From positions 3,472,001 to 3,536,000 of the forward strand of contig NZ_SHKK01000001.1 of the NCBI RefSeq assembly GCF_004217135.1: 64,000 bases of DNA, read 5' to 3'. Both the position numbers and the translations under genes were made by a program. Source of the DNA: Micromonospora violae (GTDB lineage Bacteria > Actinomycetota > Actinomycetes > Mycobacteriales > Micromonosporaceae). Shown here in pieces: positions 1-64,000 of the stretch. The notes beneath the pieces are model-generated. The model searched no databases. It was not told the DNA's origin and worked only from the letters and a program-made list of their open reading frames with translations. Position 1 is the first letter of the stretch; every line of letters starts with the position of its first letter.

Positions 1-2120
1 TCCTTGACCACCCCGGACAGCACCTTCTCCGCCTCGGCGTTGGCGCCGGTGGCGATGAGACACTCCGCCAGGGTGTGCCGGGCGGCGATCATCGCGACGT
101 GTTGGACCTGCCGCTTGGCGCTGTCCGTCGAGAGGATGTCGCGGAGGTCGGCGAGGGCCTCCTCGACCTCACCCTCGCGCAGCCGGCACAGGTCCAGGGT
201 GTGCCGGACCGTCAGGGTCTCGAAGTGGTCCGGTGCCCAGTGCCGCAGGCGGATCTCCAGGATCTCGGCCAGCTCGGCGTGGGCGTCGGCGTACCGTCCC
301 TGGTAGACGATCGCGCGGGCCAGGCTGTGCCGCGCGGTCATGGTGTCCCGGTCCTCGGGGCCACGCACCCGGTACTCGGCCCGGACGATGTCGCGTAACT
401 CTTCCTCGGCGTCGTGCCACCGGCCCTGTTCCAGGATGGTCCGGGCCAGCTTGTGCCGGCTGGCCAGGGTGTTGCGGTGCTCCCGTCCCAGCAGCGCCTC
501 CCGGGCCGGAATGATGGTGCGCAGCTCGTTCTCGGCCCAGCTCAGATGCCCCTGCTCCAACGCCGCCCGGGAACGTTCGTGGCGGAGGCTCAGCGCCGGC
601 CGGTCGTTGAGGTCGACGCCGATGCGGCGGCACCCCTCCAGGCAGAGGTCCAGGAAGATCTCCGCCTGCCCGGGCAGGCCCACGGCCAGGATGTAACGGG
701 CGATCAGCCGGGCCAGATCGAGTGCGACGTCCAGCAGGTCGGGCCGGGTCCGGGGCAGGTCGCCGCTGTCGAGGAAATCCAGCACCGCGCCCATCGTGGG
801 TGGTGCCAACAGGTGCCAGCTCGCCCACTTGTCCGGCTCGTCGGGGTCGAACTCCTCCTCGCGAGGGCGGTCCGGGTCGCGCAGCCGAAGCGCGTCCAGC
901 AGGTCGAGCACCAGTTCGTGATATTCCGCCCGGGCGGCCACCACGTCGGGCAGGCCCCGGATCAGCTCGCGTACCAGCGGGTGCAGGGTGACCACGTGGG
1001 CCACCGAGGACTGGGCCGGCAGTGACTCGACCACCCCGAGGTCGACCAGCGCGAAGTCCGCCAGCGAACGCAGGACCTCGCGCAGCCGGTCCTCGCCGAT
1101 CTCGCCGATCAGCGGCGAGGCCGAAAGCCGGACCGGGTCGAGCAGCACGGCGTAGGGAATCGGCGCGTCACCGAGACAGGCCAGCAGGCGCAGCACCGGC
1201 CGGGCCTGATCGAGCCCACGCCTGGCGAGCAGGTCCAGCGACATCTCCCAGGACTGCACCACCGGACGGACAGCCATGTCGAAGCCGCTGGAGCCGGTGC
1301 GCCGGATGCCGGTGCCCGTGCGCCGGTCCAGTGCCTCCCGGTAGTCGTCGTAGGTGCGGATCGAAGACCGGGTGGCGCCGACCGGGATGCGGTTGGCCTC
1401 CGCCAGGTAGGTGCCGGCGCCGCGCAGCGCCAGCGGGTGCCCCTTGAGCCGGGCGGCGAGCCCGGTCGCCTGCTCCAGCGTGCCGGGGGCCGTGCCGGCG
1501 AGGTCGACGAGCACCTGCCCGCCGTCCTCCGGCGACAACTCGTCCACCAGGTACATCGTGGACCATTCGCCCCACGTGTCCCGCCGGCCGTCCCGGGTGG
1601 TGACCAGGACCAGCCCATTGGCCGTACGCGGCTGGCGGAGCCAGCCCGTGCCGTCGGCGACCTGCCCGTCGGCGGGGGCCAGCAGAGTCGGTTCGTCGGC
1701 ATTGTCGAAGATCAGCAACCAGGGCCGGGGAGAGCTGTTCAACAGGTCCCAGACCAGCTCCACCGGACTGCGGGCCTTTCCGGCCCAGGCGAGGTCGAGT
1801 TGGTTCTCCGTAGCCTGCAACTGGCCCGCGACCTCGCGCATCCCGGCGCTGACCCGTGCCGAGTCCTTTGCCGAGATCCACCAGACCAGCCGGCCACGTT
1901 CCTCGAGCTGGCGGGCCACCTCCTGAGCGGTGAGGCTCTTGCCACAGCCGCCCAGCCCGAAGAGGATCTGCGTGCCCTCCTCCGGAGCACGCACCGTGCC
2001 GGCGGGCGGCTCGGCCGCCCGCAGGAGCGTCTCGACCAGCTCGTCGCGCCCGCGCAACGGCAGCCGGTTACGGCGCGGCGGAATGATCGAAAATCCGGTG
2101 CCCGGTGCCGGCGCGGTCAT
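1..2120 (-). CDS. NB-ARC/STAND-type ATPase with TPR repeats, 3' end outside window
   Basis: Read from ATG at 2120, with GGAGG seven bases upstream; the frame stays open to the left edge, so only the first ~706 residues are visible. Residues 55-62 (GLGGCGKS) form a Walker A P-loop and 135-142 (LLIFDNAD) a Walker B, the arrangement of NB-ARC/STAND switch ATPases. The last ~230 visible residues are TPR units of the kinesin-light-chain type, spaced about 42 residues, each with an LAR...QG core. Proteins of this build act as ligand-triggered switches or scaffolds in signalling; the partner here is unknown. No N-terminal DNA-binding or effector domain is visible, and an effector beyond the edge cannot be excluded. 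The neighbour is transcribed divergently. Confidence 0.85.
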   Translation of the reverse strand, partial: MTAPAPGTGFSIIPPRRNRLPLRGRDELVETLLRAAEPPAGTVRAPEEGTQILFGLGGCGKSLTAQEVARQLEERGRLVWWISAKDSARVSAGMREVAGQLQATENQLDLAWAGKARSPVELVWDLLNSSPRPWLLIFDNADEPTLLAPADGQVADGTGWLRQPRTANGLVLVTTRDGRRDTWGEWSTMYLVDELSPEDGGQVLVDLAGTAPGTLEQATGLAARLKGHPLALRGAGTYLAEANRIPVGATRSSIRTYDDYREALDRRTGTGIRRTGSSGFDMAVRPVVQSWEMSLDLLARRGLDQARPVLRLLACLGDAPIPYAVLLDPVRLSASPLIGEIGEDRLREVLRSLADFALVDLGVVESLPAQSSVAHVVTLHPLVRELIRGLPDVVAARAEYHELVLDLLDALRLRDPDRPREEEFDPDEPDKWASWHLLAPPTMGAVLDFLDSGDLPRTRPDLLDVALDLARLIARYILAVGLPGQAEIFLDLCLEGCRRIGVDLNDRPALSLRHERSRAALEQGHLSWAENELRTIIPAREALLGREHRNTLASRHKLARTILEQGRWHDAEEELRDIVRAEYRVRGPEDRDTMTARHSLARAIVYQGRYADAHAELAEILEIRLRHWAPDHFETLTVRHTLDLCRLREGEVEEALADLRDILSTDSAKRQVQHVAMIAARHTLAECLIATGANAEAEKVLSGVVK

Positions 2121-2479
2121 CGGCCCGCCTCCGTACGGCCCGGCTCCCTTCGGCGCGTCTCTGGGCTGCCGCGCTCCGGACGGCCCGTCAGGAGGCGGGC
2201 CGGCCGGGTCCGGCCGGGCCGGTGAAGGGTGAGGCGACGGTGGGTCATCTGGCCTCCCGGAGGGGCGTGACGGCAGGCTCCACGGTGGTCGGTCCACGCC
2301 GAGGGGATGGCTGTCGACCGCGTGATCCGTTACCCAGACACTACCCGCTGGAGCGCACGCGAACACTCTACGCAGCCGCACCGGGATGAAAGATGCAGTC
2401 CCGTGGGCGGGACGGCCGGTGGGCGCCGCTGAACGGTGGAGCCGAGGGCGGACTGGGGTACCACGACTACCGTGGACAC
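2121..2479. other. Gene-free divergent intergenic region
   Basis: This 359-base gap separates two divergent genes. The part next to 2120 is GC-rich and holds that gene's ribosome-binding site. No tRNA, long palindrome or convincing coding frame was seen, and no -10/-35 pair could be assigned with confidence. Confidence 0.5.
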
Positions 2480-3052
2480 ATGTCGACTGTGGAGACTCTG
2501 GCGTGCATTCCGGTCGACTGGGGCATCGACTGGGGCTCGGTCCCGGACTGGTTCGGCGGCCTCGGCACCGTCGGCACACTCCTCTTCGGCGTGCTCAGCC
2601 TGCGCCGTGAGTTGCGGGCCCGACGGCGGGAGGACCGGGCCGCGCAGGCCCGACAGGCGCGACTCGTCTCCAGCACCACCCGCACCGAGGGCAAGGGCGT
2701 CCTGCGCGTACGGGTCGCCAACGACAGCGACGGGCCGGTCTTCGACCTGGCCGTCACGCCGGTGGCGCACACCGGCGACCCGGGTCCCGGCGGCCGTCAG
2801 GTGCCGGTGGCCACGGTGACCGGGCCCGTCGACCGGCTCGACGGCGGGGCCGCCGCGGAGCTGTTCATCAACGTCGACCGCAGCGTCGACCTCAGCGGGT
2901 ACGCATCGGCGACGGTGCAGCTGCGCTTCACCGACCAGCAGGGCAACCGGTGGCAGCGGGAGGGCACCGGCCAACCGCAGCCCGACCTCGGTGACGAGGC
3001 GGCGCCGGCCCGCCGTTCCTGGCTGCGCCGGTGGCCGTCACGATCCCGCTGA
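2480..3052 (+). CDS. Hypothetical single-pass membrane protein (190 aa)
   Basis: I chose ATG at 2480 because the protein from there starts with an aromatic segment and one hydrophobic stretch (about residues 24-41), followed by a strongly basic turn LRRELRARRRE. That predicts one membrane helix with the remainder on the cytoplasmic side. The frame is open further upstream, but that part looks non-coding. Residues ~60-170 read as a beta-rich, Ig-like domain with several V.V and L.F.D patterns, ending in a basic tail. I do not recognise a named family. It is convergent with murD2, 28 bases away. Function unknown; the gene itself is supported by codon-position GC bias. Confidence 0.7.
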   Translation: MSTVETLACIPVDWGIDWGSVPDWFGGLGTVGTLLFGVLSLRRELRARRREDRAAQARQARLVSSTTRTEGKGVLRVRVANDSDGPVFDLAVTPVAHTGDPGPGGRQVPVATVTGPVDRLDGGAAAELFINVDRSVDLSGYASATVQLRFTDQQGNRWQREGTGQPQPDLGDEAAPARRSWLRRWPSRSR

Positions 3053-3080
3053 ACCGGTCCCACCCGGGGCCGGGTCGGGG

Positions 3081-4427
3081 TCAGCCTGCGGTGTCGGCGA
3101 CGGCCTGGGCGAAGACCTCGGAACGATGCTCGAAGTTGCGGAACCGGCCGTAACTGGGCGCGGCCGGGGACAGCAGCACCACCCCACCGGGCGGGGTCAC
3201 CTCGCGGGACAGCCGGACCGCGTCCACCAGGTCGTCGACCAGTTCGGTACGCACCTTCGGCAGGCCGGCGAGCACCTCGACGATGCGGGTGCCGCTGTCC
3301 GGAATCCCGATCACGGTCAGCTCCCGCTCAGCCAGGTGCTCGGCCAACGGCGTGTAGTCCAGACCCCGGTCGTTGCCCCCGACGATCACCGTCAACGGTC
3401 GCCCGTCGTACGCGTCGATGGCGTGCATGGCCGCGTACGGGCTGGTGGCCAGCGTGTCGTCGACGAAGGTCAGCCCGGACGGGTCGGTGATCTCGGTGAG
3501 CCGGTGGGCCAGCCCCTGGAACTCGGCGACCGCGACGGCGAGGTGGTCCTTGCCGGCCACCACGTCCACGCCGAGCGCGTCGAGCACGGCGAGCGCGACG
3601 CAGAGGTTGCCCTCGTTGTGCCTGCCGACCAGCGGCAGCACCGCCCGCGGGAAGAGCGGCTGGTCACCGAAGTGGAACCAGGGCGTGCCGTCGACGCCGG
3701 TGCCGACGTGGCTGGTGTCGGGGCGACCGGCCCGCACCGCCGGCACCTCACCGAGCTCCGCGGCGAGCCGGGGGTCGCCACCGTTGACCACGATCGTCTG
3801 CGGGTCGTGGGCGAGCAGGTTGAGCTTGTCCCGGTAGTACTCCCGTTCCCCACCGTGCGCGTCCAGGTGCTCGGGGAACAGCGCGGTCACCACCGCCACC
3901 CGGGGCGAGTCGGTGAGATCGCTGCACTGGTAACTGGACAGCTCCAGGACGTACAGCTCCGCCTCCGGCAGGTCCAGGGTCGGCACCCCGATGTTGCCGC
4001 CGAAGACGTTCGGCCGGCCCATCGCGGTGAGCAGGTGGCTGATCAGGCTGGACGTGGTGCTCTTGCCCTTGCTGCCGGTGACCCCGACGGTGCGCGCGGC
4101 GTGGTCGGCCATCCACAACGCGGTGCCCTGGGTGACCAGGGTGCCGCGCCGGCGCAGCTCGACCAGCCACGGGTGGGTCTGGGGCACGCCCGGGGAGCGG
4201 ACCACCACGTCGGCGGCGGCCAGCCGCTCGAAGCCCGCCTCACCGGTGACCAGCGGCGCCGCCTCGGCCAGGGGGCCGTCCCAGGGCAGCGACAGGAAGT
4301 TCGCGCTGTCGTCGACGGCAACCAGATCGGCCGGGCCGTGCGCGGCGATGGCGGTCACAGCGGCCCGGCCCTCCCGACCGGTGCCCCAGACGGCGACGGT
4401 ACGTCCGCGCAGGTCAGAAAGGCGCAC
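3081..4427 (-). CDS. murD2: MurD2-type UDP-MurNAc-L-alanine--L-glutamate ligase
   Basis: Mur ligase of 448 residues. GTG at 4427 is chosen because CGAGGAG lies just upstream; the open frame upstream would collide with murL. N-terminal Rossmann-like part (VAVWGTGREG, residues 11-20), then the ATP-binding loop GVTGSKGKST (115-124), the central ligase domain with HNEGN, and the C-terminal Mur ligase domain. Overall it resembles MurD, which adds glutamate to UDP-MurNAc-L-Ala. The divergent neighbour, 82 bases away, is MurL, the epimerase that acts on the L-Glu product. That pairing is the known signature of MurD2, which adds L- instead of D-glutamate. The L-Glu specificity is inferred from context, since MurD and MurD2 cannot be told apart safely by eye. 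Confidence 0.83.
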   Translation of the reverse strand: MRLSDLRGRTVAVWGTGREGRAAVTAIAAHGPADLVAVDDSANFLSLPWDGPLAEAAPLVTGEAGFERLAAADVVVRSPGVPQTHPWLVELRRRGTLVTQGTALWMADHAARTVGVTGSKGKSTTSSLISHLLTAMGRPNVFGGNIGVPTLDLPEAELYVLELSSYQCSDLTDSPRVAVVTALFPEHLDAHGGEREYYRDKLNLLAHDPQTIVVNGGDPRLAAELGEVPAVRAGRPDTSHVGTGVDGTPWFHFGDQPLFPRAVLPLVGRHNEGNLCVALAVLDALGVDVVAGKDHLAVAVAEFQGLAHRLTEITDPSGLTFVDDTLATSPYAAMHAIDAYDGRPLTVIVGGNDRGLDYTPLAEHLAERELTVIGIPDSGTRIVEVLAGLPKVRTELVDDLVDAVRLSREVTPPGGVVLLSPAAPSYGRFRNFEHRSEVFAQAVADTAG

Positions 4428-4509
4428 GGGGCTCTCCTCGGGGGTCACGGCGGCGGCAGGGCGGGCCCGGTCCGGACACGGCCGGACGAACCAGGGCCTA
4501 GTATGGCGT

Positions 4510-5862
4510 GTGCCCAACGAGCAGCTCCGGCGGATGGACGCCTTCACCTTCCCGTCCTACTCGATCGACTTCGCCACCGGCGAGGTGTTGTTCGACTACG
4601 CCCTGACCGGTCCGGCCGGTGAGCAGCGGTTCACCGAGGTGATCACACTTCCGCTGCCGGCGGAGCCGCCGTCGGACGAGACGGTGGCGACCCTCAACCG
4701 GGTGCTGGAGGTGCTGCACCTCGTCGCCGGGGTCAGCTACTACAAGGCCGCCGCGCCGCCCCGACTCGTGCTGCCGGCACCGGTGGGCGCGGCCACCGTC
4801 GACTACGTCACGGCCGTCTACACCAAGGGCCTCGCGGAGTACGCGTACCGCAACCAGCTGCCGCACGTGCTCGAGCTGCGCCCCGAGGTGCCGGCAGGCT
4901 CTCCGGAGACGCCACGGGTGTACGACGACTCCGACCGTCGCCCCCTCTCGGCGGTCGGCGGCGGTAAGGACTCGATCGTCAGCCTGGAGGCGCTGCGCCG
5001 CGCCGAACTGGACCCGGTGCCGTTCTCGGTCAACCCGAACCACGTGATCGTCGCCGTCAACGAGGCGTCCGGGCTGGTCCCGCTCGCCGCCCGGCGGCGC
5101 ATCGACCCGGCGCTGTTCGAGCTGAACGCGGCCGGCGCGCTGAACGGGCACATCCCGGTCACCGCCATCAACTCCCTGATCGCGGTGGCCACCGCCGTCC
5201 TGCACGGGCTGGGCCCGGTGGTGATGTCCAACGAGCGGTCGGCGTCCGACCCGAACCTGGTCTGGAACGGCCACGAGATCAACCACCAGTGGTCCAAGGG
5301 CGTCGAGGCGGAGGGGCTGCTGCGGGCGTCACTGGCCGAGCACGCCGGCCTGACCGACCCGTACTTCTCCCTGCTGCGGTCGCTGTCCGAGCTGCACATC
5401 GCCCGGTTGTTCGCCGAGTTCACCCGGTACGACGACGTGGTGACCAGCTGCAACGCCGCGTTCAAGCTGCACGACGCGAGTGAGCGCTGGTGCCGGGACT
5501 GCCCGAAGTGCCGCTTCGTCTTCCTGGCCATGGCCCCGTTCATGCCCCGGGAGCGGATCACCCACATCTTCGGCGGCGACCTGCTCGCCGACGAGTCGCA
5601 GATCCCCGGCTACCGCGAGCTGCTGGGCGTGGACGGGCACAAGCCGTTCGAGTGCGTGGGCGAGGTCGAGGAGTCGGTGGTGGCCCTCGGCCTGCTCGCC
5701 GAGCAGGACCAGTGGCGCGACGCCCCGGTCATCCAGGCCCTCGTCGCCGCCGTGCCAGAGACGGCCTGGTCCGCAGTGGCCCACTCGGACGTCTTCACCC
5801 CCGGCGGCCCCAACCACATCCCCCCCACCTACACCAAAGCCCTAAACGCCCTAGGAGCCTGA
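4510..5862 (+). CDS. murL: MurL, UDP-MurNAc-L-Ala-L-Glu epimerase
   Basis: Protein of 450 residues from GTG 4510; ATG at 4534 is an alternative start, and neither has a strong ribosome-binding site. It matches the MurL family, which inverts the terminal L-glutamate of UDP-MurNAc-L-Ala-L-Glu to D-glutamate in an ATP- and Mg-dependent reaction, so free D-Glu from a racemase is not needed. Visible marks are the ATP-pyrophosphatase-like loop SAVGGGKDS (147-155), the motif NERSASDPNLVWNGHEINHQ (241-260) and a CxxCPxC cluster (328-334: WCRDCPKC). It faces murD2 head to head with 82 bases between, which allows a shared promoter region. Cytoplasmic. The family is known mainly from Xanthomonas relatives and scattered actinobacteria. 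Confidence 0.88.
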   Translation: MPNEQLRRMDAFTFPSYSIDFATGEVLFDYALTGPAGEQRFTEVITLPLPAEPPSDETVATLNRVLEVLHLVAGVSYYKAAAPPRLVLPAPVGAATVDYVTAVYTKGLAEYAYRNQLPHVLELRPEVPAGSPETPRVYDDSDRRPLSAVGGGKDSIVSLEALRRAELDPVPFSVNPNHVIVAVNEASGLVPLAARRRIDPALFELNAAGALNGHIPVTAINSLIAVATAVLHGLGPVVMSNERSASDPNLVWNGHEINHQWSKGVEAEGLLRASLAEHAGLTDPYFSLLRSLSELHIARLFAEFTRYDDVVTSCNAAFKLHDASERWCRDCPKCRFVFLAMAPFMPRERITHIFGGDLLADESQIPGYRELLGVDGHKPFECVGEVEESVVALGLLAEQDQWRDAPVIQALVAAVPETAWSAVAHSDVFTPGGPNHIPPTYTKALNALGA

Positions 5863-5901
5863 CCCCCCCCCCCGCCCCCGTCCCCCGGGACTCGCCCCCT
5901 C

Positions 5902-5986
5902 CCCGGGTCGATCATGGAGTTGTGGTGGGCGTTATGTCCGGGATCACGACTTTTGTGAGGCACCACAACTCCTTGATCGACCCGGG
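5902..5986. repeat. Dispersed palindrome R1 (GATC-ended, GTTGTGGTG type)
   Basis: Arms 5902-5927 and 5961-5986 pair over 26 positions with one mismatch; the core is TCGATCATGGAGTTGTGGTG. The loop is 33 nt. It lies between convergent murL and the PucR regulator, with an 11-C run and other C tracts to the left and G-rich sequence to the right. Same family as R2, R4 and R5. Confidence 0.9.
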
Positions 5987-6034
5987 AAGGGGTGAGGGCT
6001 GGGGTGGGGTCGGGCTGAGGGCGGGGTGGGGGTG

Positions 6035-7891
6035 TTAGGGGGTGCGGACTGCTTCTAGGGCCAGGAGGGCTACGTGGAGGGACAGGCTGGCCTCCACCGA
6101 GTCGAGGTCCACGTCGAGGATGCGGGCGATGCGGGCCAGGCGTTCGTAGAAGGCCGGCCGGGACAGGTGGGCGGCGGCGGCAGCGGCGGACTTGTTGCGC
6201 CCCTGCTCCAGGTAGGCGCGCAGGGTGTCGAGCAGCCGCTCCCGGGGGTGCCGGGCGTCGTACTCCAGCAGGGCGCCGAGTTCACGCTCCACGAATGTCT
6301 GTAGCCGGGGCTCGTCGCGCAGCAGGTGCAGCAGCCCGGCCAGACCGACGTGCGGTAGCCGGAAGATCGGCAGGTCGCGCCGGTCACGGCGGGCCGCCTC
6401 GGCGATCTGCCGCGCCTCGACCAGCGACCGGCGGGCCTCCCGCAGGGTGCCCACCCCGGACCCGGCGGCAATGATCACGGCACCCGGACCAGCGCCCCTC
6501 GAACCGTCGACCCCCGCCCGGGCGGCCTCGACCGCGAACCCCGCGCGCGCGGGATCGGCCCCGAGGAGGGAACGGGAGGACTCGGAGCGGGAGGACTCGG
6601 AGCGGGCCGGGTCGACGCCGGAAGCAGCCCGAGCTGGTTCGGCACCGGGACCGGTCCGGCCGGTGCCGGCGTCGAGGCGTACCCGACGAAGTGCGCTGGC
6701 GAACGCGGACAGCGCGCGGTCCTCGGCGGCCGGGTCGGGTAGGGCCAGCAGCACGCCCACCGAATTGTCGTCGACGGCGCTGGTCAGCGCGGTCAGCTTC
6801 GCCTCCCGCAGGGCCTGACCGACGGCTTCGGAGAGGTCCCGCAGCCGGGCCTGGCCGGCCTCGGGGCCGATCTCCCCGGCGGGGTCGTCGGCGCGGTGGC
6901 GGACCATCACGCCGACCAGGTGCCGCCGGTCGAGCACCACGCCGAGCGCCTTGGCCCGTAGCCCCACCTCGTCCACCGGGCGGGAGTGGTCGAGCAGCGC
7001 GGTGAGCAGGGTGCGGTGGATCTGCCGTTCCAGGCCCTCGGCGTCGCGGCGGATCAGCCGGCCCAGGGCCAGGGTGGACGCGGCCCGCTCGATCAGGATG
7101 GTGAGCCGGGTGGGCGAGTCGGCGGTCGGTGGGACGGAGCGGGCGCTGGGCACGTCCCCGCTGGCCGGCCAGCGCAGCAGCAGCCGCCCCCAGTCCTGTC
7201 CCCGGGCGCCGACGGTGGTCACCAGCCAGCCGCTGTCCGGGTCGTACGCGGTCCGCCCGGCGGGGCGAATCCGTCGGGAGTGCTGCTCCCAGCCGTCCAG
7301 CAGCAGCTCGGCGCTCTCCCCCGCCGGGTCGTACCCGAGCACCTGCCGGGACAGGTTCTCCAGCACCACCGGGCAACCGGACAGCTCGGCGGTCTGTCGG
7401 ATCACCTCCGCGGCGTCGGCACCCTCGACCGAGAGGTCGTTGAACCGCTGGTGGATCTCCTCGGTGGCGCGCAACTCGGTGAGCTGCGCGTCGACGATCA
7501 GCGCGTGCACCGCCTCGGTGATCGGGACGAACGGGGTGGCCCGGCGCAGCTCCACCAGCGGCAGCCCGCGCCGCTCGGCGGCGGCGACCATCACCCGGGG
7601 CACCCCGCTGACGTACCGGCGGCCCAGCTCGACGACGAGTCCGGAGACGCCGACGTCGGCGAGATCGCCGATGAACGCGCGCAACCCGGCGTCGTCACCG
7701 GGCAGGCCGATGCCGGTGGTGAGCACCAGCTCGCCGCCGCCGAGCAGAGTGGCGATGTCCGGCACCTCGGCGATGTGCACCCAGCGGACGGGTCGGTCCA
7801 GCCCGTCGTCGCCGGCCACCACGCGCGGGGCGCCGTGGCGGACGGGGTCCAGGGCCAAAACCTCACGGACGGTAGGGAACACGGCCGCCAC
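6035..7891 (-). CDS. PucR-family transcriptional regulator
   Basis: The N-terminal half carries the PucR domain (FPTVREVLALDPVR, then VRWVHIAEVPDIATLLGGGELVLTTG), the middle a GGDEF-like CdaR region, and the last ~60 residues the PucR helix-turn-helix (LLDTLRAYLEQGRNKSAAA...HLSRPAFYERLARI). Such proteins sense small metabolites such as purines or nitrogen compounds. The start is uncertain: GTG 7891 follows AGGG and sits just before the conserved FPTVREVL; ATG 7921 or 8044 would add 10 or 51 residues. A low-complexity insert near the centre (SESSRSESSRS) comes from a short DNA duplication. The divergent neighbour is a secreted serine hydrolase, a plausible but unproven target. Confidence 0.85.
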   Translation of the reverse strand: MAAVFPTVREVLALDPVRHGAPRVVAGDDGLDRPVRWVHIAEVPDIATLLGGGELVLTTGIGLPGDDAGLRAFIGDLADVGVSGLVVELGRRYVSGVPRVMVAAAERRGLPLVELRRATPFVPITEAVHALIVDAQLTELRATEEIHQRFNDLSVEGADAAEVIRQTAELSGCPVVLENLSRQVLGYDPAGESAELLLDGWEQHSRRIRPAGRTAYDPDSGWLVTTVGARGQDWGRLLLRWPASGDVPSARSVPPTADSPTRLTILIERAASTLALGRLIRRDAEGLERQIHRTLLTALLDHSRPVDEVGLRAKALGVVLDRRHLVGVMVRHRADDPAGEIGPEAGQARLRDLSEAVGQALREAKLTALTSAVDDNSVGVLLALPDPAAEDRALSAFASALRRVRLDAGTGRTGPGAEPARAASGVDPARSESSRSESSRSLLGADPARAGFAVEAARAGVDGSRGAGPGAVIIAAGSGVGTLREARRSLVEARQIAEAARRDRRDLPIFRLPHVGLAGLLHLLRDEPRLQTFVERELGALLEYDARHPRERLLDTLRAYLEQGRNKSAAAAAAHLSRPAFYERLARIARILDVDLDSVEASLSLHVALLALEAVRTP

Positions 7892-8059
7892 GCTACCCTG
7901 CGTGACCCCGAATTCGACCATCACGTCCGCCGGCACGCCCGCGCCGCCACCGCCGAAAGCGCCGGCGTCGACAGCCGCCGGACGGTACGACTCGCCCCCA
8001 CCCAAACGATCTTCTCCAGTAGCGTGCCCTGTGTTCGTGATCAAAACGGAAGGACGGGC

Positions 8060-9328
8060 ATGGACGGGATGAAGGTCAGTCGCAGGGCGTTCGGAAAACT
8101 GGTAGGTGCCGCCGGCGCGGGAACTCTGGTAGGTGCCGCCGGCGTCGGGCTGCCGGCCGCCGCCGCCACCTGGACCGCCACCGGGACGGCGGTCACCGCC
8201 CTGCGCTCCTTCGACGACACGATGAAGAGCTTCATGCAGGCGCGGGGGATCTCCGCCGGGCAGCTCGCGGTGACCTATCAGGGCCGGCTCGTGCTCGCCC
8301 GCGGTTACGGCAACAACTCACCGGAGACGATCCAGCCGACGTCACTGTTCCGGGTGGCCAGCCTGTCGAAGTCGCTGACGGCGGCGGCGGTCGTCCGGCT
8401 CGCCCAGGACGGCAAGCTGACCATGGGCGACTCGATCGCCAAGCACATCGATCTCACCCCGCCGGCCGGGCAGGCCGTGGACCCGCGTCTGCCGCAGGTC
8501 ACGATGTGGCGCCTGCTGCAGCACACCAGCGGTTGGGACCGGACCCAGACGGCGTTCGACCCACTGTTCAAGGATCGGATCATCTCGCAGGCGCTGGGCG
8601 TGCCGATGGAGTTGTACCACAAGGACGTCATCCGGTTCATGAACGGACAGCCGCTGATCCACAACCCCGGCTCGACGGTCTCCTACAGCAACTACGGCTA
8701 CCTGCTGGCCGGCCGGGTCATCGAGGCGGCCAGCGGCCTGCCGTACGAGACGTACGTGAAGCAGAAGCTGCTCGCCCCACTGAAGATCACCCGGATGGCG
8801 AGCGGCTGGACCATCGCCCGGCACAGCGGCGAGGTGGGCTACCGCTCGCAGTACAGCGGGCCGACCGTCCTGGACGGCTCGGGCGCGACGGTGCCGGCGC
8901 CGTACGGCAGTTTCAGCATGCGCCTGCAGGACGCGAACGGAGGCTGGATCGCGTCCGCCGTCGACCTGGTCCGCTGGGCCTCGGCCTTCGACACCGGCAG
9001 CACAGTGCTCAACGCCACCGCGCTCAACCGGGTCTTCGCGGTGCCGACCGTCGGGGTCAACCCCGACGGCTGGTACTACGGCCTGGGCTGGCAGGTCCGG
9101 CCGGTCAGCGGTGGCACCGGCCGCAACACCTGGCACACCGGCAGCATGCCCGGCACCTACAGCCTCCTGGTGCGCACCTACCACGGGATGAGCTGGGCGG
9201 TGGTCTTCAACCAGCGCGACGACCCGTCCGGGCTCAGCTACGGCGCCATCGACTCGGCACTGTGGACCGCCTCCCGGGCGGTGACCAGCTGGCCGTCGCA
9301 CAACCTCTGGTCGACGTACTTCGCCTGA
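8060..9328 (+). CDS. Tat-exported serine hydrolase, beta-lactamase/DD-peptidase fold
   Basis: 422 residues from ATG 8060 (AAGGA upstream). The N terminus SRRAFGK followed by a small-residue hydrophobic stretch and AAAA is a twin-arginine signal peptide. Class C beta-lactamase/DD-peptidase signatures are in order: SLSK (S101, K104), Y209-S-N211 and H359-T-G361. Expected role: an extracytoplasmic serine hydrolase acting on peptidoglycan peptides, beta-lactams or esters; the exact substrate cannot be read from sequence. It is divergent from the PucR regulator and ends in front of a strong bidirectional terminator. Confidence 0.88.
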   Translation: MDGMKVSRRAFGKLVGAAGAGTLVGAAGVGLPAAAATWTATGTAVTALRSFDDTMKSFMQARGISAGQLAVTYQGRLVLARGYGNNSPETIQPTSLFRVASLSKSLTAAAVVRLAQDGKLTMGDSIAKHIDLTPPAGQAVDPRLPQVTMWRLLQHTSGWDRTQTAFDPLFKDRIISQALGVPMELYHKDVIRFMNGQPLIHNPGSTVSYSNYGYLLAGRVIEAASGLPYETYVKQKLLAPLKITRMASGWTIARHSGEVGYRSQYSGPTVLDGSGATVPAPYGSFSMRLQDANGGWIASAVDLVRWASAFDTGSTVLNATALNRVFAVPTVGVNPDGWYYGLGWQVRPVSGGTGRNTWHTGSMPGTYSLLVRTYHGMSWAVVFNQRDDPSGLSYGAIDSALWTASRAVTSWPSHNLWSTYFA

Positions 9329-9354
9329 CCCCCCAGCAGCCGCTGACGTGTCCT

Positions 9355-9385
9355 ACCGGGTCGCGCCGTTCGGGCGCGACCCGGT
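9355..9385. terminator. Bidirectional terminator between serine hydrolase and argG
   Basis: A perfect 13-bp stem (ACCGGGTCGCGCC) closes a 5-nt loop. It sits between two convergent genes, 26 bases past the first stop. No T run follows, as is common for actinobacterial terminators. Confidence 0.75.
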
Positions 9386-9402
9386 GCCTGACGGTGTTGC
9401 GT

Positions 9403-11723
<2,321 letters not shown>

Positions 11724-11842
11724 CCGACGATTCTGCCGGACGCGCCGCGTCGCGCTCCGACACCCGCTCAGCGAGGTGTTTTGTCCGGAGAAGAACGGGA
11801 ATGACCGGCCGAGCATCGGACTCGACGGGAAGGACAAGCCAG

Positions 11843-13690
11843 GTGAGCGCAGACCACACGGCCCCGGACGAAACGGGTGCTCTGCCCCGACGTCCGACCG
11901 TCGCCGACCACATCGTGTCGCGACTGTTCAGCTGGGGCGTACACCGCTACTTCGGCTACCCCGGCGACGGCATCAACGGCATGACCTCGGCGCTGCAACG
12001 CACCAACGGGCGGGCCCAGTTCATCCAGGTCCGCCACGAGGAGACCGCCGGCTTCGCCGCCTCCGCGCACGTCAAGTACGGCGGCGGCCCGCTGGGCTGC
12101 GCGCTGGTCACCAGCGGTCCGGGCGCCATCCACCTGCTCAACGGCCTGTACGACGCGAAGCTCGACCACCAACCGGTGATCGCCCTGGTCGGGCACACCG
12201 CGACCACCGCCGAGGGCGGCGGCTACTACCAGGAGGTCGACCTGCTCGCCCTCTACAAGGACGTGGCCGCCGCGTTCCTCGCCCAACTCGACAACCCGGC
12301 GCAGGTCCGCCACCTCATCGACCGGGCCTGCCGGACGGCGCTGGCCCGGCGTACCGTCACCGCCCTGGTCCTCCCCCTGGACATCCAGGACGAGCCGGCC
12401 GTCCCGAACCCGCCGCACGCCCACGGCTACTACCAGACCAGCAACACGCCGAGCACCACGCCGACGGTGCCCCCGGAGGCGGACGTACGCCGGGCGGCCG
12501 AGGTGCTGCGCGGCGGGCAGCGGGTGGCCATGCTGGTCGGGCAGGGCGCGCTCGGCGCGCGCGACGAGGTCCGCGAGATCGCCGACCGGCTCGGGGCCGG
12601 CGTGGCCACCGCGCTGCTCGGCTTCACCGCCGTCGACCACCGTGAGCCGTGGGTGACCGGCGCGATCGGACTGCTCGGCACCCGACCCAGCTGGCAGCTG
12701 ATGAGCGGCTGCGACCGGCTGCTGATCGTGGGCAGCAACATGCCGTACTCGGAGTTCTACCCGCCACCCGGGCAGGCCCGCGCGGTGCAGATCGACCTGG
12801 ACGGCACCCAGCTCGGGCTGCGCTACCCCACCGAGGTGAACCTGACCGGCGACGCCCGCCCCACGCTGCGCGCGCTGCTGAACGAACTGGGCCCCGGCCC
12901 AGGGCCGACCGCCTGGCGGGCGGAGATCGCCGAGGCCACCTCGGCGTGGCGCCGGGTGCAACACGACCTGGCCGAGCAGACCGCCGACCCGGTCAACCCG
13001 CAATTGCTCTTCCACACCCTCAACGAGCGGCTACCCGACGACGTGCTGCTCGCCGTCGACTGTGGCACCACCACCGCCTGGTACGCCCGACACATCCAGG
13101 TCCGCCCCGGGATGCTGGCCAGCCTCTCCGGCACGCTGCTGTCCATGGGCGGCGCCATGCCGTACGCGCTGAGCGCCAAGTTCGCCCACCCGGACCGACC
13201 ACTGGTCGCGCTCATCGGCGACGGGGCCATGCAGATGAACGGCGTCAACGAACTGATCACCGTGGCGAAGTACTGGCGCAGCTGGGCCGACCCGCGCTTC
13301 GTGGTGCTGGTGCTCAACAACCGCGACCTGGCGTTCGTCAGCTGGGAACAGCGCTCCACCGAAGGAACGCCGATGTTCCCGGACAGCCAGCAGTTGCCGG
13401 ACATCGGCTACCACCAGTGGGCGGAGGTGCTCGGACTGCACGGCGAGCTGATCGACTCACCGGAGCAGGTACGCGACGTCTGGGACCGGGCGCTCACCGC
13501 CGACCGGCCCGTGGTGATCAACGCCCTGGTCGACCCGGCCGAGCTGATGTTGCCACCGCACTTCACCGTCGAACAGGCCCGCAAGACCGCGGCGGCGGTG
13601 CTGCGCGGCGACACCGACTGGGCCGGCATCATCCGCCGAGGCATCCCCGCGACCCTGACCAGCTACCGCCCCCGCCGCCGCGACCGCTAA
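11843..13690 (+). CDS. ThDP-dependent enzyme, pyruvate oxidase/acetolactate-synthase-like
   Basis: 615 residues from GTG 11843 (GGAAGGA upstream; ATG 11801 is a possible earlier start). The thiamine-diphosphate enzyme layout is clear: N-terminal pyrimidine-binding domain with the catalytic Glu in QVRHEETAGFAASAHVKY, a central domain, and a C-terminal PP domain with GDGAMQMNGVNELITVAKYW ending at LVLNN, the GDG-x-NN cofactor motif. GVHRYFGYPGDGINGM points to the PoxB-like (pyruvate dehydrogenase, quinone) branch rather than biosynthetic IlvB, and no IlvN subunit is next to it. Likely it decarboxylates pyruvate or a related 2-oxo acid; the substrate is not certain. Confidence 0.85.
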   Translation: MSADHTAPDETGALPRRPTVADHIVSRLFSWGVHRYFGYPGDGINGMTSALQRTNGRAQFIQVRHEETAGFAASAHVKYGGGPLGCALVTSGPGAIHLLNGLYDAKLDHQPVIALVGHTATTAEGGGYYQEVDLLALYKDVAAAFLAQLDNPAQVRHLIDRACRTALARRTVTALVLPLDIQDEPAVPNPPHAHGYYQTSNTPSTTPTVPPEADVRRAAEVLRGGQRVAMLVGQGALGARDEVREIADRLGAGVATALLGFTAVDHREPWVTGAIGLLGTRPSWQLMSGCDRLLIVGSNMPYSEFYPPPGQARAVQIDLDGTQLGLRYPTEVNLTGDARPTLRALLNELGPGPGPTAWRAEIAEATSAWRRVQHDLAEQTADPVNPQLLFHTLNERLPDDVLLAVDCGTTTAWYARHIQVRPGMLASLSGTLLSMGGAMPYALSAKFAHPDRPLVALIGDGAMQMNGVNELITVAKYWRSWADPRFVVLVLNNRDLAFVSWEQRSTEGTPMFPDSQQLPDIGYHQWAEVLGLHGELIDSPEQVRDVWDRALTADRPVVINALVDPAELMLPPHFTVEQARKTAAAVLRGDTDWAGIIRRGIPATLTSYRPRRRDR

Positions 13691-13753
13691 CGCCCCGCCC
13701 CGCCGGCTCTCCGGCCCGCCCGGCCCTCCGGCCCCGGCCCCACCACCCCTACT

Positions 13754-13832
13754 CCGTCGATCATGGAGTTGTGGTGGTGGATGAAAGCCCCGCGCAGTCA
13801 CATAACGGGCACCACAAGTCCATGATCGACGG
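13754..13832. repeat. Dispersed palindrome R2
   Basis: Arms 13754-13776 and 13810-13832 pair with one mismatch over 23 positions (CGTCGATCATGGAGTTGTGGTG core). The loop is 33 nt. Convergent intergenic site, C-rich to the left and a long G-run series to the right. The reverse complement of its loop shares CGTTATGT with R1. Confidence 0.9.
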
Positions 13833-13901
13833 GGCGGGGGCGGGGCGGGGCGGGGCGGGCGGGGCGGGCGGGGTGGGTGGGGTGGGTGGGGCGGGGTTGG
13901 G
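13831..13901 (+). repeat. G-tract array next to R2, G-quadruplex capable
   Basis: About seventy bases of GGGG/GGG runs separated by single C or T bases, lying between palindrome R2 and the stop codon of the penicillin-binding protein. On the plus strand it could form G-quadruplexes. No coding content. Confidence 0.7.
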
Positions 13902-13902
13902 T

Positions 13903-16092
13903 TTAGCCTCGGCGGTTTAGCCAGCGGTCCAGGGGCGACTCGGGGTCGTCGTTCTGGTTCTGCGGGACCGTTGGGCGTTCGACCGGGCGGTGCGGGTTGC
14001 CGACCAGGTCGTGGCTCGGCGCGACGAACGCCTTCTCCGGCTGGCCCTTCACCGCGGTGGCGATGACCCGGGCGACCGCGTCGATCACCTTGGTCTGCAC
14101 CGCCGACCCCACCGAGTCGGCCGGGTCGTCCGGGTTGGCGGCGATACCGGCGACCGCGACCTGCGGGGTGAAGCCGACGAACGTCTCGGTGGAGTTCTGC
14201 TCCGAGCTACCCGTCTTACCCGCCACCGGCCGGCCGTCGAGGATGTCGTTCACGCCGGTGGCGGTGCCGCCGTTGCACTGCCCGAACGCGGACTGCTGGC
14301 CCACCGGGCAGCGCGCCGCGTCGGTCGCGGCACGGGCGACGTCCGGGTCGAGAACCCGCTTGCAGGAGGGCTGCCCGACCGGCACCTTCGTGCCGTCCGC
14401 GCCGGTCACCGAGACCACCGGCACCGGAGTGCAGTAGGTGCCCTCGGCGGCCACCGTGGCGTACGCGTTGGCCAGATCGAGGGGGGTGGTGGCGGCCACG
14501 CCGAGGGTGAACGAACCCCAGTTCCTGGCGTCGTTCTTGGCGAAGGCGGCGTCCGAGTCGGCGCGGAAGGTGATGCCGAGCCGCTGCGCCATCTCGACCA
14601 CCTTGTCCTGGCCGACCTGCTCGGCCAACCAGACGAAGTAGGTGTTCACCGAGCGGCCGAAGCCGTCCCACATCATCCGGTACCCGTCCATCCAGTCCGG
14701 GTTGGCGTTCGCCGGGCACCAGTGGCCGTCACAGCTACCCGGCCCTTCGGCGGCGTACCGGGTGGGTAGCTTGGCGGGCGCGTCGAAACCGGTGGAGAGG
14801 GTACGACCCGACTCCAGCGCGGCGAGCATGGTGAACATTTTGAACGTCGAACCCGCCTGGTACCCGTCGACGCTGGCGCCACCGGAGATCAACGGGTTGA
14901 CGGTGTTCGGGTAGTTCGCCTGCCCGGCCGGGTTGTCGGCCAGGCTGTAGTGCCGGTTGACCGCCATCGCCAACACCCGCCCGGTGCCCGGCTGCACCGC
15001 CGCGATCGGCAGGGCGCGCTTGTTGTCGTACCCGTAGACCTTGGTTGCCTGCTGCTGCGCGGTGGCCTGGATCTTCGGGTCCAGCGAGGTGACCACGGTG
15101 TAGCCGCCCGAGCGCAGCGCCTGCTCGCGCTCCGCGACGGTGGCCCCGAACGCCGGCTGGGTCAGCCACCACTGACGCAGGTAGTCACAGAAGTAGCCCC
15201 AGTCGTCGTGGCCCTGGGAGACCGCGGTGCAGCCGTTGGGCTGCGGGGTGGGGTGCAGGGCCAGCGGCTCCGCCTTGGCCTGGGCGGCCTGCGCGGCGGT
15301 GATCGCGTTGGTGGCGACCATCGAGTCGAGCACGTACGACCGGCGCGCCAGCGCCTCGTCCTTGTCCCCGCTGATCGGGCTGTACGCGTCCGGGGACTGC
15401 ACCAGACCGGCCAGCAGGGCCGCCTCGCCGAGGGTCAACTGCGCCGGAGGCTTGCCGAAGTACCGCTGACTGGCCGCCGCGATCCCGTACGCGCCGGAGC
15501 CGAAGTAGGCGATGTTCAGATAGCGGTCGAGGATCTCGTCCTTGCCGAGGCTCTTGTCCAGCGCGCTCGCGTACCGGATCTCCTGGATCTTGCGGCCCAC
15601 CGTGGGGTCGGTCGCGGCGGCGCGCTCCTCGGCGGTGCGGGTGGGGTCGGTCTTCAGCACGTTACGGACGTACTGCATGGTCAGCGTCGAGCCGCCCTGC
15701 TCGGTGCCGCCGCCCTTGACGTTGGCCACCAGTGCCCGGGCGAGGCCGCGCAGGTCCGCGCCGCCGTGGTCGTAGAAGCGCCGGTCCTCGGCCGCGACGA
15801 TCGCCTGCCGCATGACCGGGGCGATCTCCGACAACGGGACGTCGGTGCGGTTCACGTCGTAGAACGTGGTGATCAGCGTCTTGCCGTCGTTGGCGTAGAG
15901 GTACGAACGCTGCGGCGTCGCGGGAGTCTTCAGCGAGGCGGGCAACGCGGCATACGACCCGAGCGCCGAGCGGGCACTGAGCCCGAGCAGCAGGTTGCCG
16001 GGTAGCGCGGCGACAGCCAGGACGAGCCCGGCCAACACGCCGGCGAACAGCACGGTGAACAGCCGCGACAGCGGCGAGCGGGGGGCGGCCAT
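13903..16092 (-). CDS. Class A penicillin-binding protein (glycosyltransferase-transpeptidase)
   Basis: Bifunctional peptidoglycan synthase of 729 residues. It polymerises lipid II and cross-links the stem peptides outside the membrane. One N-terminal membrane anchor (residues 10-36); GT51 domain with EDRRFYDHGG (102-111, catalytic Glu) and GGSTLTMQ (133-140); transpeptidase domain with STFK (S415 nucleophile), SVN (481-483) and KTGSS (626-630). Cysteines near 288-302, 454-459 and 554-606 may form disulfides. ATG 16092 is preferred over an upstream TTG. The gene is flanked by palindromes R2 downstream and R3 upstream. Confidence 0.95.
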   Translation of the reverse strand: MAAPRSPLSRLFTVLFAGVLAGLVLAVAALPGNLLLGLSARSALGSYAALPASLKTPATPQRSYLYANDGKTLITTFYDVNRTDVPLSEIAPVMRQAIVAAEDRRFYDHGGADLRGLARALVANVKGGGTEQGGSTLTMQYVRNVLKTDPTRTAEERAAATDPTVGRKIQEIRYASALDKSLGKDEILDRYLNIAYFGSGAYGIAAASQRYFGKPPAQLTLGEAALLAGLVQSPDAYSPISGDKDEALARRSYVLDSMVATNAITAAQAAQAKAEPLALHPTPQPNGCTAVSQGHDDWGYFCDYLRQWWLTQPAFGATVAEREQALRSGGYTVVTSLDPKIQATAQQQATKVYGYDNKRALPIAAVQPGTGRVLAMAVNRHYSLADNPAGQANYPNTVNPLISGGASVDGYQAGSTFKMFTMLAALESGRTLSTGFDAPAKLPTRYAAEGPGSCDGHWCPANANPDWMDGYRMMWDGFGRSVNTYFVWLAEQVGQDKVVEMAQRLGITFRADSDAAFAKNDARNWGSFTLGVAATTPLDLANAYATVAAEGTYCTPVPVVSVTGADGTKVPVGQPSCKRVLDPDVARAATDAARCPVGQQSAFGQCNGGTATGVNDILDGRPVAGKTGSSEQNSTETFVGFTPQVAVAGIAANPDDPADSVGSAVQTKVIDAVARVIATAVKGQPEKAFVAPSHDLVGNPHRPVERPTVPQNQNDDPESPLDRWLNRRG

Positions 16093-16235
16093 GCAACCCA
16101 GGATTGCCACAAAAACCGCCAACCGACCACCCTCAGAGCCCGATTGTCACCAACTTCACGGCCCCCCACCAGCCAACCCCCAGCCCCGCTCCCCGCTCCC
16201 CCGCTCCCCCCGCCCCCGCCCCCGCCCCCGCTCCC

Positions 16236-16306
16236 GCTCCGGTGATCATGGGGTTAGCGGGAGGTTTGATCACGGAATCGCCCGTCAACCTCATGATCAC
16301 CGGAGC
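16236..16306. repeat. Dispersed palindrome R3 (diverged)
   Basis: Arms 16236-16261 and 16281-16306 match at 23 of 26 positions (GCTCCGGTGATCATG core); the loop is 19 nt and contains another TGATCA. It lies between two minus-strand genes. Left flank strongly C-rich, right flank G-rich. It shares GATCATG with the R1 family but not the GTTGTGG part. Confidence 0.8.
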
Positions 16307-16325
16307 TGGCCGAAGGCCGGGGTGG

Positions 16326-16352
16326 TTAGGGGTTAGGGGTTAGGGGTTGGGG
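16326..16352 (+). repeat. TTAGGGG heptamer repeat (telomere-like) over a stop codon
   Basis: TTAGGGG occurs three times head to tail at 16326, 16333 and 16340, followed by TTGGGG. The TAA stop of the membrane-protein gene on the minus strand falls inside the second unit, so the array forms the last codons and the downstream side of that gene. Confidence 0.8.
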
Positions 16353-17106
16353 TGCTGAGGCTGGCGCTGGCGGCGTCTCTGGCGGTTTCGCGGGGCATCA
16401 GGCGCCCGGAGCGGTAGCCGATGCCGATGCCGGCGATCAGTACGAAGATCGCACCGAACGTCTGCAACGAGCCGATCAGGGCACCGCCGAGGCCGAGCAG
16501 CGGCGCGGCGATGATCAACATGACGCCGTCGCCAAGGCTGAAGGTGCCCGAGCGGGCCACCGCCCACCCGGTGAGGAACCAGCCCGCGCTGTAGAACGTC
16601 GCGCCGACCAGGACCAGCGACCGCGCGGTGGCGCCGAAGACCGGCGTCTGCTCCTCGAGCCCGGCGAACGGCAGCATGAGCACGGTGCCGGCGATGCTGA
16701 CCAGCAGCCCGGCGGCGGCCACCCGGCGACTGCGGGTCGCGGCCAGTAGCCCGGTGAGGGCCAGCAACGCGAGCAGGCCGAGCCAGACCGCGGCCACCCA
16801 ACCGATCAGGTACACCGCCTGGCCGTCGGCCGGATAGGGGTCGTTGCCCACCCCGCCGTCGCTGGCCATCGCCACCGCGCCGTAGAGGATGGCGTACGCG
16901 GGCAGCAGCCAGACCGCCGCCCGCGCGAACCGACGTACCGACCAGGCCCAGCTGGCGTTCGTGGCGGGAGCCCCCGGGGTCGGCTCTCCGACGAAGGGCA
17001 GTACGCCGAACCCGCCACCGCTGCGCCGAGTGCCCAGCGGGGCGATCGGGTCGTGCGCGCCGGGCACCGGGGCCGAGGACCACATCCGATTCGCCGGATC
17101 CTTCAT
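16333..17106 (-). CDS. Hypothetical integral membrane protein
   Basis: 257 residues from ATG 17106 with GAGGTGACGC directly upstream. A proline/glycine-rich cytoplasmic N terminus of ~55 residues is followed by five or six hydrophobic helices (about 65-83, 98-122, 130-147, 160-180, 190-205 and 210-225) and a basic tail. I do not recognise a characterised family. The extreme C terminus (TPTPNP) is encoded by heptamer repeats, so it is unlikely to be functionally constrained. It precedes the penicillin-binding protein in the same direction, but ~240 bases and palindrome R3 separate them. Confidence 0.7.
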   Translation of the reverse strand: MKDPANRMWSSAPVPGAHDPIAPLGTRRSGGGFGVLPFVGEPTPGAPATNASWAWSVRRFARAAVWLLPAYAILYGAVAMASDGGVGNDPYPADGQAVYLIGWVAAVWLGLLALLALTGLLAATRSRRVAAAGLLVSIAGTVLMLPFAGLEEQTPVFGATARSLVLVGATFYSAGWFLTGWAVARSGTFSLGDGVMLIIAAPLLGLGGALIGSLQTFGAIFVLIAGIGIGYRSGRLMPRETARDAASASLSTPTPNP

Positions 17107-17257
17107 GCGTCACCTCGCTCGTCGACGAACGGTGCGGGACGCGCCGGGGCGCCCCGATTGCCTGGTCACCACCCGTCCTAGGACCGATCGTGGCAGGCGT
17201 CGGAGCGCCCCATGAGTCTTTCTCGCTTTTATCCGGCCGGGCGGCCGGCGTACGGGA

Positions 17258-18364
17258 TCAGCCGCGCTCGCGCTGGTCGGCCGGGTCCTCGACGAGGCTG
17301 GTCGGCGACACCGGCTCCGGCGCGGGCAGCCCCTGCGGCTTGTTGCCGCCGGTGGCCTGCGCCTCGGCGACGCGTACCTCGTCGTGGATCTGCTGGGCGG
17401 CGTCCGCCGCGGCCTGGGCCGCCTCCGCGGCCTCGCGCTCGACCTGGCTCGCGTGGTCCGCTGCCTCCGGTGCGGGCATGTCCCCCACCATCTGGCTCAG
17501 CCCGCCGAGCGCGCCACCCATCCCCTCCAGGGCCTTGGTCAGCTCGGCCGGGACGATCCAGACCTTGTTGGCGCTGCCCTGGGCGATCTGCGGGAGAGCC
17601 TGCAGGTACTGGTAGGCGAGCACCTTCTGGCTCGGGTTGGCCTGGTGGATCGCGTCGAAGACCGTCCGGATCGCCTTCGCCTGACCCTCGGCCTGCAGGA
17701 TACGGGCCTGCCGGTCACCGTCGGCCCGCAGCACCGCCGACTGCTTCTCACCCTCGGCGGTGAGGATCTGCGCCTGCTTGTGCCCCTCGGCGGTCAGGAT
17801 CGCCGCCCGGCGGTCCCGCTCGGCGCGCATCTGCTTCTCCATCGAGTCGCGGATGCTGGCCGGCGGCTCGATCGCCTTGATCTCGACCCGGGTCACCTTG
17901 ATGCCCCACCGGCCGGTGGTCTCGTCCAGCACACCCGAGAGGTGCCGGTTGATCTCGTCGCGGCTGGTCAGCGCCCGCTCCAGGTCGAGCGAACCGATCA
18001 CGTTACGCAATGTGGTGACGGTCAACTGCTCGATGGCCTGGAGGAAGCTGGAGATCTCGTAGGTCGCCCGGACCGAGTCGACCACCTTGAAGTAGAGAAC
18101 CGTGTCGATCGAGACGACCAGGTTGTCGGAGGTGATCACCGGCTGCGGCGGGAAGCTGACCACCTGCTCCCGCATGTCGACCTTGGTCCGAACCGCGTCG
18201 ACGAACGGCACCAGCAGGTTGAGGCCGGGGTTCAGGGTGCGCTTGTACTTGCCGAGCCGTTCCACCACGTCCTGGCGCTGCTGCGGCACGATCCGCAGCG
18301 CCTTGGCTAGCGTAATCACGGCGATCAACGCCACCGCGATGATCAGCACACCGATGACCGTCAT
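17258..18364 (-). CDS. SPFH/Band 7 (stomatin-like) membrane protein
   Basis: 368 residues from ATG 18364, preceded by GAGGGTGAACGG. One N-terminal membrane helix (residues 3-20), then the SPFH domain (RIVPQQRQDVVERLGKYKRT ... GLNLLVPFVD ... VDMREQVVSFPPQPVITSDN), a coiled coil rich in AEG/EKQ (about residues 195-255) and an Ala-rich C-terminal tail. Proteins of this type form ring-like membrane scaffolds linked to membrane microdomains. It starts four bases after the NfeD-type gene ends, the usual paired arrangement. Confidence 0.92.
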   Translation of the reverse strand: MTVIGVLIIAVALIAVITLAKALRIVPQQRQDVVERLGKYKRTLNPGLNLLVPFVDAVRTKVDMREQVVSFPPQPVITSDNLVVSIDTVLYFKVVDSVRATYEISSFLQAIEQLTVTTLRNVIGSLDLERALTSRDEINRHLSGVLDETTGRWGIKVTRVEIKAIEPPASIRDSMEKQMRAERDRRAAILTAEGHKQAQILTAEGEKQSAVLRADGDRQARILQAEGQAKAIRTVFDAIHQANPSQKVLAYQYLQALPQIAQGSANKVWIVPAELTKALEGMGGALGGLSQMVGDMPAPEAADHASQVEREAAEAAQAAADAAQQIHDEVRVAEAQATGGNKPQGLPAPEPVSPTSLVEDPADQRERG

Positions 18365-18368
18365 CCGT

Positions 18369-18842
18369 TCACCCTCTCGCTTCCGGCAACTCGCCGGCGG
18401 AAGAAACATCGTCCTGCCACACCAGGGCTGTCGCGCCCCGGACCTTTATCACCCGAACCCGTTGACCGGGCTCGAAAGTCTGCGTCGTGTCGTACGGCCG
18501 GGCCGTCCACAACTCACCGTCGATCTTGACCAAACCGTGCTCGGCGTCCACCCGTTCCAACACCAGAGCGGTGGCGCCCTCGAGAGCCTCCACACCGAAC
18601 GGCTGCTCGCCGCTCTCCAGGGCCGAGCGACTGTGCCGTCGGATGACCGGTCGGACCACCACCAGGCTCAACGCCGACACCACCGCGAAGACCAGCGCCT
18701 GCACGGCGACCGGCGCACCCAGCGCGGCCGCACCGGCGGCGGCGAACGCACCGACCCCAAACATGATCAAGAATAGCGTCGTCGTGAAAATCTCGGCGAC
18801 GGCCAGCAGCACACCCAAAACGATCCACACCACGGCGTCCAC
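18369..18842 (-). CDS. NfeD-family membrane protein, partner of the SPFH protein
   Basis: 157 residues from GTG 18842. Three membrane helices in the first ~65 residues (VVWIVLGVLLAVAEIFTTTL, FGVGAFAAAGAAAL, VQALVFAVVSALSLVVV), then a cytosolic OB-fold domain (GATALVLERVDAEHGLVKIDGELWTAR ... GQRVRVIKVRGATALV). This is the short NfeD form without a protease domain, nearly always encoded beside a stomatin-like gene, as here. Role: membrane-domain organisation together with the SPFH protein. It is first in the operon and divergent from a serine hydrolase gene. Confidence 0.92.
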   Translation of the reverse strand: MDAVVWIVLGVLLAVAEIFTTTLFLIMFGVGAFAAAGAAALGAPVAVQALVFAVVSALSLVVVRPVIRRHSRSALESGEQPFGVEALEGATALVLERVDAEHGLVKIDGELWTARPYDTTQTFEPGQRVRVIKVRGATALVWQDDVSSAGELPEARG

Positions 18843-18961
18843 GCCACAATCCTGACACGTAAACGCACGCGCGACCGCCCCGCAAGATCAGTAAGCTCGG
18901 GCGAGGCCCTGCCCGTCCCGCCAGAACGCCACGAATCGGCGGCCGACCCGAGGAGATCCCG

Positions 18962-20263
18962 GTGACCCTGCTACCCGAGACCGCCCGACAGATCGACACT
19001 CGGGTCGCCCAGGCACAAGCCGACGGTCACGCCCCGTCGCTGGTGCTGGGCGTGGTTCGCGACGGCGCGCTGGCGCACGTGGCCGCCGCCGGCGAGCACC
19101 CCCGCCCGGACGTCGACCTGCAGTACCGGGTGGGCTCGATCAGCAAGACGATGACCGCCACCCTGATCATGCAGTTACGCGACGCCGGCCTACTGGCCCT
19201 CGACGACCGGCTGGAGCAGCACCTGCCGGGCACCGGCGTGGGCGCGCTCACCCTGCGCCAACTGCTCGGCCACGCCAGCGGCATGCAACGCGAACCCGAG
19301 GGCGACTGGTGGGAGCGGGCGGCGGGCGTCGACCTGCCCACCCTGCTCGCCGGGGTCGACGCCAACAAGATCGCCTACCCGCCGCACCGCGCGTACCACT
19401 ACTCCAACCTGGCGTACGGGCTGCTCGGCGGGCTACTCGAACGGCTCACCGGGAAGCCCTGGGCCGACCTGCTCGACGAACGGATCCTCACCCCGCTGGG
19501 CCTGCACCGCACCACCTACGCCGCCACCGAGCCGTACGCCCGTGGCTACGTCGTCCACCCCTGGCACCACACGTTGCGCGAGGAACCCCGTACCGACACC
19601 GGCGCGATGGCCCCCGCCGGGCAACTCTGGTCGACGATCGAGGACCTGGGCCGCTGGGCCGCCTTCCTGGCCGACCCCGACCCGTCGGTACTGGCCGCCG
19701 AGACGCTCACCGAAATGTGCGCGCCCGTGGTGATCAGTGATCTCGACTCCTGGAGCGAGGGGCACGGCCTGGGACTGGAGCTCTACCGCGACGGCGAACG
19801 CGTGTACGTCGGGCACGGCGGCTCGATGCCCGGGTACGTGGCATCCCTCGTGGTGCACCGGCCCACCCGAACCGCGGTGGTCGGCTTCGCCAACTCGTAC
19901 GGCTTTCCGATCACCCGGCTCAGCCGAAGGCTGCTGACCACCGTGCTGGACGCCGAGCCGGCGTTCCCCCCGCCGTGGCGGCCCGCCACCGCCGCGCCCG
20001 CGACCGAACTGGCCGAGCTGACCGGCCGCTGGTGGTGGATGGGCATTCCGCTGGACCTGACCTGGGACGCGGGTGACCTGGTCGCCCACGTACGCGGTGA
20101 GCGGGTCAGCCGGTTCACGGCCGAGGGGACGGACCGCTGGCGGGGACACTCGGGCCCGGAGAACGGCGAGATCCTGTCGGTGCTGCGCGACGACAGCGGA
20201 CGGGCGACGGCGGTCGACATCGCCACGTTCGTCTTCACGCGCAGCCCCGACGAGGCCCCCTGA
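18962..20263 (+). CDS. Serine hydrolase, beta-lactamase family, cytoplasmic
   Basis: 433 residues from GTG 18962, preceded by GAGGAGATCCCG. Catalytic pattern: SISK (S59, K62), Y147-S-N149 and a late HGGSMPG. Unlike the gene at 8060 there is no signal peptide, so the enzyme should stay in the cytoplasm. The last ~90 residues form a lipocalin-like beta domain (LAELTGRWWWMG...LDLTWDAGDLVAHVRG) seen in some EstB/D-aminopeptidase relatives. Substrate unknown; esterase or peptidase activity is most likely. It ends at a strong hairpin shared with the convergent neighbour. Confidence 0.87.
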   Translation: MTLLPETARQIDTRVAQAQADGHAPSLVLGVVRDGALAHVAAAGEHPRPDVDLQYRVGSISKTMTATLIMQLRDAGLLALDDRLEQHLPGTGVGALTLRQLLGHASGMQREPEGDWWERAAGVDLPTLLAGVDANKIAYPPHRAYHYSNLAYGLLGGLLERLTGKPWADLLDERILTPLGLHRTTYAATEPYARGYVVHPWHHTLREEPRTDTGAMAPAGQLWSTIEDLGRWAAFLADPDPSVLAAETLTEMCAPVVISDLDSWSEGHGLGLELYRDGERVYVGHGGSMPGYVASLVVHRPTRTAVVGFANSYGFPITRLSRRLLTTVLDAEPAFPPPWRPATAAPATELAELTGRWWWMGIPLDLTWDAGDLVAHVRGERVSRFTAEGTDRWRGHSGPENGEILSVLRDDSGRATAVDIATFVFTRSPDEAP

Positions 20264-20274
20264 CCCACCGCTGA

Positions 20275-20311
20275 ACCGAGCCGGCCGACCAGGTGGTCAG
20301 GCCGGCTCGGT
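20275..20311. terminator. Bidirectional terminator overlapping the end of the DUF3097 gene
   Basis: A perfect 12-bp stem (ACCGAGCCGGCC) continues through GACC/GGTC to an AGGT loop, with one bulged A. It begins 12 bases after the serine hydrolase stop and runs into the last codons of the opposing gene, so both transcripts would read through it. Confidence 0.75.
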
Positions 20312-21118
20312 GACGAAGTCGATGAGGCGTTCCATGGCGTTGATCAGGGGCGTCTCCACGTCGGCGAAGCTGTTCACCCGGGACAGGATGTGCCGCCACA
20401 TGTCGGCCGGCTCGGCCACCCCGAGGGCCGCGCAGACCCCTTCCTTCCACGGCTGCCCCGGCGGCACCACCGGCCACGCCGCGATGCCCAACGCCGCCGG
20501 CTTGACCGCCTGCCACACGTCCACGTAGGGGTGCCCGGTCACCAGCACGTGCGGGGAGTTCACCCGGGCCACGATCCGGCTCTCCTTGCTGCCCGGCACC
20601 AGGTGGTCGACGAGCACGCCGAGGCGTCGGGTCGGGCCGGGGCCGAAGTCGCGTACCTCGGCGTCGAGCGCGTCGATGCCGTCCAACGGCTCCACCACCA
20701 CGCCCTCGATACGCAGGTCGTCACCCCAGATCCGCTCGACCAGGGCGGCGTCGTGGATGCCCTCCACCCAGATCCGGCTGGCCTTCGCCACCTGGGCGCG
20801 GACGTTGTCCACCGCCACCGAACCCGACGCGGTCCGCCGCCGGGCCGCCGGCACCGGCGCGCGGGTGGGGCGGCGCAGCGTGACCGGGCTGCCGTCGAGG
20901 AGGAACGCCGCCGGCAGCAGCGGGAAGTTGCGCCGCTTACCGTGCCGGTCCTCCAGCACCACGGCACCGGCCTCGAAGCTCACCACCGCTCCGCAGAACC
21001 CGGAGTCGGCGTCCTCGACCACGAGGTCCGGTTCGGCGTCCACCTCGGGGGTGACCTTGCGCCGCCGCCAGTCGCCCGCCAACACGTCCTCGCCGTATCG
21101 CCCCGCCATGTCGATCAC
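20297..21118 (-). CDS. DUF3097 family protein
   Basis: 273 residues. GTG 21118 is chosen because GCGAGG stands at proper spacing; ATG 21109 is an alternative. The sequence has a beta-rich N-terminal part (VVSFEAGAVVLEDRHGKRRNFPL) and a C-terminal region with RIWVEGIHDAALVERIWGDDLR, VLVDHLVPGSKESRIV and VLVTGHPYVDVWQAVKP. The last part resembles a toprim/nuclease-like fold, consistent with the uncharacterised actinobacterial DUF3097 family. No active-site function can be claimed. It is divergent from the gene at 21450, with palindrome R4 in the gap. Confidence 0.8.
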   Translation of the reverse strand: MIDMAGRYGEDVLAGDWRRRKVTPEVDAEPDLVVEDADSGFCGAVVSFEAGAVVLEDRHGKRRNFPLLPAAFLLDGSPVTLRRPTRAPVPAARRRTASGSVAVDNVRAQVAKASRIWVEGIHDAALVERIWGDDLRIEGVVVEPLDGIDALDAEVRDFGPGPTRRLGVLVDHLVPGSKESRIVARVNSPHVLVTGHPYVDVWQAVKPAALGIAAWPVVPPGQPWKEGVCAALGVAEPADMWRHILSRVNSFADVETPLINAMERLIDFVTEPA

Positions 21119-21449
21119 GCTAAACCTCGCCCGCCCCCACCCCACCCCCGACACACCGCCCCGCCCCCACCCGCCGCCCGCCCACCGCCCCGCCGCCCGT
21201 CGCCCGCCCGCCACCCGCCCGCCACCCGCCACCCGCCCGCAGGCGTCGATCATGCAGTTGTGGTGCGTCACGAAACGGCTCCAATCGGCACCTTTCGCCC
21301 ACCACGACTCCATGATCGACCAGGGCGGTGGGCGCGGAGACGCCAAGGGACGCCGGACAGGATTGGGGCGAAGGGGGCAGTTGGTGGCAGGTCGGGCGAC
21401 CGGAGCGGCAGTCGAGACAGGGCCGGTCGTGACCACGTACCCTTTCGGC
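21119..21449. other. Intergenic region with C-rich tract and palindrome R4
   Basis: Between two divergent genes. 21130-21240 is an almost pure C/G/A tract made of CCCGCC, CACCCGCC and similar short repeats. Palindrome R4 follows at 21245-21320, then about 130 bases that must hold the promoter of the gene at 21450. No RNA gene seen. Confidence 0.6.
21245..21320. repeat. Dispersed palindrome R4
   Basis: Arms 21245-21265 and 21300-21320 pair with two mismatches over 21 positions (GTCGATCATG...GTGGTG). The loop is 34 nt. Unlike its relatives it lies between divergent genes. Confidence 0.85.
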
Positions 21450-22244
21450 ATGTCCACCCCCGCAACGGGCGCGGTCACGCTCGCGCCGCGCCGGTCCAGC
21501 CGGTTCGTTGCCTGGGTGCGCGCGTGGCGTGCCGGGTTGGTGCCGTACGACGAGGTTGCCGACGCCATCGCCGGCGACGAGGAACATCTCGTCGCGGACG
21601 CCCCGGGCACCTGGACCGACGTCCCGCTGGGCGCCGCGCTGCCCACCCTGGCCAAGCTCTCCCCGGACGAGATCCGCCTGGTGCTGCCCGCGCCGGGTGA
21701 CCCCCGGGGTCTACCCGGCCCCGGCGACTTCGCGGGGGCGGCGCTGGTCACGGGCGAGGCGGTGGTCGCCGGCGGGCTCGGGTTGATCCCCGAGGTGCGC
21801 TCGCACACCTCCGGCTCCGGGGACTGTTTCGAGACGGTGCTGTGGCGCGTCTACCCACTGCCGGCCAACGCCCCCGCCGCGTCCCTCTCGTTGCCGGGCG
21901 CCGCCGAGGCAGAGGCCGAGCTGGCCGCCGCGCTGGCCGAGACGACCGCCGCGCTGACCCGCCTCGACGTGGCCCAGTGGCGGCCCGAGCTGGCCGGCGC
22001 GCTGGCCGCGCTACGCCGCCCCGACGGCACCACCGACCTGCCGCCGGGCTTCGACCCGCGCGCCCGGCGGCTCTTCGCCCGGGCCGCGGTGCTCGACCGG
22101 GTGCTCGCGTTGGCCGGGCACTCCGCGCCCGGCGGGGCGATCAACAACTACGAGGCGCAGCAACGGGACGCGGCCCTTCGTCCGCTGACCGCCGCCTGCC
22201 GGCAGGCCCTGGTGGCCGCCTGCAACGCCCCCCTGCGCCCCTGA
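21450..22244 (+). CDS. Conserved hypothetical protein (264 aa)
   Basis: Starts at ATG 21450 (no strong ribosome-binding site). The protein is soluble, acidic, Ala/Leu-rich and has no signal peptide. It shows a well-ordered N-terminal half (FVAWVRAWRAGLVPYDEVADAI, LAKLSPDEIRLVLPAPGDPRGLPG, ALVTGEAVVAGGLGLIPEV) and a helical C-terminal half (about 150-260). I do not recognise a characterised family. Codon-position GC is strongly coding-like, so the gene is real. It is divergent from the DUF3097 gene and convergent with the HAD phosphatase gene. Function unknown. Confidence 0.7.
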   Translation: MSTPATGAVTLAPRRSSRFVAWVRAWRAGLVPYDEVADAIAGDEEHLVADAPGTWTDVPLGAALPTLAKLSPDEIRLVLPAPGDPRGLPGPGDFAGAALVTGEAVVAGGLGLIPEVRSHTSGSGDCFETVLWRVYPLPANAPAASLSLPGAAEAEAELAAALAETTAALTRLDVAQWRPELAGALAALRRPDGTTDLPPGFDPRARRLFARAAVLDRVLALAGHSAPGGAINNYEAQQRDAALRPLTAACRQALVAACNAPLRP

Positions 22245-22341
22245 CCGGAACCTCGCCCGCGATCATCGCCAGCCCGCAGGTACTCCTTGGCATACCGGCC
22301 AACCACCGACTCTCCGGCGCGAGAGGGGCAGGTCCGGCCTT

Positions 22342-22416
22342 GTCGATCAAGGAGTTGTGGTGCCCGCTTTGGCATTCGGCGGGTTTTTTGTCACCCACCA
22401 CAACTCCATGATCGGC
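22342..22416. repeat. Dispersed palindrome R5
   Basis: Arms 22342-22362 and 22396-22416 pair with two mismatches over 21 positions (GATCAAGGAGTTGTGGTG type). The 33-nt loop itself holds CCCGC...GCGGG followed by TTTTTT, the look of a small intrinsic terminator. Located between convergent genes. Confidence 0.88.
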
Positions 22417-22486
22417 GGGGGCGATCGACGGGGCGAGGCCGGGCTCGGCGAGGCCGGACGGGGCGGGATGACGAACAGCAGCGCCG

Positions 22487-23266
22487 TCAGATCTCGTCGA
22501 GCAGGTCCGCGACCGAGTTGACGATCCGGGACGGCCGGTACGGGTACCGCTCCGCCTCGGTGCGGCTGCTGATCCCGGTGAGCACCAGGATGGTCTCCAA
22601 CCCGGCCTCCAGGCCGCACAGGATGTCGGTGTCCATCCGGTCACCGATCATCGCGGTGCTCTCCGAGTGCGCGTTGATGGTGTTGAGCGCCGAACGCATC
22701 ATCATCGGGTTGGGCTTGCCGACGAAGTACGGCTCCACCCCGGTCGCCTTGGAGATCATGGCGGCGACCGAGCCGGCGGCGGGTAGCGCGCCCTCCACGG
22801 ACGGGCCGGTCACGTCGGGGTTGGTGCAGATGAACCGGGCACCGTCGTTGATCAGCCGGACCGCCTTGGTGATCGCCTCGAAACTGTAGGTGCGGGTCTC
22901 GCCGAGCACCACGTAGTCGGGAGCGAAGTCGGTCAGCACGTAGCCGACGGCGTGCAGCGCCGTGGTCAGCCCGGCCTCACCGATGACGTACGCGGTGCCA
23001 CCCGGCCGCTGGTCGGCGAGGAACTGACCGGTGGCGAGGGCGGAGGACCAGATCGACTCCTCCGGCACGTCCAGCCCCATCCGGCTGAGCCGGGCGGTCA
23101 GGTCACGCGGGGTGTAGATCGAGTTGTTGGTCAGCACCAGGAACGGCTTGCCCGAGGCGCGCATCCGGTTGATGAACTCCGGCGCGCCGGGCACCGGCTG
23201 GCCCTCGTGCACCAGCACGCCGTCCATGTCGGTCAGCCAACTCTGCACGGGCTTACGGTCATGCAT
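22487..23266 (-). CDS. HAD-superfamily phosphatase, NagD-like
   Basis: 259 residues from ATG 23266, with GAGG six bases upstream. HAD type IIA layout: motif I TDMDGVL (nucleophile D13, acid D15), motif II in LVLTNNS, a C2 cap domain, and motif III/IV KPNPMMMR...MIGDRMDTDILCGLEAGLETILVLTG. Such enzymes dephosphorylate small phosphate esters (nucleotides, sugar or glycerol phosphates), with Mg; cytoplasmic. It is the last gene of the fabG-fabI-hemH run, 72 bases after the hemH stop, across a short tandem repeat. Confidence 0.9.
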   Translation of the reverse strand: MHDRKPVQSWLTDMDGVLVHEGQPVPGAPEFINRMRASGKPFLVLTNNSIYTPRDLTARLSRMGLDVPEESIWSSALATGQFLADQRPGGTAYVIGEAGLTTALHAVGYVLTDFAPDYVVLGETRTYSFEAITKAVRLINDGARFICTNPDVTGPSVEGALPAAGSVAAMISKATGVEPYFVGKPNPMMMRSALNTINAHSESTAMIGDRMDTDILCGLEAGLETILVLTGISSRTEAERYPYRPSRIVNSVADLLDEI

Positions 23267-23279
23267 GATGATCCTCAAA

Positions 23280-23366
23280 GGTCAGGGGCGCCGGGTCGGC
23301 ACGCACAGGTCAGGGGTGCCGGGTCGGCACGCAACAGGTCAGGGGCGCCGGGTCGGCACGCAACAA
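23280..23366. repeat. Three tandem copies of the hemH 3' end (28-29 bp)
   Basis: GGTCAGGGGCGCCGGGTCGG followed by CACGCA and a short variable tail occurs at about 23280, 23308 and 23337. The rightmost copy is the true 3' end of the ferrochelatase gene including its stop; the other two, read in the same direction, repeat the codons for VPTR-P and a stop in the intergenic gap. Confidence 0.88.
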
Positions 23367-24367
23367 ACGGTGGGGCAGGTGTCCCACATGGGCAGCTCGC
23401 CCAGCCGGCGGCGCAGCTGCGCACCGTCCGGGTCGGTCCGCTCGGTGACCAGCTCACGCACCATGGTCACGAAGCGGGGGTCGGTGCCCGGCGTGCCGGC
23501 CCGGACGAAGTCCAGGCCGAGCTGCTTCGCCGTCTCCCGCGCCTCGGTGTCCAGGTCCCACACGACCTCCAGGTGATCGGAGACGAACCCGATCGGGCTG
23601 ACCACCACCGCGGTGGTGCCACCCTGCGCGAGGGCGGCCAGGTGGTCGTTGATGTCCGGCTCCAACCACGGCACCTGCGGCGGGCCGGAGCGGCTCTGCC
23701 AGACCAGGTCGTAGCGCAGGTCGGGTGCGGCGGCCGCGGCGACCAGCCGGGCGGTCTCGTGCAGCTGCGCCTCGTACCGGCCACCGTGCGGGCCGGCGTT
23801 GGCCGCCATCGAGCTGGGGATGGAGTGGGCGGTGAAGACCAGCCGGGTGGTGTCCCGCTGGGCCGGGTCGAGCTGGCCCAGGGCGGCCCGGACCGCGTCG
23901 ACGTGCGGCTCGACGAACCCGGGGTGGTCCCAGAACTGACGCAACTTCTCGATCACCGGCGCGTCCGGGCCGACGGCGGCACGCGCGGCGGCGATGTCCT
24001 CCTGGTACTGCCGGCAGGACGAGTAGCCGCCGTACGCGCTGGTGACGAAGGCCAGCGCCCGGGTGATCCCGTCGTCGCGCATCTGGGTCACGGTGTCGGC
24101 GAGCATCGGATCCCAGTTGCGGTTGCCCCAGTAGATGGGCAGGTCGACACCGTGCGCGGCGAAGTCGGCGCGGACGGCGGCCAGCAACTCTCGGCACTGC
24201 TGGTTGATCGGGGACACCCCACCGAAGTGCTGATAGTGCTCGGCGACCTCGGCCAGCCGCTCGGGCGGCACCCCCCGGCCCCGGGTCACGTTCTGCAGGA
24301 ACGGCATCACGTCCTCGGGCCGCTCCGGCCCGCCGAAGGACACCAGCACCACCGCGTCGTACGACAT
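23339..24367 (-). CDS. hemH: Ferrochelatase (actinobacterial coproporphyrin type)
   Basis: 342 residues from ATG 24367. Inserts ferrous iron into a porphyrin; in actinobacteria the substrate is coproporphyrin III, and the gene is also called cpfC. Family marks: [20 protein letters not shown], a central [10 protein letters not shown] with the conserved His, and [20 protein letters not shown] cysteine in [10 protein letters not shown] and the C-terminal CPTVCC are positioned to bind the [2Fe-2S] cluster known from mycobacterial enzymes. It sits downstream of fabI, as in the mycobacterial mabA-inhA-hemZ cluster. Its 3' end has been tandemly duplicated. Confidence 0.94.
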
Positions 24368-24467
24368 GGGGTCATTCTTGCCCCTCGGCCGGGACGTCCC
24401 GGCGACGCCCCCTGGCCGGGACGCGTAGATCACGCGGGCGGCGGCCAGGGAGCGTCGCGGCGAAGCG

Positions 24468-25235
24468 TCAGGAACCGATGGCGTGGTAGCCACCGTCGAC
24501 GTGGACGATCTCGCCGGTGGTGGCCGGGAACCAGTCGGAGAGCAGCGCCAGGCAGGCCCGCGCGGCCGGCTCCTGGTCGGTGAGGTTCCAGCCCAGCGGG
24601 GCACGCTCGGCCCAGGCGTCCTCGAACTGGTCGAAGCCGGGGATCGACTTCGCGGCGATGGTGCGCAGCGGCCCGGCGGCCACCAGGTTGCTGCGGATGC
24701 CCTGCTTGCCCAGGTGCAGCGCCAGGTAGCGGGACGCGGACTCCAGGCCGGCCTTGGCCACGCCCATCCAGTCGTAGACCGGCCACGCCTTCGTCGCGTC
24801 GAAGGTCAGACCGACCACCGCGCCGCCGGGCGACATCAGCGGCAGCGCCGCCATCGCGAGGGACTTGTACGAGAAGGTGGAGACGTGCAGGGCGGTCGCC
24901 ACGTCCTCCCAGGGCGCGTCGAGGAAGCCGCCACCCAGGCAGCTCTGCGGGGCGAAGCCGATCGAGTGCACGACACCGTCGAGGCCGTCGACGTGCTCGC
25001 GTACCCGGTCGGCGAGGCCGGCCAGGTGCTCGGTGTTGGTGACGTCCACCTCGATCACCGGCGCCGGCTCGGGCAGCCGCTTGGCGATCCGCTCGACCAG
25101 GGAGAGCCGGCCGTAGCCGGTGAGCACGACCTGCGCGCCGTTCTCCTGAGCGAGCTTCGCCACCGAGAAGGCGATCGAGGCGTCGGTGATGACACCGGTG
25201 ACGAGCAGTCGCTTACCGGCGAGCAGTCCGGACAT
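24468..25235 (-). CDS. fabI: Enoyl-ACP reductase (NADH), InhA/FabI type
   Basis: 255 residues from ATG 25235, with GGAGG nine bases upstream. Reduces trans-2-enoyl-ACP in the last step of each fatty-acid elongation cycle. SDR fold with the FabI-type dinucleotide site [20 protein letters not shown] and the catalytic pair Y154-x6-K161 (VYDWMGVAK), the spacing of FabI/InhA and not of ordinary SDRs. It starts 29 bases after fabG, so both are surely co-transcribed. Target of isoniazid- and triclosan-type inhibitors in relatives. Confidence 0.94.
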
Positions 25236-25264
25236 CCGGGGTTTCCTCCGTAGGTAGATAGGGG

Positions 25265-27356
<2,092 letters not shown>

Positions 27357-27360
<4 letters not shown>

Positions 27361-28019
27361 TCCGGGTGCTGATCGTCGACGACCAGGCGATGGTCCGGCA
27401 GGGTTTCGGCGCGCTGCTCGCCGCCCAACCGGACCTGCTGGTGGTGGGTGACGCCGCCGACGGGGCGCAGGCCGTGACCGCCGCCCGCCACCTCGACCCG
27501 GACGTGGTGCTGATGGACGTGCGGATGCCGGTCATGGACGGGTTGGAGGCCACCCGCAAGCTGCTCGGTGACCGGTCCGCGCAGCGACCGAAGGTGCTCA
27601 TCCTGACCACCTTCGACCTGGACGACTACGTGTACGAGGCGCTGCGCGCCGGGGCCAGCGGATTCCTGCTCAAGGACGCCCCGGCGGCCGACCTGGTGCA
27701 GGCGGTGCGGGTGGTCGCGGCCGGGGACGCGCTGCTCGCCCCGACGGTCACCCGCCGGCTGATCGCCGAGTTCGCGGCCCGTCCGGACCGCCGCCGCCCG
27801 CGCCCCACCGACCTGGCCGGGCTGACCCCCCGCGAGACCGAGGTGCTGCGGCTGATCGCCCGGGGCCGCAACAACGCGGAGATCGCCGGTGACCTGGTGG
27901 TGGCCGAGCAGACCGTGAAGACGCACGTCGGGCGGATCCTGGCCAAGCTGGGTCTGCGCGACCGGGCCCAGGCCGTGGTGCTGGCGTACGAGACCGGTCT
28001 GGTGGCCGCCGGCGAGTAG
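27357..28019 (+). CDS. NarL/LuxR-family response regulator
   Basis: 220 residues; ATG 27357 overlaps the kinase stop. Receiver domain with D10 and phospho-acceptor D54 (VLMDVRMP), conserved K near 105 (LLKDAP); C-terminal GerE helix-turn-helix, [51 protein letters not shown]-binding transcription factor paired with the kinase before it. Targets are unknown; the secreted hydrolase downstream is a candidate because it follows in the same direction. Confidence 0.95.
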
Positions 28020-28083
28020 TCCCGTGGAGCCAGCCCGCAGACGGCTCCGCGGTACGACGACCAGGCTCCGCCCCCGGGCGCAC

Positions 28084-28113
28084 TCTCCCTCCGGATGACA
28101 TTCCGGAGGGAGA
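28084..28113 (+). promoter_or_regulatory. Hairpin covering the ribosome-binding site of the secreted hydrolase
   Basis: A perfect 12-bp stem (TCTCCCTCCGGA / TCCGGAGGGAGA) with a 6-nt loop. The right arm contains the whole GGAGGGAG Shine-Dalgarno of ATG 28119. In mRNA the stem would hide it; on the DNA side the same stem could serve as a terminator for the response regulator gene. Confidence 0.6.
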
Positions 28114-28118
28114 ACGTG

Positions 28119-29024
28119 ATGCGACGACGAGGTGCCAGCCGGGTGGCGATGGCCGCACTGCTCGGCGTGAACCTGGTCCTGCCGACCAGACCCGGGCCGG
28201 CCACGGCGGCGGGGTTCGTCGAGGCGTACCCGGTGACGGCGGCGGCGATGCGCGCGGCCGGCCCCCCGTACGCGGACTGGGCGGCCGACGGACGCCGGTT
28301 CCTGCTGTTCGACGGGCGCGGTGACGGCCGCGCGGTCGAGGTCCTCGGTGACCTCGCCCACGCCGACCGGATCGCGGTGCTGGTGCCGGGGGTCGGCAGC
28401 ACCCTCGCCGACTTCGACCGGGGGTTGGGCGGGGTGGCCCGGCGGGCGCCGGCGGTGCAGGCCGGGCAGCTCTACCGGGAGCTGCGGGCGGCCGACCCGG
28501 GGGCGCGGGTCGCGGTGCTGGCCTGGCTCGGCTACGACCCGCCCGACGGGGTGTTGACCGCCGCCGGGCAGGTCAGCGCCCGACGGGGCGCGGCCGCGCT
28601 GGGCACCCTGCTGCGGGAGTTGGCCGGGCGGCGTCCGGCGGCCACGATCACGCTGGTCGGGCACAGCTACGGGGCGCTGGTGGTGTCGCTGGCGGCGGCG
28701 GACGCCCCGACCCAGGTCACCGATGTGGTCAGCCTCGGCGGCGTGGGCGCCGGGGTGCAGCGCGCCGACGACCTGCCCGGCGGGCGGCGGTTCTGGGCGG
28801 CCGAGGCACCTACCGACTGGATCCGTCGGGTACCACCGGTGCGGCTGCCCGGCCTGGGCTTCGGCCGGCGACCCGGCGACCCGGCGTTCGGCGCCCGCCC
28901 GCTGCCGGTGGACGGGGTGGCGGGGCACGACGGCTACCTCGCGCCTGGCAGCGGCGCGCTGGTCGCGGTGGCGGCGGTCGTGCGGGGCGGCGTGGCCGCC
29001 GACCCGGTCCGGGACGCCCAGTGA
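28119..29024 (+). CDS. Exported alpha/beta hydrolase, DUF1023-like
   Basis: 301 residues from ATG 28119 (GGAGGGAG upstream; an ATG at 28095 lies in the hairpin loop and is rejected). An RRRG start and a hydrophobic segment to about residue 35 suggest a signal peptide or anchor. The nucleophile elbow GHSYGALV, preceded by ITLV, marks an alpha/beta hydrolase; RIAVLVPGVGSTLADFDRG and AWLGYDPPDG fit the actinobacterial DUF1023 group. Substrate unknown; such proteins are predicted esterases or lipases. It overlaps the next gene (GTGA), so the two are coupled. Confidence 0.82.
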   Translation: MRRRGASRVAMAALLGVNLVLPTRPGPATAAGFVEAYPVTAAAMRAAGPPYADWAADGRRFLLFDGRGDGRAVEVLGDLAHADRIAVLVPGVGSTLADFDRGLGGVARRAPAVQAGQLYRELRAADPGARVAVLAWLGYDPPDGVLTAAGQVSARRGAAALGTLLRELAGRRPAATITLVGHSYGALVVSLAAADAPTQVTDVVSLGGVGAGVQRADDLPGGRRFWAAEAPTDWIRRVPPVRLPGLGFGRRPGDPAFGARPLPVDGVAGHDGYLAPGSGALVAVAAVVRGGVAADPVRDAQ

Positions 29025-30253
29025 GCCGCGACCGCGCCGTCGACGCGCTGCGGGCGTACGCGATCGGCGGGGTGGTGCTGGGGCACTGGCTGGTCACCGG
29101 CTTGGTGCTCACCGGCGACGGCGGCCTGCACCAGGCCAGTCCGCTGACCGCGATGCCCGACCTGGCCCCGATGACCTGGGTGTTGCAGACGCTCGGGTTG
29201 TTCTTCTTCACCGCCGGGTTCGGCTCGACCCGGTCGCTGGCCCGCCATCCGGGCGACGCGGGCGGGTGGCTGGCCGGTCGGCTGCGTCGGCTGCTGCTGC
29301 CCGCGGTGGCGCTGCTCGGGGTGGGGGCCGCCGTTCTGCTCGCCGCCACCGTCGTCGGCACCTCGGACGACACGCTCGGCGTGGCGTTGCGGCTCGCGAT
29401 CAGCCCGCTGTGGTTCCTGCTGCCGCTGGTGATCCTCGTCGCGGTGACCGGCCCGCTGCGCGCCGCCGTACGCCGGTGGGGGGTGACGCGCTGCGTGGCA
29501 CCGGCGGTGGCCGTGGTCGCCGCCGCCGACCTGGCCGTCCGCCTGCTGCCGGCCGGCACCGACCTGCCCCCGGTCACCGTGCTGGCGGCCTGGTCGGTGC
29601 CGTACCTGCTCGGCGTGGCGCACGCCGACGGGTGGCTGGACGGCCGGCGCGCGGGCGCGACGGTGGCGGCTGGTGGGGCGGTCGCGCTGGCGGCGCTGCT
29701 GGCACTGGGCTACCCGGTGAGCGCGGTCGGCGTGCCCGGCGCCGGGGTGTCCAACCTGAACCCGCCGTCGCTGCTGGTCGTGGCGCTGGCGGTCACCCAG
29801 GTCGGGCTGGGGCTGCTCGCGCGGCCCGCCCTGCGACGGCTGCTGACCCGGCCGGTGCCGGGCCGCGCGGTGACCGCTGTGAACCGCTCCGCGGTGCGGA
29901 TCTACCTGTGGCACCAGCCCGTCCTGGTGGCGGTGACCGCGCTCACCGCCCGCGGCGGGCTGACCCTGCCCGGTCTGCACACCGCCCCGGACGACCCGGG
30001 CTGGGTGCTCGCGCGCTGCTGCTGGCTGCCGCTGCTCGCGGTGGTGCTGGTCACCGTCGTACGGGTGGGTCGGCCGCGGTCGCGGCGTCAACCGGGCGGT
30101 GGAGGGGTCGCCAGCCGGTCGGCCGAGTACGGTCCGTCGACACCGCAGGTGTACGATCATCGACGTTCCGGCCGGCCCGACTTGCAGGAGGTGATCGCTG
30201 TGCGAGATAGCGATCCTCCCAGTCGTGGCCGGGCCGATGGTCAGTCCCGCTGA
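29021..30253 (+). CDS. Acyltransferase-3 family membrane protein
   Basis: 410 residues from GTG 29021, overlapping the preceding stop. About ten membrane helices. The family marks are DALRAYAIGGVVLGHW at the N terminus, FFFTAGFGSTRS and a late NRSAVRIYLWHQPVL. Members acylate sugars or cell-wall and antibiotic molecules at the membrane using acyl donors. The final ~60 residues after VVRVGRPRSRRQ are polar and look unlike protein; this DNA also carries a strong internal Shine-Dalgarno, so the tail may be read-through of a regulatory region. Coupling to the hydrolase suggests one pathway, unidentified. Confidence 0.85.
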   Translation: MSRDRAVDALRAYAIGGVVLGHWLVTGLVLTGDGGLHQASPLTAMPDLAPMTWVLQTLGLFFFTAGFGSTRSLARHPGDAGGWLAGRLRRLLLPAVALLGVGAAVLLAATVVGTSDDTLGVALRLAISPLWFLLPLVILVAVTGPLRAAVRRWGVTRCVAPAVAVVAAADLAVRLLPAGTDLPPVTVLAAWSVPYLLGVAHADGWLDGRRAGATVAAGGAVALAALLALGYPVSAVGVPGAGVSNLNPPSLLVVALAVTQVGLGLLARPALRRLLTRPVPGRAVTAVNRSAVRIYLWHQPVLVAVTALTARGGLTLPGLHTAPDDPGWVLARCCWLPLLAVVLVTVVRVGRPRSRRQPGGGGVASRSAEYGPSTPQVYDHRRSGRPDLQEVIAVRDSDPPSRGRADGQSR

Positions 30254-30262
30254 GCCACGACT
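30187..30262 (+). promoter_or_regulatory. Structured leader with a sequestered perfect Shine-Dalgarno
   Basis: AGGAGGTGATC (30186-30196) complements the 3' end of 16S rRNA over 11 bases. GGAGG and ATCGCT (30187-30199) pair with AGCGATCCTCC (30209-30219), giving an 11-bp stem with a 2-nt bulge; the start GTG 30200 lies in the loop. A second perfect 9-bp stem, AGTCGTGGC (30221-30229) with GCCACGACT (30254-30262), follows. A TACGAT hexamer at 30153 could be a -10 element. Structure is seen; the regulatory role is inferred. Confidence 0.45.
30200..30253 (+). CDS. Possible 17-residue leader peptide
   Basis: GTG 30200 stands nine bases after GGAGG within a perfect Shine-Dalgarno and opens a 17-codon frame (RDSDPPSRGRADGQSR after the start) ending at the second stem described for this region. 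The frame is the same as the acyltransferase C terminus, so this is either an internal start or an artefact of that overlap. Arginine and serine are frequent; nothing like a classical attenuator run of one amino acid is present. Confidence 0.25.
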   Translation: MRDSDPPSRGRADGQSR

Positions 30263-30444
30263 CAGTCTGGTGAGCTGACCCCGCTCCGCTCCCCACCACG
30301 TCGGCACCTGCCGAGGTGAGTGTGCCGCGCCGCCCGATTTCGGGCGGCCGCCGGGAGCCGCCCGGTCACGACTTCGTGTGCGCGTCCCTACCCCTGCGGT
30401 CCGCCCCCGCACGCGGACCGTCCAGCCGCCACCCGGAGCCGTCC

Positions 30445-30531
30445 ATGAGCCGCTACGTCGCCCCGCTGGGCTTCACCCTCGCCGCCGTCTGGGTGGCCAT
30501 CGTCTTCGTGCTCGCCGGCGGCGGTCACTGA
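30445..30531 (+). CDS. Small single-helix membrane protein (28 aa)
   Basis: ATG 30445 follows GGAG at seven bases. The product MSRYVAPLGFTLAAVWVAIV, then FVLAGGGH, is one membrane helix with a positively charged N terminus and almost no loop. The frame is open further upstream but that part is not protein-like. It lies in a ~300-base gap between a plus-strand acyltransferase and a convergent VWA gene. Candidate small membrane protein; I have no family match. Confidence 0.5.
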   Translation: MSRYVAPLGFTLAAVWVAIVFVLAGGGH

Positions 30532-30549
30532 CCGCCGCCGGCACACCGG

Positions 30550-31500
30550 TCACACCATCCGCGACGACCACAGCAGGCTGAGCGCGCCCGCGCAGAGCGC
30601 CAGCAGCAACGCCACCCCGGCGTACCACTGGGTCACCTCACGCGGCTCGGTGCGGAACCCGATCGAGCTGCCCATGTCCTGATAGACCTGCTTCAGCTCG
30701 CTCACCGAAGCCGCCTCGTAGAAGTAACCCTCGGTGGTCTCGGCGAGTTCGGCGAGGGCCATCCGGTCCACCGGCACCCGCTGCAACTGCCCGCCGATGT
30801 CCACCTGGCCGGTGTCGGTGCCGAAGGCGATGGTGGAGACCGGAACGTTCGCGGCCTGCGCGGCCGCCGCCGCCTCCTCCACCGCCCGACCCGAGGTCCG
30901 GAAACCGTCGGAGAGCAGCACGATCCGCGCCGGCGGAATACCCGCCGCGCCGTCGGCCGGCACCGACCGGATCGCCTCCAGGCAGGTGAACACCGCCTCG
31001 CCGGTCGCGGTCGCCTCGGCCAACACCAGCCCGTCGATGGCGCTGGTCACCGCGTCCCGGTCCTTGCCCGGCGGCACCAGCACGTTGGCCGCCTTGGCGA
31101 ACGACACAAGACCCAGGTTGTAGCTCTCCGGCAGCTCACTGACGAACTGCTTGGCCGCCTCCTGGGCCGCCTCCAGCCGGTTCGGCACCACGTCGTCGGC
31201 CTGCATCGACAACGACACGTCGATGGCGAGCATCACGGTGGCCCGCTCCAGCGGCTCCTTGGTGTCCACCGCCGGCCGGGCCAGCGCGGTGGCCAGCACC
31301 AACAGGCAGAGCAGGAACGCGGTCGCCGGGACGTGCCGACGCCAGCCCAGGCCCTTCGGCGCCACCGTACGCAACAGGTCCACATTGGTGAACCGCATCG
31401 CGTACGCCCGGCGGTGCAACTGCCGCCAGACGTAGAACGCGGCGAGGGCGAACACCGGCAGCACAGCCAGCAGCCACCACGGTTGCAGAAAACGGATCAT
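30550..31500 (-). CDS. VWA-domain membrane protein (BatA-like)
   Basis: 316 residues from ATG 31500, overlapping the DUF58 stop (ATGA). Two N-terminal helices (about 8-25 and 58-75), then a von Willebrand A domain with the MIDAS motif DVSLS (94-98), a Thr in ATATGEAVF and LLSDGFRT, and a C-terminal helix near 290-312. This places the metal-binding domain outside, held by membrane segments at both ends. Last gene of a moxR-DUF58-VWA operon, a common set in which the ATPase is thought to act as chaperone for VWA complexes linked to envelope integrity. Confidence 0.92.
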   Translation of the reverse strand: MIRFLQPWWLLAVLPVFALAAFYVWRQLHRRAYAMRFTNVDLLRTVAPKGLGWRRHVPATAFLLCLLVLATALARPAVDTKEPLERATVMLAIDVSLSMQADDVVPNRLEAAQEAAKQFVSELPESYNLGLVSFAKAANVLVPPGKDRDAVTSAIDGLVLAEATATGEAVFTCLEAIRSVPADGAAGIPPARIVLLSDGFRTSGRAVEEAAAAAQAANVPVSTIAFGTDTGQVDIGGQLQRVPVDRMALAELAETTEGYFYEAASVSELKQVYQDMGSSIGFRTEPREVTQWYAGVALLLALCAGALSLLWSSRMV

Positions 31501-32480
31501 CGTGTCGTCCCCCGGGTACGCGCGTGCCGCTGCGCGGCAACGAATCGCACCATGTCCAGCAGCCAGTCTCGGTCGGTACGCAGACGCAGGTGGGCCGCCC
31601 CGGCGCCGCGCAGGGCGGCGGCGATCGTGGCCCGTTGGGCGGTGGCGGCCTCGGCGTAGCGCTGCCGCAGCCGTGGGTCGGCGGTCTGCACCTCGTGCAG
31701 CTCGCCGGTCTCCGGGTCGACCACCGGCAACACGCCGACGTCGGGCAGCTCCAGCTCACGTGGGTCGACCACCTCGATCGCCAGCACGTCGTGGCGGACG
31801 CGCAGCTTGCGCATCGGCCGCGCCCACTGCTCGGCCGGCGCGAGGAAGTCCGAGACCACCACGGCCACCCCGCGACGGCGCGGCGGACGGTTGAGCATCT
31901 CGATCAGCGCCCCCAGATCACCACGGCCGGGCCGGATGGCGGTGCCGGCGACGGCACGCAGCAGGCCCTGCGCCTCCTTGCGGCCGGAGCGGGCCGGCAG
32001 CCGGGTGAGCACCCCGGGCCCGACCGTCGGCGGCCCGCCTCGCCAGCGGCGGGCCGGCGTGGACACCCCGCCACCGGTGCCGATCACGGCGCCGATCCGG
32101 TTGCCGCCGCGCACGGTCAGGTGGGTGATGGCGGCCGCCGCGGCCACCACGACCTCCCGCTTGAGCCACTGCCCCGTACCGAAGTCGAGGCTGGCGGAGA
32201 GATCCAGCGCGAGCCAGGTCTCCAACTCCCGGTCGGCGGCCGTACGCCGCACGTGCGGCGTGGTGGTCCGTGCCGTGACCGGCCAGTCCATCCGGCGCAC
32301 GTCGTCGCCGGGTCGGTACTCCCGCGACTCCCCCGCCTCACTGCCCGGGCCGGGCAGCAGCCCGGCGTAGTCGCCCTGGAGGAGGCCGTCGAGTTTGCGG
32401 GTGACGAGCAGCTGAAGCCGGGACAGCACGGCCTCACTACGGTCGGCGAGGGGGGCCGGACGAGGGGTGGGTGAGGTCAC
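31497..32480 (-). CDS. DUF58 domain protein of the MoxR operon
   Basis: 327 residues from GTG 32480, which overlaps the moxR stop (GTGA). Conserved DUF58 stretch: GDYAGLLPGPGSEAGESREY, RPGDDVRRMDWPVTARTTTP, then LETWLALDLSASLDFG, a degenerate VWA-like MIDAS. No membrane helices, so it is likely cytoplasmic and interacts with the ATPase. It overlaps both neighbours by a few bases, so all three genes are translationally coupled. Confidence 0.92.
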   Translation of the reverse strand: MTSPTPRPAPLADRSEAVLSRLQLLVTRKLDGLLQGDYAGLLPGPGSEAGESREYRPGDDVRRMDWPVTARTTTPHVRRTAADRELETWLALDLSASLDFGTGQWLKREVVVAAAAAITHLTVRGGNRIGAVIGTGGGVSTPARRWRGGPPTVGPGVLTRLPARSGRKEAQGLLRAVAGTAIRPGRGDLGALIEMLNRPPRRRGVAVVVSDFLAPAEQWARPMRKLRVRHDVLAIEVVDPRELELPDVGVLPVVDPETGELHEVQTADPRLRQRYAEAATAQRATIAAALRGAGAAHLRLRTDRDWLLDMVRFVAAQRHARTRGTTR

Positions 32481-33574
32481 GGCCGCTGCCCGGGCCAACC
32501 AGCGCCCGGCGGCGGCGCGATCGACGGCGGGGTGGCCTGCTGCCGGGGGGCGACCGCCGGGAGCGGAATCGTCGACATCACCCGCTGCACGATGTGGTCG
32601 GCGGGCACGTCGTCGGCGAGTGCGTCGTAGCTGAGCACCAACCGGTGCCGCAGGATGTCCGGTGCGATGTCCTGCACGTCCTGCGGCAGCGCGTAGTCGC
32701 GCCCGCGCAGCAGCGCCAGGGCGCGGGTCGCCCGGACCAGACCCAACGAGGCCCGCGGGCTGGCCCCGTACTGGATCAGTTGCGCGACGTCGGGCATGCC
32801 GTGCTCGGCCGGGGTGCGGGTGGCCAGCACCAACCGGACCGCGTAGTCGACCAGGGCGTTGTGGACGAAGACCTGGTCGGCCTTGCGTTGCAGGGCGATC
32901 AGCTCCGGGGTGTCGAAGACCGCTGTCGGTTCGGGCGCGGCCACACCCATCCGGTAGACGATCTCCCGTTCCTCCGCGTCGCTCGGGTAGCCCACCACGA
33001 TCTTCAGCAGGAACCGGTCCCGTTGCGCCTCCGGCAGCGGATAGACGCCCTCCTGCTCGATCGGGTTCTGGGTCGCCATCACCAGGAACGGGTCGGGCAC
33101 CCGGTGGCTCTCCCCACCGATGGACACCTGCCGCTCGCTCATCACCTCCAGCAGCGCGGACTGCACCTTCGCCGGCGCCCGGTTGATCTCGTCGGCGAGC
33201 AGGAAGTTGACGAAGACCGGGCCCAACTCGACGTCGAACTTCTCGCTCGACTGCCGGTAGATCCGGGTGCCCATGATGTCGGCGGGCACCAGGTCCGGGG
33301 TGAACTGCACCCGGGCGAAGGACCCGCCGACGACCTTGGCGAGGGTCTCCACCGCCAGGGTCTTGGCCACCCCGGGCACACCCTCGATCAGGCAGTGACC
33401 TCGGGCGAGCAGCGCCACGAACATCCGCTCCACCATCCGGTCCTGCCCGACGATCACACGTTTGATCTCGAACAGCGCCTTCTCCAACAGGGTGGCGTCC
33501 TGTGCGGGTGTGGTCACCGGCGCAGGTGCCGCTCCGTTCGGCGTCGGGGCGTCGGGCATGGTCGGCTGGGCCAC
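32477..33574 (-). CDS. MoxR-family AAA+ ATPase
   Basis: 365 residues. GTG 33574 is chosen because GGAGGACCG stands in front; the extra upstream codons are not MoxR-like. Walker A GVPGVAKT (65-72), Walker B FLLADEINRAP (about 124-134), sensor 1 MATQNPIEQEG, and a C-terminal lid domain with GASPRASLGLVRATRALALL. Low-complexity proline-rich ends flank the ATPase core. First gene of the moxR-DUF58-VWA operon; presumed chaperone or assembly factor for metal-ion-dependent VWA proteins. Confidence 0.95.
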   Translation of the reverse strand: MAQPTMPDAPTPNGAAPAPVTTPAQDATLLEKALFEIKRVIVGQDRMVERMFVALLARGHCLIEGVPGVAKTLAVETLAKVVGGSFARVQFTPDLVPADIMGTRIYRQSSEKFDVELGPVFVNFLLADEINRAPAKVQSALLEVMSERQVSIGGESHRVPDPFLVMATQNPIEQEGVYPLPEAQRDRFLLKIVVGYPSDAEEREIVYRMGVAAPEPTAVFDTPELIALQRKADQVFVHNALVDYAVRLVLATRTPAEHGMPDVAQLIQYGASPRASLGLVRATRALALLRGRDYALPQDVQDIAPDILRHRLVLSYDALADDVPADHIVQRVMSTIPLPAVAPRQQATPPSIAPPPGAGWPGQRP

Positions 33575-33814
33575 CGGTCCTCCACAGCGTTTGTCGGTCG
33601 TCGCGGCTTGTGCGGTATCAAGACTCCCACGCCTTGCTGAGTGTGGAGGTGGGGAGAAGCCGATTTTGGGCGCGCCGTCCCCAGCAGCCGAATCGCGCAT
33701 CGCGGGTGTGCACGGACCGGCCCGGCGCGTGTACGATTCACCCGTCGCCGGGCGGCTCCCCCCGTGGTCGCCCGGCGCTCAAGCTCTCCGTCCCGACGCC
33801 CTAGACTGGCCGGG

Positions 33815-34045
33815 ATGAGCATCCCCTCCCCCGCTGACGAGGCCCTGGTCTGTTCGGCCCGGGGCTGCCGGTCCGCCGCCGTCTGGGCGCTGGAGTGGAA
33901 CAATCCCCGCCTGCACGACGCCGATCGGCGCAAGACCTGGTTGGCCTGCGCCGAGCATCGGGGCAGCCTCGGTGACTTCCTGGACGCTCGAGGCTTCCTG
34001 CGTGCCGTCACTGCGGTGCCCGCATCGCCTACGCTCGACCTGTGA
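33815..34045 (+). CDS. Small putative zinc-binding protein (76 aa)
   Basis: Starts at ATG 33815 and overlaps the next gene (GTGA). The sequence LVCSARGCRSAAVWALEWNN, then NPRLH and KTWLACAEH, holds C-x4-C and C-x2-H pairs spaced like a small zinc site; its function is unknown. Short proteins of this kind are widespread in actinobacteria and have at times been labelled acetone carboxylase in databases, without apparent basis. Co-transcribed with two PH-domain membrane proteins. An 8-bp GC-rich stem (GCCGGGCG / CGCCCGGC) lies in its leader. Confidence 0.75.
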   Translation: MSIPSPADEALVCSARGCRSAAVWALEWNNPRLHDADRRKTWLACAEHRGSLGDFLDARGFLRAVTAVPASPTLDL

Positions 34046-34827
34046 GCGGCGACCATCCGGCTTCCCCCGGCCCCAGTTCCCCGTCCTGGCCGCCCACCCC
34101 GGCCACCGCACCACCGGGCGTCGAGCCGCCGCCCGGCGCGTTCCCGGCACCCGGCACGCTCGGCCCGGAGCCCACCGCGCCGGATGTCTCGACGCCCGCC
34201 CCGCTGCCACCGGGCGCGCTGCCACCCGGTCACCGGCCGACCCCCGCCGACCGGCGCGCGCCCGACCTGCCGGCCCCCGGCCTCCTGCCACCCGACCCCG
34301 GCACTCCCGGCCCACTGTTGACCGCCGCGCCGGTTGGCCGGGGTCCGCTGGAGCCCTGGCCGGACACGGTCAACTGGCAGCCGATCTCCACCGATCTGAT
34401 CTGGGTGGGGCTGATCCGGCTGGCGGTCGTGGTCGCCATCGGGCTGGCCGTGACGGCCGTCGCCTGGGCGTTCAGCGGCCACTGGCTGTTCGGGCTCGCC
34501 GTCGCCGTCGTGGTGCTGCTCGGCGTGTGGCGGGCCGTCACGATCGTCCGCGCGGTCCGGGCCTGGGGGTACGCCGAGCGGGAGAACGATCTGCTGGTCC
34601 GGCACGGGCTGCTGGTCCGCCGACTCTCCATCGTGCCGTATTCGCGGATGCAGTTCGTCGACGTGAGCGCCGGTCCGTTGGAGCGCGCCTTCGACCTGGC
34701 CACCGTGCAGCTGCACACGGCGGCGGCGGCGAGCGACGCCCGGGTGCCCGGGCTGCGTCCGGCGGAGGCGTCCCGGCTGCGCGATCGACTCACCGCGCTC
34801 GGCGAGGACCGGGCGGAGGGGCTGTGA
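34042..34827 (+). CDS. Bacterial PH-domain membrane protein, YdbS-like
   Basis: 261 residues from GTG 34042, overlapping the previous stop. Residues 1-110 are a proline-rich, probably disordered cytoplasmic part. Two helices (about 123-142 and 146-168) are followed by a bPH2 domain (ENDLLVRHGLLVRRLSIVPYSRMQFVDVSAGPLERAFDLATVQLHT). The pair YdbS/YdbT is known from Bacillus and actinobacteria as membrane proteins of unknown role, reported there to affect resistance to bacteriocins. Next gene, 43 bases on, is the partner. Confidence 0.88.
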   Translation: MSGDHPASPGPSSPSWPPTPATAPPGVEPPPGAFPAPGTLGPEPTAPDVSTPAPLPPGALPPGHRPTPADRRAPDLPAPGLLPPDPGTPGPLLTAAPVGRGPLEPWPDTVNWQPISTDLIWVGLIRLAVVVAIGLAVTAVAWAFSGHWLFGLAVAVVVLLGVWRAVTIVRAVRAWGYAERENDLLVRHGLLVRRLSIVPYSRMQFVDVSAGPLERAFDLATVQLHTAAAASDARVPGLRPAEASRLRDRLTALGEDRAEGL

Positions 34828-34870
34828 GCGCCCGCGCGGGCCGTGGCCACCCCCGCCGAGGGCCGCTGCG

Positions 34871-36340
34871 ATGAACGACGGGCCCGCCGAGCCGAGCACC
34901 GTGCCACCCACCGGCCCGACGCCGCCGGGGCTGCCCGCTGGCGCGCCGCCCGCCGACGCGGTGCCACCGGGGATGCCCGCACCGTGGCCGGCCCCACCGG
35001 GCGGCGGCGAGGGCGAGCCCCGGCAACGACTGCACCCGCTCAGCCCGGTGCTGCACGGCGCCAAGTCCCTGGTCGTGGTGATCGCCGGGTTGTCCTGGTC
35101 GACCCTGTCCCGGGTGGGCTTCGGCTGGTTCGCCGCCATGGTGGTGGTGCTGGCGCTCGGCGCGACAGTGCTGTCCGTGGTCAGCTGGTACAACACCGGC
35201 TACCACGTCGTGGGCCGGGAGCTACGGGTGTACGAAGGGCTGCTCTGGCGGCGTACCCGGGCCATCCCGTTGGAACGGTTGCAGGCCGTGGAGGTGGTCC
35301 GGCCGCTGCTCGCTCAGCTCACCGGCCTGGCCGAACTGCGCCTGGAGGTGGTCGGCGGGGGCAAGACGGAGGCGCCACTGGCGTACCTCGGGGTGGCCGA
35401 CGCGGCCCTGCTGCGCGAGCGTCTGCTGGCCCTGGCCGGGCGGGTGGCGCAACTGCCCGCGCCCGGCGACGCGGCGACCCCGGTGGCGCCGGGTGCGACG
35501 GTGCCGCCGCCGGCCGCCCGACCGGGCCGGCCACTGCACGCGGTCCGCAACCAGAACCTGCTGATCAGCCAACTGCTCACCCCGCAGGCGTTCCTGCTCC
35601 CGTTCGGTGTGGCCTTCGTCGTGGTGCAGTTCCTCACCGCCGGCTCGTGGTCGTTCGTCGCGGTGGCGAGCACCCTGACCGCGATGGCGGGTGTCCTGCT
35701 GCAACCGATCCGCCGGGTCCTCGACGACTGGAACTTCCGGCTGGCCCGCGACGGCGGCACGCTACGGGTGCACAACGGCCTGCTGGAGACGCGCGCGCAG
35801 ACCGTGCCGCTGGAGCGGGTGCAGACCGTGGGGGCCACCTGGCCGTTGCTGTGGCGGGTGAACGGCTGGCTGCGACTGCGGCTGGAGGTGGCCGGCTACT
35901 CCGCCGCGGAGGGCGACGACCGCAACCGGCCCGACCGACTACTACCGGTCGGCGACCTGCCGACGGCGACAATGATCGTCGCCGAGGTGCTGCCCGGCGT
36001 ACGTCTCGACGCGCTCCCGCTGAGCCCACCTCCGCGCCGGACCCGTTGGCTGCACCCGCTGGGCCGTACCGCGTTCGGCGCGGGGCTCTTCGAGCAGGTG
36101 TTCGCCACCCGCTCCGGGCGGTTCACCCGGCAACTGGTGATCGTGCCGTACGCCCGGATCCAGAGCGTACGGGTGGTGCAGGGGCCCATTCAGCGGCGGA
36201 TGGGGTTGGCGTCCGTACACGCGGACACCGCCGGCGGTTCCGGCGCCACCGCCCAGGACCGCGACCTGGCCGAGGCCTGGGCCCTGGCCGCCGACCTGAC
36301 CGCCAGAGCCCACCGAGCCCGCACCCACCGAACCCGCTAA
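34871..36340 (+). CDS. Triple bacterial PH-domain membrane protein, YdbT-like
   Basis: 489 residues from ATG 34871. A proline-rich start, then three repeats of a helix pair plus bPH2 domain; the repeated signature is the sequence VPLERVQTV-like: IPLERLQAVEVVRPLLAQLT, VPLERVQTVGATWPLLWRV and VPYARIQSVRVVQGPIQRRM. Helices near residues 70-105 and 225-260. Together with the preceding gene it forms the usual YdbS-YdbT operon. Membrane bound, function not established. It ends in front of palindrome R6. Confidence 0.9.
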   Translation: MNDGPAEPSTVPPTGPTPPGLPAGAPPADAVPPGMPAPWPAPPGGGEGEPRQRLHPLSPVLHGAKSLVVVIAGLSWSTLSRVGFGWFAAMVVVLALGATVLSVVSWYNTGYHVVGRELRVYEGLLWRRTRAIPLERLQAVEVVRPLLAQLTGLAELRLEVVGGGKTEAPLAYLGVADAALLRERLLALAGRVAQLPAPGDAATPVAPGATVPPPAARPGRPLHAVRNQNLLISQLLTPQAFLLPFGVAFVVVQFLTAGSWSFVAVASTLTAMAGVLLQPIRRVLDDWNFRLARDGGTLRVHNGLLETRAQTVPLERVQTVGATWPLLWRVNGWLRLRLEVAGYSAAEGDDRNRPDRLLPVGDLPTATMIVAEVLPGVRLDALPLSPPPRRTRWLHPLGRTAFGAGLFEQVFATRSGRFTRQLVIVPYARIQSVRVVQGPIQRRMGLASVHADTAGGSGATAQDRDLAEAWALAADLTARAHRARTHRTR

Positions 36341-36378
36341 CTCCGCCCCACTTCCCCTCCCCGACCCCCGCCAACCCT

Positions 36379-36438
36379 CGTTGATCATGAAGTTGTTGCC
36401 CTCCCACGCGGCGTGGGGCGATAACTTCATGATCAACG
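36379..36438. repeat. Dispersed palindrome R6
   Basis: Arms 36379-36401 and 36416-36438 pair with two mismatches over 23 positions (CGTTGATCATGAAGTTGTTG type). The 14-nt loop forms a further CCACGC/GCGTGG stem with neighbouring bases. Located between convergent genes, C-rich left, G-rich right. Confidence 0.88.
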
Positions 36439-36451
36439 GGCCAGGGGCGGG

Positions 36452-37543
36452 TCAGTGGTCGGCGGGGACCGCGGGGTGGGTGGGGGTGGTGTCTGGTTCG
36501 CGGGGGGTTGGCGGGTCGGGCTGGCTGGCGGCGGGGGTGCCGGGCTGCTCCGGTGGGCCGCTCGTGGGGCCGTGCGCCGTGGCTTTCGGGTGGCGGGCAC
36601 GCCACGCCGCCCAGCCGCGCTCCGCCAGACCGACCACCAGGAAGGTCATCCCCACGTACGCCCAGCCGACCAGCACATCGATCACGTAGTGCTCGCCCGA
36701 GTAGACCAGGGTGAAGGTCATCGCCAGCGGGTACGCGAGCAGCAGCGGCCACCAGCGACGACGGGTGGCGGTCAGGAAGAACAGCACCACGAACAACGCC
36801 CACGCGGTGTGCAGCGACGGCATCGCGGCGACCGGGTTGGAGGCGATCTGGCCGGCGTTGAGGACATTGCCGGCACCGTGCATGCCGAACGCCTTCCAAC
36901 CCCGGGTCGAGATCCGGGCCACCTCGGTGAGCAGGCCGTTCTGCGCCGCCCACCACGGTGGGGCGGCCGGGTAGACGAAGTAGGTGACCAGGCCGGCCGC
37001 GCAGAGGAAACCCCAGCGCCGCATGTACGCGGCCCAGCGGTGCCGGTTGCGCAGCCAGAGCACCGCGGCGGCGGCGAGCGTCACCACGAAGTGCGAGAAG
37101 TACACCCAGCTCGCCGCGACGTCCCACCACTGCACCTGCGGGTGGTAGAGGTGTTGCTGCAACCAGACGGTGGGCACCTCACCACCGGTGGCCCAGCCGA
37201 ACATGAACCGGTCGGCGACGATCAACTCCATCGCGTGCGGCGTGGCCCCGTTGTCGGCGAACCCCCGCGAGAGGTTGTACACCACGAAGAGCAGCACCAC
37301 CGGCACCCAGTCCCGGGCGAAGCGCAGGTGACTACGCCACGGGCGGTCACTGTTCCAGGCGATCGTCGCGGCCCAGATCCAGACGAAGGCGTACGCCGGG
37401 TCGGTGGGCAGCCCGATGGCCAGCCACGCGGCGACGAAGGCGACCGCCCAGAGGGTCATGGCGATGACGCGCCGACGACCCCCGTCCGGGGACGCGGGTG
37501 GGTCGGTCCGGGCGGGGGGCTGGGGGTCAGTCACGACGGCCAT
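36452..37543 (-). CDS. PAP2-superfamily membrane protein
   Basis: 363 residues from ATG 37543. Six or so membrane helices. The PAP2 active-site motifs C2 (MPSLHTAW) and C3 (SGEHYVIDVLVGW) are present, while the classic N-terminal KxxxxxxRP motif is not obvious. That pattern fits the inositol-phosphoceramide-synthase-like (PAP2_3) group, which transfers phosphate head groups or hydrolyses lipid phosphates at the membrane. The last ~55 residues are a proline-rich tail. Divergent from the thioesterase gene. Exact reaction unknown. Confidence 0.85.
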   Translation of the reverse strand: MAVVTDPQPPARTDPPASPDGGRRRVIAMTLWAVAFVAAWLAIGLPTDPAYAFVWIWAATIAWNSDRPWRSHLRFARDWVPVVLLFVVYNLSRGFADNGATPHAMELIVADRFMFGWATGGEVPTVWLQQHLYHPQVQWWDVAASWVYFSHFVVTLAAAAVLWLRNRHRWAAYMRRWGFLCAAGLVTYFVYPAAPPWWAAQNGLLTEVARISTRGWKAFGMHGAGNVLNAGQIASNPVAAMPSLHTAWALFVVLFFLTATRRRWWPLLLAYPLAMTFTLVYSGEHYVIDVLVGWAYVGMTFLVVGLAERGWAAWRARHPKATAHGPTSGPPEQPGTPAASQPDPPTPREPDTTPTHPAVPADH

Positions 37544-37681
37544 CGGGGTCAAGGTTAACGACGGGGGCGGCATCGACCGACGGGGACCACCCGGGGAGGC
37601 CGTGCACAGGTGGGAGGGCGGGCGGTGCCGGATCACCGGCCGCGCGCTCGGCGGGCTCGTCGAACACCTAGGCTGACGACC

Positions 37682-38086
37682 ATGCAGGAGCAGCCCGAGC
37701 CGGCCTTCGCGCCGGGTCTGACCGCCCAGGTCGAGTTGACCGTCACCGACGCGGACACCGCCCAGGCGGTCGGTTCCGGGGACGTACCGGTGCTGGGCAC
37801 TCCCCGGGTGCTGGCGCTGGCCGAGGCGGCCACCGTCGCGGCGACGGCGACCGGGATGCCGCCCGGTTCGACGACCGTGGGCACCCGGGTCGAGCTGGAG
37901 CACCTGGCGCCGACCGTGATCGGCCGGACGGTCCGGGCGCAGGCGTTGCTGGCGAGCGTCGACGGTCGCCGGCTGTCGTTCGAGGTCACGGTCAGCGATG
38001 GTGACCAGACGGTGGCCCGGGGCCGGGTGGACCGGATCCTGGTCGACCGGGGGCGCTTCGTCGAGCGGGCCGGGCGGACGTCGTGA
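37682..38086 (+). CDS. Hot-dog fold thioesterase, FlK-like
   Basis: 134 residues from ATG 37682. The hot-dog thioesterase core shows PGLTAQVELTVTDADTAQAV, GTPRVLALAEAATVAAT with a catalytic Thr/Glu in LAEAATVAA, TTVGTRVELEHLAPTVIG and FEVTVSDGDQTVARGRVDRI. This is the pattern of the fluoroacetyl-CoA-thioesterase-like group. It probably hydrolyses a small acyl-CoA; the acyl group is unknown. Its end overlaps the start of the MBL hydrolase gene (GTGA), so both form one operon. Confidence 0.85.
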   Translation: MQEQPEPAFAPGLTAQVELTVTDADTAQAVGSGDVPVLGTPRVLALAEAATVAATATGMPPGSTTVGTRVELEHLAPTVIGRTVRAQALLASVDGRRLSFEVTVSDGDQTVARGRVDRILVDRGRFVERAGRTS

Positions 38087-38913
38087 ACGCCGGGTTCGTC
38101 GAGGTCGCCGACCGGGTGCACGTGCTGGTCGAGCCGCTGCTGCGGGTCAACGTCACGCTGGTCGTCGGCGACGACGAGGCGCTCCTGGTGGACACGCTCT
38201 CCTCGGCGGTCCAGGCCACCGCGCTGGCCGCGGCCGTCCGGGCGGTCACCGACCGCCCGTTGACGCTGGTCAACACCCACCACCACTACGACCACTGCTT
38301 CGGCAACGCGGTGCTGGCCGGTGACCCACCCCGCCCGGTGTACGCGCACGAACTGGCCGCCACGGCCCTGCGTGAGGAGCCGGAGCGGCTGCGCCGGGAG
38401 GCGTACGAGGAGGTGCGCGCGGAGCACCCGGCGCTCGCCGCCGAGCTGGCCGACACCCCACTGCTCGCCCCGACGCACACCGTGCACGTCGAGACGACCC
38501 TCGACCTGGGTGGCCGACGGGTGCTGCTGCGACACCCGGGGCGCGGGCACACCGACGCCGACCTGGTGGTGCACGTGCCGGACGCCGACGTGCTGGTCGC
38601 CGGGGACCTGGTGGAGCAGAGCGGCCCGCCCGCCTTCGAGGACTCGTACCCCTTGCAGTGGCCGGACGCGGTCGCGGACCTGCTGCGGCTGACCACCGCG
38701 CGCACGGTGGTGATCCCGGGCCACGGCGATCCGGTGGACGTCGACTTCGTCCGCGCCCAGCACGCGGAGCTGGCGAAGCTGGCCTGGCTGATCCGGGCGG
38801 CGCACACCGGCAGCGCACCTCCGGAGCGGGTGGCCGCCGAGGCCCCCTTCGGCGCCCGCCCCGCCCTGGTCGCCGCCCACCGCGGCTACCTCGAACTGAC
38901 CGGCACGGCCTGA
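38083..38913 (+). CDS. Metallo-beta-lactamase fold hydrolase
   Basis: 276 residues from GTG 38083, coupled to the thioesterase gene. The zinc-binding motif HHHYDH (residues 66-71, HxHxDH) is followed by HPGRGHTDADLVV, VLVAGDLVE and IPGHGDPV, all classical glyoxalase-II/MBL metal ligands. No signal peptide, so cytoplasmic. Pairing with a hot-dog thioesterase suggests hydrolysis of a thioester or lactone; the substrate is unknown. Confidence 0.9.
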   Translation: MNAGFVEVADRVHVLVEPLLRVNVTLVVGDDEALLVDTLSSAVQATALAAAVRAVTDRPLTLVNTHHHYDHCFGNAVLAGDPPRPVYAHELAATALREEPERLRREAYEEVRAEHPALAAELADTPLLAPTHTVHVETTLDLGGRRVLLRHPGRGHTDADLVVHVPDADVLVAGDLVEQSGPPAFEDSYPLQWPDAVADLLRLTTARTVVIPGHGDPVDVDFVRAQHAELAKLAWLIRAAHTGSAPPERVAAEAPFGARPALVAAHRGYLELTGTA

Positions 38914-39003
38914 CCGGCTACGCCGACGTGCGTCGCCACTGCTGGTTGGCGCCGAGGGCCACGCCCGACCACAGGTCGGTCACGACGGTCTCGGCGGTGG
39001 GTG

Positions 39004-39939
39004 TCACCCGCCGAAGCGGTCCGTTACGGCGGCGCGGGTGGGCATGGCGGTCGCGCCGCCCCGCGATTCGCAGACCAGACCGGCCACCCGCAACGCGAAG
39101 GCCACCCGCTCCACCCAGCCCGACGGGCTCTCCGGTTCGCCGTCGACCAGCAGGTCGGCGATCAGCGCGGCCATCACCGAGTCACCCGCACCGGTGGCAT
39201 CGATCGCGTTGACCGTGGGGGCCGGCACCCGGACCGGATCGGCGCCGGCGGCGGCCAACACCGCGCCGGCCGCGCCGAGCGTCACCACCACCGTGGCCGC
39301 CCCCAGCTCACGCAGGTACGCCGCGACCCCCTCGACCGGCTCACCGGGATAGAGCAGCACGGCGTCGGCGGCGCTCATCTTGACCACGTGCGCGCCGGCG
39401 GCGAACTCGGCCACCACCTCCCGCAGCCCGTCCAGCGCGGCCGGCCCGTTCAGCAGTCGGGGACGTACGTTCGGGTCGAAGACCCGCAGGCCGGGGGCGA
39501 GCGACCAGGCGCGTCGGGCGGCCGCCAGTGGGCCGGGCTGAAGCAGCACGATCGAACCGCAGTACAGCACGTCGGCGCCCTCCAGCAGCGCCAGATCCAG
39601 ATCGTCGGGGCCGAGCAGTCCGTAGGAGGCCGGCTCGCCGTAGAAACGGAAATCCGGCTCCGGCCCGGCGTACGTGACCACCGCGAGGGTGGTCGGCGCC
39701 GACACCGTGATCGCCCCGGCCACCCCGACGTCGGCTGCGGTGAGGAACCCGCGGATCCGGCCGCCCAGCGCGTCATCACCGAGCGAGCCGACGAACTGTG
39801 CCGCACCGCCGAGTCGGGCCACCCCGACCGCGACGTTGAGCGGCCCGCCGCCGATGGCCTGCCGATAGACCCGCTCCCCGTCGAGCTCAGTGTCGAGCAG
39901 GTCGACGAGCGCCTCGCCGAGCACCACCGCGTATCCCAT
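39004..39939 (-). CDS. PfkB-family carbohydrate kinase (fructokinase-like)
   Basis: 311 residues from ATG 39939 with AGAGGATCGGC upstream. Ribokinase fold: N-terminal AIGGGPLNVAVGVARLG with the first PfkB signature, and the second signature DATGAGDSVMAAL with catalytic base D253. It phosphorylates a sugar or nucleoside with ATP; the sequence is nearest in style to fructokinases. Cytoplasmic. Convergent with the MBL hydrolase gene; it follows the XdhC-like gene by about 115 bases on the same strand. Confidence 0.88.
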   Translation of the reverse strand: MGYAVVLGEALVDLLDTELDGERVYRQAIGGGPLNVAVGVARLGGAAQFVGSLGDDALGGRIRGFLTAADVGVAGAITVSAPTTLAVVTYAGPEPDFRFYGEPASYGLLGPDDLDLALLEGADVLYCGSIVLLQPGPLAAARRAWSLAPGLRVFDPNVRPRLLNGPAALDGLREVVAEFAAGAHVVKMSAADAVLLYPGEPVEGVAAYLRELGAATVVVTLGAAGAVLAAAGADPVRVPAPTVNAIDATGAGDSVMAALIADLLVDGEPESPSGWVERVAFALRVAGLVCESRGGATAMPTRAAVTDRFGG

Positions 39940-40053
39940 GCCGATCCTCTCGTCGTCGCCACCGACCCCCGCTCGCCGCGCCGATCGCCGTGGCACCAGG
40001 CTGGCACAGCGCGCGCCCCGATGGGCCCCGAAGGCCGCGCACCGACGTCCGCG

Positions 40054-41295
40054 CTACCCCGGCTGGTGGATCGGCCCGTCGAGCGCTGCCAGGGGCCGGC
40101 CGGTGCCGCCCCACCGGGCCGCGACGATCTGCGCGGCCACACTCACCGCGGTCTCCTCCGGGGTACGACCACCGAGATCCAACCCGATCGGGGAGGCGAG
40201 CCGGGCCAGTTGCTCCGGGTTGAGCCCCGCCTCGCTGAGCAGCTTGTGCCGCTCGTCGTGGGTGCGCCGGGAGCCCATCGCACCGACGTACGCCAGCGGG
40301 TGGCGCAGCGCCAACTCCAGCAACGGCACGTCGAACCTCGGGTCGTGGGTGAGCACGCACACCACCGTCCGCTCGTCGAGCCGACCGGCCGCCAACTCCG
40401 CACCCAGGTAGCGGTGCGGCCACTGCACCACCACCTCGTCCGCGTCGGGAAAGCGCCGCGCGGTGGCGAAGACCGGCCGGGCGTCGCAGACGGTGACCCG
40501 GTAGCCGAGGAACCTGCCGAGCCGGGCCACCGCGGCGGCGAAATCGATCGCCCCGAAGACGATCATCCGGGGTCGGCTGGCGTACGCGGTCACGAAGAGG
40601 CTGACACCGCTGCCCCGGCGCTGCCCGTGGTACCCGTACCGGAGCATCCCGCTGCGCCCGGCCGCGAGCAGCCCGAGGGCGTCGGCGCAGGCGGCGTCGT
40701 CGAGCCGGTCGTCGCCGAGCGACCCGACGGGCCGCTGACCGCTGCGCACCACCAACCGTCGGCCGAGCCGTCGGGCCGGGTCGGCGGGCGGCGCGGTGGC
40801 GGCGGCTGGCGGCGCGGTGGCGGCGGCTGGCGGCGCGGTGGCGGCGGCTGGCGGCGCGGTGGCGGCGGGCGGGACGGTGGCGTCGGGTGGGCCGGCGGCG
40901 TCGGCCGCCACGCAGGTGACGATGGCCGCCGGGTGGCCGGCGCGGCGGGCGGCGGCGACCGCGTCCAGCGCCGGCCGGGCGCTCGCGTCGACGCGCTCCA
41001 CGAACACGTCGAGGATCCCGCCGCAGGTCAGGCCCACGGTGTACGCGTCGTCGTCGCTGATCCCGTAGCGGCACAGCTCGGGGTGGCCGGTGTCGAGCAC
41101 GCGGCGGGCCCGTTCGTAGAGATCCGCCTCGACGCAGCCGCCGGAGACACTGCCGACGACAGTGCCGTCGGGCGCGACCACCATGGCGGCACCGGGTGGC
41201 TGTGGGGCGGAGTGCCAGGTGGCCACGACGGTGGCCAGCGCGACCGGTACGCCGTCGCGGCACCGACGGTGCACCTCGTCGAACACGTCCGGCAC
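40054..41295 (-). CDS. XdhC/CoxI-family protein with repeat-built linker
   Basis: 413 residues from GTG 41295 (GAGAGG nine bases upstream). N-terminal XdhC/CoxI domain (ALATVVATWHSAPQPPGAAM, VGSVSGGCVEADLYERA with the conserved Cys) and C-terminal Rossmann-type XdhC_C domain (RMIVFGAIDFAAAVARLGRF, THDPRFDVPLLELAL, YVGAMGSRRTHDERHKLLSE). The family helps insert or sulfurylate the molybdenum cofactor of xanthine/CO dehydrogenases; no such enzyme is in this window. Between the domains lies an Ala/Pro/Thr linker made by a 21-bp tandem repeat. Confidence 0.88.
   Translation of the reverse strand: MPDVFDEVHRRCRDGVPVALATVVATWHSAPQPPGAAMVVAPDGTVVGSVSGGCVEADLYERARRVLDTGHPELCRYGISDDDAYTVGLTCGGILDVFVERVDASARPALDAVAAARRAGHPAAIVTCVAADAAGPPDATVPPAATAPPAAATAPPAAATAPPAAATAPPADPARRLGRRLVVRSGQRPVGSLGDDRLDDAACADALGLLAAGRSGMLRYGYHGQRRGSGVSLFVTAYASRPRMIVFGAIDFAAAVARLGRFLGYRVTVCDARPVFATARRFPDADEVVVQWPHRYLGAELAAGRLDERTVVCVLTHDPRFDVPLLELALRHPLAYVGAMGSRRTHDERHKLLSEAGLNPEQLARLASPIGLDLGGRTPEETAVSVAAQIVAARWGGTGRPLAALDGPIHQPG
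40790..40873. repeat. 21-bp tandem repeat (4 units) inside the XdhC-like gene
   Basis: Unit GGCGCGGTGGCGGCGGCTGG plus C, four copies, the last one altered. Because 21 is a multiple of three the frame is kept and the minus strand reads A-A-T-A-P-P-A repeatedly. Confidence 0.92.
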
Positions 41296-41646
41296 CGACG
41301 GCCGCCTCTCCGTTCCCACTCCCCGTACGCAGGATATGGCGTGCGACGGCGGCCGGCGGGTCTTCTCATGCATCGAGGAACGGCTATTGCGCTCGACCGG
41401 TGGGACATGGTGGGATGACGCGTACCGGGGGTGCGAGGGCTGCGGCGCCGCCGGTTGCCGGGTTGGTTAGACGCGAGGGCACCGGTCCAGGACAGGACCG
41501 TCGACGGCGCACGTCCACTGGCTGTTGTCCGCCGGGGCACGTCGCCGTGATCGTCGCACCGCTCACGACAGCGGGGCGATCACGCCACATCCCACCCGAT
41601 GGCGCGGGGCGGCTCAGCAAACGCCCCTCGCGAGTCAGGAGAACCC
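41296..41646. other. Divergent intergenic region upstream of the LPMO gene
   Basis: 351 bases between the XdhC-like gene and the LPMO gene. Apart from GTG 41647 with its AGGAGA site, I see a 10-bp imperfect inverted repeat (41544-41553 and 41577-41586, CGTGATCG core) and a short GGTCC...GGACC repeat near 41482. No 14-bp CebR-type palindrome and no RNA gene was found. Confidence 0.45.
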
Positions 41647-42765
41647 GTGAACCGTTCCCGTATGGCCGCCTTGCTCACCGCGGCCATGACCCTCGCACTG
41701 GGCGCTGTCGCCCTGGCGTCCAGTCCGCAGCCGGCCGCCGCGCACGGCGCGGCGATGACGCCCGGCAGCCGCACCTACCTGTGCTGGCAGGACGGCCTCA
41801 GCACGACCGGTGAGATCAGGCCGACCAACCCCGCGTGCTCCGCTGCCGTGGCGCAGAGCGGGGCGAACTCGCTCTACAACTGGTTCAGCGTGCTGCGCTC
41901 CGACGCCGGTGGTCGCACCACCGGCTTCATTCCGGACGGGCAGCTGTGCAGCGGCGGCAACTCCGGCTTCCGCGGCTACGACCTGGCCCGCACGGACTGG
42001 CCGCTGACCCACCTGACCGCCGGTGCACGGTTGGACTTCCGGTACAGCAACTGGGCGCACCACCCGGGCACCTTCTACTTCTACATCACGAAGAACAGCT
42101 GGAGCCCGAACCGGGCGCTGGCCTGGAGTGACCTGGAGGAGCAGCCATTCCTCACGGTGACCAACCCGCCGCAGCGCGGCGCCGTCGGCACCAACGACGG
42201 TCACTACTACTTCAGTGGCAACCTGCCGTCGGGCAAGAGCGGCCAGCACATCATCTACTCCCGCTGGGTCCGCTCGGACTCGCAGGAGAACTTCTTCGGC
42301 TGCTCCGACGTGGTCTTCGACGGTGGCAACGGTCAGGTGACCGGCATCAAGGGCGGCACGACGTCGCCGACGCCCACGCCGACCGACCCGACGCCCACGC
42401 CGACCGACCCGACCCCCGGGCCGACCGACCCGCCGCCGACGACCACCCCGCCGCCGGCCGGCGGTGACTGCATGGCCGCCTACAAGGTGACCAGCGCCTG
42501 GCAGGGTGGCTTCCAGGGTGAGGTCACGATCATGAACCACGGCAGTACACCGTTCTCCGGCTGGACCGCCAGCTGGACCTGGCCCAACGGGCAGTCGATC
42601 AACCAGATCTGGAGTGCCACCCAGACCTCGTCCGGCTCGACAGTGACAGCGACGAACGTCTCCTACAACGGCACCGTCGCACCAAACGGCAGCACCACGT
42701 TCGGCTTCCTGGCCAGCAGCACCGGCACCAACGGGATCCCCACGGTCACCTGCGCCCGCCGCTAA
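41647..42765 (+). CDS. Secreted AA10 lytic polysaccharide monooxygenase with CBM2
   Basis: 372 residues from GTG 41647 (AGGAGAACCC upstream). Signal peptide to A32; the mature chain then starts with H33, the N-terminal copper ligand of the histidine brace, and a second His lies in SNWAHHPGTFYFY (138/139). The catalytic domain ends near residue 235, followed by a Thr/Pro linker (TPTPTDPTPTPTDPTPG) and a carbohydrate-binding module of family 2 (about 275-372) with the conserved Trp residues and terminal Cys pair. Oxidatively cleaves cellulose or chitin outside the cell. Stands alone, not in an operon. Confidence 0.95.
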   Translation: MNRSRMAALLTAAMTLALGAVALASSPQPAAAHGAAMTPGSRTYLCWQDGLSTTGEIRPTNPACSAAVAQSGANSLYNWFSVLRSDAGGRTTGFIPDGQLCSGGNSGFRGYDLARTDWPLTHLTAGARLDFRYSNWAHHPGTFYFYITKNSWSPNRALAWSDLEEQPFLTVTNPPQRGAVGTNDGHYYFSGNLPSGKSGQHIIYSRWVRSDSQENFFGCSDVVFDGGNGQVTGIKGGTTSPTPTPTDPTPTPTDPTPGPTDPPPTTTPPPAGGDCMAAYKVTSAWQGGFQGEVTIMNHGSTPFSGWTASWTWPNGQSINQIWSATQTSSGSTVTATNVSYNGTVAPNGSTTFGFLASSTGTNGIPTVTCARR

Positions 42766-42798
42766 CACCAGCACCCCTGACCACCACCACCCCTGAAA

Positions 42799-42854
42799 TG
42801 ATCAAGAGGTTTGCGTCACCGGAACCGCGCCGGATGACGCAAACCTCTTGATCA
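42799..42854. repeat. Dispersed palindrome R7 (perfect)
   Basis: Arms 42799-42818 and 42835-42854 (TGATCAAGAGGTTTGCGTCA) pair perfectly over 20 bases; the 16-nt loop begins CCGG and ends CCGGA, extending the stem. Located between the convergent LPMO and asnB genes. Confidence 0.92.
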
Positions 42855-42870
42855 ACAGGGTGGGGCGAGG

Positions 42871-44832
42871 TCAGCGGACCATGGAACCGACGACCGGCTT
42901 CGTGAGCAGCGCCGACTGGTTGCGCTGGATACCCGGGTCAAGGGTCTTGGCCACGAAGATCGCGTGCCAGATGCAGAAGATCAGCACCGTCCACACCTTG
43001 CGGGAGTGGTCGGCCTCCTCCCGCTTGTGCTCGTCGAGCAGCCGCAGCGCGTACGACAGGTCGAGCAGATCACCCGCACCCGAGGTGCTGAGCACGTGCC
43101 GGGCCCACTCGTACATCTCACCGCGCAGCCAGACCCGGGTGGGGGTCGGGAAGCCCAGCTTCTTACGGTTGACGATGGCCGGCGGCACGACACCCTGCAA
43201 CGCCTGACGCATCGCGTACTTGGTGGCGTCGGAGCGCGGCGGCAGCTTCAGGTCGACCGGGATCTTCGCCGCGACGTCGAAGACCTCCCGGTCGAGGAAC
43301 GGCACCCGCACCTCCAACGAGTGCGACATCGAGATCCGGTCGGCCTTGACCAGGATGTCGCCGCGCAGCCAGGTGTAGAGGTCCACGTACTGCATCTTGG
43401 TGACGTCGTCGAGCTCCGTGCACTCCGCGTAGATCGGGGCGGTGACGTCCGTGTAGCGCACCGAGGGGTCGTAGCGGCGCATCAGCTGCTGCTTCTCCTC
43501 CTCGGTGAACATCCGGGCGTTGCCGTAGTAGCGCTCCTCGATCGGGGTGGTGCCGCGCTCCAGGAAGCTCTTTCCCTTGACCCCCTGCGGGATCGCCTTG
43601 GAGACCGCGCGCAGCCCCTTCTGCACACCGCCGGGCAGGCCGTTCACGGTGCCCAGCGACAGCGGCTCCCGGTAGATCGTGTAGCCGCCGAAGAACTCGT
43701 CCGCACCCTCACCGGAGAGCACCACCGTGACGTGCTCGGCGGCCTTCTTGGCCACGAAGTAGAGCGGCACCAACGCCGGGTCGGCCACCGGGTCGTCCAG
43801 GTGCCAGACGATCTTCGGCAGGGCGTCGATCATGTCCTGCGGACCGATCTTGGTGGGGATCGTCGTGACGTCCAGGTGCCGGGCCGACTCCTGGGCGACG
43901 TCGATCTCCGAGTAACCCGGCACGTCGTAGCCCACGGTGAAGGTGAGGATGTTCGGGTTGAACTCGCGCGCCAGCGCGACCACCGCGGTGGAGTCGATAC
44001 CGCTGGACAGGAACGAGCCCACCGGCACATCGGAGCGCATGTGCATGCGCACGCTCTCCCGCAGCGTCTCACGGATCTCGTGGTACAGCTTCTGCTCGTC
44101 GTCGACGGGCGCCGGCCGGAACACCGGCCGGTACCACCGGCGTACGTCGATCCGCCCGCCCGGGGTCCAGTTCAGGTACTCCCCGGAGCCGATCCGGTTG
44201 ATGCCCTTGTGCAGGGTGCCGGGCTCGGGCACGTACTGCAGGGTCAGGTAGTGGCTCAGGTTGGCCGTGTCGACGCCCGCATCGCCCTGGTAGTTGCTGT
44301 GCGCGAACGGCAGCAGCGCCTTCTTCTCCGAGGCCAGGTAGAGGCCGTCGGCGGTCTCCAGGTAGTGCATCGGCTTGATGCCGAAGTAGTCGCGGGCGCC
44401 GAACGCCCGGCGCTCCTGCCGGTCCCAGATGACGAAGGCGAACATGCCCCGCAGCCGGGTGAGCACCTGCTCACCCCAGAAGTGGTAGCCCGCGACGATC
44501 ACCTCACCGTCACCGGCGGTGGCGAACTGTGCGCCGAAGTTTCTGATCAACTCCTCGCGCAGCTCGATGTAGTTGTAGATCTCGCCGTTGAAGGTCAGCA
44601 GGTAACGGCCGTTCGCGTAGGGCAGTGGCTCGTGGCTCGACGCGACGTCGATGATGGCCAGCCGCTTGTGGGCGAACACGCCGTCCGCGTACCGGCCGGA
44701 GGCGTCGCCGACCACCTCGACCCCGGTCTCGTCGGGGCCGCGGTGGTGCAGGCATTCCAACGCTCCGGCGATGTGGTCGCGATGCGCCGCGGCGTTGCCG
44801 TTCGCGCTGAAGAAGGCCAGAAGTCCGCACAT
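42871..44832 (-). CDS. asnB: Asparagine synthase (glutamine-hydrolysing)
   Basis: 653 residues from ATG 44832, giving the catalytic N-terminal Cys directly after Met (MCGLLAFF). The class II glutaminase domain covers about residues 1-220 (HHRGPDETG, FNGEIYNY, GMFAFVIWD). The synthetase domain carries the ATP-pyrophosphatase loop FLSSGIDSTAVVAL and VLSGEGADEFFGGY. Converts aspartate and glutamine with ATP to asparagine; other members of this actinobacterial group amidate cell-wall or antibiotic precursors, so asparagine is likely but not certain. Divergent from aminopeptidase P, with 132 bases between. Confidence 0.92.
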   Translation of the reverse strand: MCGLLAFFSANGNAAAHRDHIAGALECLHHRGPDETGVEVVGDASGRYADGVFAHKRLAIIDVASSHEPLPYANGRYLLTFNGEIYNYIELREELIRNFGAQFATAGDGEVIVAGYHFWGEQVLTRLRGMFAFVIWDRQERRAFGARDYFGIKPMHYLETADGLYLASEKKALLPFAHSNYQGDAGVDTANLSHYLTLQYVPEPGTLHKGINRIGSGEYLNWTPGGRIDVRRWYRPVFRPAPVDDEQKLYHEIRETLRESVRMHMRSDVPVGSFLSSGIDSTAVVALAREFNPNILTFTVGYDVPGYSEIDVAQESARHLDVTTIPTKIGPQDMIDALPKIVWHLDDPVADPALVPLYFVAKKAAEHVTVVLSGEGADEFFGGYTIYREPLSLGTVNGLPGGVQKGLRAVSKAIPQGVKGKSFLERGTTPIEERYYGNARMFTEEEKQQLMRRYDPSVRYTDVTAPIYAECTELDDVTKMQYVDLYTWLRGDILVKADRISMSHSLEVRVPFLDREVFDVAAKIPVDLKLPPRSDATKYAMRQALQGVVPPAIVNRKKLGFPTPTRVWLRGEMYEWARHVLSTSGAGDLLDLSYALRLLDEHKREEADHSRKVWTVLIFCIWHAIFVAKTLDPGIQRNQSALLTKPVVGSMVR

Positions 44833-44964
44833 GGTGGCCATCTTTCCACGCGCACTGTCGGCCCTCGCAGCCGTCCGTCGATCCACCCGCCTCCCCGGGG
44901 GCGTTACCGCCAACCGGGGGCGCGGTACCGTCGGGACCAGCAACGAAGCGGAGGGAGCGGCGCA

Positions 44965-46446
44965 ATGACCGAGGGACGCACCGACGGTACGCCGACGGAC
45001 GGTACGGAATCGCACGATCCGGACTTCCCGGAGGCGTTCCTGTCCTTCATGCGGCAGGGCTGGCGCGACACGGCGCTCCCCGTGACGCCCCGCCCAGAGA
45101 CGCCCAACTACGCCAAGCGGCGGGCGGCCCTCTCGGCGGCCTTCCCCGGCGAGACGCTGGTGATCCCCACCGGCACCGAGAAGGTCCGGGCCAACGACAC
45201 CGACTACCCGTTCCGACCGGGCAGCGACTTCGCCTACTTGACCGGCGACCACGACGCCGACAGCGTGCTGGTGCTGCGCCCGAACGGCTCCGGGCACGAC
45301 GCGACGCTGTACATGCGCCCCCGGTCTTCCCGGGAGACCGACGAGTTCTTCCGCAGCCGCAACGGCGAGCTGTGGGTGGGCCGGCGGCACACCCTCAGCG
45401 AGAAGTCGACCGAGCTGGGTCTGCCCACCGCCGACCTGACCGGCCTGGAGGCGACGCTCGCCGACCTGGCTCCGGGGCGTACCCGGGTGTTGCGCGGTTT
45501 CGACGCCCAGGTGGACGCGGCCGTCCGCCCCTACGACGGGCCCCGCGCCGAGGGCCAGCCGGCCCGCGACCGGGAGCTGGCCAGTGCCATCTCCGAGATG
45601 AAGCTGGTCAAGGACGAGTGGGAGATCGGCCAGCTCCAGGACGCGATCGACGCCACCGTACGCGGCTTCGAGGACGTGGCCCGGATCCTGCCGGCCGACC
45701 GGGCGGTCTCCGAACGGCTCCTGGAGGGCGTCTTCGCGCTGCGGGCCCGCCACGACGGCAACGACGTCGGGTACGGCTCGATCGTCGGTGCCGGCGAGCA
45801 CGCCACGATCCTGCACTGGGTGCACAACCACGGCGCCACCCGACCGGGTGACCTGCTGCTGATGGACATGGGTGTCGAGGGCCGCAACCTCTACACCGCC
45901 GACGTGACCCGGGTCCTGCCGGTGAACGGCCGGTTCACCGCGCTGCAGCGCCAGGTCTACGACATCGTGTACGCCTCGCAGCAGGCCGGCATCGAGGCCA
46001 TCCGCCCCGGCGTCAAGTTCAAGGACGTCCACCTGACCTGCATGCGGGTCCTCGCCGAAGGGCTGTCCGACCTGGGTCTGCTGCCGGTCAGCGTGGACGA
46101 GGCGATGGACGAGAAGTCGACCGTCTACCGGCGGTGGACGCTGCACGGCTTCGGCCACATGCTCGGCATCGACGTGCACGACTGCTCCAACGCCCGCAAG
46201 GAGACGTACCGCGACGGCGCGCTGGGTGAGGGCTACGTGCTCACCGTCGAGCCCGGTCTGTACTTCCAGCCCGAGGACGAGCTGGTCCCCGCCGAGCTGC
46301 GCGGTGTCGGCATCCGGATCGAGGACGACGTGCTGGTCACCGCGACCGGCGCGGTCAACCTGTCGGCCGGGTTGCCCCGTACCTCCGACGAGGTGGAGAC
46401 CTGGCTGGCCGAGCAGCGCGAAGCCGGCCCCCGCCTACCCAGCTAA
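44965..46446 (+). CDS. pepP: Xaa-Pro aminopeptidase (aminopeptidase P)
   Basis: 493 residues from ATG 44965 with GGAGGGAGCGG upstream. N-terminal AMP domain, then the pita-bread metallopeptidase with all metal ligands: MDMGVEGRNLYTADVTRVLP (two Asp), HGFGHMLGIDVHD (His), LTVEPGLYF (Glu) and RGVGIRIEDDVLV (Glu). Dimanganese enzyme that removes an N-terminal residue preceding proline. No signal peptide; cytoplasmic. Only gene on its strand here; the following ~780 bases contain no gene. Confidence 0.95.
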   Translation: MTEGRTDGTPTDGTESHDPDFPEAFLSFMRQGWRDTALPVTPRPETPNYAKRRAALSAAFPGETLVIPTGTEKVRANDTDYPFRPGSDFAYLTGDHDADSVLVLRPNGSGHDATLYMRPRSSRETDEFFRSRNGELWVGRRHTLSEKSTELGLPTADLTGLEATLADLAPGRTRVLRGFDAQVDAAVRPYDGPRAEGQPARDRELASAISEMKLVKDEWEIGQLQDAIDATVRGFEDVARILPADRAVSERLLEGVFALRARHDGNDVGYGSIVGAGEHATILHWVHNHGATRPGDLLLMDMGVEGRNLYTADVTRVLPVNGRFTALQRQVYDIVYASQQAGIEAIRPGVKFKDVHLTCMRVLAEGLSDLGLLPVSVDEAMDEKSTVYRRWTLHGFGHMLGIDVHDCSNARKETYRDGALGEGYVLTVEPGLYFQPEDELVPAELRGVGIRIEDDVLVTATGAVNLSAGLPRTSDEVETWLAEQREAGPRLPS

Positions 46447-46465
46447 CCCGCCCAGCCCAGCTAAA

Positions 46466-46553
46466 CCGCCAGCCCGGCAGACCCGCCAGCCCGGCAGACC
46501 CGCCAGCCCCGCCAGCCCGGCAGACCCGCCAGCCCGGCAGACCCGCCAGCCCA
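46466..46553. repeat. 17-bp tandem repeat
   Basis: Unit CCGCCAGCCCGGCAGAC, about five copies with one truncated in the middle, starting 20 bases after the aminopeptidase P stop. Confidence 0.9.
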
Positions 46554-46595
46554 GCTGGCCGCGCCCCAAAGGCCGGGTAGCTCAAGCCCTCGCCC

Positions 46596-46674
46596 CGTGA
46601 TCCACTCGGTTTCCTGAAGTCGCGCTATCCCCGTCCCGCGGATGCCACGTCATCAGTGAACCGAGTGGATCACG
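46596..46674. repeat. Dispersed palindrome R8 (CCACTCGG type)
   Basis: Arms 46596-46611 and 46659-46674 (CGTGATCCACTCGGTT) pair perfectly over 16 bases; the loop is 47 nt. Arm and first part of the loop (GTCGCG..ATCCCCGTC) are shared with R9, 500 bases away. Confidence 0.88.
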
Positions 46675-46886
46675 CTCGGCGGGTCAGCACGTGCGGTATC
46701 CGCACTCCCCGACGCCCGAGCGAGACGGCAGCGTACGTCCTCCCCGGCGCGCCGAGCCCCAACGCCATAGGCCACCGCACCGCAGGCCGAGCCCACCACA
46801 ACGCCACGTCGTCCACTCCCCTCTGTGGCCCCCACCCTCGTTGGCCTCTGACCCCTGCGACCCCCGCCCGCCCGGCCCCGCGCCTC

Positions 46887-47044
46887 CGGCCCGGCCACCA
46901 CCCACCCGACCCAACGCCCCCGGCCCGGCCACCACCCACCCGACCCAACGCCCCCGGCCCGGCCACCACCCACCCGACCCAACGCCCCCGGCCCGGCCAC
47001 CACCCACCCGACCCAACGCCCCCGGCCCGGCCACCACCCACCCG
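46887..47044. repeat. 34-bp tandem repeat array
   Basis: GGCCACCACCCACCCGACCC followed by AACGCCCCCGGCCC recurs every 34 bases (starts at 46893, 46927, 46961, 46995, 47029), the first three junctions without a mismatch; the last copy is partial. It lies between R8 and R9. Confidence 0.95.
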
Positions 47045-47102
47045 TGGCCGCAAGAGGCCATCCGGCCGTCGCTGCGGGCTAGCAGCCAGGCCGACCCAGC
47101 CG

Positions 47103-47179
47103 TGATCCACTCGGGTTCCTTGAAGTCGCGGCATCCCCGTCGTCCGGACACCGCAATTTCAAGAAACCCGAGTGGATCA
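47103..47179. repeat. Dispersed palindrome R9 (CCACTCGG type)
   Basis: Arms 47103-47124 and 47158-47179 (TGATCCACTCGGGTTCCTTG...) pair with one mismatch over 22 positions; the loop is 33 nt. It ends 44 bases before the IS21 element. Confidence 0.92.
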
Positions 47180-47302
47180 GGCCGCGAGGTCGAGCAACGT
47201 TCGGCAGCCGAACACCTCCAGGGTGTCGGCTCCGCCTGAAAACTGACCACGTGGTTCCGGGTGAATCGGGACCACCTCCTGAAGCATCGGGAGGTGCTGA
47301 GC

Positions 47303-48523
47303 GTGGAGGACTGGGCGGAGATCCGGCGGCTGCGGCGGTCGGAGGGTATGGCGATTCAGGCCATCGCACGGCGGTTGAGGATGTCTCGCAACACCGTGAA
47401 GAAGGCCCTGGCCAGTGATGAGCCGCCGCGGTATCAGCGGGCGGCGAAGGGCTCGATCGTGGACGCGGTCGAGCCGCAGATCAGGGTGTTGTTGGCGGAG
47501 TTCCCCGACATGCCCTCGACAGTGATCATGGAACGGGTCGGGTGGACCCGGGGCAAGACGGTGTTCTGCGATCGGGTGCAGCAGCTGCGGCCGTTGTTCC
47601 GCCGCCCCGACCCGGCCCAGCGCACTGACTATCTGCCGGGCGAGTTGGCGCAGTGCGACCTGTGGTTCCCGCCGGCGGACGTGACCTTGGGTTTCGGTCA
47701 GGTCGGCCGGCCACCGGTGTTGGTGATGGTGTCGGGGTATTCGCGGTGGCTGTCGGCGGTGATGATCCCGTCGCGGCAGTCACCGGATCTGCTGGCGGGG
47801 CACTGGACGTTGATCTCAGGCTGGGATCGGACGCCGAAGGCGTTGGTGTGGGACAACGAGTCCGCGGTCGGGCAGTGGCGGGCTGGTCGGCCGCAGCTGA
47901 CCGAGGCGATGAACGCCTTCCGCGGGACCCTGGGCATCAAGGTGATCCAGTGCCGGCCGGCGGACCCGGAGGCCAAGGGCCTGGTCGAGAGGGCCAACGG
48001 CTATCTCGAGACGTCGTTCCTGCCCGGGCGCCGGTTCGGCTCGCCGCAGGACTTCAACGCCCAGCTCACCGAGTGGCTGGTGCGGGCGAACAACCGCCAA
48101 CACCGGATGTTGGGCTGCCGCCCGGCCGAGCGGTGGGACGCCGACCGGGCCGCGATGCTGTCGCTGCCGCCGGTCGCGCCGGTGGTCGGCTGGCGACAGA
48201 CCACGCGGTTGCCTCGCGATCATTACGTCCGGTTGGACAGTAACGACTACTCGGTGCACCCGGCGGCGGTGGGAAGACGTGTCGACATCGTCGCTGACGC
48301 CGATCGGGTGCAGGTGTTCTGCGACAGCCGCCAGGTCGCCCGACACGACCGCTGCTGGGCCAAGCATCAGAGCATCACCGACCCGGTCCATCGGCAGGCC
48401 GCTGCTGACCTGCGTATGGCCGCCCGGCAGGTGCCGGCGCCGGCAGTCACCGCGGAGGTCGAGCACCGGCGGCTCAGCGATTACGACCGGATGTTCGGCC
48501 TCGACGTTGAGGTGGCTGCGTGA
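47303..48523 (+). CDS. istA: IS21-family transposase IstA
   Basis: About 406 residues from GTG 47303 (GGGAGG eight bases upstream; GTG 47294 or 47261 are possible starts further up). N-terminal helix-turn-helix (MAIQAIARRLRMSRNTVKKAL), then the DDE catalytic core: Asp in LAQCDLWFPPADV, Asp in LVWDNESAVG and Glu in DPEAKGLVERANGYLE; C-terminal beta domain (NDYSVHPAAVGRRV). Catalyses cut and joining of the element ends. Stop overlaps istB start. Confidence 0.93.
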   Translation: MEDWAEIRRLRRSEGMAIQAIARRLRMSRNTVKKALASDEPPRYQRAAKGSIVDAVEPQIRVLLAEFPDMPSTVIMERVGWTRGKTVFCDRVQQLRPLFRRPDPAQRTDYLPGELAQCDLWFPPADVTLGFGQVGRPPVLVMVSGYSRWLSAVMIPSRQSPDLLAGHWTLISGWDRTPKALVWDNESAVGQWRAGRPQLTEAMNAFRGTLGIKVIQCRPADPEAKGLVERANGYLETSFLPGRRFGSPQDFNAQLTEWLVRANNRQHRMLGCRPAERWDADRAAMLSLPPVAPVVGWRQTTRLPRDHYVRLDSNDYSVHPAAVGRRVDIVADADRVQVFCDSRQVARHDRCWAKHQSITDPVHRQAAADLRMAARQVPAPAVTAEVEHRRLSDYDRMFGLDVEVAA

Positions 48524-49314
48524 TGGCCGCCAAGACCAGCAACCGCAACGTGTCCTCCGAGATCGCGTTCCTCACCCGCGCCCTGAAAGCGCCCTCCTTG
48601 GCTGCGTCGGTGGAACGTCTGGCGGAGCGGGCTCGGGCGGAGTCGTGGACGCATGAGGAGTTCCTCGCCGCCTGCCTGCAACGCGAAGTGGCTGCCCGGG
48701 AGGCCCACGGCGGTGAGGGCCGCATCCGAGCCGCGAGGTTCCCGGCCCGCAAGAGTCTCGAGGAGTTCGACTTCGAGCACCAGCGGTCGTTGAAGCGGGA
48801 AACGATCGCCCACCTCGGCACCCTCGACTTCGTGGCGTCGAAGGAGAACGTCGTCTTCTTGGGCCCGCCCGGCACTGGCAAGACCCACCTGTCCATCGGC
48901 CTCGGGATCCGGGCCTGCCAGGCCGGACACCGGGTCGCGTTCGCCACCGCCGCCCAGTGGGTGTCCCGCCTGGCAGACGCCCACCACGCCGGGCGTCTGC
49001 AGGACGAACTGGTCAAGCTCGCTCGGATTCCGCTGCTGATCGTCGACGAGGTTGGCTACATCCCCTTCGAAGCCGAAGCCGCGAACCTGTTCTTCCAACT
49101 GGTCTCCAACCGCTACGAACGCGCCAGCCTCATCGTCACCTCGAACAAGCCCTTCGGCAGATGGGGCGAAGTCTTCGGCGATGACGTCGTCGCCGCAGCC
49201 ATGATCGACCGCCTCGTCCACCACGCCGAAGTCATCTCGATGAAGGGCGACAGCTACCGACTCAAAGACCGCGACCTCGGCCGCGTCCCTGCAGCAAATA
49301 AGACCAACGACTAA
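48520..49314 (+). CDS. istB: IS21-family ATPase/helper IstB
   Basis: 264 residues from GTG 48520 (or ATG 48523), overlapping the istA stop. AAA+ ATPase of the DnaC type: Walker A FLGPPGTGKTHL, Walker B LLIVDEVGYIPF, sensor LIVTSNKPFGRW and arginine finger region AMIDRLVHHAEVISMKGDSYR. Helps IstA choose and bend target DNA. Intact frame, so the pair could still be active if the broken right end is functional. Confidence 0.95.
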   Translation: MMAAKTSNRNVSSEIAFLTRALKAPSLAASVERLAERARAESWTHEEFLAACLQREVAAREAHGGEGRIRAARFPARKSLEEFDFEHQRSLKRETIAHLGTLDFVASKENVVFLGPPGTGKTHLSIGLGIRACQAGHRVAFATAAQWVSRLADAHHAGRLQDELVKLARIPLLIVDEVGYIPFEAEAANLFFQLVSNRYERASLIVTSNKPFGRWGEVFGDDVVAAAMIDRLVHHAEVISMKGDSYRLKDRDLGRVPAANKTND

Positions 49315-49369
49315 AGATCAACCAACCGAGGTGGTCCAGTTTCAGCCGGACCACGGTGGTCAGGGTTGG

Positions 49370-51076
49370 GGATCTGACCCACTTTCCGTGATCGGGATTG
49401 ACCCGGTCAGCTCAGCAGGACTCGCTTGCGGAGCAGGTCGAGGTTCGCGCGGCCATACATCTGTCGCTTGATCATTTTGATTCGGTTGACGTGTCCTTCG
49501 ACGACGCCGGAGCTGTAGGGAAGGGTCAGGCCGTTGAGGACGGCGTCGTGGTCACGGCGCAGACCAGCGATGAACGAGTGCAGGTCGGGCTGGTCGTCTG
49601 CGGTCACTGCGGTGATCCAGGCATTGAGGCGGTGCCCGTGGCGGCCGGTAAGGATCTCCGCGAACGCGTTGACGTGGTCCGCAACAGCGTTCAGGTGCGG
49701 GCAGGCAGCACGGATCGTGGCGAGGCCGACTTGGTCGTCAGGGTGCAGTGCGTCGGGGTGGCGCAGCAACCAGGCGGTGATCCGGCGAACTTTCGGCGGC
49801 CGGGGTCGGGCTGGTGGTGGCGTGGCGACAGCTCGTAGGGGTTGCAGGTAGGTGCGCAGGGTGGTGGCACTGCCGCGGTAGCCACGGGCGCGGATCTCGG
49901 CGAACAGTTCGGTGGCGTTGGTGATGCCATCGTTGAGGCGTTGGTGCAGGTAGTCGAGGTGGTCGTCGAGGATGCTGGGCCGCCCGGCGCGAGGTTTGGC
50001 CAGGAGCTCATCGACACTGCCGGCGCGGGCGAAGCGGCGCACGGTGCCGCGGGCGAGGTCGAGTCGCCTGGTGATCTCCCGGATGCTGTGGCCCTCAGCC
50101 CAGAGCGCCTGAACCTGCTCATAACGGCGCCGGGTTCGAGGCACCAACAGTCCCTGCTCTGCCCGTTGGGTAGTGGCATCGACGGCAACCTGGATCAGGT
50201 CCTCCGTGGCCGTCAGTGCGGGCTGCGGCGGCGCGGTGGTGAGGCAGCGGTGGTGACGGGCGACGGTCTTCTCGACGTGTTCGGCGAGGTTGTGCCACAG
50301 ATGCCACCGGTCGGCCACCTGGATAGCCTGGGGCGCACCGGTGCGGGCGCCCTCGGCGTAGGCGCTGGCGCGATCTCGGCAGATAACCTGCACGCTCGGA
50401 TGCTGCCCCAGCCAGGTGGCGAGGGTGGCCGCTTCACGATCGGGTAGCAGATCGATCGGCCGGCGGGTGTCGACGTCGACCAGCACCGTCGCGTAGCGGT
50501 GGCCTCGGCGCAGGGCGAAGTCATCCACGCCCACCGCGGTGAGCCTCCCGACCGGCGGGTCGGGCAGGGCGCGGACCAGCCTCAGGACGCTGCTGCGGCT
50601 GGTCACCAGACCGAGGCGGCCGGCCAGCCGGGCACCCGCTCGACCGGCAAGCGCCAGCCCGATCTTCTCCAGCGTCTGGCGAAGCAGCGGACTGCGCCGC
50701 CCATACCTGCAGGTCAACCCGCTGACTTGCTCGGCGAACGTGTGGACCGGGCAGCGCACCGTGTCGCAGAAGAACCGGCGGACCCGCAACCGGATCTCCA
50801 CCGGCTGGCCAGCCACCGCGGCATCGCTGAGTCGACGTTCGTAGCGGCTGTGAACCCGCCGGGCCCGACGCCCACAACCGGTACACGCCGCACGACGGGC
50901 TCGCGCTCGCGCCCATATCCGCAGGCCAGCTGACTGCCGATCCACTCGCTCAACCACGACAGGTGCCAGATGAGGCAGGACCGCAACAAGATCAGCCGAT
51001 CGCACGACGCACCCTACACAGTGGACTTGGTACCCCGAGCCGGGTCAGTCCTGATCACGGAAAGTGGGCCAGATCC
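49370..51076 (-). mobile_element. ISL3-family insertion sequence inside the IS21 right end
   Basis: The terminal inverted repeats (GGATCTGACCCACTTTCCGT... left, 49370-49406; the right one ends at 51076) agree at about 34 of 37 positions. An 8-bp target duplication AGGGTTGG stands at 49362-49369 and 51077-51084, the length typical of ISL3. Size 1707 bp with one transposase gene. Removing the element and one duplication restores the IS21 end. Confidence 0.92.
49407..51005 (-). CDS. ISL3-family transposase
   Basis: 532 residues from ATG 51005. N-terminal zinc ribbon ([15 protein letters not shown] and [11 protein letters not shown]), helix-turn-helix, then the DDE domain: Asp in [21 protein letters not shown], Asp in [15 protein letters not shown] and Glu in [21 protein letters not shown] second helix-turn-helix ([21 protein letters not shown]) is inserted in the middle, as in longer ISL3 members. 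Frame intact and both ends present, so likely active. Confidence 0.94.
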
Positions 51077-51186
51077 AGGGTTGGAGCGGCGTTGACACAG
51101 GGGCCACCGGGCAGGCCGCCGGCCGCCAGATGACCCAGACGGCAACCCCCTCACCCCGTCGGTGACCACGGCCTGCCGAGCGGTCT

Positions 51187-51265
51187 CCGCCCTTTGCTCT
51201 GCACCCGCCCGCGCACCACGCACGGTCCGTAACCGGCGCATGGGCGGGTGCAGAGCAAAGGGCGG
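51187..51265. repeat. Perfect 24-bp palindrome R10
   Basis: Arms 51187-51210 and 51242-51265 (CCGCCCTTTGCTCTGCACCC plus GCCC) are perfectly complementary; loop 31 nt. It has the build of the other palindromes but not their GATC ends, and no second copy in this window. Confidence 0.92.
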
Positions 51266-51443
51266 TGTGCCTTTGGTGCGGTCCTGTCCGCACGAGGGGA
51301 TGGTGGCGCTCGCACGGGGACGCGTGGCGGGTTGGGCGCCGAGGGCGTTCGGCCTGCCCAGTGACACTGCCCGTCGCTGTTTGTGCTGCTCGCGCCGTTT
51401 CTGCCAGCCCGAAACCGGTTGGTCACCCTCTGCGCGGGTGCGT

Positions 51444-51528
51444 CGAATGTGCGGTTATCTCGGATACGTCCGCATCGCGAAGATGGTTCTCATACCGTGG
51501 GGATCAGTGGCTGCAACCCATTTGTAGC
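51444..51528 (+). promoter_or_regulatory. Upstream block shared by the two beta-helix genes, copy 1
   Basis: Ordered motifs CGAATGTG, TCTCGGATA, TTCTCATAC and the inverted repeat GCTGCAACCCATTTGTAGC, at spacings 14, 29 and 23. All recur upstream of the gene at 53728 with spacings 14, 29 and 22. The inverted repeat could be an operator or a leader hairpin. Confidence 0.6.
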
Positions 51529-51589
51529 TGGTCGTGGCGCCTCGGGCGGTGCGATCCCGTCTGGTAGCAGGAAAGGGCGGAAGGCTCTG

Positions 51590-53437
51590 ATGTCCAACGA
51601 CGTAACGAGTACCGACGGCGGGGCCTCGACAGCTCCGCCAACACGGCGAAGGCGGGCGCTCTGGGTCGCCGGTGTGGCCGGGCTGACCGGCGTGGTCGGC
51701 CTGGCGGCCCTCGGCGGCGTCGCCGCCCGGAACGACAAGCCGCAGTCCGAGCAGGTGTCCGACGCGCAGCCGTCGACCAATCGGCAGAACGTCAGCGACG
51801 ACGGCGCGAACCGAGACGGCGGCAAGGACGACGGTGGTCAGGACGACGAGTGGAGCGGCGGCGACTGGAGCGGATTCGACGACCAGTCGGGCAAGGACGG
51901 CAAGGGGGGCGAGTACGGCAAGGGGGGCGAGTACGGCGAGAAGGACCGCACCCGGCAGGTCCCCTGCGACTCCGACAAGCTGATTCAGGCGATCACGTTC
52001 GCCAACAACAAGCACGGCGGCGTGCTGGAGCTGGCCAAGGGGTGCACCTACACCCTGACGCGCAACCAGGAGGGCAACGGCCTCCCGGTGATCACCGAGC
52101 ACATCACCCTCAAGGGTGAGCACACCACCATCGGCCGCGATGCCACGGCCGACTACTTCCGCATCCTGAACGTCGGCCCCGGCGGGCACCTCACTCTCAA
52201 GGGCCTGAGCATCAGGGGTGGCCAGACCCTTCAACCCGTGATGACGGCTGACCCGGCGACGGTCTGGGCGCCGTACTCGGCTGCGGTCCGCTCCACCGTG
52301 GCCAAGCCGTCGGCCGCAGCGGCGCCTGGCGCCAAGCCGGCGACAGCAGCAGCGAAGCCCGCTGCGACCGCGAAGCCGGCCGCGAAGGTTGCCACCAAGG
52401 CAGCGCCGGCGCCGGCCACCGCGAAAGCCACCACGGCCAAGGCCCCAACGGCAGCCAAAGCCACCAAGGCCACACCGACAGCCACCAAGGCGACGGCCGT
52501 CAAGCCGGTAGCCGCAGCGGCGAAGCCGGTCGCTGCCGGGCCGGCGGTGACGCCGCTGGTCGAGCAGCCGGGGTTCACCGACGGTGCCGGGGTGCTGGTG
52601 CAGCCCGGTGGTCGCGCGGAGATCCTCGACAGTGAGTTGCTCTACAACCAGTCCGGCGGCAACGGCGGCGGGCTGGCCAACTTTGGCAGCACCCGGCTCA
52701 GCAAGACGACGGTCGCGCACAACACCGCCTTCTTCTTCGGCGGTGGCATCTTCAACGCCGGCGTACTCCAGGTCGACGAGTCGAAAATCAAGGACAACAC
52801 CGGGATCATCGGCGGCGGTGGCGTCGCCAACGGTGCTCCGGAGATCTTCACCGACGACGTCGACGGCGGCTCGGCCTGGATCTACAAGAGCGAGGTCAGC
52901 GACAACGAGACGCTGGGCTTCGGCGGCGGCGTCCTGGATGTCGAGGGCACCACGACGTTGCACCAGACGACGGTCAGTGACAACACCGCGGTCCTGGCCG
53001 GTGGTGGTATCGCCGTGGCCGACAGCCAGCTCACCCTCAAGGACGCCACGGTGGCGAAGAACAGCACCGCCGGTGTGGGTGGCGGCCTGGCCGTGGCCTT
53101 CGACAGCGTCGCGACGATCGAGAACAGCAGGATCAAGGACAACACCGCCGGCTTCTTCGGCGCCGGTCTCTACAACGACGACAGCGTCACCACGCTGCGC
53201 GACAGCGAGGTGGTGGGCAACCGCGCGGTCGGCCCGTTCGCTCGCGGCGGCGGCATCTTCAACACCGAGGGGAGCGAGGTCAGGCTCCACCGGACGACGG
53301 TGGCGCACAACTTCTCCACCCTCCCGCCGGGGGGCATCTTCAACAGCCTCGGCGGCACCGTGACGCTCGACGACAAGTCTGCGGTCACTGCCAACCGCCC
53401 GACCAACTGCTTCAACGTTCCGGACTGCTTCGCCTGA
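51590..53437 (+). CDS. Surface-anchored right-handed beta-helix protein, paralog 1
   Basis: 615 residues from ATG 51590 (GGAAGG upstream). TRRRRALWVAGVAGLTGVVG... is an N-terminal anchor or signal. A Gly/Asp-rich stretch (about 60-115) leads to VPCDSDKLIQAITFANNKHG and LELAKGCTYTLTRN, the start of a parallel beta-helix. An Ala/Lys/Pro/Thr linker (about 225-320, K-A-T-A patterns) splits it; rungs with NQSGGNGGG, NTAFFFGGGIFN, DNTGIIGGGGVAN and NTAVLAGGGIAV continue to the C terminus DCFA. No catalytic residues seen. The rungs recall polymorphic outer-membrane-type repeats. Paralog follows downstream. Confidence 0.85.
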   Translation: MSNDVTSTDGGASTAPPTRRRRALWVAGVAGLTGVVGLAALGGVAARNDKPQSEQVSDAQPSTNRQNVSDDGANRDGGKDDGGQDDEWSGGDWSGFDDQSGKDGKGGEYGKGGEYGEKDRTRQVPCDSDKLIQAITFANNKHGGVLELAKGCTYTLTRNQEGNGLPVITEHITLKGEHTTIGRDATADYFRILNVGPGGHLTLKGLSIRGGQTLQPVMTADPATVWAPYSAAVRSTVAKPSAAAAPGAKPATAAAKPAATAKPAAKVATKAAPAPATAKATTAKAPTAAKATKATPTATKATAVKPVAAAAKPVAAGPAVTPLVEQPGFTDGAGVLVQPGGRAEILDSELLYNQSGGNGGGLANFGSTRLSKTTVAHNTAFFFGGGIFNAGVLQVDESKIKDNTGIIGGGGVANGAPEIFTDDVDGGSAWIYKSEVSDNETLGFGGGVLDVEGTTTLHQTTVSDNTAVLAGGGIAVADSQLTLKDATVAKNSTAGVGGGLAVAFDSVATIENSRIKDNTAGFFGAGLYNDDSVTTLRDSEVVGNRAVGPFARGGGIFNTEGSEVRLHRTTVAHNFSTLPPGGIFNSLGGTVTLDDKSAVTANRPTNCFNVPDCFA

Positions 53438-53466
53438 TCGGGTGGGGCTGATTTACATAGAGGGCG

Positions 53467-53500
53467 CGCCCCTCCGAGCCGGTCACGGTTCGGAGGGGCG
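53467..53500 (+). terminator. Strong hairpin after beta-helix gene 1
   Basis: CGCCCCTCCGA pairs with TCGGAGGGGCG over 11 bases and continues through GCCG/CGGT (one G-U) to a GTCA loop, about 15 bp in total. Starts 29 bases after the stop codon. Confidence 0.8.
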
Positions 53501-53582
53501 TACCCATTTGGGCAGGTCACAGGGCTGCGCGACCGGCTTGGGCGGCAGCGCGCCCTTCCGGGCCTCCGAGGGCAACATGAAC

Positions 53583-53666
53583 CGAATGTGGGCTTCTCTC
53601 GGATAAGCCCGCGAGGCGAGGAACCTTCTCATACGGTGGTTTTGGGAGCTACAACCGATTTGTAGC
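53583..53666 (+). promoter_or_regulatory. Upstream block shared by the two beta-helix genes, copy 2
   Basis: CGAATGTG, TCTCGGATA, TTCTCATAC and GCTACAACCGATTTGTAGC in the same order and almost the same spacing as in copy 1. Here the inverted repeat is a cleaner palindrome: 7-bp arms GCTACAA/TTGTAGC. Confidence 0.6.
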
Positions 53667-53727
53667 AGGGGACGCCCGTCTGACGGCGGCGACCCTGTCT
53701 GGTACGAGGAGAGGGCAGAGAGCTCCG

Positions 53728-55386
53728 ATGTCCAACTACCTATCGAACAACGAAGCCTCCGGGCAGGCGACGGCCAAGCGCCGCCGCAAGCTCTGGCTCG
53801 CCAGTGGCGTGGCCGGATTGACGGGCGTGATCAGTCTTGCGGCGGTGGGCGTCGCGGGCAGCGCCGGAGCGGTCGGCCTGAACTGGAACACCGCGCAGGT
53901 CAGCAAGGACGGCGACCAGCGGGGTGAAGAAGGGCGCGACTGGGACAAGGACAAGGACAAGAACCGGGACGAGGGCCGCGACAAGGACCGGGACAAGGAC
54001 CACGAGCGCGGGAAGGAGGTGCCCTGCGACACCGACAAGCTGATTCAGGCGATCGTGTTCGCCAACAACAAGCACGGCGGTGTGCTGGAACTGGCCAAGG
54101 GCTGCACCTACAACCTGACCCGCAACGACTACGAGGGCAACGGCCTGCCGGTGATCACCGAGCGCATCACCCTGAAGGGTGAGCACACGACGATCGCTCG
54201 GGAAGCCACCGCGGACTACTTCCGCATCCTCAACGTCGGCGCGGGTGGTCACCTCACCATCAAGGGCCTGACCATCAAGGGCGGCCAGACCCTCGAACTG
54301 TTCAACGGTGTCGAGCCGGCGGCCGTCTGGGCGTCGTACTCCGACTCCGAGGCCATTGCGGCGCAGGTGAAGGCCGGCGTTCCGCTGAACCAGGCGCTCA
54401 CCGCCCGGCAGGCCAACCCGAAGGCGGGCCTGACGGCCGCTCCGAAGGTCACGGCCAAGGCCGCGCCGACCGCCAAGGCGGGCGTCGTCACGCCGCTCGT
54501 CGAGCAGCCGGAGGCGACCGACGGTGCCGGAATCCTGGTCCAACCGGGTGGCACCGCCGAGATCCTGGAGTCCGAGGTCGTCCTGAACCAGTCGGGCGGC
54601 AACGGTGGTGGCGTGGCCAACTTCGGCACCACGAAGATCTGGCACAGCACCGTCGCCCGTAACACCGCCTTCTTCTTCGGTGGCGGCGTCTTCAACGCCG
54701 GCCTGCTCAAGGTCGAGGAGTCGAAGATCAAGGACAACACCGCCATCATCGGTGGTGGCGGTATCTCCAACGGTGCCGCGGAGATCTTCACCGACGACGT
54801 CGACGGCGGAACGGTCGAGCTCAAAAAGGCCGAGATCACCGACAACGAGACGCTGGGCTTCGGCGGCGGCTACCTCGACATCGAGGGCAACACCACGGCG
54901 TACGAGACCAAGTTCGTCTCGAACACCGCGGTTCTCGCTGGCGGTGGTATCGCGGCAGCGGACAGCCAGCTGAACCTGCACCACGTCACGGTGGAGAAGA
55001 ACAGCACCGCCGGTGTCGGTGGTGGTGTGGCCATCGCCTTCGACAGCGTGGCCACGTTCGAGAAGAGCAGCATCAAGGACAACACCGCCGGCTTCTTCGG
55101 CGGCGGGCTCTTCAACGCCGGCAGCACCACCACGCTGCGCGACAGCGAGGTTGTCGGCAACCGGGCCCTGGGTCCGATCGGGGTCGGTGGCGGCATCTTC
55201 AACATCTTCGGCGACGTCAACCTGCTGAAGACGAAGGTCGCCCACAACTTCTCCACCTTCGAGCCGGGCGGTGTCTTCAGCTTCTTCGGAGACGTGAACG
55301 TGGACGACAAGTCTGCGATCACCGCGAACCGTCCGACCAACTGCCTGGCCATCCCGGGCGGCACCATCGAGAACTGCTTCGCCTGA
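53728..55386 (+). CDS. Surface-anchored right-handed beta-helix protein, paralog 2
   Basis: 552 residues from ATG 53728. Same plan as paralog 1: KRRRKLWLASGVAGLTGVIS anchor, a charged Asp/Lys/Arg spacer (WDKDKDKNRDEGRDKDRD in place of the Gly-rich one), VPCDTDKLIQAIVFANNKHG, beta-helix rungs (NTAFFFGGGVFNAG, DNTAIIGGGGISNG, DNTAGFFGGGLFNAG) and terminal ENCFA. The Lys/Ala/Pro linker is shorter. Large parts are near identical to paralog 1, so the two arose by duplication. Probably exported and displayed at the cell surface; function unknown. Confidence 0.85.
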   Translation: MSNYLSNNEASGQATAKRRRKLWLASGVAGLTGVISLAAVGVAGSAGAVGLNWNTAQVSKDGDQRGEEGRDWDKDKDKNRDEGRDKDRDKDHERGKEVPCDTDKLIQAIVFANNKHGGVLELAKGCTYNLTRNDYEGNGLPVITERITLKGEHTTIAREATADYFRILNVGAGGHLTIKGLTIKGGQTLELFNGVEPAAVWASYSDSEAIAAQVKAGVPLNQALTARQANPKAGLTAAPKVTAKAAPTAKAGVVTPLVEQPEATDGAGILVQPGGTAEILESEVVLNQSGGNGGGVANFGTTKIWHSTVARNTAFFFGGGVFNAGLLKVEESKIKDNTAIIGGGGISNGAAEIFTDDVDGGTVELKKAEITDNETLGFGGGYLDIEGNTTAYETKFVSNTAVLAGGGIAAADSQLNLHHVTVEKNSTAGVGGGVAIAFDSVATFEKSSIKDNTAGFFGGGLFNAGSTTTLRDSEVVGNRALGPIGVGGGIFNIFGDVNLLKTKVAHNFSTFEPGGVFSFFGDVNVDDKSAITANRPTNCLAIPGGTIENCFA

Positions 55387-55446
55387 TCACCTTCGGGTGA
55401 CGCAGCGCAGCACCCTCGGGTGACCGCGACGCAGCGCCAGCACAAC

Positions 55447-55487
55447 GGACCGGCCCCCTTCCGCGAGACGCGGAAGGGGGCCGGTTC
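55447..55487. terminator. Bidirectional terminator between beta-helix gene 2 and pullulanase gene
   Basis: ACCGGCCCCCTTCCGC pairs perfectly with its complement over 16 bp around a 5-nt loop, extended by G-T and G-C pairs. Two smaller hairpins (TCACC-TTCG-GGTGA at 55387 and CACC-CTCG-GGTG at 55411) precede it. The opposing gene ends at 55492. Confidence 0.85.
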
Positions 55488-55491
55488 ACCG

Positions 55492-58400
55492 TCACTTCTG
55501 GACGAAGACCGCCACGCTGCGCGCCGGTACGGTGAATGTGCCGGTCGCCCGGTCGAACGAGGCGCTGCGCAGCACCGGGTCGGCCGAGTCGACCAGCACC
55601 GGGTGCAGTGCCACATCCGCTCCGCGCAGCCCGGTCACCGTCTGCGTCGCCGCCGACGGGGTGCCGTTGAAGACGACTGTCACCGACTTCCACGGACCGC
55701 CCAGCCCGCGGGCATCCAGGGTCATGGTCAGCACACCGGGCGTCTCCTGGGCACCGGCCAGCGGGAACGCGACCCGCTGCTGCACCTGCTCGGCGGTGGC
55801 CAGCCCGAACACCGGCGACGACGCCCGGATGCGCAGCAACTCGGCGTACCGCGCGTCGGTGGTGTTGATCGCCGCGCAGTCGGGCACCAGCACCGGGTCG
55901 GCCAGCAGCGGCTTGGCGTACGACCACTTGTCCTCGTTGTCGGGCGCGGGGGGCAGACCGGCGCCGAACCCGTTGCCCCGTGCGCAGCCCCAGCGGATCT
56001 GGTTGAACCAGTCACCGGAGTTGTACGAGTTGCGGTCGAGCGACTTGGACCGCAGGCGTTCGGTGCCGGCGGTGACGAAACCGGTGCCCTGTCCCAGCAC
56101 CACCGTGCCCAGTGCCAGCACCTGCATCCGGGAGCGGTCCGCCGCCGTGGTGGCCTGCGGCAGTTTGTACGCCAGCGCGTCGTACAGGATCTCGTTGTCG
56201 TGCGCGTCGGCGTAGGTGATGGCCTCCCCCGGCGTGGCGGTGTAGCCGGCCGGGGAGCCGTTGTAGTCCACCTGCGCCCCGGTGACCTGCCGCCCGGCGG
56301 TGTCGGTGAACCGGTAGTCGCGCAGGTTGCCGGTGAGGCCCACCTTGAGCAGGTCGTGGGCGTGCAGCAGCCGGGCTTTCTGCTCGGCCGGTGACCCGTT
56401 GACCGCATCGCCGTTCGGGTCGGTGTAGAGCCCGGAGGCGAAACCCTGCACCCGTGGGTTGGCGTCGAATGGTCCACCGCCGCGCACCGCGTCGCGGAGC
56501 CGGTCGTTGAAGGTGCCGATGCCGGTGCCGGCCATGTTGGCCTGGGTGGCCTGGACGAAACGGGCGTCGTTGGCGACCTCGCCGAAGTTCCAGCCCTCGC
56601 CGTAGAGCAGGATCGACCGGCCGTCCACGCCGTCGCGGGCGACGGTCAACCGGTCCAGGGCCGCACGGACGGCCAGGATGTTGGCCTTCGGGTGGTGTCC
56701 CATCAGGTCGAAGCGGAAGCCGTCCACCTTGTACTGTCGGGCCCAGGTGACCAGCGAGTCGACCACCAGCTTGCCCATCATGGCGTGCTCCGGAGCGGTG
56801 TTGGCGCAGCAGGTGGAGTTGGCCACCGTGCCGTCCTCCAGCAGCCGGTGGTAGTAGCCGGGCACGATCTGGTCGAGCACCGACTTCGCGTCGGCGCCGG
56901 CGGCGGAGGTGTGGTTGTAGACGACGTCCATGACCACCCGCAGCCCGGCGTCGTTCACCCCGGCGACCATCCGCCGGAACTCGGTGGTCCGGGCCGCGCC
57001 GGCCGGGTCGACGGCGTAACCGCCCTCCGGCACGGTGTAGTGCAGCGGGTCGTACCCCCAGTTGTAGCCGTCGGTCTCGGCGACCGCCGCCACGCATTTC
57101 TGCTGCTCCGCCGAGTCTGGCGGGAGCGCCGCCAGGTCGCAGGCGGGCTGGCGCTGGTCGGCCCGCCGCTCGGGGATCGTCGCGAAGTCGAACGCCGGCA
57201 GCAGGTGCAGGTGGGTGACCCCGGCGTCGCCGAGCGCCCGCAGGTGGGTCATGCCGGCGGTTCCCGGGTCGGTGAAGGCGAGGAAGGTCCCGCGCCGCTG
57301 CGCCGGCACGGTGTCGTCGGCGATGGAGAAGTCCCGTACGGACAGCTCGGTGATCTGCGCCTTCGCGGGCGGCACCGGTGCCGGTTTGCGCAGCGTGCGC
57401 CACCCGGGCGGGGCCAGCTTCGGGTCGCTCAGGTCGACCAGTTGGCTGTGCGTGGAGTCCGCGGCGAGGGCCACCGAGTACGGGTCGGTGACCGACGCGG
57501 TGACCATCTGCTGCGTCGCCGGCTGCCAGGCCGTCACCTCGTACCGGTAGAACGCGCCGGTCCAGGTGTGGTCGCCGCGTACCGACCAGACGCCGGTGCG
57601 ATCGTCGCGGCGCATCGGCACGGTCTTCGGCGCGGCGGTGGGTGTGGCGAACAGCTGCAGGCGCACGGTGCGGGCGGTCGGCGCCCACAACGCGAGGCTC
57701 GGCGTCCGGCCCACGAACGTGGGCCCGAGGGTGGCGTCGGCCGCCCGGGAGTACACGTCGTCGAGCACACCGGGCAGCTGCACGCCGGTCGCGGCGAGCA
57801 GCGCACCCTCGGCGTCGCGCTCGGTGACCAGCACCTGCCCCCGCAGCGCCGCCGGGACCTTGGCCAGGTCCGCGGTGTCCAGGGCGAAGCTACGGTACGA
57901 CCACAGGTGCGGGAACCTGTCGCGTTGCGCCTCGGTGAGCCCGTTACGCTGCGCCCGCAGCGGCATCGTGGTGTACGTGCCGGTCAGTTCGCCGTCGACC
58001 ACGCTGACGCCGCCGGTGGGCGCGGCGACCAGCGCGTACGTCTTGCTGTCGGTCGGCGGGGTCTGCCACGCCACGGTGGACCGGTCGATCCAGTGCGCCT
58101 TCTGTTTGCTGATGTCGGTGTCCCCGCTGGCGGTGCTGGCCATCGACGGCAGCAGGCGGCCCGGTGTGGCGGCGAGCAGCCACACCTCCCGGCCGGCGCT
58201 GGCGAAGTCGAGCCGCTGGTCGTCGGGGAGGTCCTTGGTGTCGCCCTGGTGGATGATGTAGTTCAGACCGGTGGCGCCGGCTGCCAGCGGCACCCGGAAC
58301 ACCGCCCCGAACGCGTCGACGGCGCTCGGCCGCAGCGGGGCGGACCACTCGGTCGGGTTGGCCGCGCCGTCCCACAGGTGCAGGCCCCAGCCGTCGTAGT

Positions 58401-61017
58401 TGCCGTCGGCCCGCCGGTAGTGCAGCACGGCGGTGCCCTCCTCGACCGGCGGGTCCTGGGCACCGGTGGCCGCCTGTCGGCTCGGGTAGATCGCCGGGTC
58501 GCCCTGCTTGAGCCAGATCTCGCCGGTCTGGGTGACGTCGATGCTGCGGTCCTGGGCGACGTCCTTGTTGCCGTCGGAGTCGACCACCAGGAAGCTCACC
58601 GACGTCGCGCCGGGCTTGAGTTTCACCCAGGCGAACCGGCCGTAGGAGTCCTCCCCGGCGAACGGCTGCCCCTTCGGCCACTCGGTGACGTACGCCGGGT
58701 CGATGTCTCCCCAGGCGTACAACGCCCAGTCGTCGTACCCGCCGGCGGGGCGCTGGTAGTGCACCACCGCCCATTCCCGGGAGCTGCCCTGGGCCGGGGT
58801 GCCCACCACGGCGGCGGACCGGGCGGTGGCGGTACGACCCCGACCGTCGCGGACCACCGCCTTGTACTCGACCCGGACACCGCCGGCCAGGCCGGTCAGG
58901 TCGTGCTGCACGGTGTACGGGGCGTGGTCGGCGCTGCCCAGCAGCGTCCACCGGCCGCCGGCTACCCGGGCGGCGACGGTGACGGTGGCGAGCGGGTCGC
59001 CGGTCACCCGGGCGTTGACCGCCGCGCGGGTGGCGACGGGTGCGCCCGGGTCGGGGCTGGTGATGGTGATGGTCGGCTTGTCGGCCGCCGCAGCGATGGG
59101 GGTACCGGCCCGGTACACCACCGCCGACAGCGGCGGCACGGTGAGGGCCAGCTCGCCGTCACCGTTGGCCCGCGCGGTCGTCGGGGCCGGGGGCGCACCG
59201 GCGTCGCCGTTCGAGCCGCCGTAGATGCCGGTGAAGGTGGCGCCGGCCGACCAGGTGTCCACGGTGACAGTCTGCGCCGTGTCGGCGTTGTTCACGGCCA
59301 CCACGTACTCGATGCGGTCGGCCGGGGCGATCCGGGAGGCGGCGAAGACCCCGGGCCCGTCGGCCGCGTACCGGGTGACCTGCACACCGTCGCGCAGCGC
59401 GGGGTGCGCCTGGCGCAGCCGGCCCAGGTCGGCGATGGTCCGGTACAGCGGGTGGGTCGGGTCGAACTGGTCGCTGGCGTGGGTGCGGTCGGTGCCGAGC
59501 AGGTCGTCGTCGAGGTAGTCGGGCACCTTTGAGGCGAACATGTCCTGGCGGGCGTCCTTGTCGCCGCCCGGGCCGGTGAAGCCCTGTTCGTCGCCGGAGT
59601 AGACCACCGGCTGGCCACGGGTCAGGAACATCAACTGGTGGGCGAGTTGGTCGCGGCGCAGGTGACTGGCCGGGTCGGTGCCGCCACCGGCGATGAACGA
59701 GCCGATCCGGCCCATGTCGTGGTTGCCGAGGAAGGTGGTCAACCGGCCCGCGTCGGTGTCGCGTGCCGCGTAGAGGTCGTCGCGCGCGTACACGTCGGCG
59801 AGCGCCTTCGCCGAGCCGGCGCCGGCGGTGAAGCCCCGCGCGGCCTCCTGGAAGGCGAAGTCGAGGGTGGCCGGCAGACCGCCCCGCCGGACATAGCTGG
59901 AGCTGATCTCCGGGTCGGCGCTGTACACCTCGCCGAACATGAAGAAGTCCTTCTTGCCGGCCTTCTCGGCGGCCCGTTCGATGCCCTGGCTGAACTGCGG
60001 CCAGAAGTCCATGTTGACGTGTTTCACGGTGTCCAGCCGGAACCCGTCGACGCCGGTCGCGCCGATCCAGTCCCCGTACGCCTTGGTCAGCCCCTGGACC
60101 ACCTCGGGACGTTCGGTCCACAGGTCGTCGAGGCCGAAGAAGTCGCCGTACTCGCTGTTCTCGCCGGCGAAGGTGGAGTCACCGCGGTTGTGGTACATGG
60201 TGGCGTCGTTGAGCCAGGCCGGGACCTTGACGCTGGCGTCCTTCGGCTCGGCGAACGTCGGCGTGTACGGGAAGGACTCCTTGTTGACCGGCGGGAACGG
60301 GCGGCTGCCGTCGGCGTGGTTGCGGTCCTCGAACGCACGGCCCTGCGCGTCGGTGTACGGCGAGGTCGCCTTGTCCACGTACGCGTACGTGTTCTCGGCG
60401 TACTTGATGACGTCGGCGGTGTGGTTGACGATCACATCGAGGTAGATCTTGATGCCACGCTGGTGGGCGAGCTTGACCAGCCGTTTCATCTCCTCCATGG
60501 TGCCGAAGTGCGGGTCCACCTGGGTGAAGTCGGTGATCCAGTACCCGTGGTAGCCGGCCGAGATGTCGTTGCCGGCCCCCTGCACCGGCCGGTTCTTGAA
60601 GATCGGGGCGAGCCAGATGGCGGTGGTGCCCATCCCCTGGATGTAGTCCAACTTGTCGATGACGCCCCTGAGGTCGCCGCCGTGGTAGAAGCCTTTGTCG
60701 GTGGGGTCGAGGCCGGTCCGCAGCCGGTCGCCGCTGAGGCCGCCCCGGTCGTTGCGGGGGTCACCGTTGGCGAACCGGTCCGGCAGAACGAAGTAGAACT
60801 GCTCAGCGCGGGCGGAGTTGTCGCCTGCTTTCAGCAGCGCCTCGGCGGTGGGTTCGGTACGCCACTGGGTCGCACCACCGGCGGCGGGTGGGGTGCCATC
60901 GGAGGGTCGGGGGTTCGCGGCGGCGGGGTGCACGGCGACCGGGGCGCCGACGAGCGTGACGGTGAGCAGGGAGGCAAGGGCCAGCAGGGCGGTGCGCGGT
61001 ATCGGCGGGGGTTTCAT
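55492..61017 (-). CDS. Secreted alpha-amylase/pullulanase fusion
   Basis: 1841 residues from ATG 61017 (GAGGAAGG upstream). Signal peptide ~1-34. First GH13 domain (~70-560) with nucleophile D329 ([10 protein letters not shown]), acid E363 (MFGEVYS) and H433-D434 (GNHDMG), followed by its C-terminal beta domain. Then an Ig-like linker, two PUD/CBM41-type domains ([34 protein letters not shown]) and a pullulanase-type GH13 domain with [19 protein letters not shown]1437 ([11 protein letters not shown]), E1474 (YGEGWNFGE) and D1607 (AHDNE). It should cut both alpha-1,4 and alpha-1,6 bonds of starch, glycogen or pullulan outside the cell. Confidence 0.94.
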
Positions 61018-61058
61018 CGACGCCTTCCTCTGGTCGCTGATGGCCGCACGCTAACCCT

Positions 61059-61110
61059 TGCCGAAACATTCTGCAATAGTTTGCAAACAGGGTCGCAACG
61101 CAGCAGCAAC
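61059..61110 (-). promoter_or_regulatory. Candidate LacI/MalR-type operator upstream of the pullulanase gene
   Basis: The palindrome GTTTGCAAAC (61079-61088) lies 62 bases upstream of the start, with a TTGCA half-site in CTATTGCAGAATG beside it and TTGCGCAA just further up. TTGCAA-type sites are typical of LacI-family maltose regulators in actinobacteria. No regulator gene is nearby, so the assignment rests on motif and position. Confidence 0.4.
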
Positions 61111-61126
61111 CTTGCGCAAGTGCCGG

Positions 61127-61819
61127 TCAGAGCCCGGTGCAGCGCACCCCGTCCACAGTGCACTCCCGGGGCGTGTGGGACGCCCGCTCCAGGTGGAAGC
61201 GCAACGACACCGAACCGCCCGGCGACACCTCAACCCCACTGACGTAGGTGAAACCACCATCGAACTGGCGGACCGTCCCCTGCGGCACACCCTCCACCCA
61301 GGCGGTCACCAGCCGCCCACCGGAGAAGTCCAACCACACCGTCCAACCACGACTGCGGGCCGACCCGTTGACCATCGACACCTCGCCGATGAAACCCCCG
61401 TCGAAGCTCTGCACCACCCGGTACCGCCCGGTCATCGCCGGCTGCCCCGAGGCCGCCCGACTCGGCGACCGCGTCGCCGTCGGCTTCGTGATCGGACCGA
61501 CCGTCGGGGCCGCCGACGGTGAACCCGACCCGGGCGCGGTGCTCGGCGGCAGCCCGCTCGCCCGCCCGGACAACCCCGGCACCACCGGAGCAGGAGACGG
61601 CGCCGACGTGGGCGCGCTCGGCGCCGCCACCGCGGACGGCAGCGGCAACGCCGGCGGCTGCGCGCCGTCCGGCGCAGGGCTACGTCCCCGGTACGCGCCC
61701 AGGGCCACGAAGAGCAGAACCACCATCACGACGACACCGGCGCCCACCACGATCCAGGGCGACGTGGCGATCGCGACCGGACCGTTCGGCGGACGCGAAG
61801 CACGGCGGATGCCGGACAT
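61127..61819 (-). CDS. Membrane-anchored protein with CBM2-like domain, 1
   Basis: 230 residues from ATG 61819 with GAGGGAGG upstream. One membrane helix (about residues 20-42), a Pro/Ala/Ser linker to ~125, and a C-terminal beta-sandwich (YRVVQSFDGGFIGEVSMVNG, GWTVWLDFSGG, GVEVSPGGSVSLRFHLERAS) ending in a Cys pair (ECTVDGVRC). Shape and order resemble cellulose-binding family 2, but the usual exposed Trp triad is mostly missing, so binding is uncertain. Oriented to display the domain outside. A related gene lies upstream. Confidence 0.75.
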   Translation of the reverse strand: MSGIRRASRPPNGPVAIATSPWIVVGAGVVVMVVLLFVALGAYRGRSPAPDGAQPPALPLPSAVAAPSAPTSAPSPAPVVPGLSGRASGLPPSTAPGSGSPSAAPTVGPITKPTATRSPSRAASGQPAMTGRYRVVQSFDGGFIGEVSMVNGSARSRGWTVWLDFSGGRLVTAWVEGVPQGTVRQFDGGFTYVSGVEVSPGGSVSLRFHLERASHTPRECTVDGVRCTGL

Positions 61820-61908
61820 GTACCTCCCTCAGCGGACCGTCCGCGCAGCGTAGCGATCGGCGGCCCGGGCCGGAAAGCCTGGCGGCGCAACGCTGGCCCG
61901 GCCCCAGG

Positions 61909-62592
61909 TCAACCGATCCGGCAGTCGACCCCGTTGATCGTGCACGTGAGCGGTCGCTGCGCCGACTCGCCCCAGCCGACGCGCAGCCGCACCGTCCGGG
62001 AGTCACCCGGATTCAGCGAACGGGTGCCGCGCAACACGAACTCCCCGTTCCCCCGCCCGCGCACCGAGACGCCCGAGTCATCACCCACGCGCAGCGCCCA
62101 CGTGTCGTCGTCGAACGCCAACTCCACCTGCCAGTCCACCGACCGACTCGACTTGTTGACCACCGACAGCACCGCCGCGTCCCCGTTGTAGCCGTTCGTA
62201 CCGACCTGGTAGCGGGCGCTGACCGTGTCGTCCGCCGACGCCGTCGTCGGGGCCGTCAGGACGCTCGTCCGCCCCGGTGTCGGCGAGCCGGTCCCGGTGG
62301 CCCGCGGCGACGGCGTCCGACCACTGCGCGATGGTCGCGGAGACACCGAGCGCCGCTCCACACCGGCCGGGGTCGGCCCACCGGTGGTCGACGCGCCGGC
62401 CGGCACGGTCGGCAGGAACGCCGGAGGCGCGGCCTGCGGCGCGGCGTCCCGCTCCCTGGTCCGAAACGACAACAGCGCAACCACCAGGAGCACCACGAGC
62501 AAACCCACACCGAGCAGCACCACGATCCACGGCACCGATGCCAACACCCGCACCGCCCGCGAATCTGCCGCACCGTCCGGCCGCACCGCCAT
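61909..62592 (-). CDS. Membrane-anchored protein with CBM2-like domain, 2
   Basis: 227 residues from ATG 62592 with GAGGGGAG upstream. Same layout as its neighbour: one helix (about 18-43), Pro/Thr/Ser linker, C-terminal domain YQVGTNGYNGDAAVLSVVNK ... WQVELAFDDDTWALRVGDDS ... LNPGDSRTVRLRVGW ending in LTCTINGVDCRIG with two Cys. Diverged paralog; only ~89 bases separate the genes, so one operon is likely. Surface display next to an amylopullulanase fits a polysaccharide role, but that is inference. Confidence 0.73.
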   Translation of the reverse strand: MAVRPDGAADSRAVRVLASVPWIVVLLGVGLLVVLLVVALLSFRTRERDAAPQAAPPAFLPTVPAGASTTGGPTPAGVERRSVSPRPSRSGRTPSPRATGTGSPTPGRTSVLTAPTTASADDTVSARYQVGTNGYNGDAAVLSVVNKSSRSVDWQVELAFDDDTWALRVGDDSGVSVRGRGNGEFVLRGTRSLNPGDSRTVRLRVGWGESAQRPLTCTINGVDCRIG

Positions 62593-62690
62593 CAGGTCTC
62601 CCCTCGTCCCGCACCGACGCGACAGCGTAGCCAGCGCCGCACGGTCCGGAAACCGGGCGGGTACGGATCGAGCCGACCGGCCCCGGTCGG

Positions 62691-63080
62691 TCAGCCCGTC
62701 CGGACGACCGTGCAGATCAGTGGCCCGTCATCCGAGGTGCGCAGCAGATAGCGGTACCGCTCACCCGGCACCGCCTGCCCCCGACTGTCCAGGAACTCCC
62801 ACTCCACCGCCACCATCGTCAACAGGGCGGACAACGGCTGCACCTCCTCCATCCGGGCGTGGGCGGCGACCAACTCCCGGTCCTGGTAGTCCGGCGCGGC
62901 GCCCACGAAGGACAGCGCCACCGCCGCCGCGGACGTGAACGAGAAGCTGTAGGTGTCGGCCACCACCAACCCTGGCAGGGCGTAACAGCCGGCGATGGCC
63001 GGCAGGTCGCCGGAGGTCAACGCCACGCCGTACCGGTCGAAGAAGTCGGCCAACGTCTCAAGGTCCGTGGAGGCGGTCAC
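62691..63080 (-). CDS. SnoaL-like/NTF2-fold hypothetical protein
   Basis: 129 residues from GTG 63080. The pattern LADFFDRYGVALTSGDLPAI followed by AGCYALPGLVVADTYSFSF, a helix with DRELVAAHARMEEVQPL, and strands LTMVAVEWEFLDSRGQAV and RYRYLLRTSDDGPLICTVVR is that of the NTF2-like/SnoaL fold, often small isomerases or ligand pockets. No catalytic residues can be named. Separated from neighbours by short gaps on the same strand; function unknown. Confidence 0.72.
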   Translation of the reverse strand: MTASTDLETLADFFDRYGVALTSGDLPAIAGCYALPGLVVADTYSFSFTSAAAVALSFVGAAPDYQDRELVAAHARMEEVQPLSALLTMVAVEWEFLDSRGQAVPGERYRYLLRTSDDGPLICTVVRTG

Positions 63081-63117
63081 GGCCCCAGCAATTGCCGGTC
63101 ACCGCTGCGGTCAAACC

Positions 63118-63816
63118 TCAGCGCGCCGGCACCCGCACCTCGATCTCCGCACCCAACCGCGCATCGGCGGCCAGGCCGAGGTCGTCACCGCTCCAGAACC
63201 GCCCCGGGTCATACCAGTTCGGACGCCGGCCCGCCGGCAGTAACCCCATGGCCTCATAGGTCACCGCCACCACCTCGGCGCAGTACGCCGTCTCCAACGC
63301 CCGGTCCCGCTCCCCCGCCGATCCGGCCGGGCTGGCGGGCCTGGTGGGTCTGGTGGGGCGCGCCAGCGCGGACAGCCGGCCGGGGCGCGGCAGCGTCGGC
63401 ACCCGACCCCGCACCCAGCGCCACGCCAACTGCGCGGTCGACGGGAACGGCGTACCGTCCAACCGCGCGATCGTCCGCAGCACCGCCCGCTCCATCTCCC
63501 CGTCGGCAGGTGGGTCGAGCTGACGCAGCCAGGCCCGCTGGCCGTACCGGTTGGCCCAGACGCAGACCGCGTCCCGCAGGTCGTGCAGCTGGACACCGCG
63601 CTGGTGGGTGCCCGACCACAGGTCCGGCAACGACCTGCCCAACTCCGCGTGCCACATCAACGGCGGCATGTCGTCCAACACCACCGCCATCCCCACGTGG
63701 TTCACCGGGCTGTTGGTGGTGAACTGGATCGCCCGGTCCGGCACGCTGCGGCCCCGGAACACCCACACGTCACCGGTGCGGGTCACCTCGACGGCCTCAT
63801 CCAGGCTGATGCTCAT
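63118..63816 (-). CDS. Permuted papain-like (NlpC/P60-type, YiiX-like) protein
   Basis: 232 residues from ATG 63816. Early GDVWVFRG and NHVGMAVVLDDMPPLMWHAE supply the His/Asp side, and a late ETAYCAEVVAVTYEAMGLL the Cys, the order of circularly permuted NlpC/P60 enzymes such as YiiX. Members hydrolyse amide or thioester bonds in lipids or peptides. No signal peptide, so cytoplasmic. A Pro/Arg/Thr-rich loop (RPTRPTRPASPAGSAG) is inserted near residue 160. Divergent from the gene at the right edge. Confidence 0.72.
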   Translation of the reverse strand: MSISLDEAVEVTRTGDVWVFRGRSVPDRAIQFTTNSPVNHVGMAVVLDDMPPLMWHAELGRSLPDLWSGTHQRGVQLHDLRDAVCVWANRYGQRAWLRQLDPPADGEMERAVLRTIARLDGTPFPSTAQLAWRWVRGRVPTLPRPGRLSALARPTRPTRPASPAGSAGERDRALETAYCAEVVAVTYEAMGLLPAGRRPNWYDPGRFWSGDDLGLAADARLGAEIEVRVPAR

Positions 63817-63835
63817 GAGGGTTTAGCCTAGGCCG

Positions 63836-64000
63836 ATGCGGCAACGAATGCGGTGGTGGAAGGTCCTCGGGCTGGCCGGTCTCGCCGGCGTCGCGGCCAC
63901 CGGCGTGGTCATCGCGCGGGCCGAACGGCGTCGACGCGCGTATACCCCGGAGGAGATCCGGCAGCGGTTGCTGGAGCGGCACGCCCAGTCCGGCGATGCC
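63836..64000 (+). CDS. N-terminal part of a membrane-anchored protein, cut by the window
   Basis: ATG 63836 opens 55 codons to the right edge: RQRMRWWKVLGLAGLAGVAA then TGVVIARAERRRRAYTPEEI. One membrane helix with basic residues on both sides, then a cytosolic helix. The rest is outside the window, so no function can be given. Confidence 0.65.
   Translation, partial: MRQRMRWWKVLGLAGLAGVAATGVVIARAERRRRAYTPEEIRQRLLERHAQSGDA

Follow-up and report, generated by a model that had tools for sequence, protein, structure and literature searches.

A GATC-ended palindrome family, probably a REPIN- or MITE-like mobile repeat, in a Micromonospora genome

Four related palindromes (R1, R2, R4 and R5) in the window, that is, the whole 64,000-nucleotide stretch of DNA analysed, are probably copies of a non-autonomous, REPIN- or MITE-like mobile repeat, one among several sister GATC-ended families of the Micromonosporaceae. 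Since the matching positions of related species hold this type, another palindrome or none, the copies look like tiny mobile repeats, and the best reading is that the sister families are interchangeable and share one kind of 3'-intergenic slot.

R1 (5907..5981; no strand is assigned to any feature given here) is a 75-bp palindrome with 21-bp arms at 5907-5927 and 5961-5981 and a loop of 33 nt, located between two convergent genes with stops at 5862 and 6035. R2 (13756..13830, 75 bp, arms 13756-13776 and 13810-13830, loop 33 nt) is flanked convergently by a TPP enzyme gene on the plus strand and a class A penicillin-binding protein (PBP) gene on the minus strand. R4 (21245..21320, 76 bp, arms 21245-21265 and 21300-21320, loop 34 nt) lies between divergent genes, upstream of a DUF3097 gene, and R5 (22342..22416, 75 bp, arms 22342-22362 and 22396-22416, loop 33 nt) between convergent genes with stops at 22244 and 22487. 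All eight arms matched the consensus GTCGATCATGGAGTTGTGGTG with at most one mismatch, while 100 shuffles of the window gave no match at up to three mismatches; the near-identical 21-base arm and the three loops of 33 nt and one of 34 described in the first-pass annotation were thus recovered.

At up to three mismatches, the arm pattern occurs 92 times forward and 91 times reverse in the whole 7.14-Mb genome, where the reversed control matched 2 and 0 times; among the matches listed, inspection by eye indicated that all perfect arms were part of paired elements. A covariance model run on both strands identified at least 88 distinct copies, a lower bound. Further copies, which the first-pass annotation had proposed seeking with such a model, therefore exist, and its view of one dispersed, copied, non-coding family of REP/MITE character held. 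Analysis of the 88 copies revealed two inverted 21-bp ends around a variable loop of 33 nt (77 copies), 34 nt (7), 32 nt (3) or 35 nt (1), the 54-bp arm offset being fixed in 77. The arms are nearly invariant, with 92 deviations in 3696 positions, and the tolerated changes cluster at positions 2, 9, 11, 13 and 16. The same annotation had stated that paired changes were kept in the arms, which was not supported because the arm changes are one-sided: six one-sided and none paired in the four window copies, and 82 single and five paired over the 88, no excess over the 2.7 +/- 1.5 paired changes obtained by re-pairing arms (five were reached in 12.5% of shuffles). The loops are non-random and carry an oriented GACAAA-type motif.

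The elements are bordered by a C-rich left and a G-rich right wing. The sequence and wing statistics placed those of R1 at 5863..5906 and 5982..6034; those of R2 extend over 13691..13755, a segment missing at the 4-5-bp slots of relatives, and 13831..13902, made of repetitive GGGGC. Wings reach at most about 100 bp per side and come and go together with the element. Because they too differ between filled and empty sites, no clean junction, target duplication or 75-bp insertion was visible in these comparisons. Insertion into pre-existing palindromes was also considered and rejected, outer-flank pairing over positions 1-20 being no higher than after re-pairing, bar one z of 2.3.

Sister families that share the GATCAWG ends account for three further palindromes in the window. 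R3 (16241..16301, GGTGATCATGGGGTTAGCGGG... family, 55 bp from GATC to GATC) occupies a slot upstream of the PBP gene, and the others are at 36380..36437 (GAAGTTRTTGCC family, 52 bp from GATC to GATC) and 42800..42853 (GATCAAGAGGTTTGCGTCA family, 54 bp). The sister genome, G002, carries the same R3 copy with one difference, a 55-bp form of the GAAGTTRTTGCC family at the second slot, and the third palindrome with one difference. Slots R1 and R3 hold different GATC-ended palindrome families in named Micromonospora species. The oriented loop motif, the wings and the sister families in the same kind of slot had not been noticed in the first-pass annotation.

Comparison with the sister genome was possible at 39 of the 88 sites. 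Script scoring corrected by eye gave about 14 empty sites, 12 with another palindrome family, two with remnants, nine with this type and two with nothing recognised; the script alone had scored 30 without this type (18 empty, 10 with another palindrome, 2 with neither). Flanks at the compared sites were mostly 90-97% identical. Empty sites, for which the first-pass annotation had suggested looking in relatives, thus exist, and positions are not the same throughout. The R1 slot of the sister holds a decayed relative with a different loop; in named loci this slot has no palindrome, is taken by another palindrome family or, in 2 of 37, carries a GATCTTGGA variant of this type. At R2 the two stops are separated by 212 bp in the genome studied and by 4-5 bp in parva, saelicesensis, foliorum, tarensis and parastrephiae, a difference that would most simply reflect a gain in the lineage studied. 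R4 is absent from the sister and is an old slot, with diverged copies of the same type in several species. The R5 gap is 242 bp here and 26 bp in the sister, where R5 is absent, and none of 49 named loci (gap up to 700 bp) had a two-armed copy of this type.

The pattern was counted 71 times in the genome studied and 21 times in a congener; three genomes from two further genera had 143, 90 and 59, and 142 of 160 Micromonosporaceae genomes had none. The family is multi-copy in five of the 44 Micromonosporaceae genera sampled, the expansions in other genera carry their own loop types, and it was essentially unseen in the class sample beyond the Micromonosporaceae.

To account for these distributions we infer both the direction of movement and a mechanism in which the paired ends, probably folded as a DNA hairpin, are recognised by an enzyme acting in trans that inserts the unit into non-coding DNA by copying or pasting; copies would persist where no promoter is disturbed and might later be lost or replaced. 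Counting against mobility are the absence of PF01797, the RAYT domain, the lack of a target duplication or clean insertion, and the lack of recent parent copies. Part of the pattern could be due to loss in the sister or to import from other strains; two sites of the sister hold remnants. PF01797 had no match in the genome studied, and a RAYT/IS200 mobiliser was rejected on this ground; it was matched in nine of 31 genomes of one set, among them the sister, a carrier with one match, and was absent from 10 of 11 genomes of another set (the one studied included), the single match being in the carrier G029. In four cases where two copies stand close together, Pfam revealed no transposase between them: the genes there code for a 165-aa protein without a match, a DUF559-like protein and a pirin, and in the window for a 235-aa protein, also without a match.

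As a possible but doubtful extension, the family may form a new class of mobile palindromic repeat served by a putative mobiliser of its own, the 21-bp ends being copied faithfully and the loop renewed or mutated at copying. If loop renewal were true, recent copies would keep near-perfect ends without a close loop relative, and palindrome families could replace each other at one gene-end slot. For the 30 copies that the sister lacks, the highest loop match elsewhere among the 88 copies reached 85% at three sites and 64-79% at 27.

We asked whether the copies could instead be functional 3'-end hairpins, either bidirectional terminators or stabilisers of mRNA 3' ends, with recruitment of a factor accounting for the common sequence and mobility secondary. 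This we regard as unlikely, even though copies typically stand soon 3' of a stop codon: with genes called by a simple in-house caller, 47 of the 88 copies are flanked by convergent genes (baseline 57 of 240 gaps of at least 100 bp in the same regions), and 29 of 33 in tandem gaps lie at most 113 bp from the upstream stop, one overlapping it. This placement counts for the mobile reading as well. The hairpins are also very stable (z -4.9 to -7.2, flanks included), and slots R1 and R3 are filled by some palindrome family in many species. Against this, a palindrome is missing altogether from many orthologous slots, the arm changes are not compensated, a hairpin does not require a near-identical arm sequence, and the C-left/G-right wings occur in tandem and divergent contexts as well. 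Intrinsic terminators consist of a G+C-rich hairpin after the stop codon followed by a U-tract; the present elements share the position 3' of stop codons but have a common sequence at unrelated genes, a 33-nt loop and, in 5500-22900, no U-tract. Only one terminator-like site, not at an element, was predicted in that region, against 4.1 in shuffles. In the same region no Rfam model exceeded its gathering score, the eight sub-threshold matches being microRNA-like.

It is distinctly unlikely that the family is old and now transposes little or not at all, its pattern arising by differential loss and exchange of slots between strains through homologous recombination. The 330-bp tandem duplicate is the only near-identical sibling pair within the genome, some slots have the same loop in different species, and the sister's remnants and the diverged R4 copies would fit such a history. 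However, R2 is missing with the same minimal spacing in five related species, the flanks of sites filled only in the genome studied are not unusually divergent (96 and 97% identity at site 4029706), and other genera show separate expansions. That the palindrome is a selected, operator-like site for a DNA-binding protein of chromosome organisation or segregation, the loop serving as a geometric spacer, is improbable: the near-invariant arms, the clustered tolerated changes and the constant offset would suit it, but occupancy differs between genomes with well-conserved flanks, 25 of 37 genomes of the genus had no copy by exact pattern, and copies are unevenly spread, with 3 to 17 per Mb and one 1.04-Mb gap.

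The preferred reading, a REPIN- or MITE-like mobile repeat, was compared with known systems. As far as the sources cover them, Pseudomonas REPINs are REP doublets that form hairpins and are associated with RAYT transposases, and compensatory arm changes are reported as common in them (PMC3116915). The present family resembles them in its conserved inverted ends at fixed spacing around a less conserved spacer (33 nt long in 77 of 88), its many intergenic, hairpin-forming copies and several groups per genome; it differs in that the genome lacks PF01797, neither the arm consensus nor its complement contains a GTAG tag, C/G wings are present and compensatory changes are not above chance. CGTC-tagged REPs, in the part of PMC3733652 consulted, are likewise palindromic, intergenic and apparently without a dedicated transposase, and some sit within further small palindromes, but their tag is unpaired and at one end while the ends here are symmetrical and paired; that part makes no mention of Actinobacteria, Micromonospora, Streptomyces, Salinispora or Frankia. 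MITEs, the subject of the review PMC10969869, are also short, non-coding and multi-copy with inverted ends, and presence or absence at orthologous sites, a MITE criterion, was observed here; unlike them, no parent insertion sequence or target duplication was found, the length is nearly fixed and the palindrome consists mostly of its ends.

Among the best literature matches, judged by title and start of abstract with subscription papers outside the scope, no published description of the family was found, and the matches listed for its sequence strings were unrelated papers only. The descriptions of REP/REPIN repeats that were found concern other bacterial groups, REPINs being tied to RAYT transposases; the present case is a large multi-family system of Micromonospora-group actinobacteria, in which families are swapped at orthologous slots and the genome studied lacks RAYT. 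It allows tests of which agent moves REP-like palindromes and of whether they sit at gene ends because of a function or are merely tolerated there, and is of practical value for 3'-end annotation and for reading genome variation in Micromonospora.

Between orthologues of the studied and sister genomes, arms and loops differed at 4/168 and 17/132 positions in the first four pairs, and at 7/210 and 28/165 with a fifth, doubtful pair; slower evolution of arms is not claimed because the sister copies were picked by exact arm matches. A second palindrome was scored by script beside 0 of 88 copies and in 19 of up to 2,000 control windows, a cut-off that is too strict because a case at 78124 is visible by eye. 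There, and at three sites of the sister, a CGATCTTGCAC-type palindrome adjoins a family copy, and these four cases resemble the side-by-side palindromes of BIME mosaics, a topic of PMC2817692, although they are only four and the units are not REPs.

The four palindromes reported in the window by the first-pass annotation (R1, R2, R4 and R5) were all recovered; each of the eight arms lies within one mismatch of GTCGATCATGGAGTTGTGGTG, and the loops measure 33, 33, 34 and 33 nt, respectively. In 100 shuffles of the window this arm gave no match at up to 3 mismatches. The genome of Micromonospora violae is a single contig of 7,139,733 bp, with the window at 3,472,001-3,536,000, and the arm pattern had 92 matches to one strand of it and 91 to the other, versus 2 and 0 for the reversed control. 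A covariance model built from 21 copies and searched against the same genome located the family at no fewer than 88 distinct places. Among the 88 listed copies the loop was 33 nt long in 77, 34 in 7, 32 in 3 and 35 in 1.

Comparison was made with the sister genome G002, which, with 89-97% identity at gene ends, was the closest among the 24 genomes besides M. violae that were compared. Both flanks were located within the fetched stretches for 39 of the 88 copies; these stretches covered six hand-picked sites and nine regions chosen for having a G002 copy, and the others were placed by synteny. Scoring by script indicated that 9 sites held the studied type, 10 another palindrome and 2 neither, while 18 were empty. 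By eye, the script-empty sites 958878 and 5497807 contained short CGATCTTGCA palindromes and sites 4552612 and 5511432 contained remnants; after this correction about 14 sites were empty, 12 held another palindrome and 2 held remnants, and empty sites therefore do exist in a relative. The shared fraction is inflated because five of the nine shared sites sit in the stretches chosen for a G002 copy, and the very different loops at four of the nine (1773359, 4435170, 5006285 and, less so, 3920218) mean that common origin is not assured there. Of the window copies, R4 and R5 are missing from G002, R1 is represented by a decayed copy with another loop and the R2 region carries a 9-kb difference, while the sister-family palindrome R3 and the 42,800 palindrome are kept with one difference each. 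In a further genome, G004, all five fetched sites were without the studied type by eye.

Orthologous intergenic gaps were also compared in 79 loci fetched via the class A penicillin-binding protein (PBP) gene beside R2, from Micromonospora, Salinispora, Verrucosispora and one further Micromonosporaceae. No two-armed copy was found at the R2 slot in the 21 loci (of 40) whose gap was no longer than 700 bp, nor at the R5 slot in the 49 such loci (of 53). In five related species the R2 slot is without the element, with 4-5-bp spacing; R2 is most simply read as a gain. By the same look, two-armed copies stood at the R4 slot in 9 of 54 loci; the copy in L191 belongs to another type. The recurrence of such copies indicates that R4 is an old slot. 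Other palindrome families were matched at the R1 slot in 20 of 38 loci, and a looser look there (37 loci, gap up to 700 bp) revealed a GATCTTGGA-ended variant of the studied type in two loci (L203, L221) and a lone arm in a third (L195). Close species differ at the R3 slot, where three or more palindrome families occur. At about 686,500 in G002 and at the R1 slot of loci L153 and L154, an inverted repeat of greater length, TTTGGAGCTGATGTCGTAAACGAATC with its inverse, adjoins the palindrome or stands in its place. At the 3' end following the PBP stop, loci L184, L197, L207, L209, L214, L221 and L230 from other Micromonospora carry a different, GGAAGGGCCCCTTCTTAACGCC-like repeat, often in inverted pairs.

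If the 30 sites absent from G002 were recent copies of surviving copies in the M. violae genome, close loop relatives would be expected. The best loop relative showed 85% identity at 3 of these sites and 64-79% at the other 27, and the only near-identical copy pair sits in a 330-bp tandem duplication (92%) that carries one palindrome each at 3692960 and 3693907. The sources may be copies carried by other strains, the difference may mostly reflect losses in the sister, or copying may alter the loop.

The further claim that paired changes are kept in the arms was not supported. All six changes in the four window copies were one-sided, and across the 88 listed copies, with 92 deviations from consensus in 3,696 arm positions, 82 changes were one-sided versus 5 paired. 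Random re-pairing of the arms expects 2.7 +/- 1.5 paired changes and reached five in 12.5% of shuffles; the arms thus give no clear sign of compensation keeping the hairpin. One-sided changes were concentrated at positions 2, 9, 11, 13 and 16. The loop is variable yet oriented, many copies beginning GGTGACAAA-like and finishing CCAAACCAGG-like. Loop positions 1 and 33 formed Watson-Crick pairs in 12 of 77 copies versus 39 expected, because in most copies the two are both G or both C. The genus g66 differs, its listed loops being mostly CC...GG and free of this rule.

Gene context, scored with our own simple gene caller, placed 47 of the 88 listed copies in convergent gaps, 33 in tandem gaps and 7 in divergent gaps; the single copy scored as intragenic is probably a gene-caller error. 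As background, the fetched regions themselves contained 113 tandem, 70 divergent and 57 convergent gaps of 100 bp or more, a count that includes the element-filled gaps. In tandem gaps the upstream stop was at most 113 bp away for 29 of 33 copies, and one of these 29 overlaps the stop by 26 bp. The left 40 bp are C-rich and the right 40 bp G-rich in convergent, tandem and divergent gaps alike, and half-gap skews in convergent gaps were -0.26/+0.23 with the element (43 gaps) versus -0.06/+0.06 without any palindrome (17 gaps), which argues that these wings track the element more than transcription. Similar wings are visible without the element at the R1 slot of tarensis and MH99.

The exact pattern for the studied type matched 12 of 61 genomes, M. 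violae included, all of its own genus. Within the family, a shorter pattern was present in 18 of 160 genomes, belonging to 8 of the 44 genera; eight of the 18 had a single match, and the reversed control gave one match in each of four genomes. At least three copies occurred in 5 genera; outside the own genus, three genomes reached 143, 90 and 59. In a class sample, where the family was represented by the own genus alone, 3 of 246 genomes were positive, namely M. violae, one congener and a single match in another family; the latter is probably chance, since the reversed control also yielded single matches, in six genomes. The covariance model gave from 29 to at least 150 matches over both strands in 11 carriers, of which 8 are congeners and 3 come from other genera; three of the 11 were at or near the upper end.

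The family resembles REPINs in paired conserved inverted ends, fixed spacing, a free spacer, intergenic location and multiple groups per genome, as described for REPINs (PMC3116915). Membership was not assigned, the M. violae genome being without the RAYT transposase domain PF01797, the repeat without a GTAG tag, and compensation not exceeding chance. In one search PF01797 was missing from this genome and from 9 of the 10 others; the carriers G029 (in this search) and G002 (in another) have it once each. The family may also be a MITE, for which no target duplication and no parent element were identified. A terminator or protein-site role is possible as a secondary use; an Rfam search and a U-tract scan of window positions 5500-22900 both found nothing. 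A literature text search with the arm sequence strings returned no relevant paper among the matches listed.

A single pattern, which includes the studied type, matched at least 131 places in the M. violae genome. The matches listed include three or more sister families of GATCAWG-ended palindromes, in which the GATC-to-GATC span is mostly 54 or 55 bp, versus 69 in the studied type. At four sites (L275, L276, L278 and own position 78124) the studied type adjoins a CGATCTTGCAC-type palindrome as a mosaic, with about 20-30 bp between them. A further GATC-ended family, CGTGATCCACTCGG...CCGAGTGGATCA with inner GAAGTCGCG, has two copies 505 bp apart at window positions 46596-46674 and 47101-47181, and at positions 23277-23362 a unit of about 29 bp (ACAGGTCAGGGGCGCCGGGTCGGCACGCA) is repeated three times in tandem.
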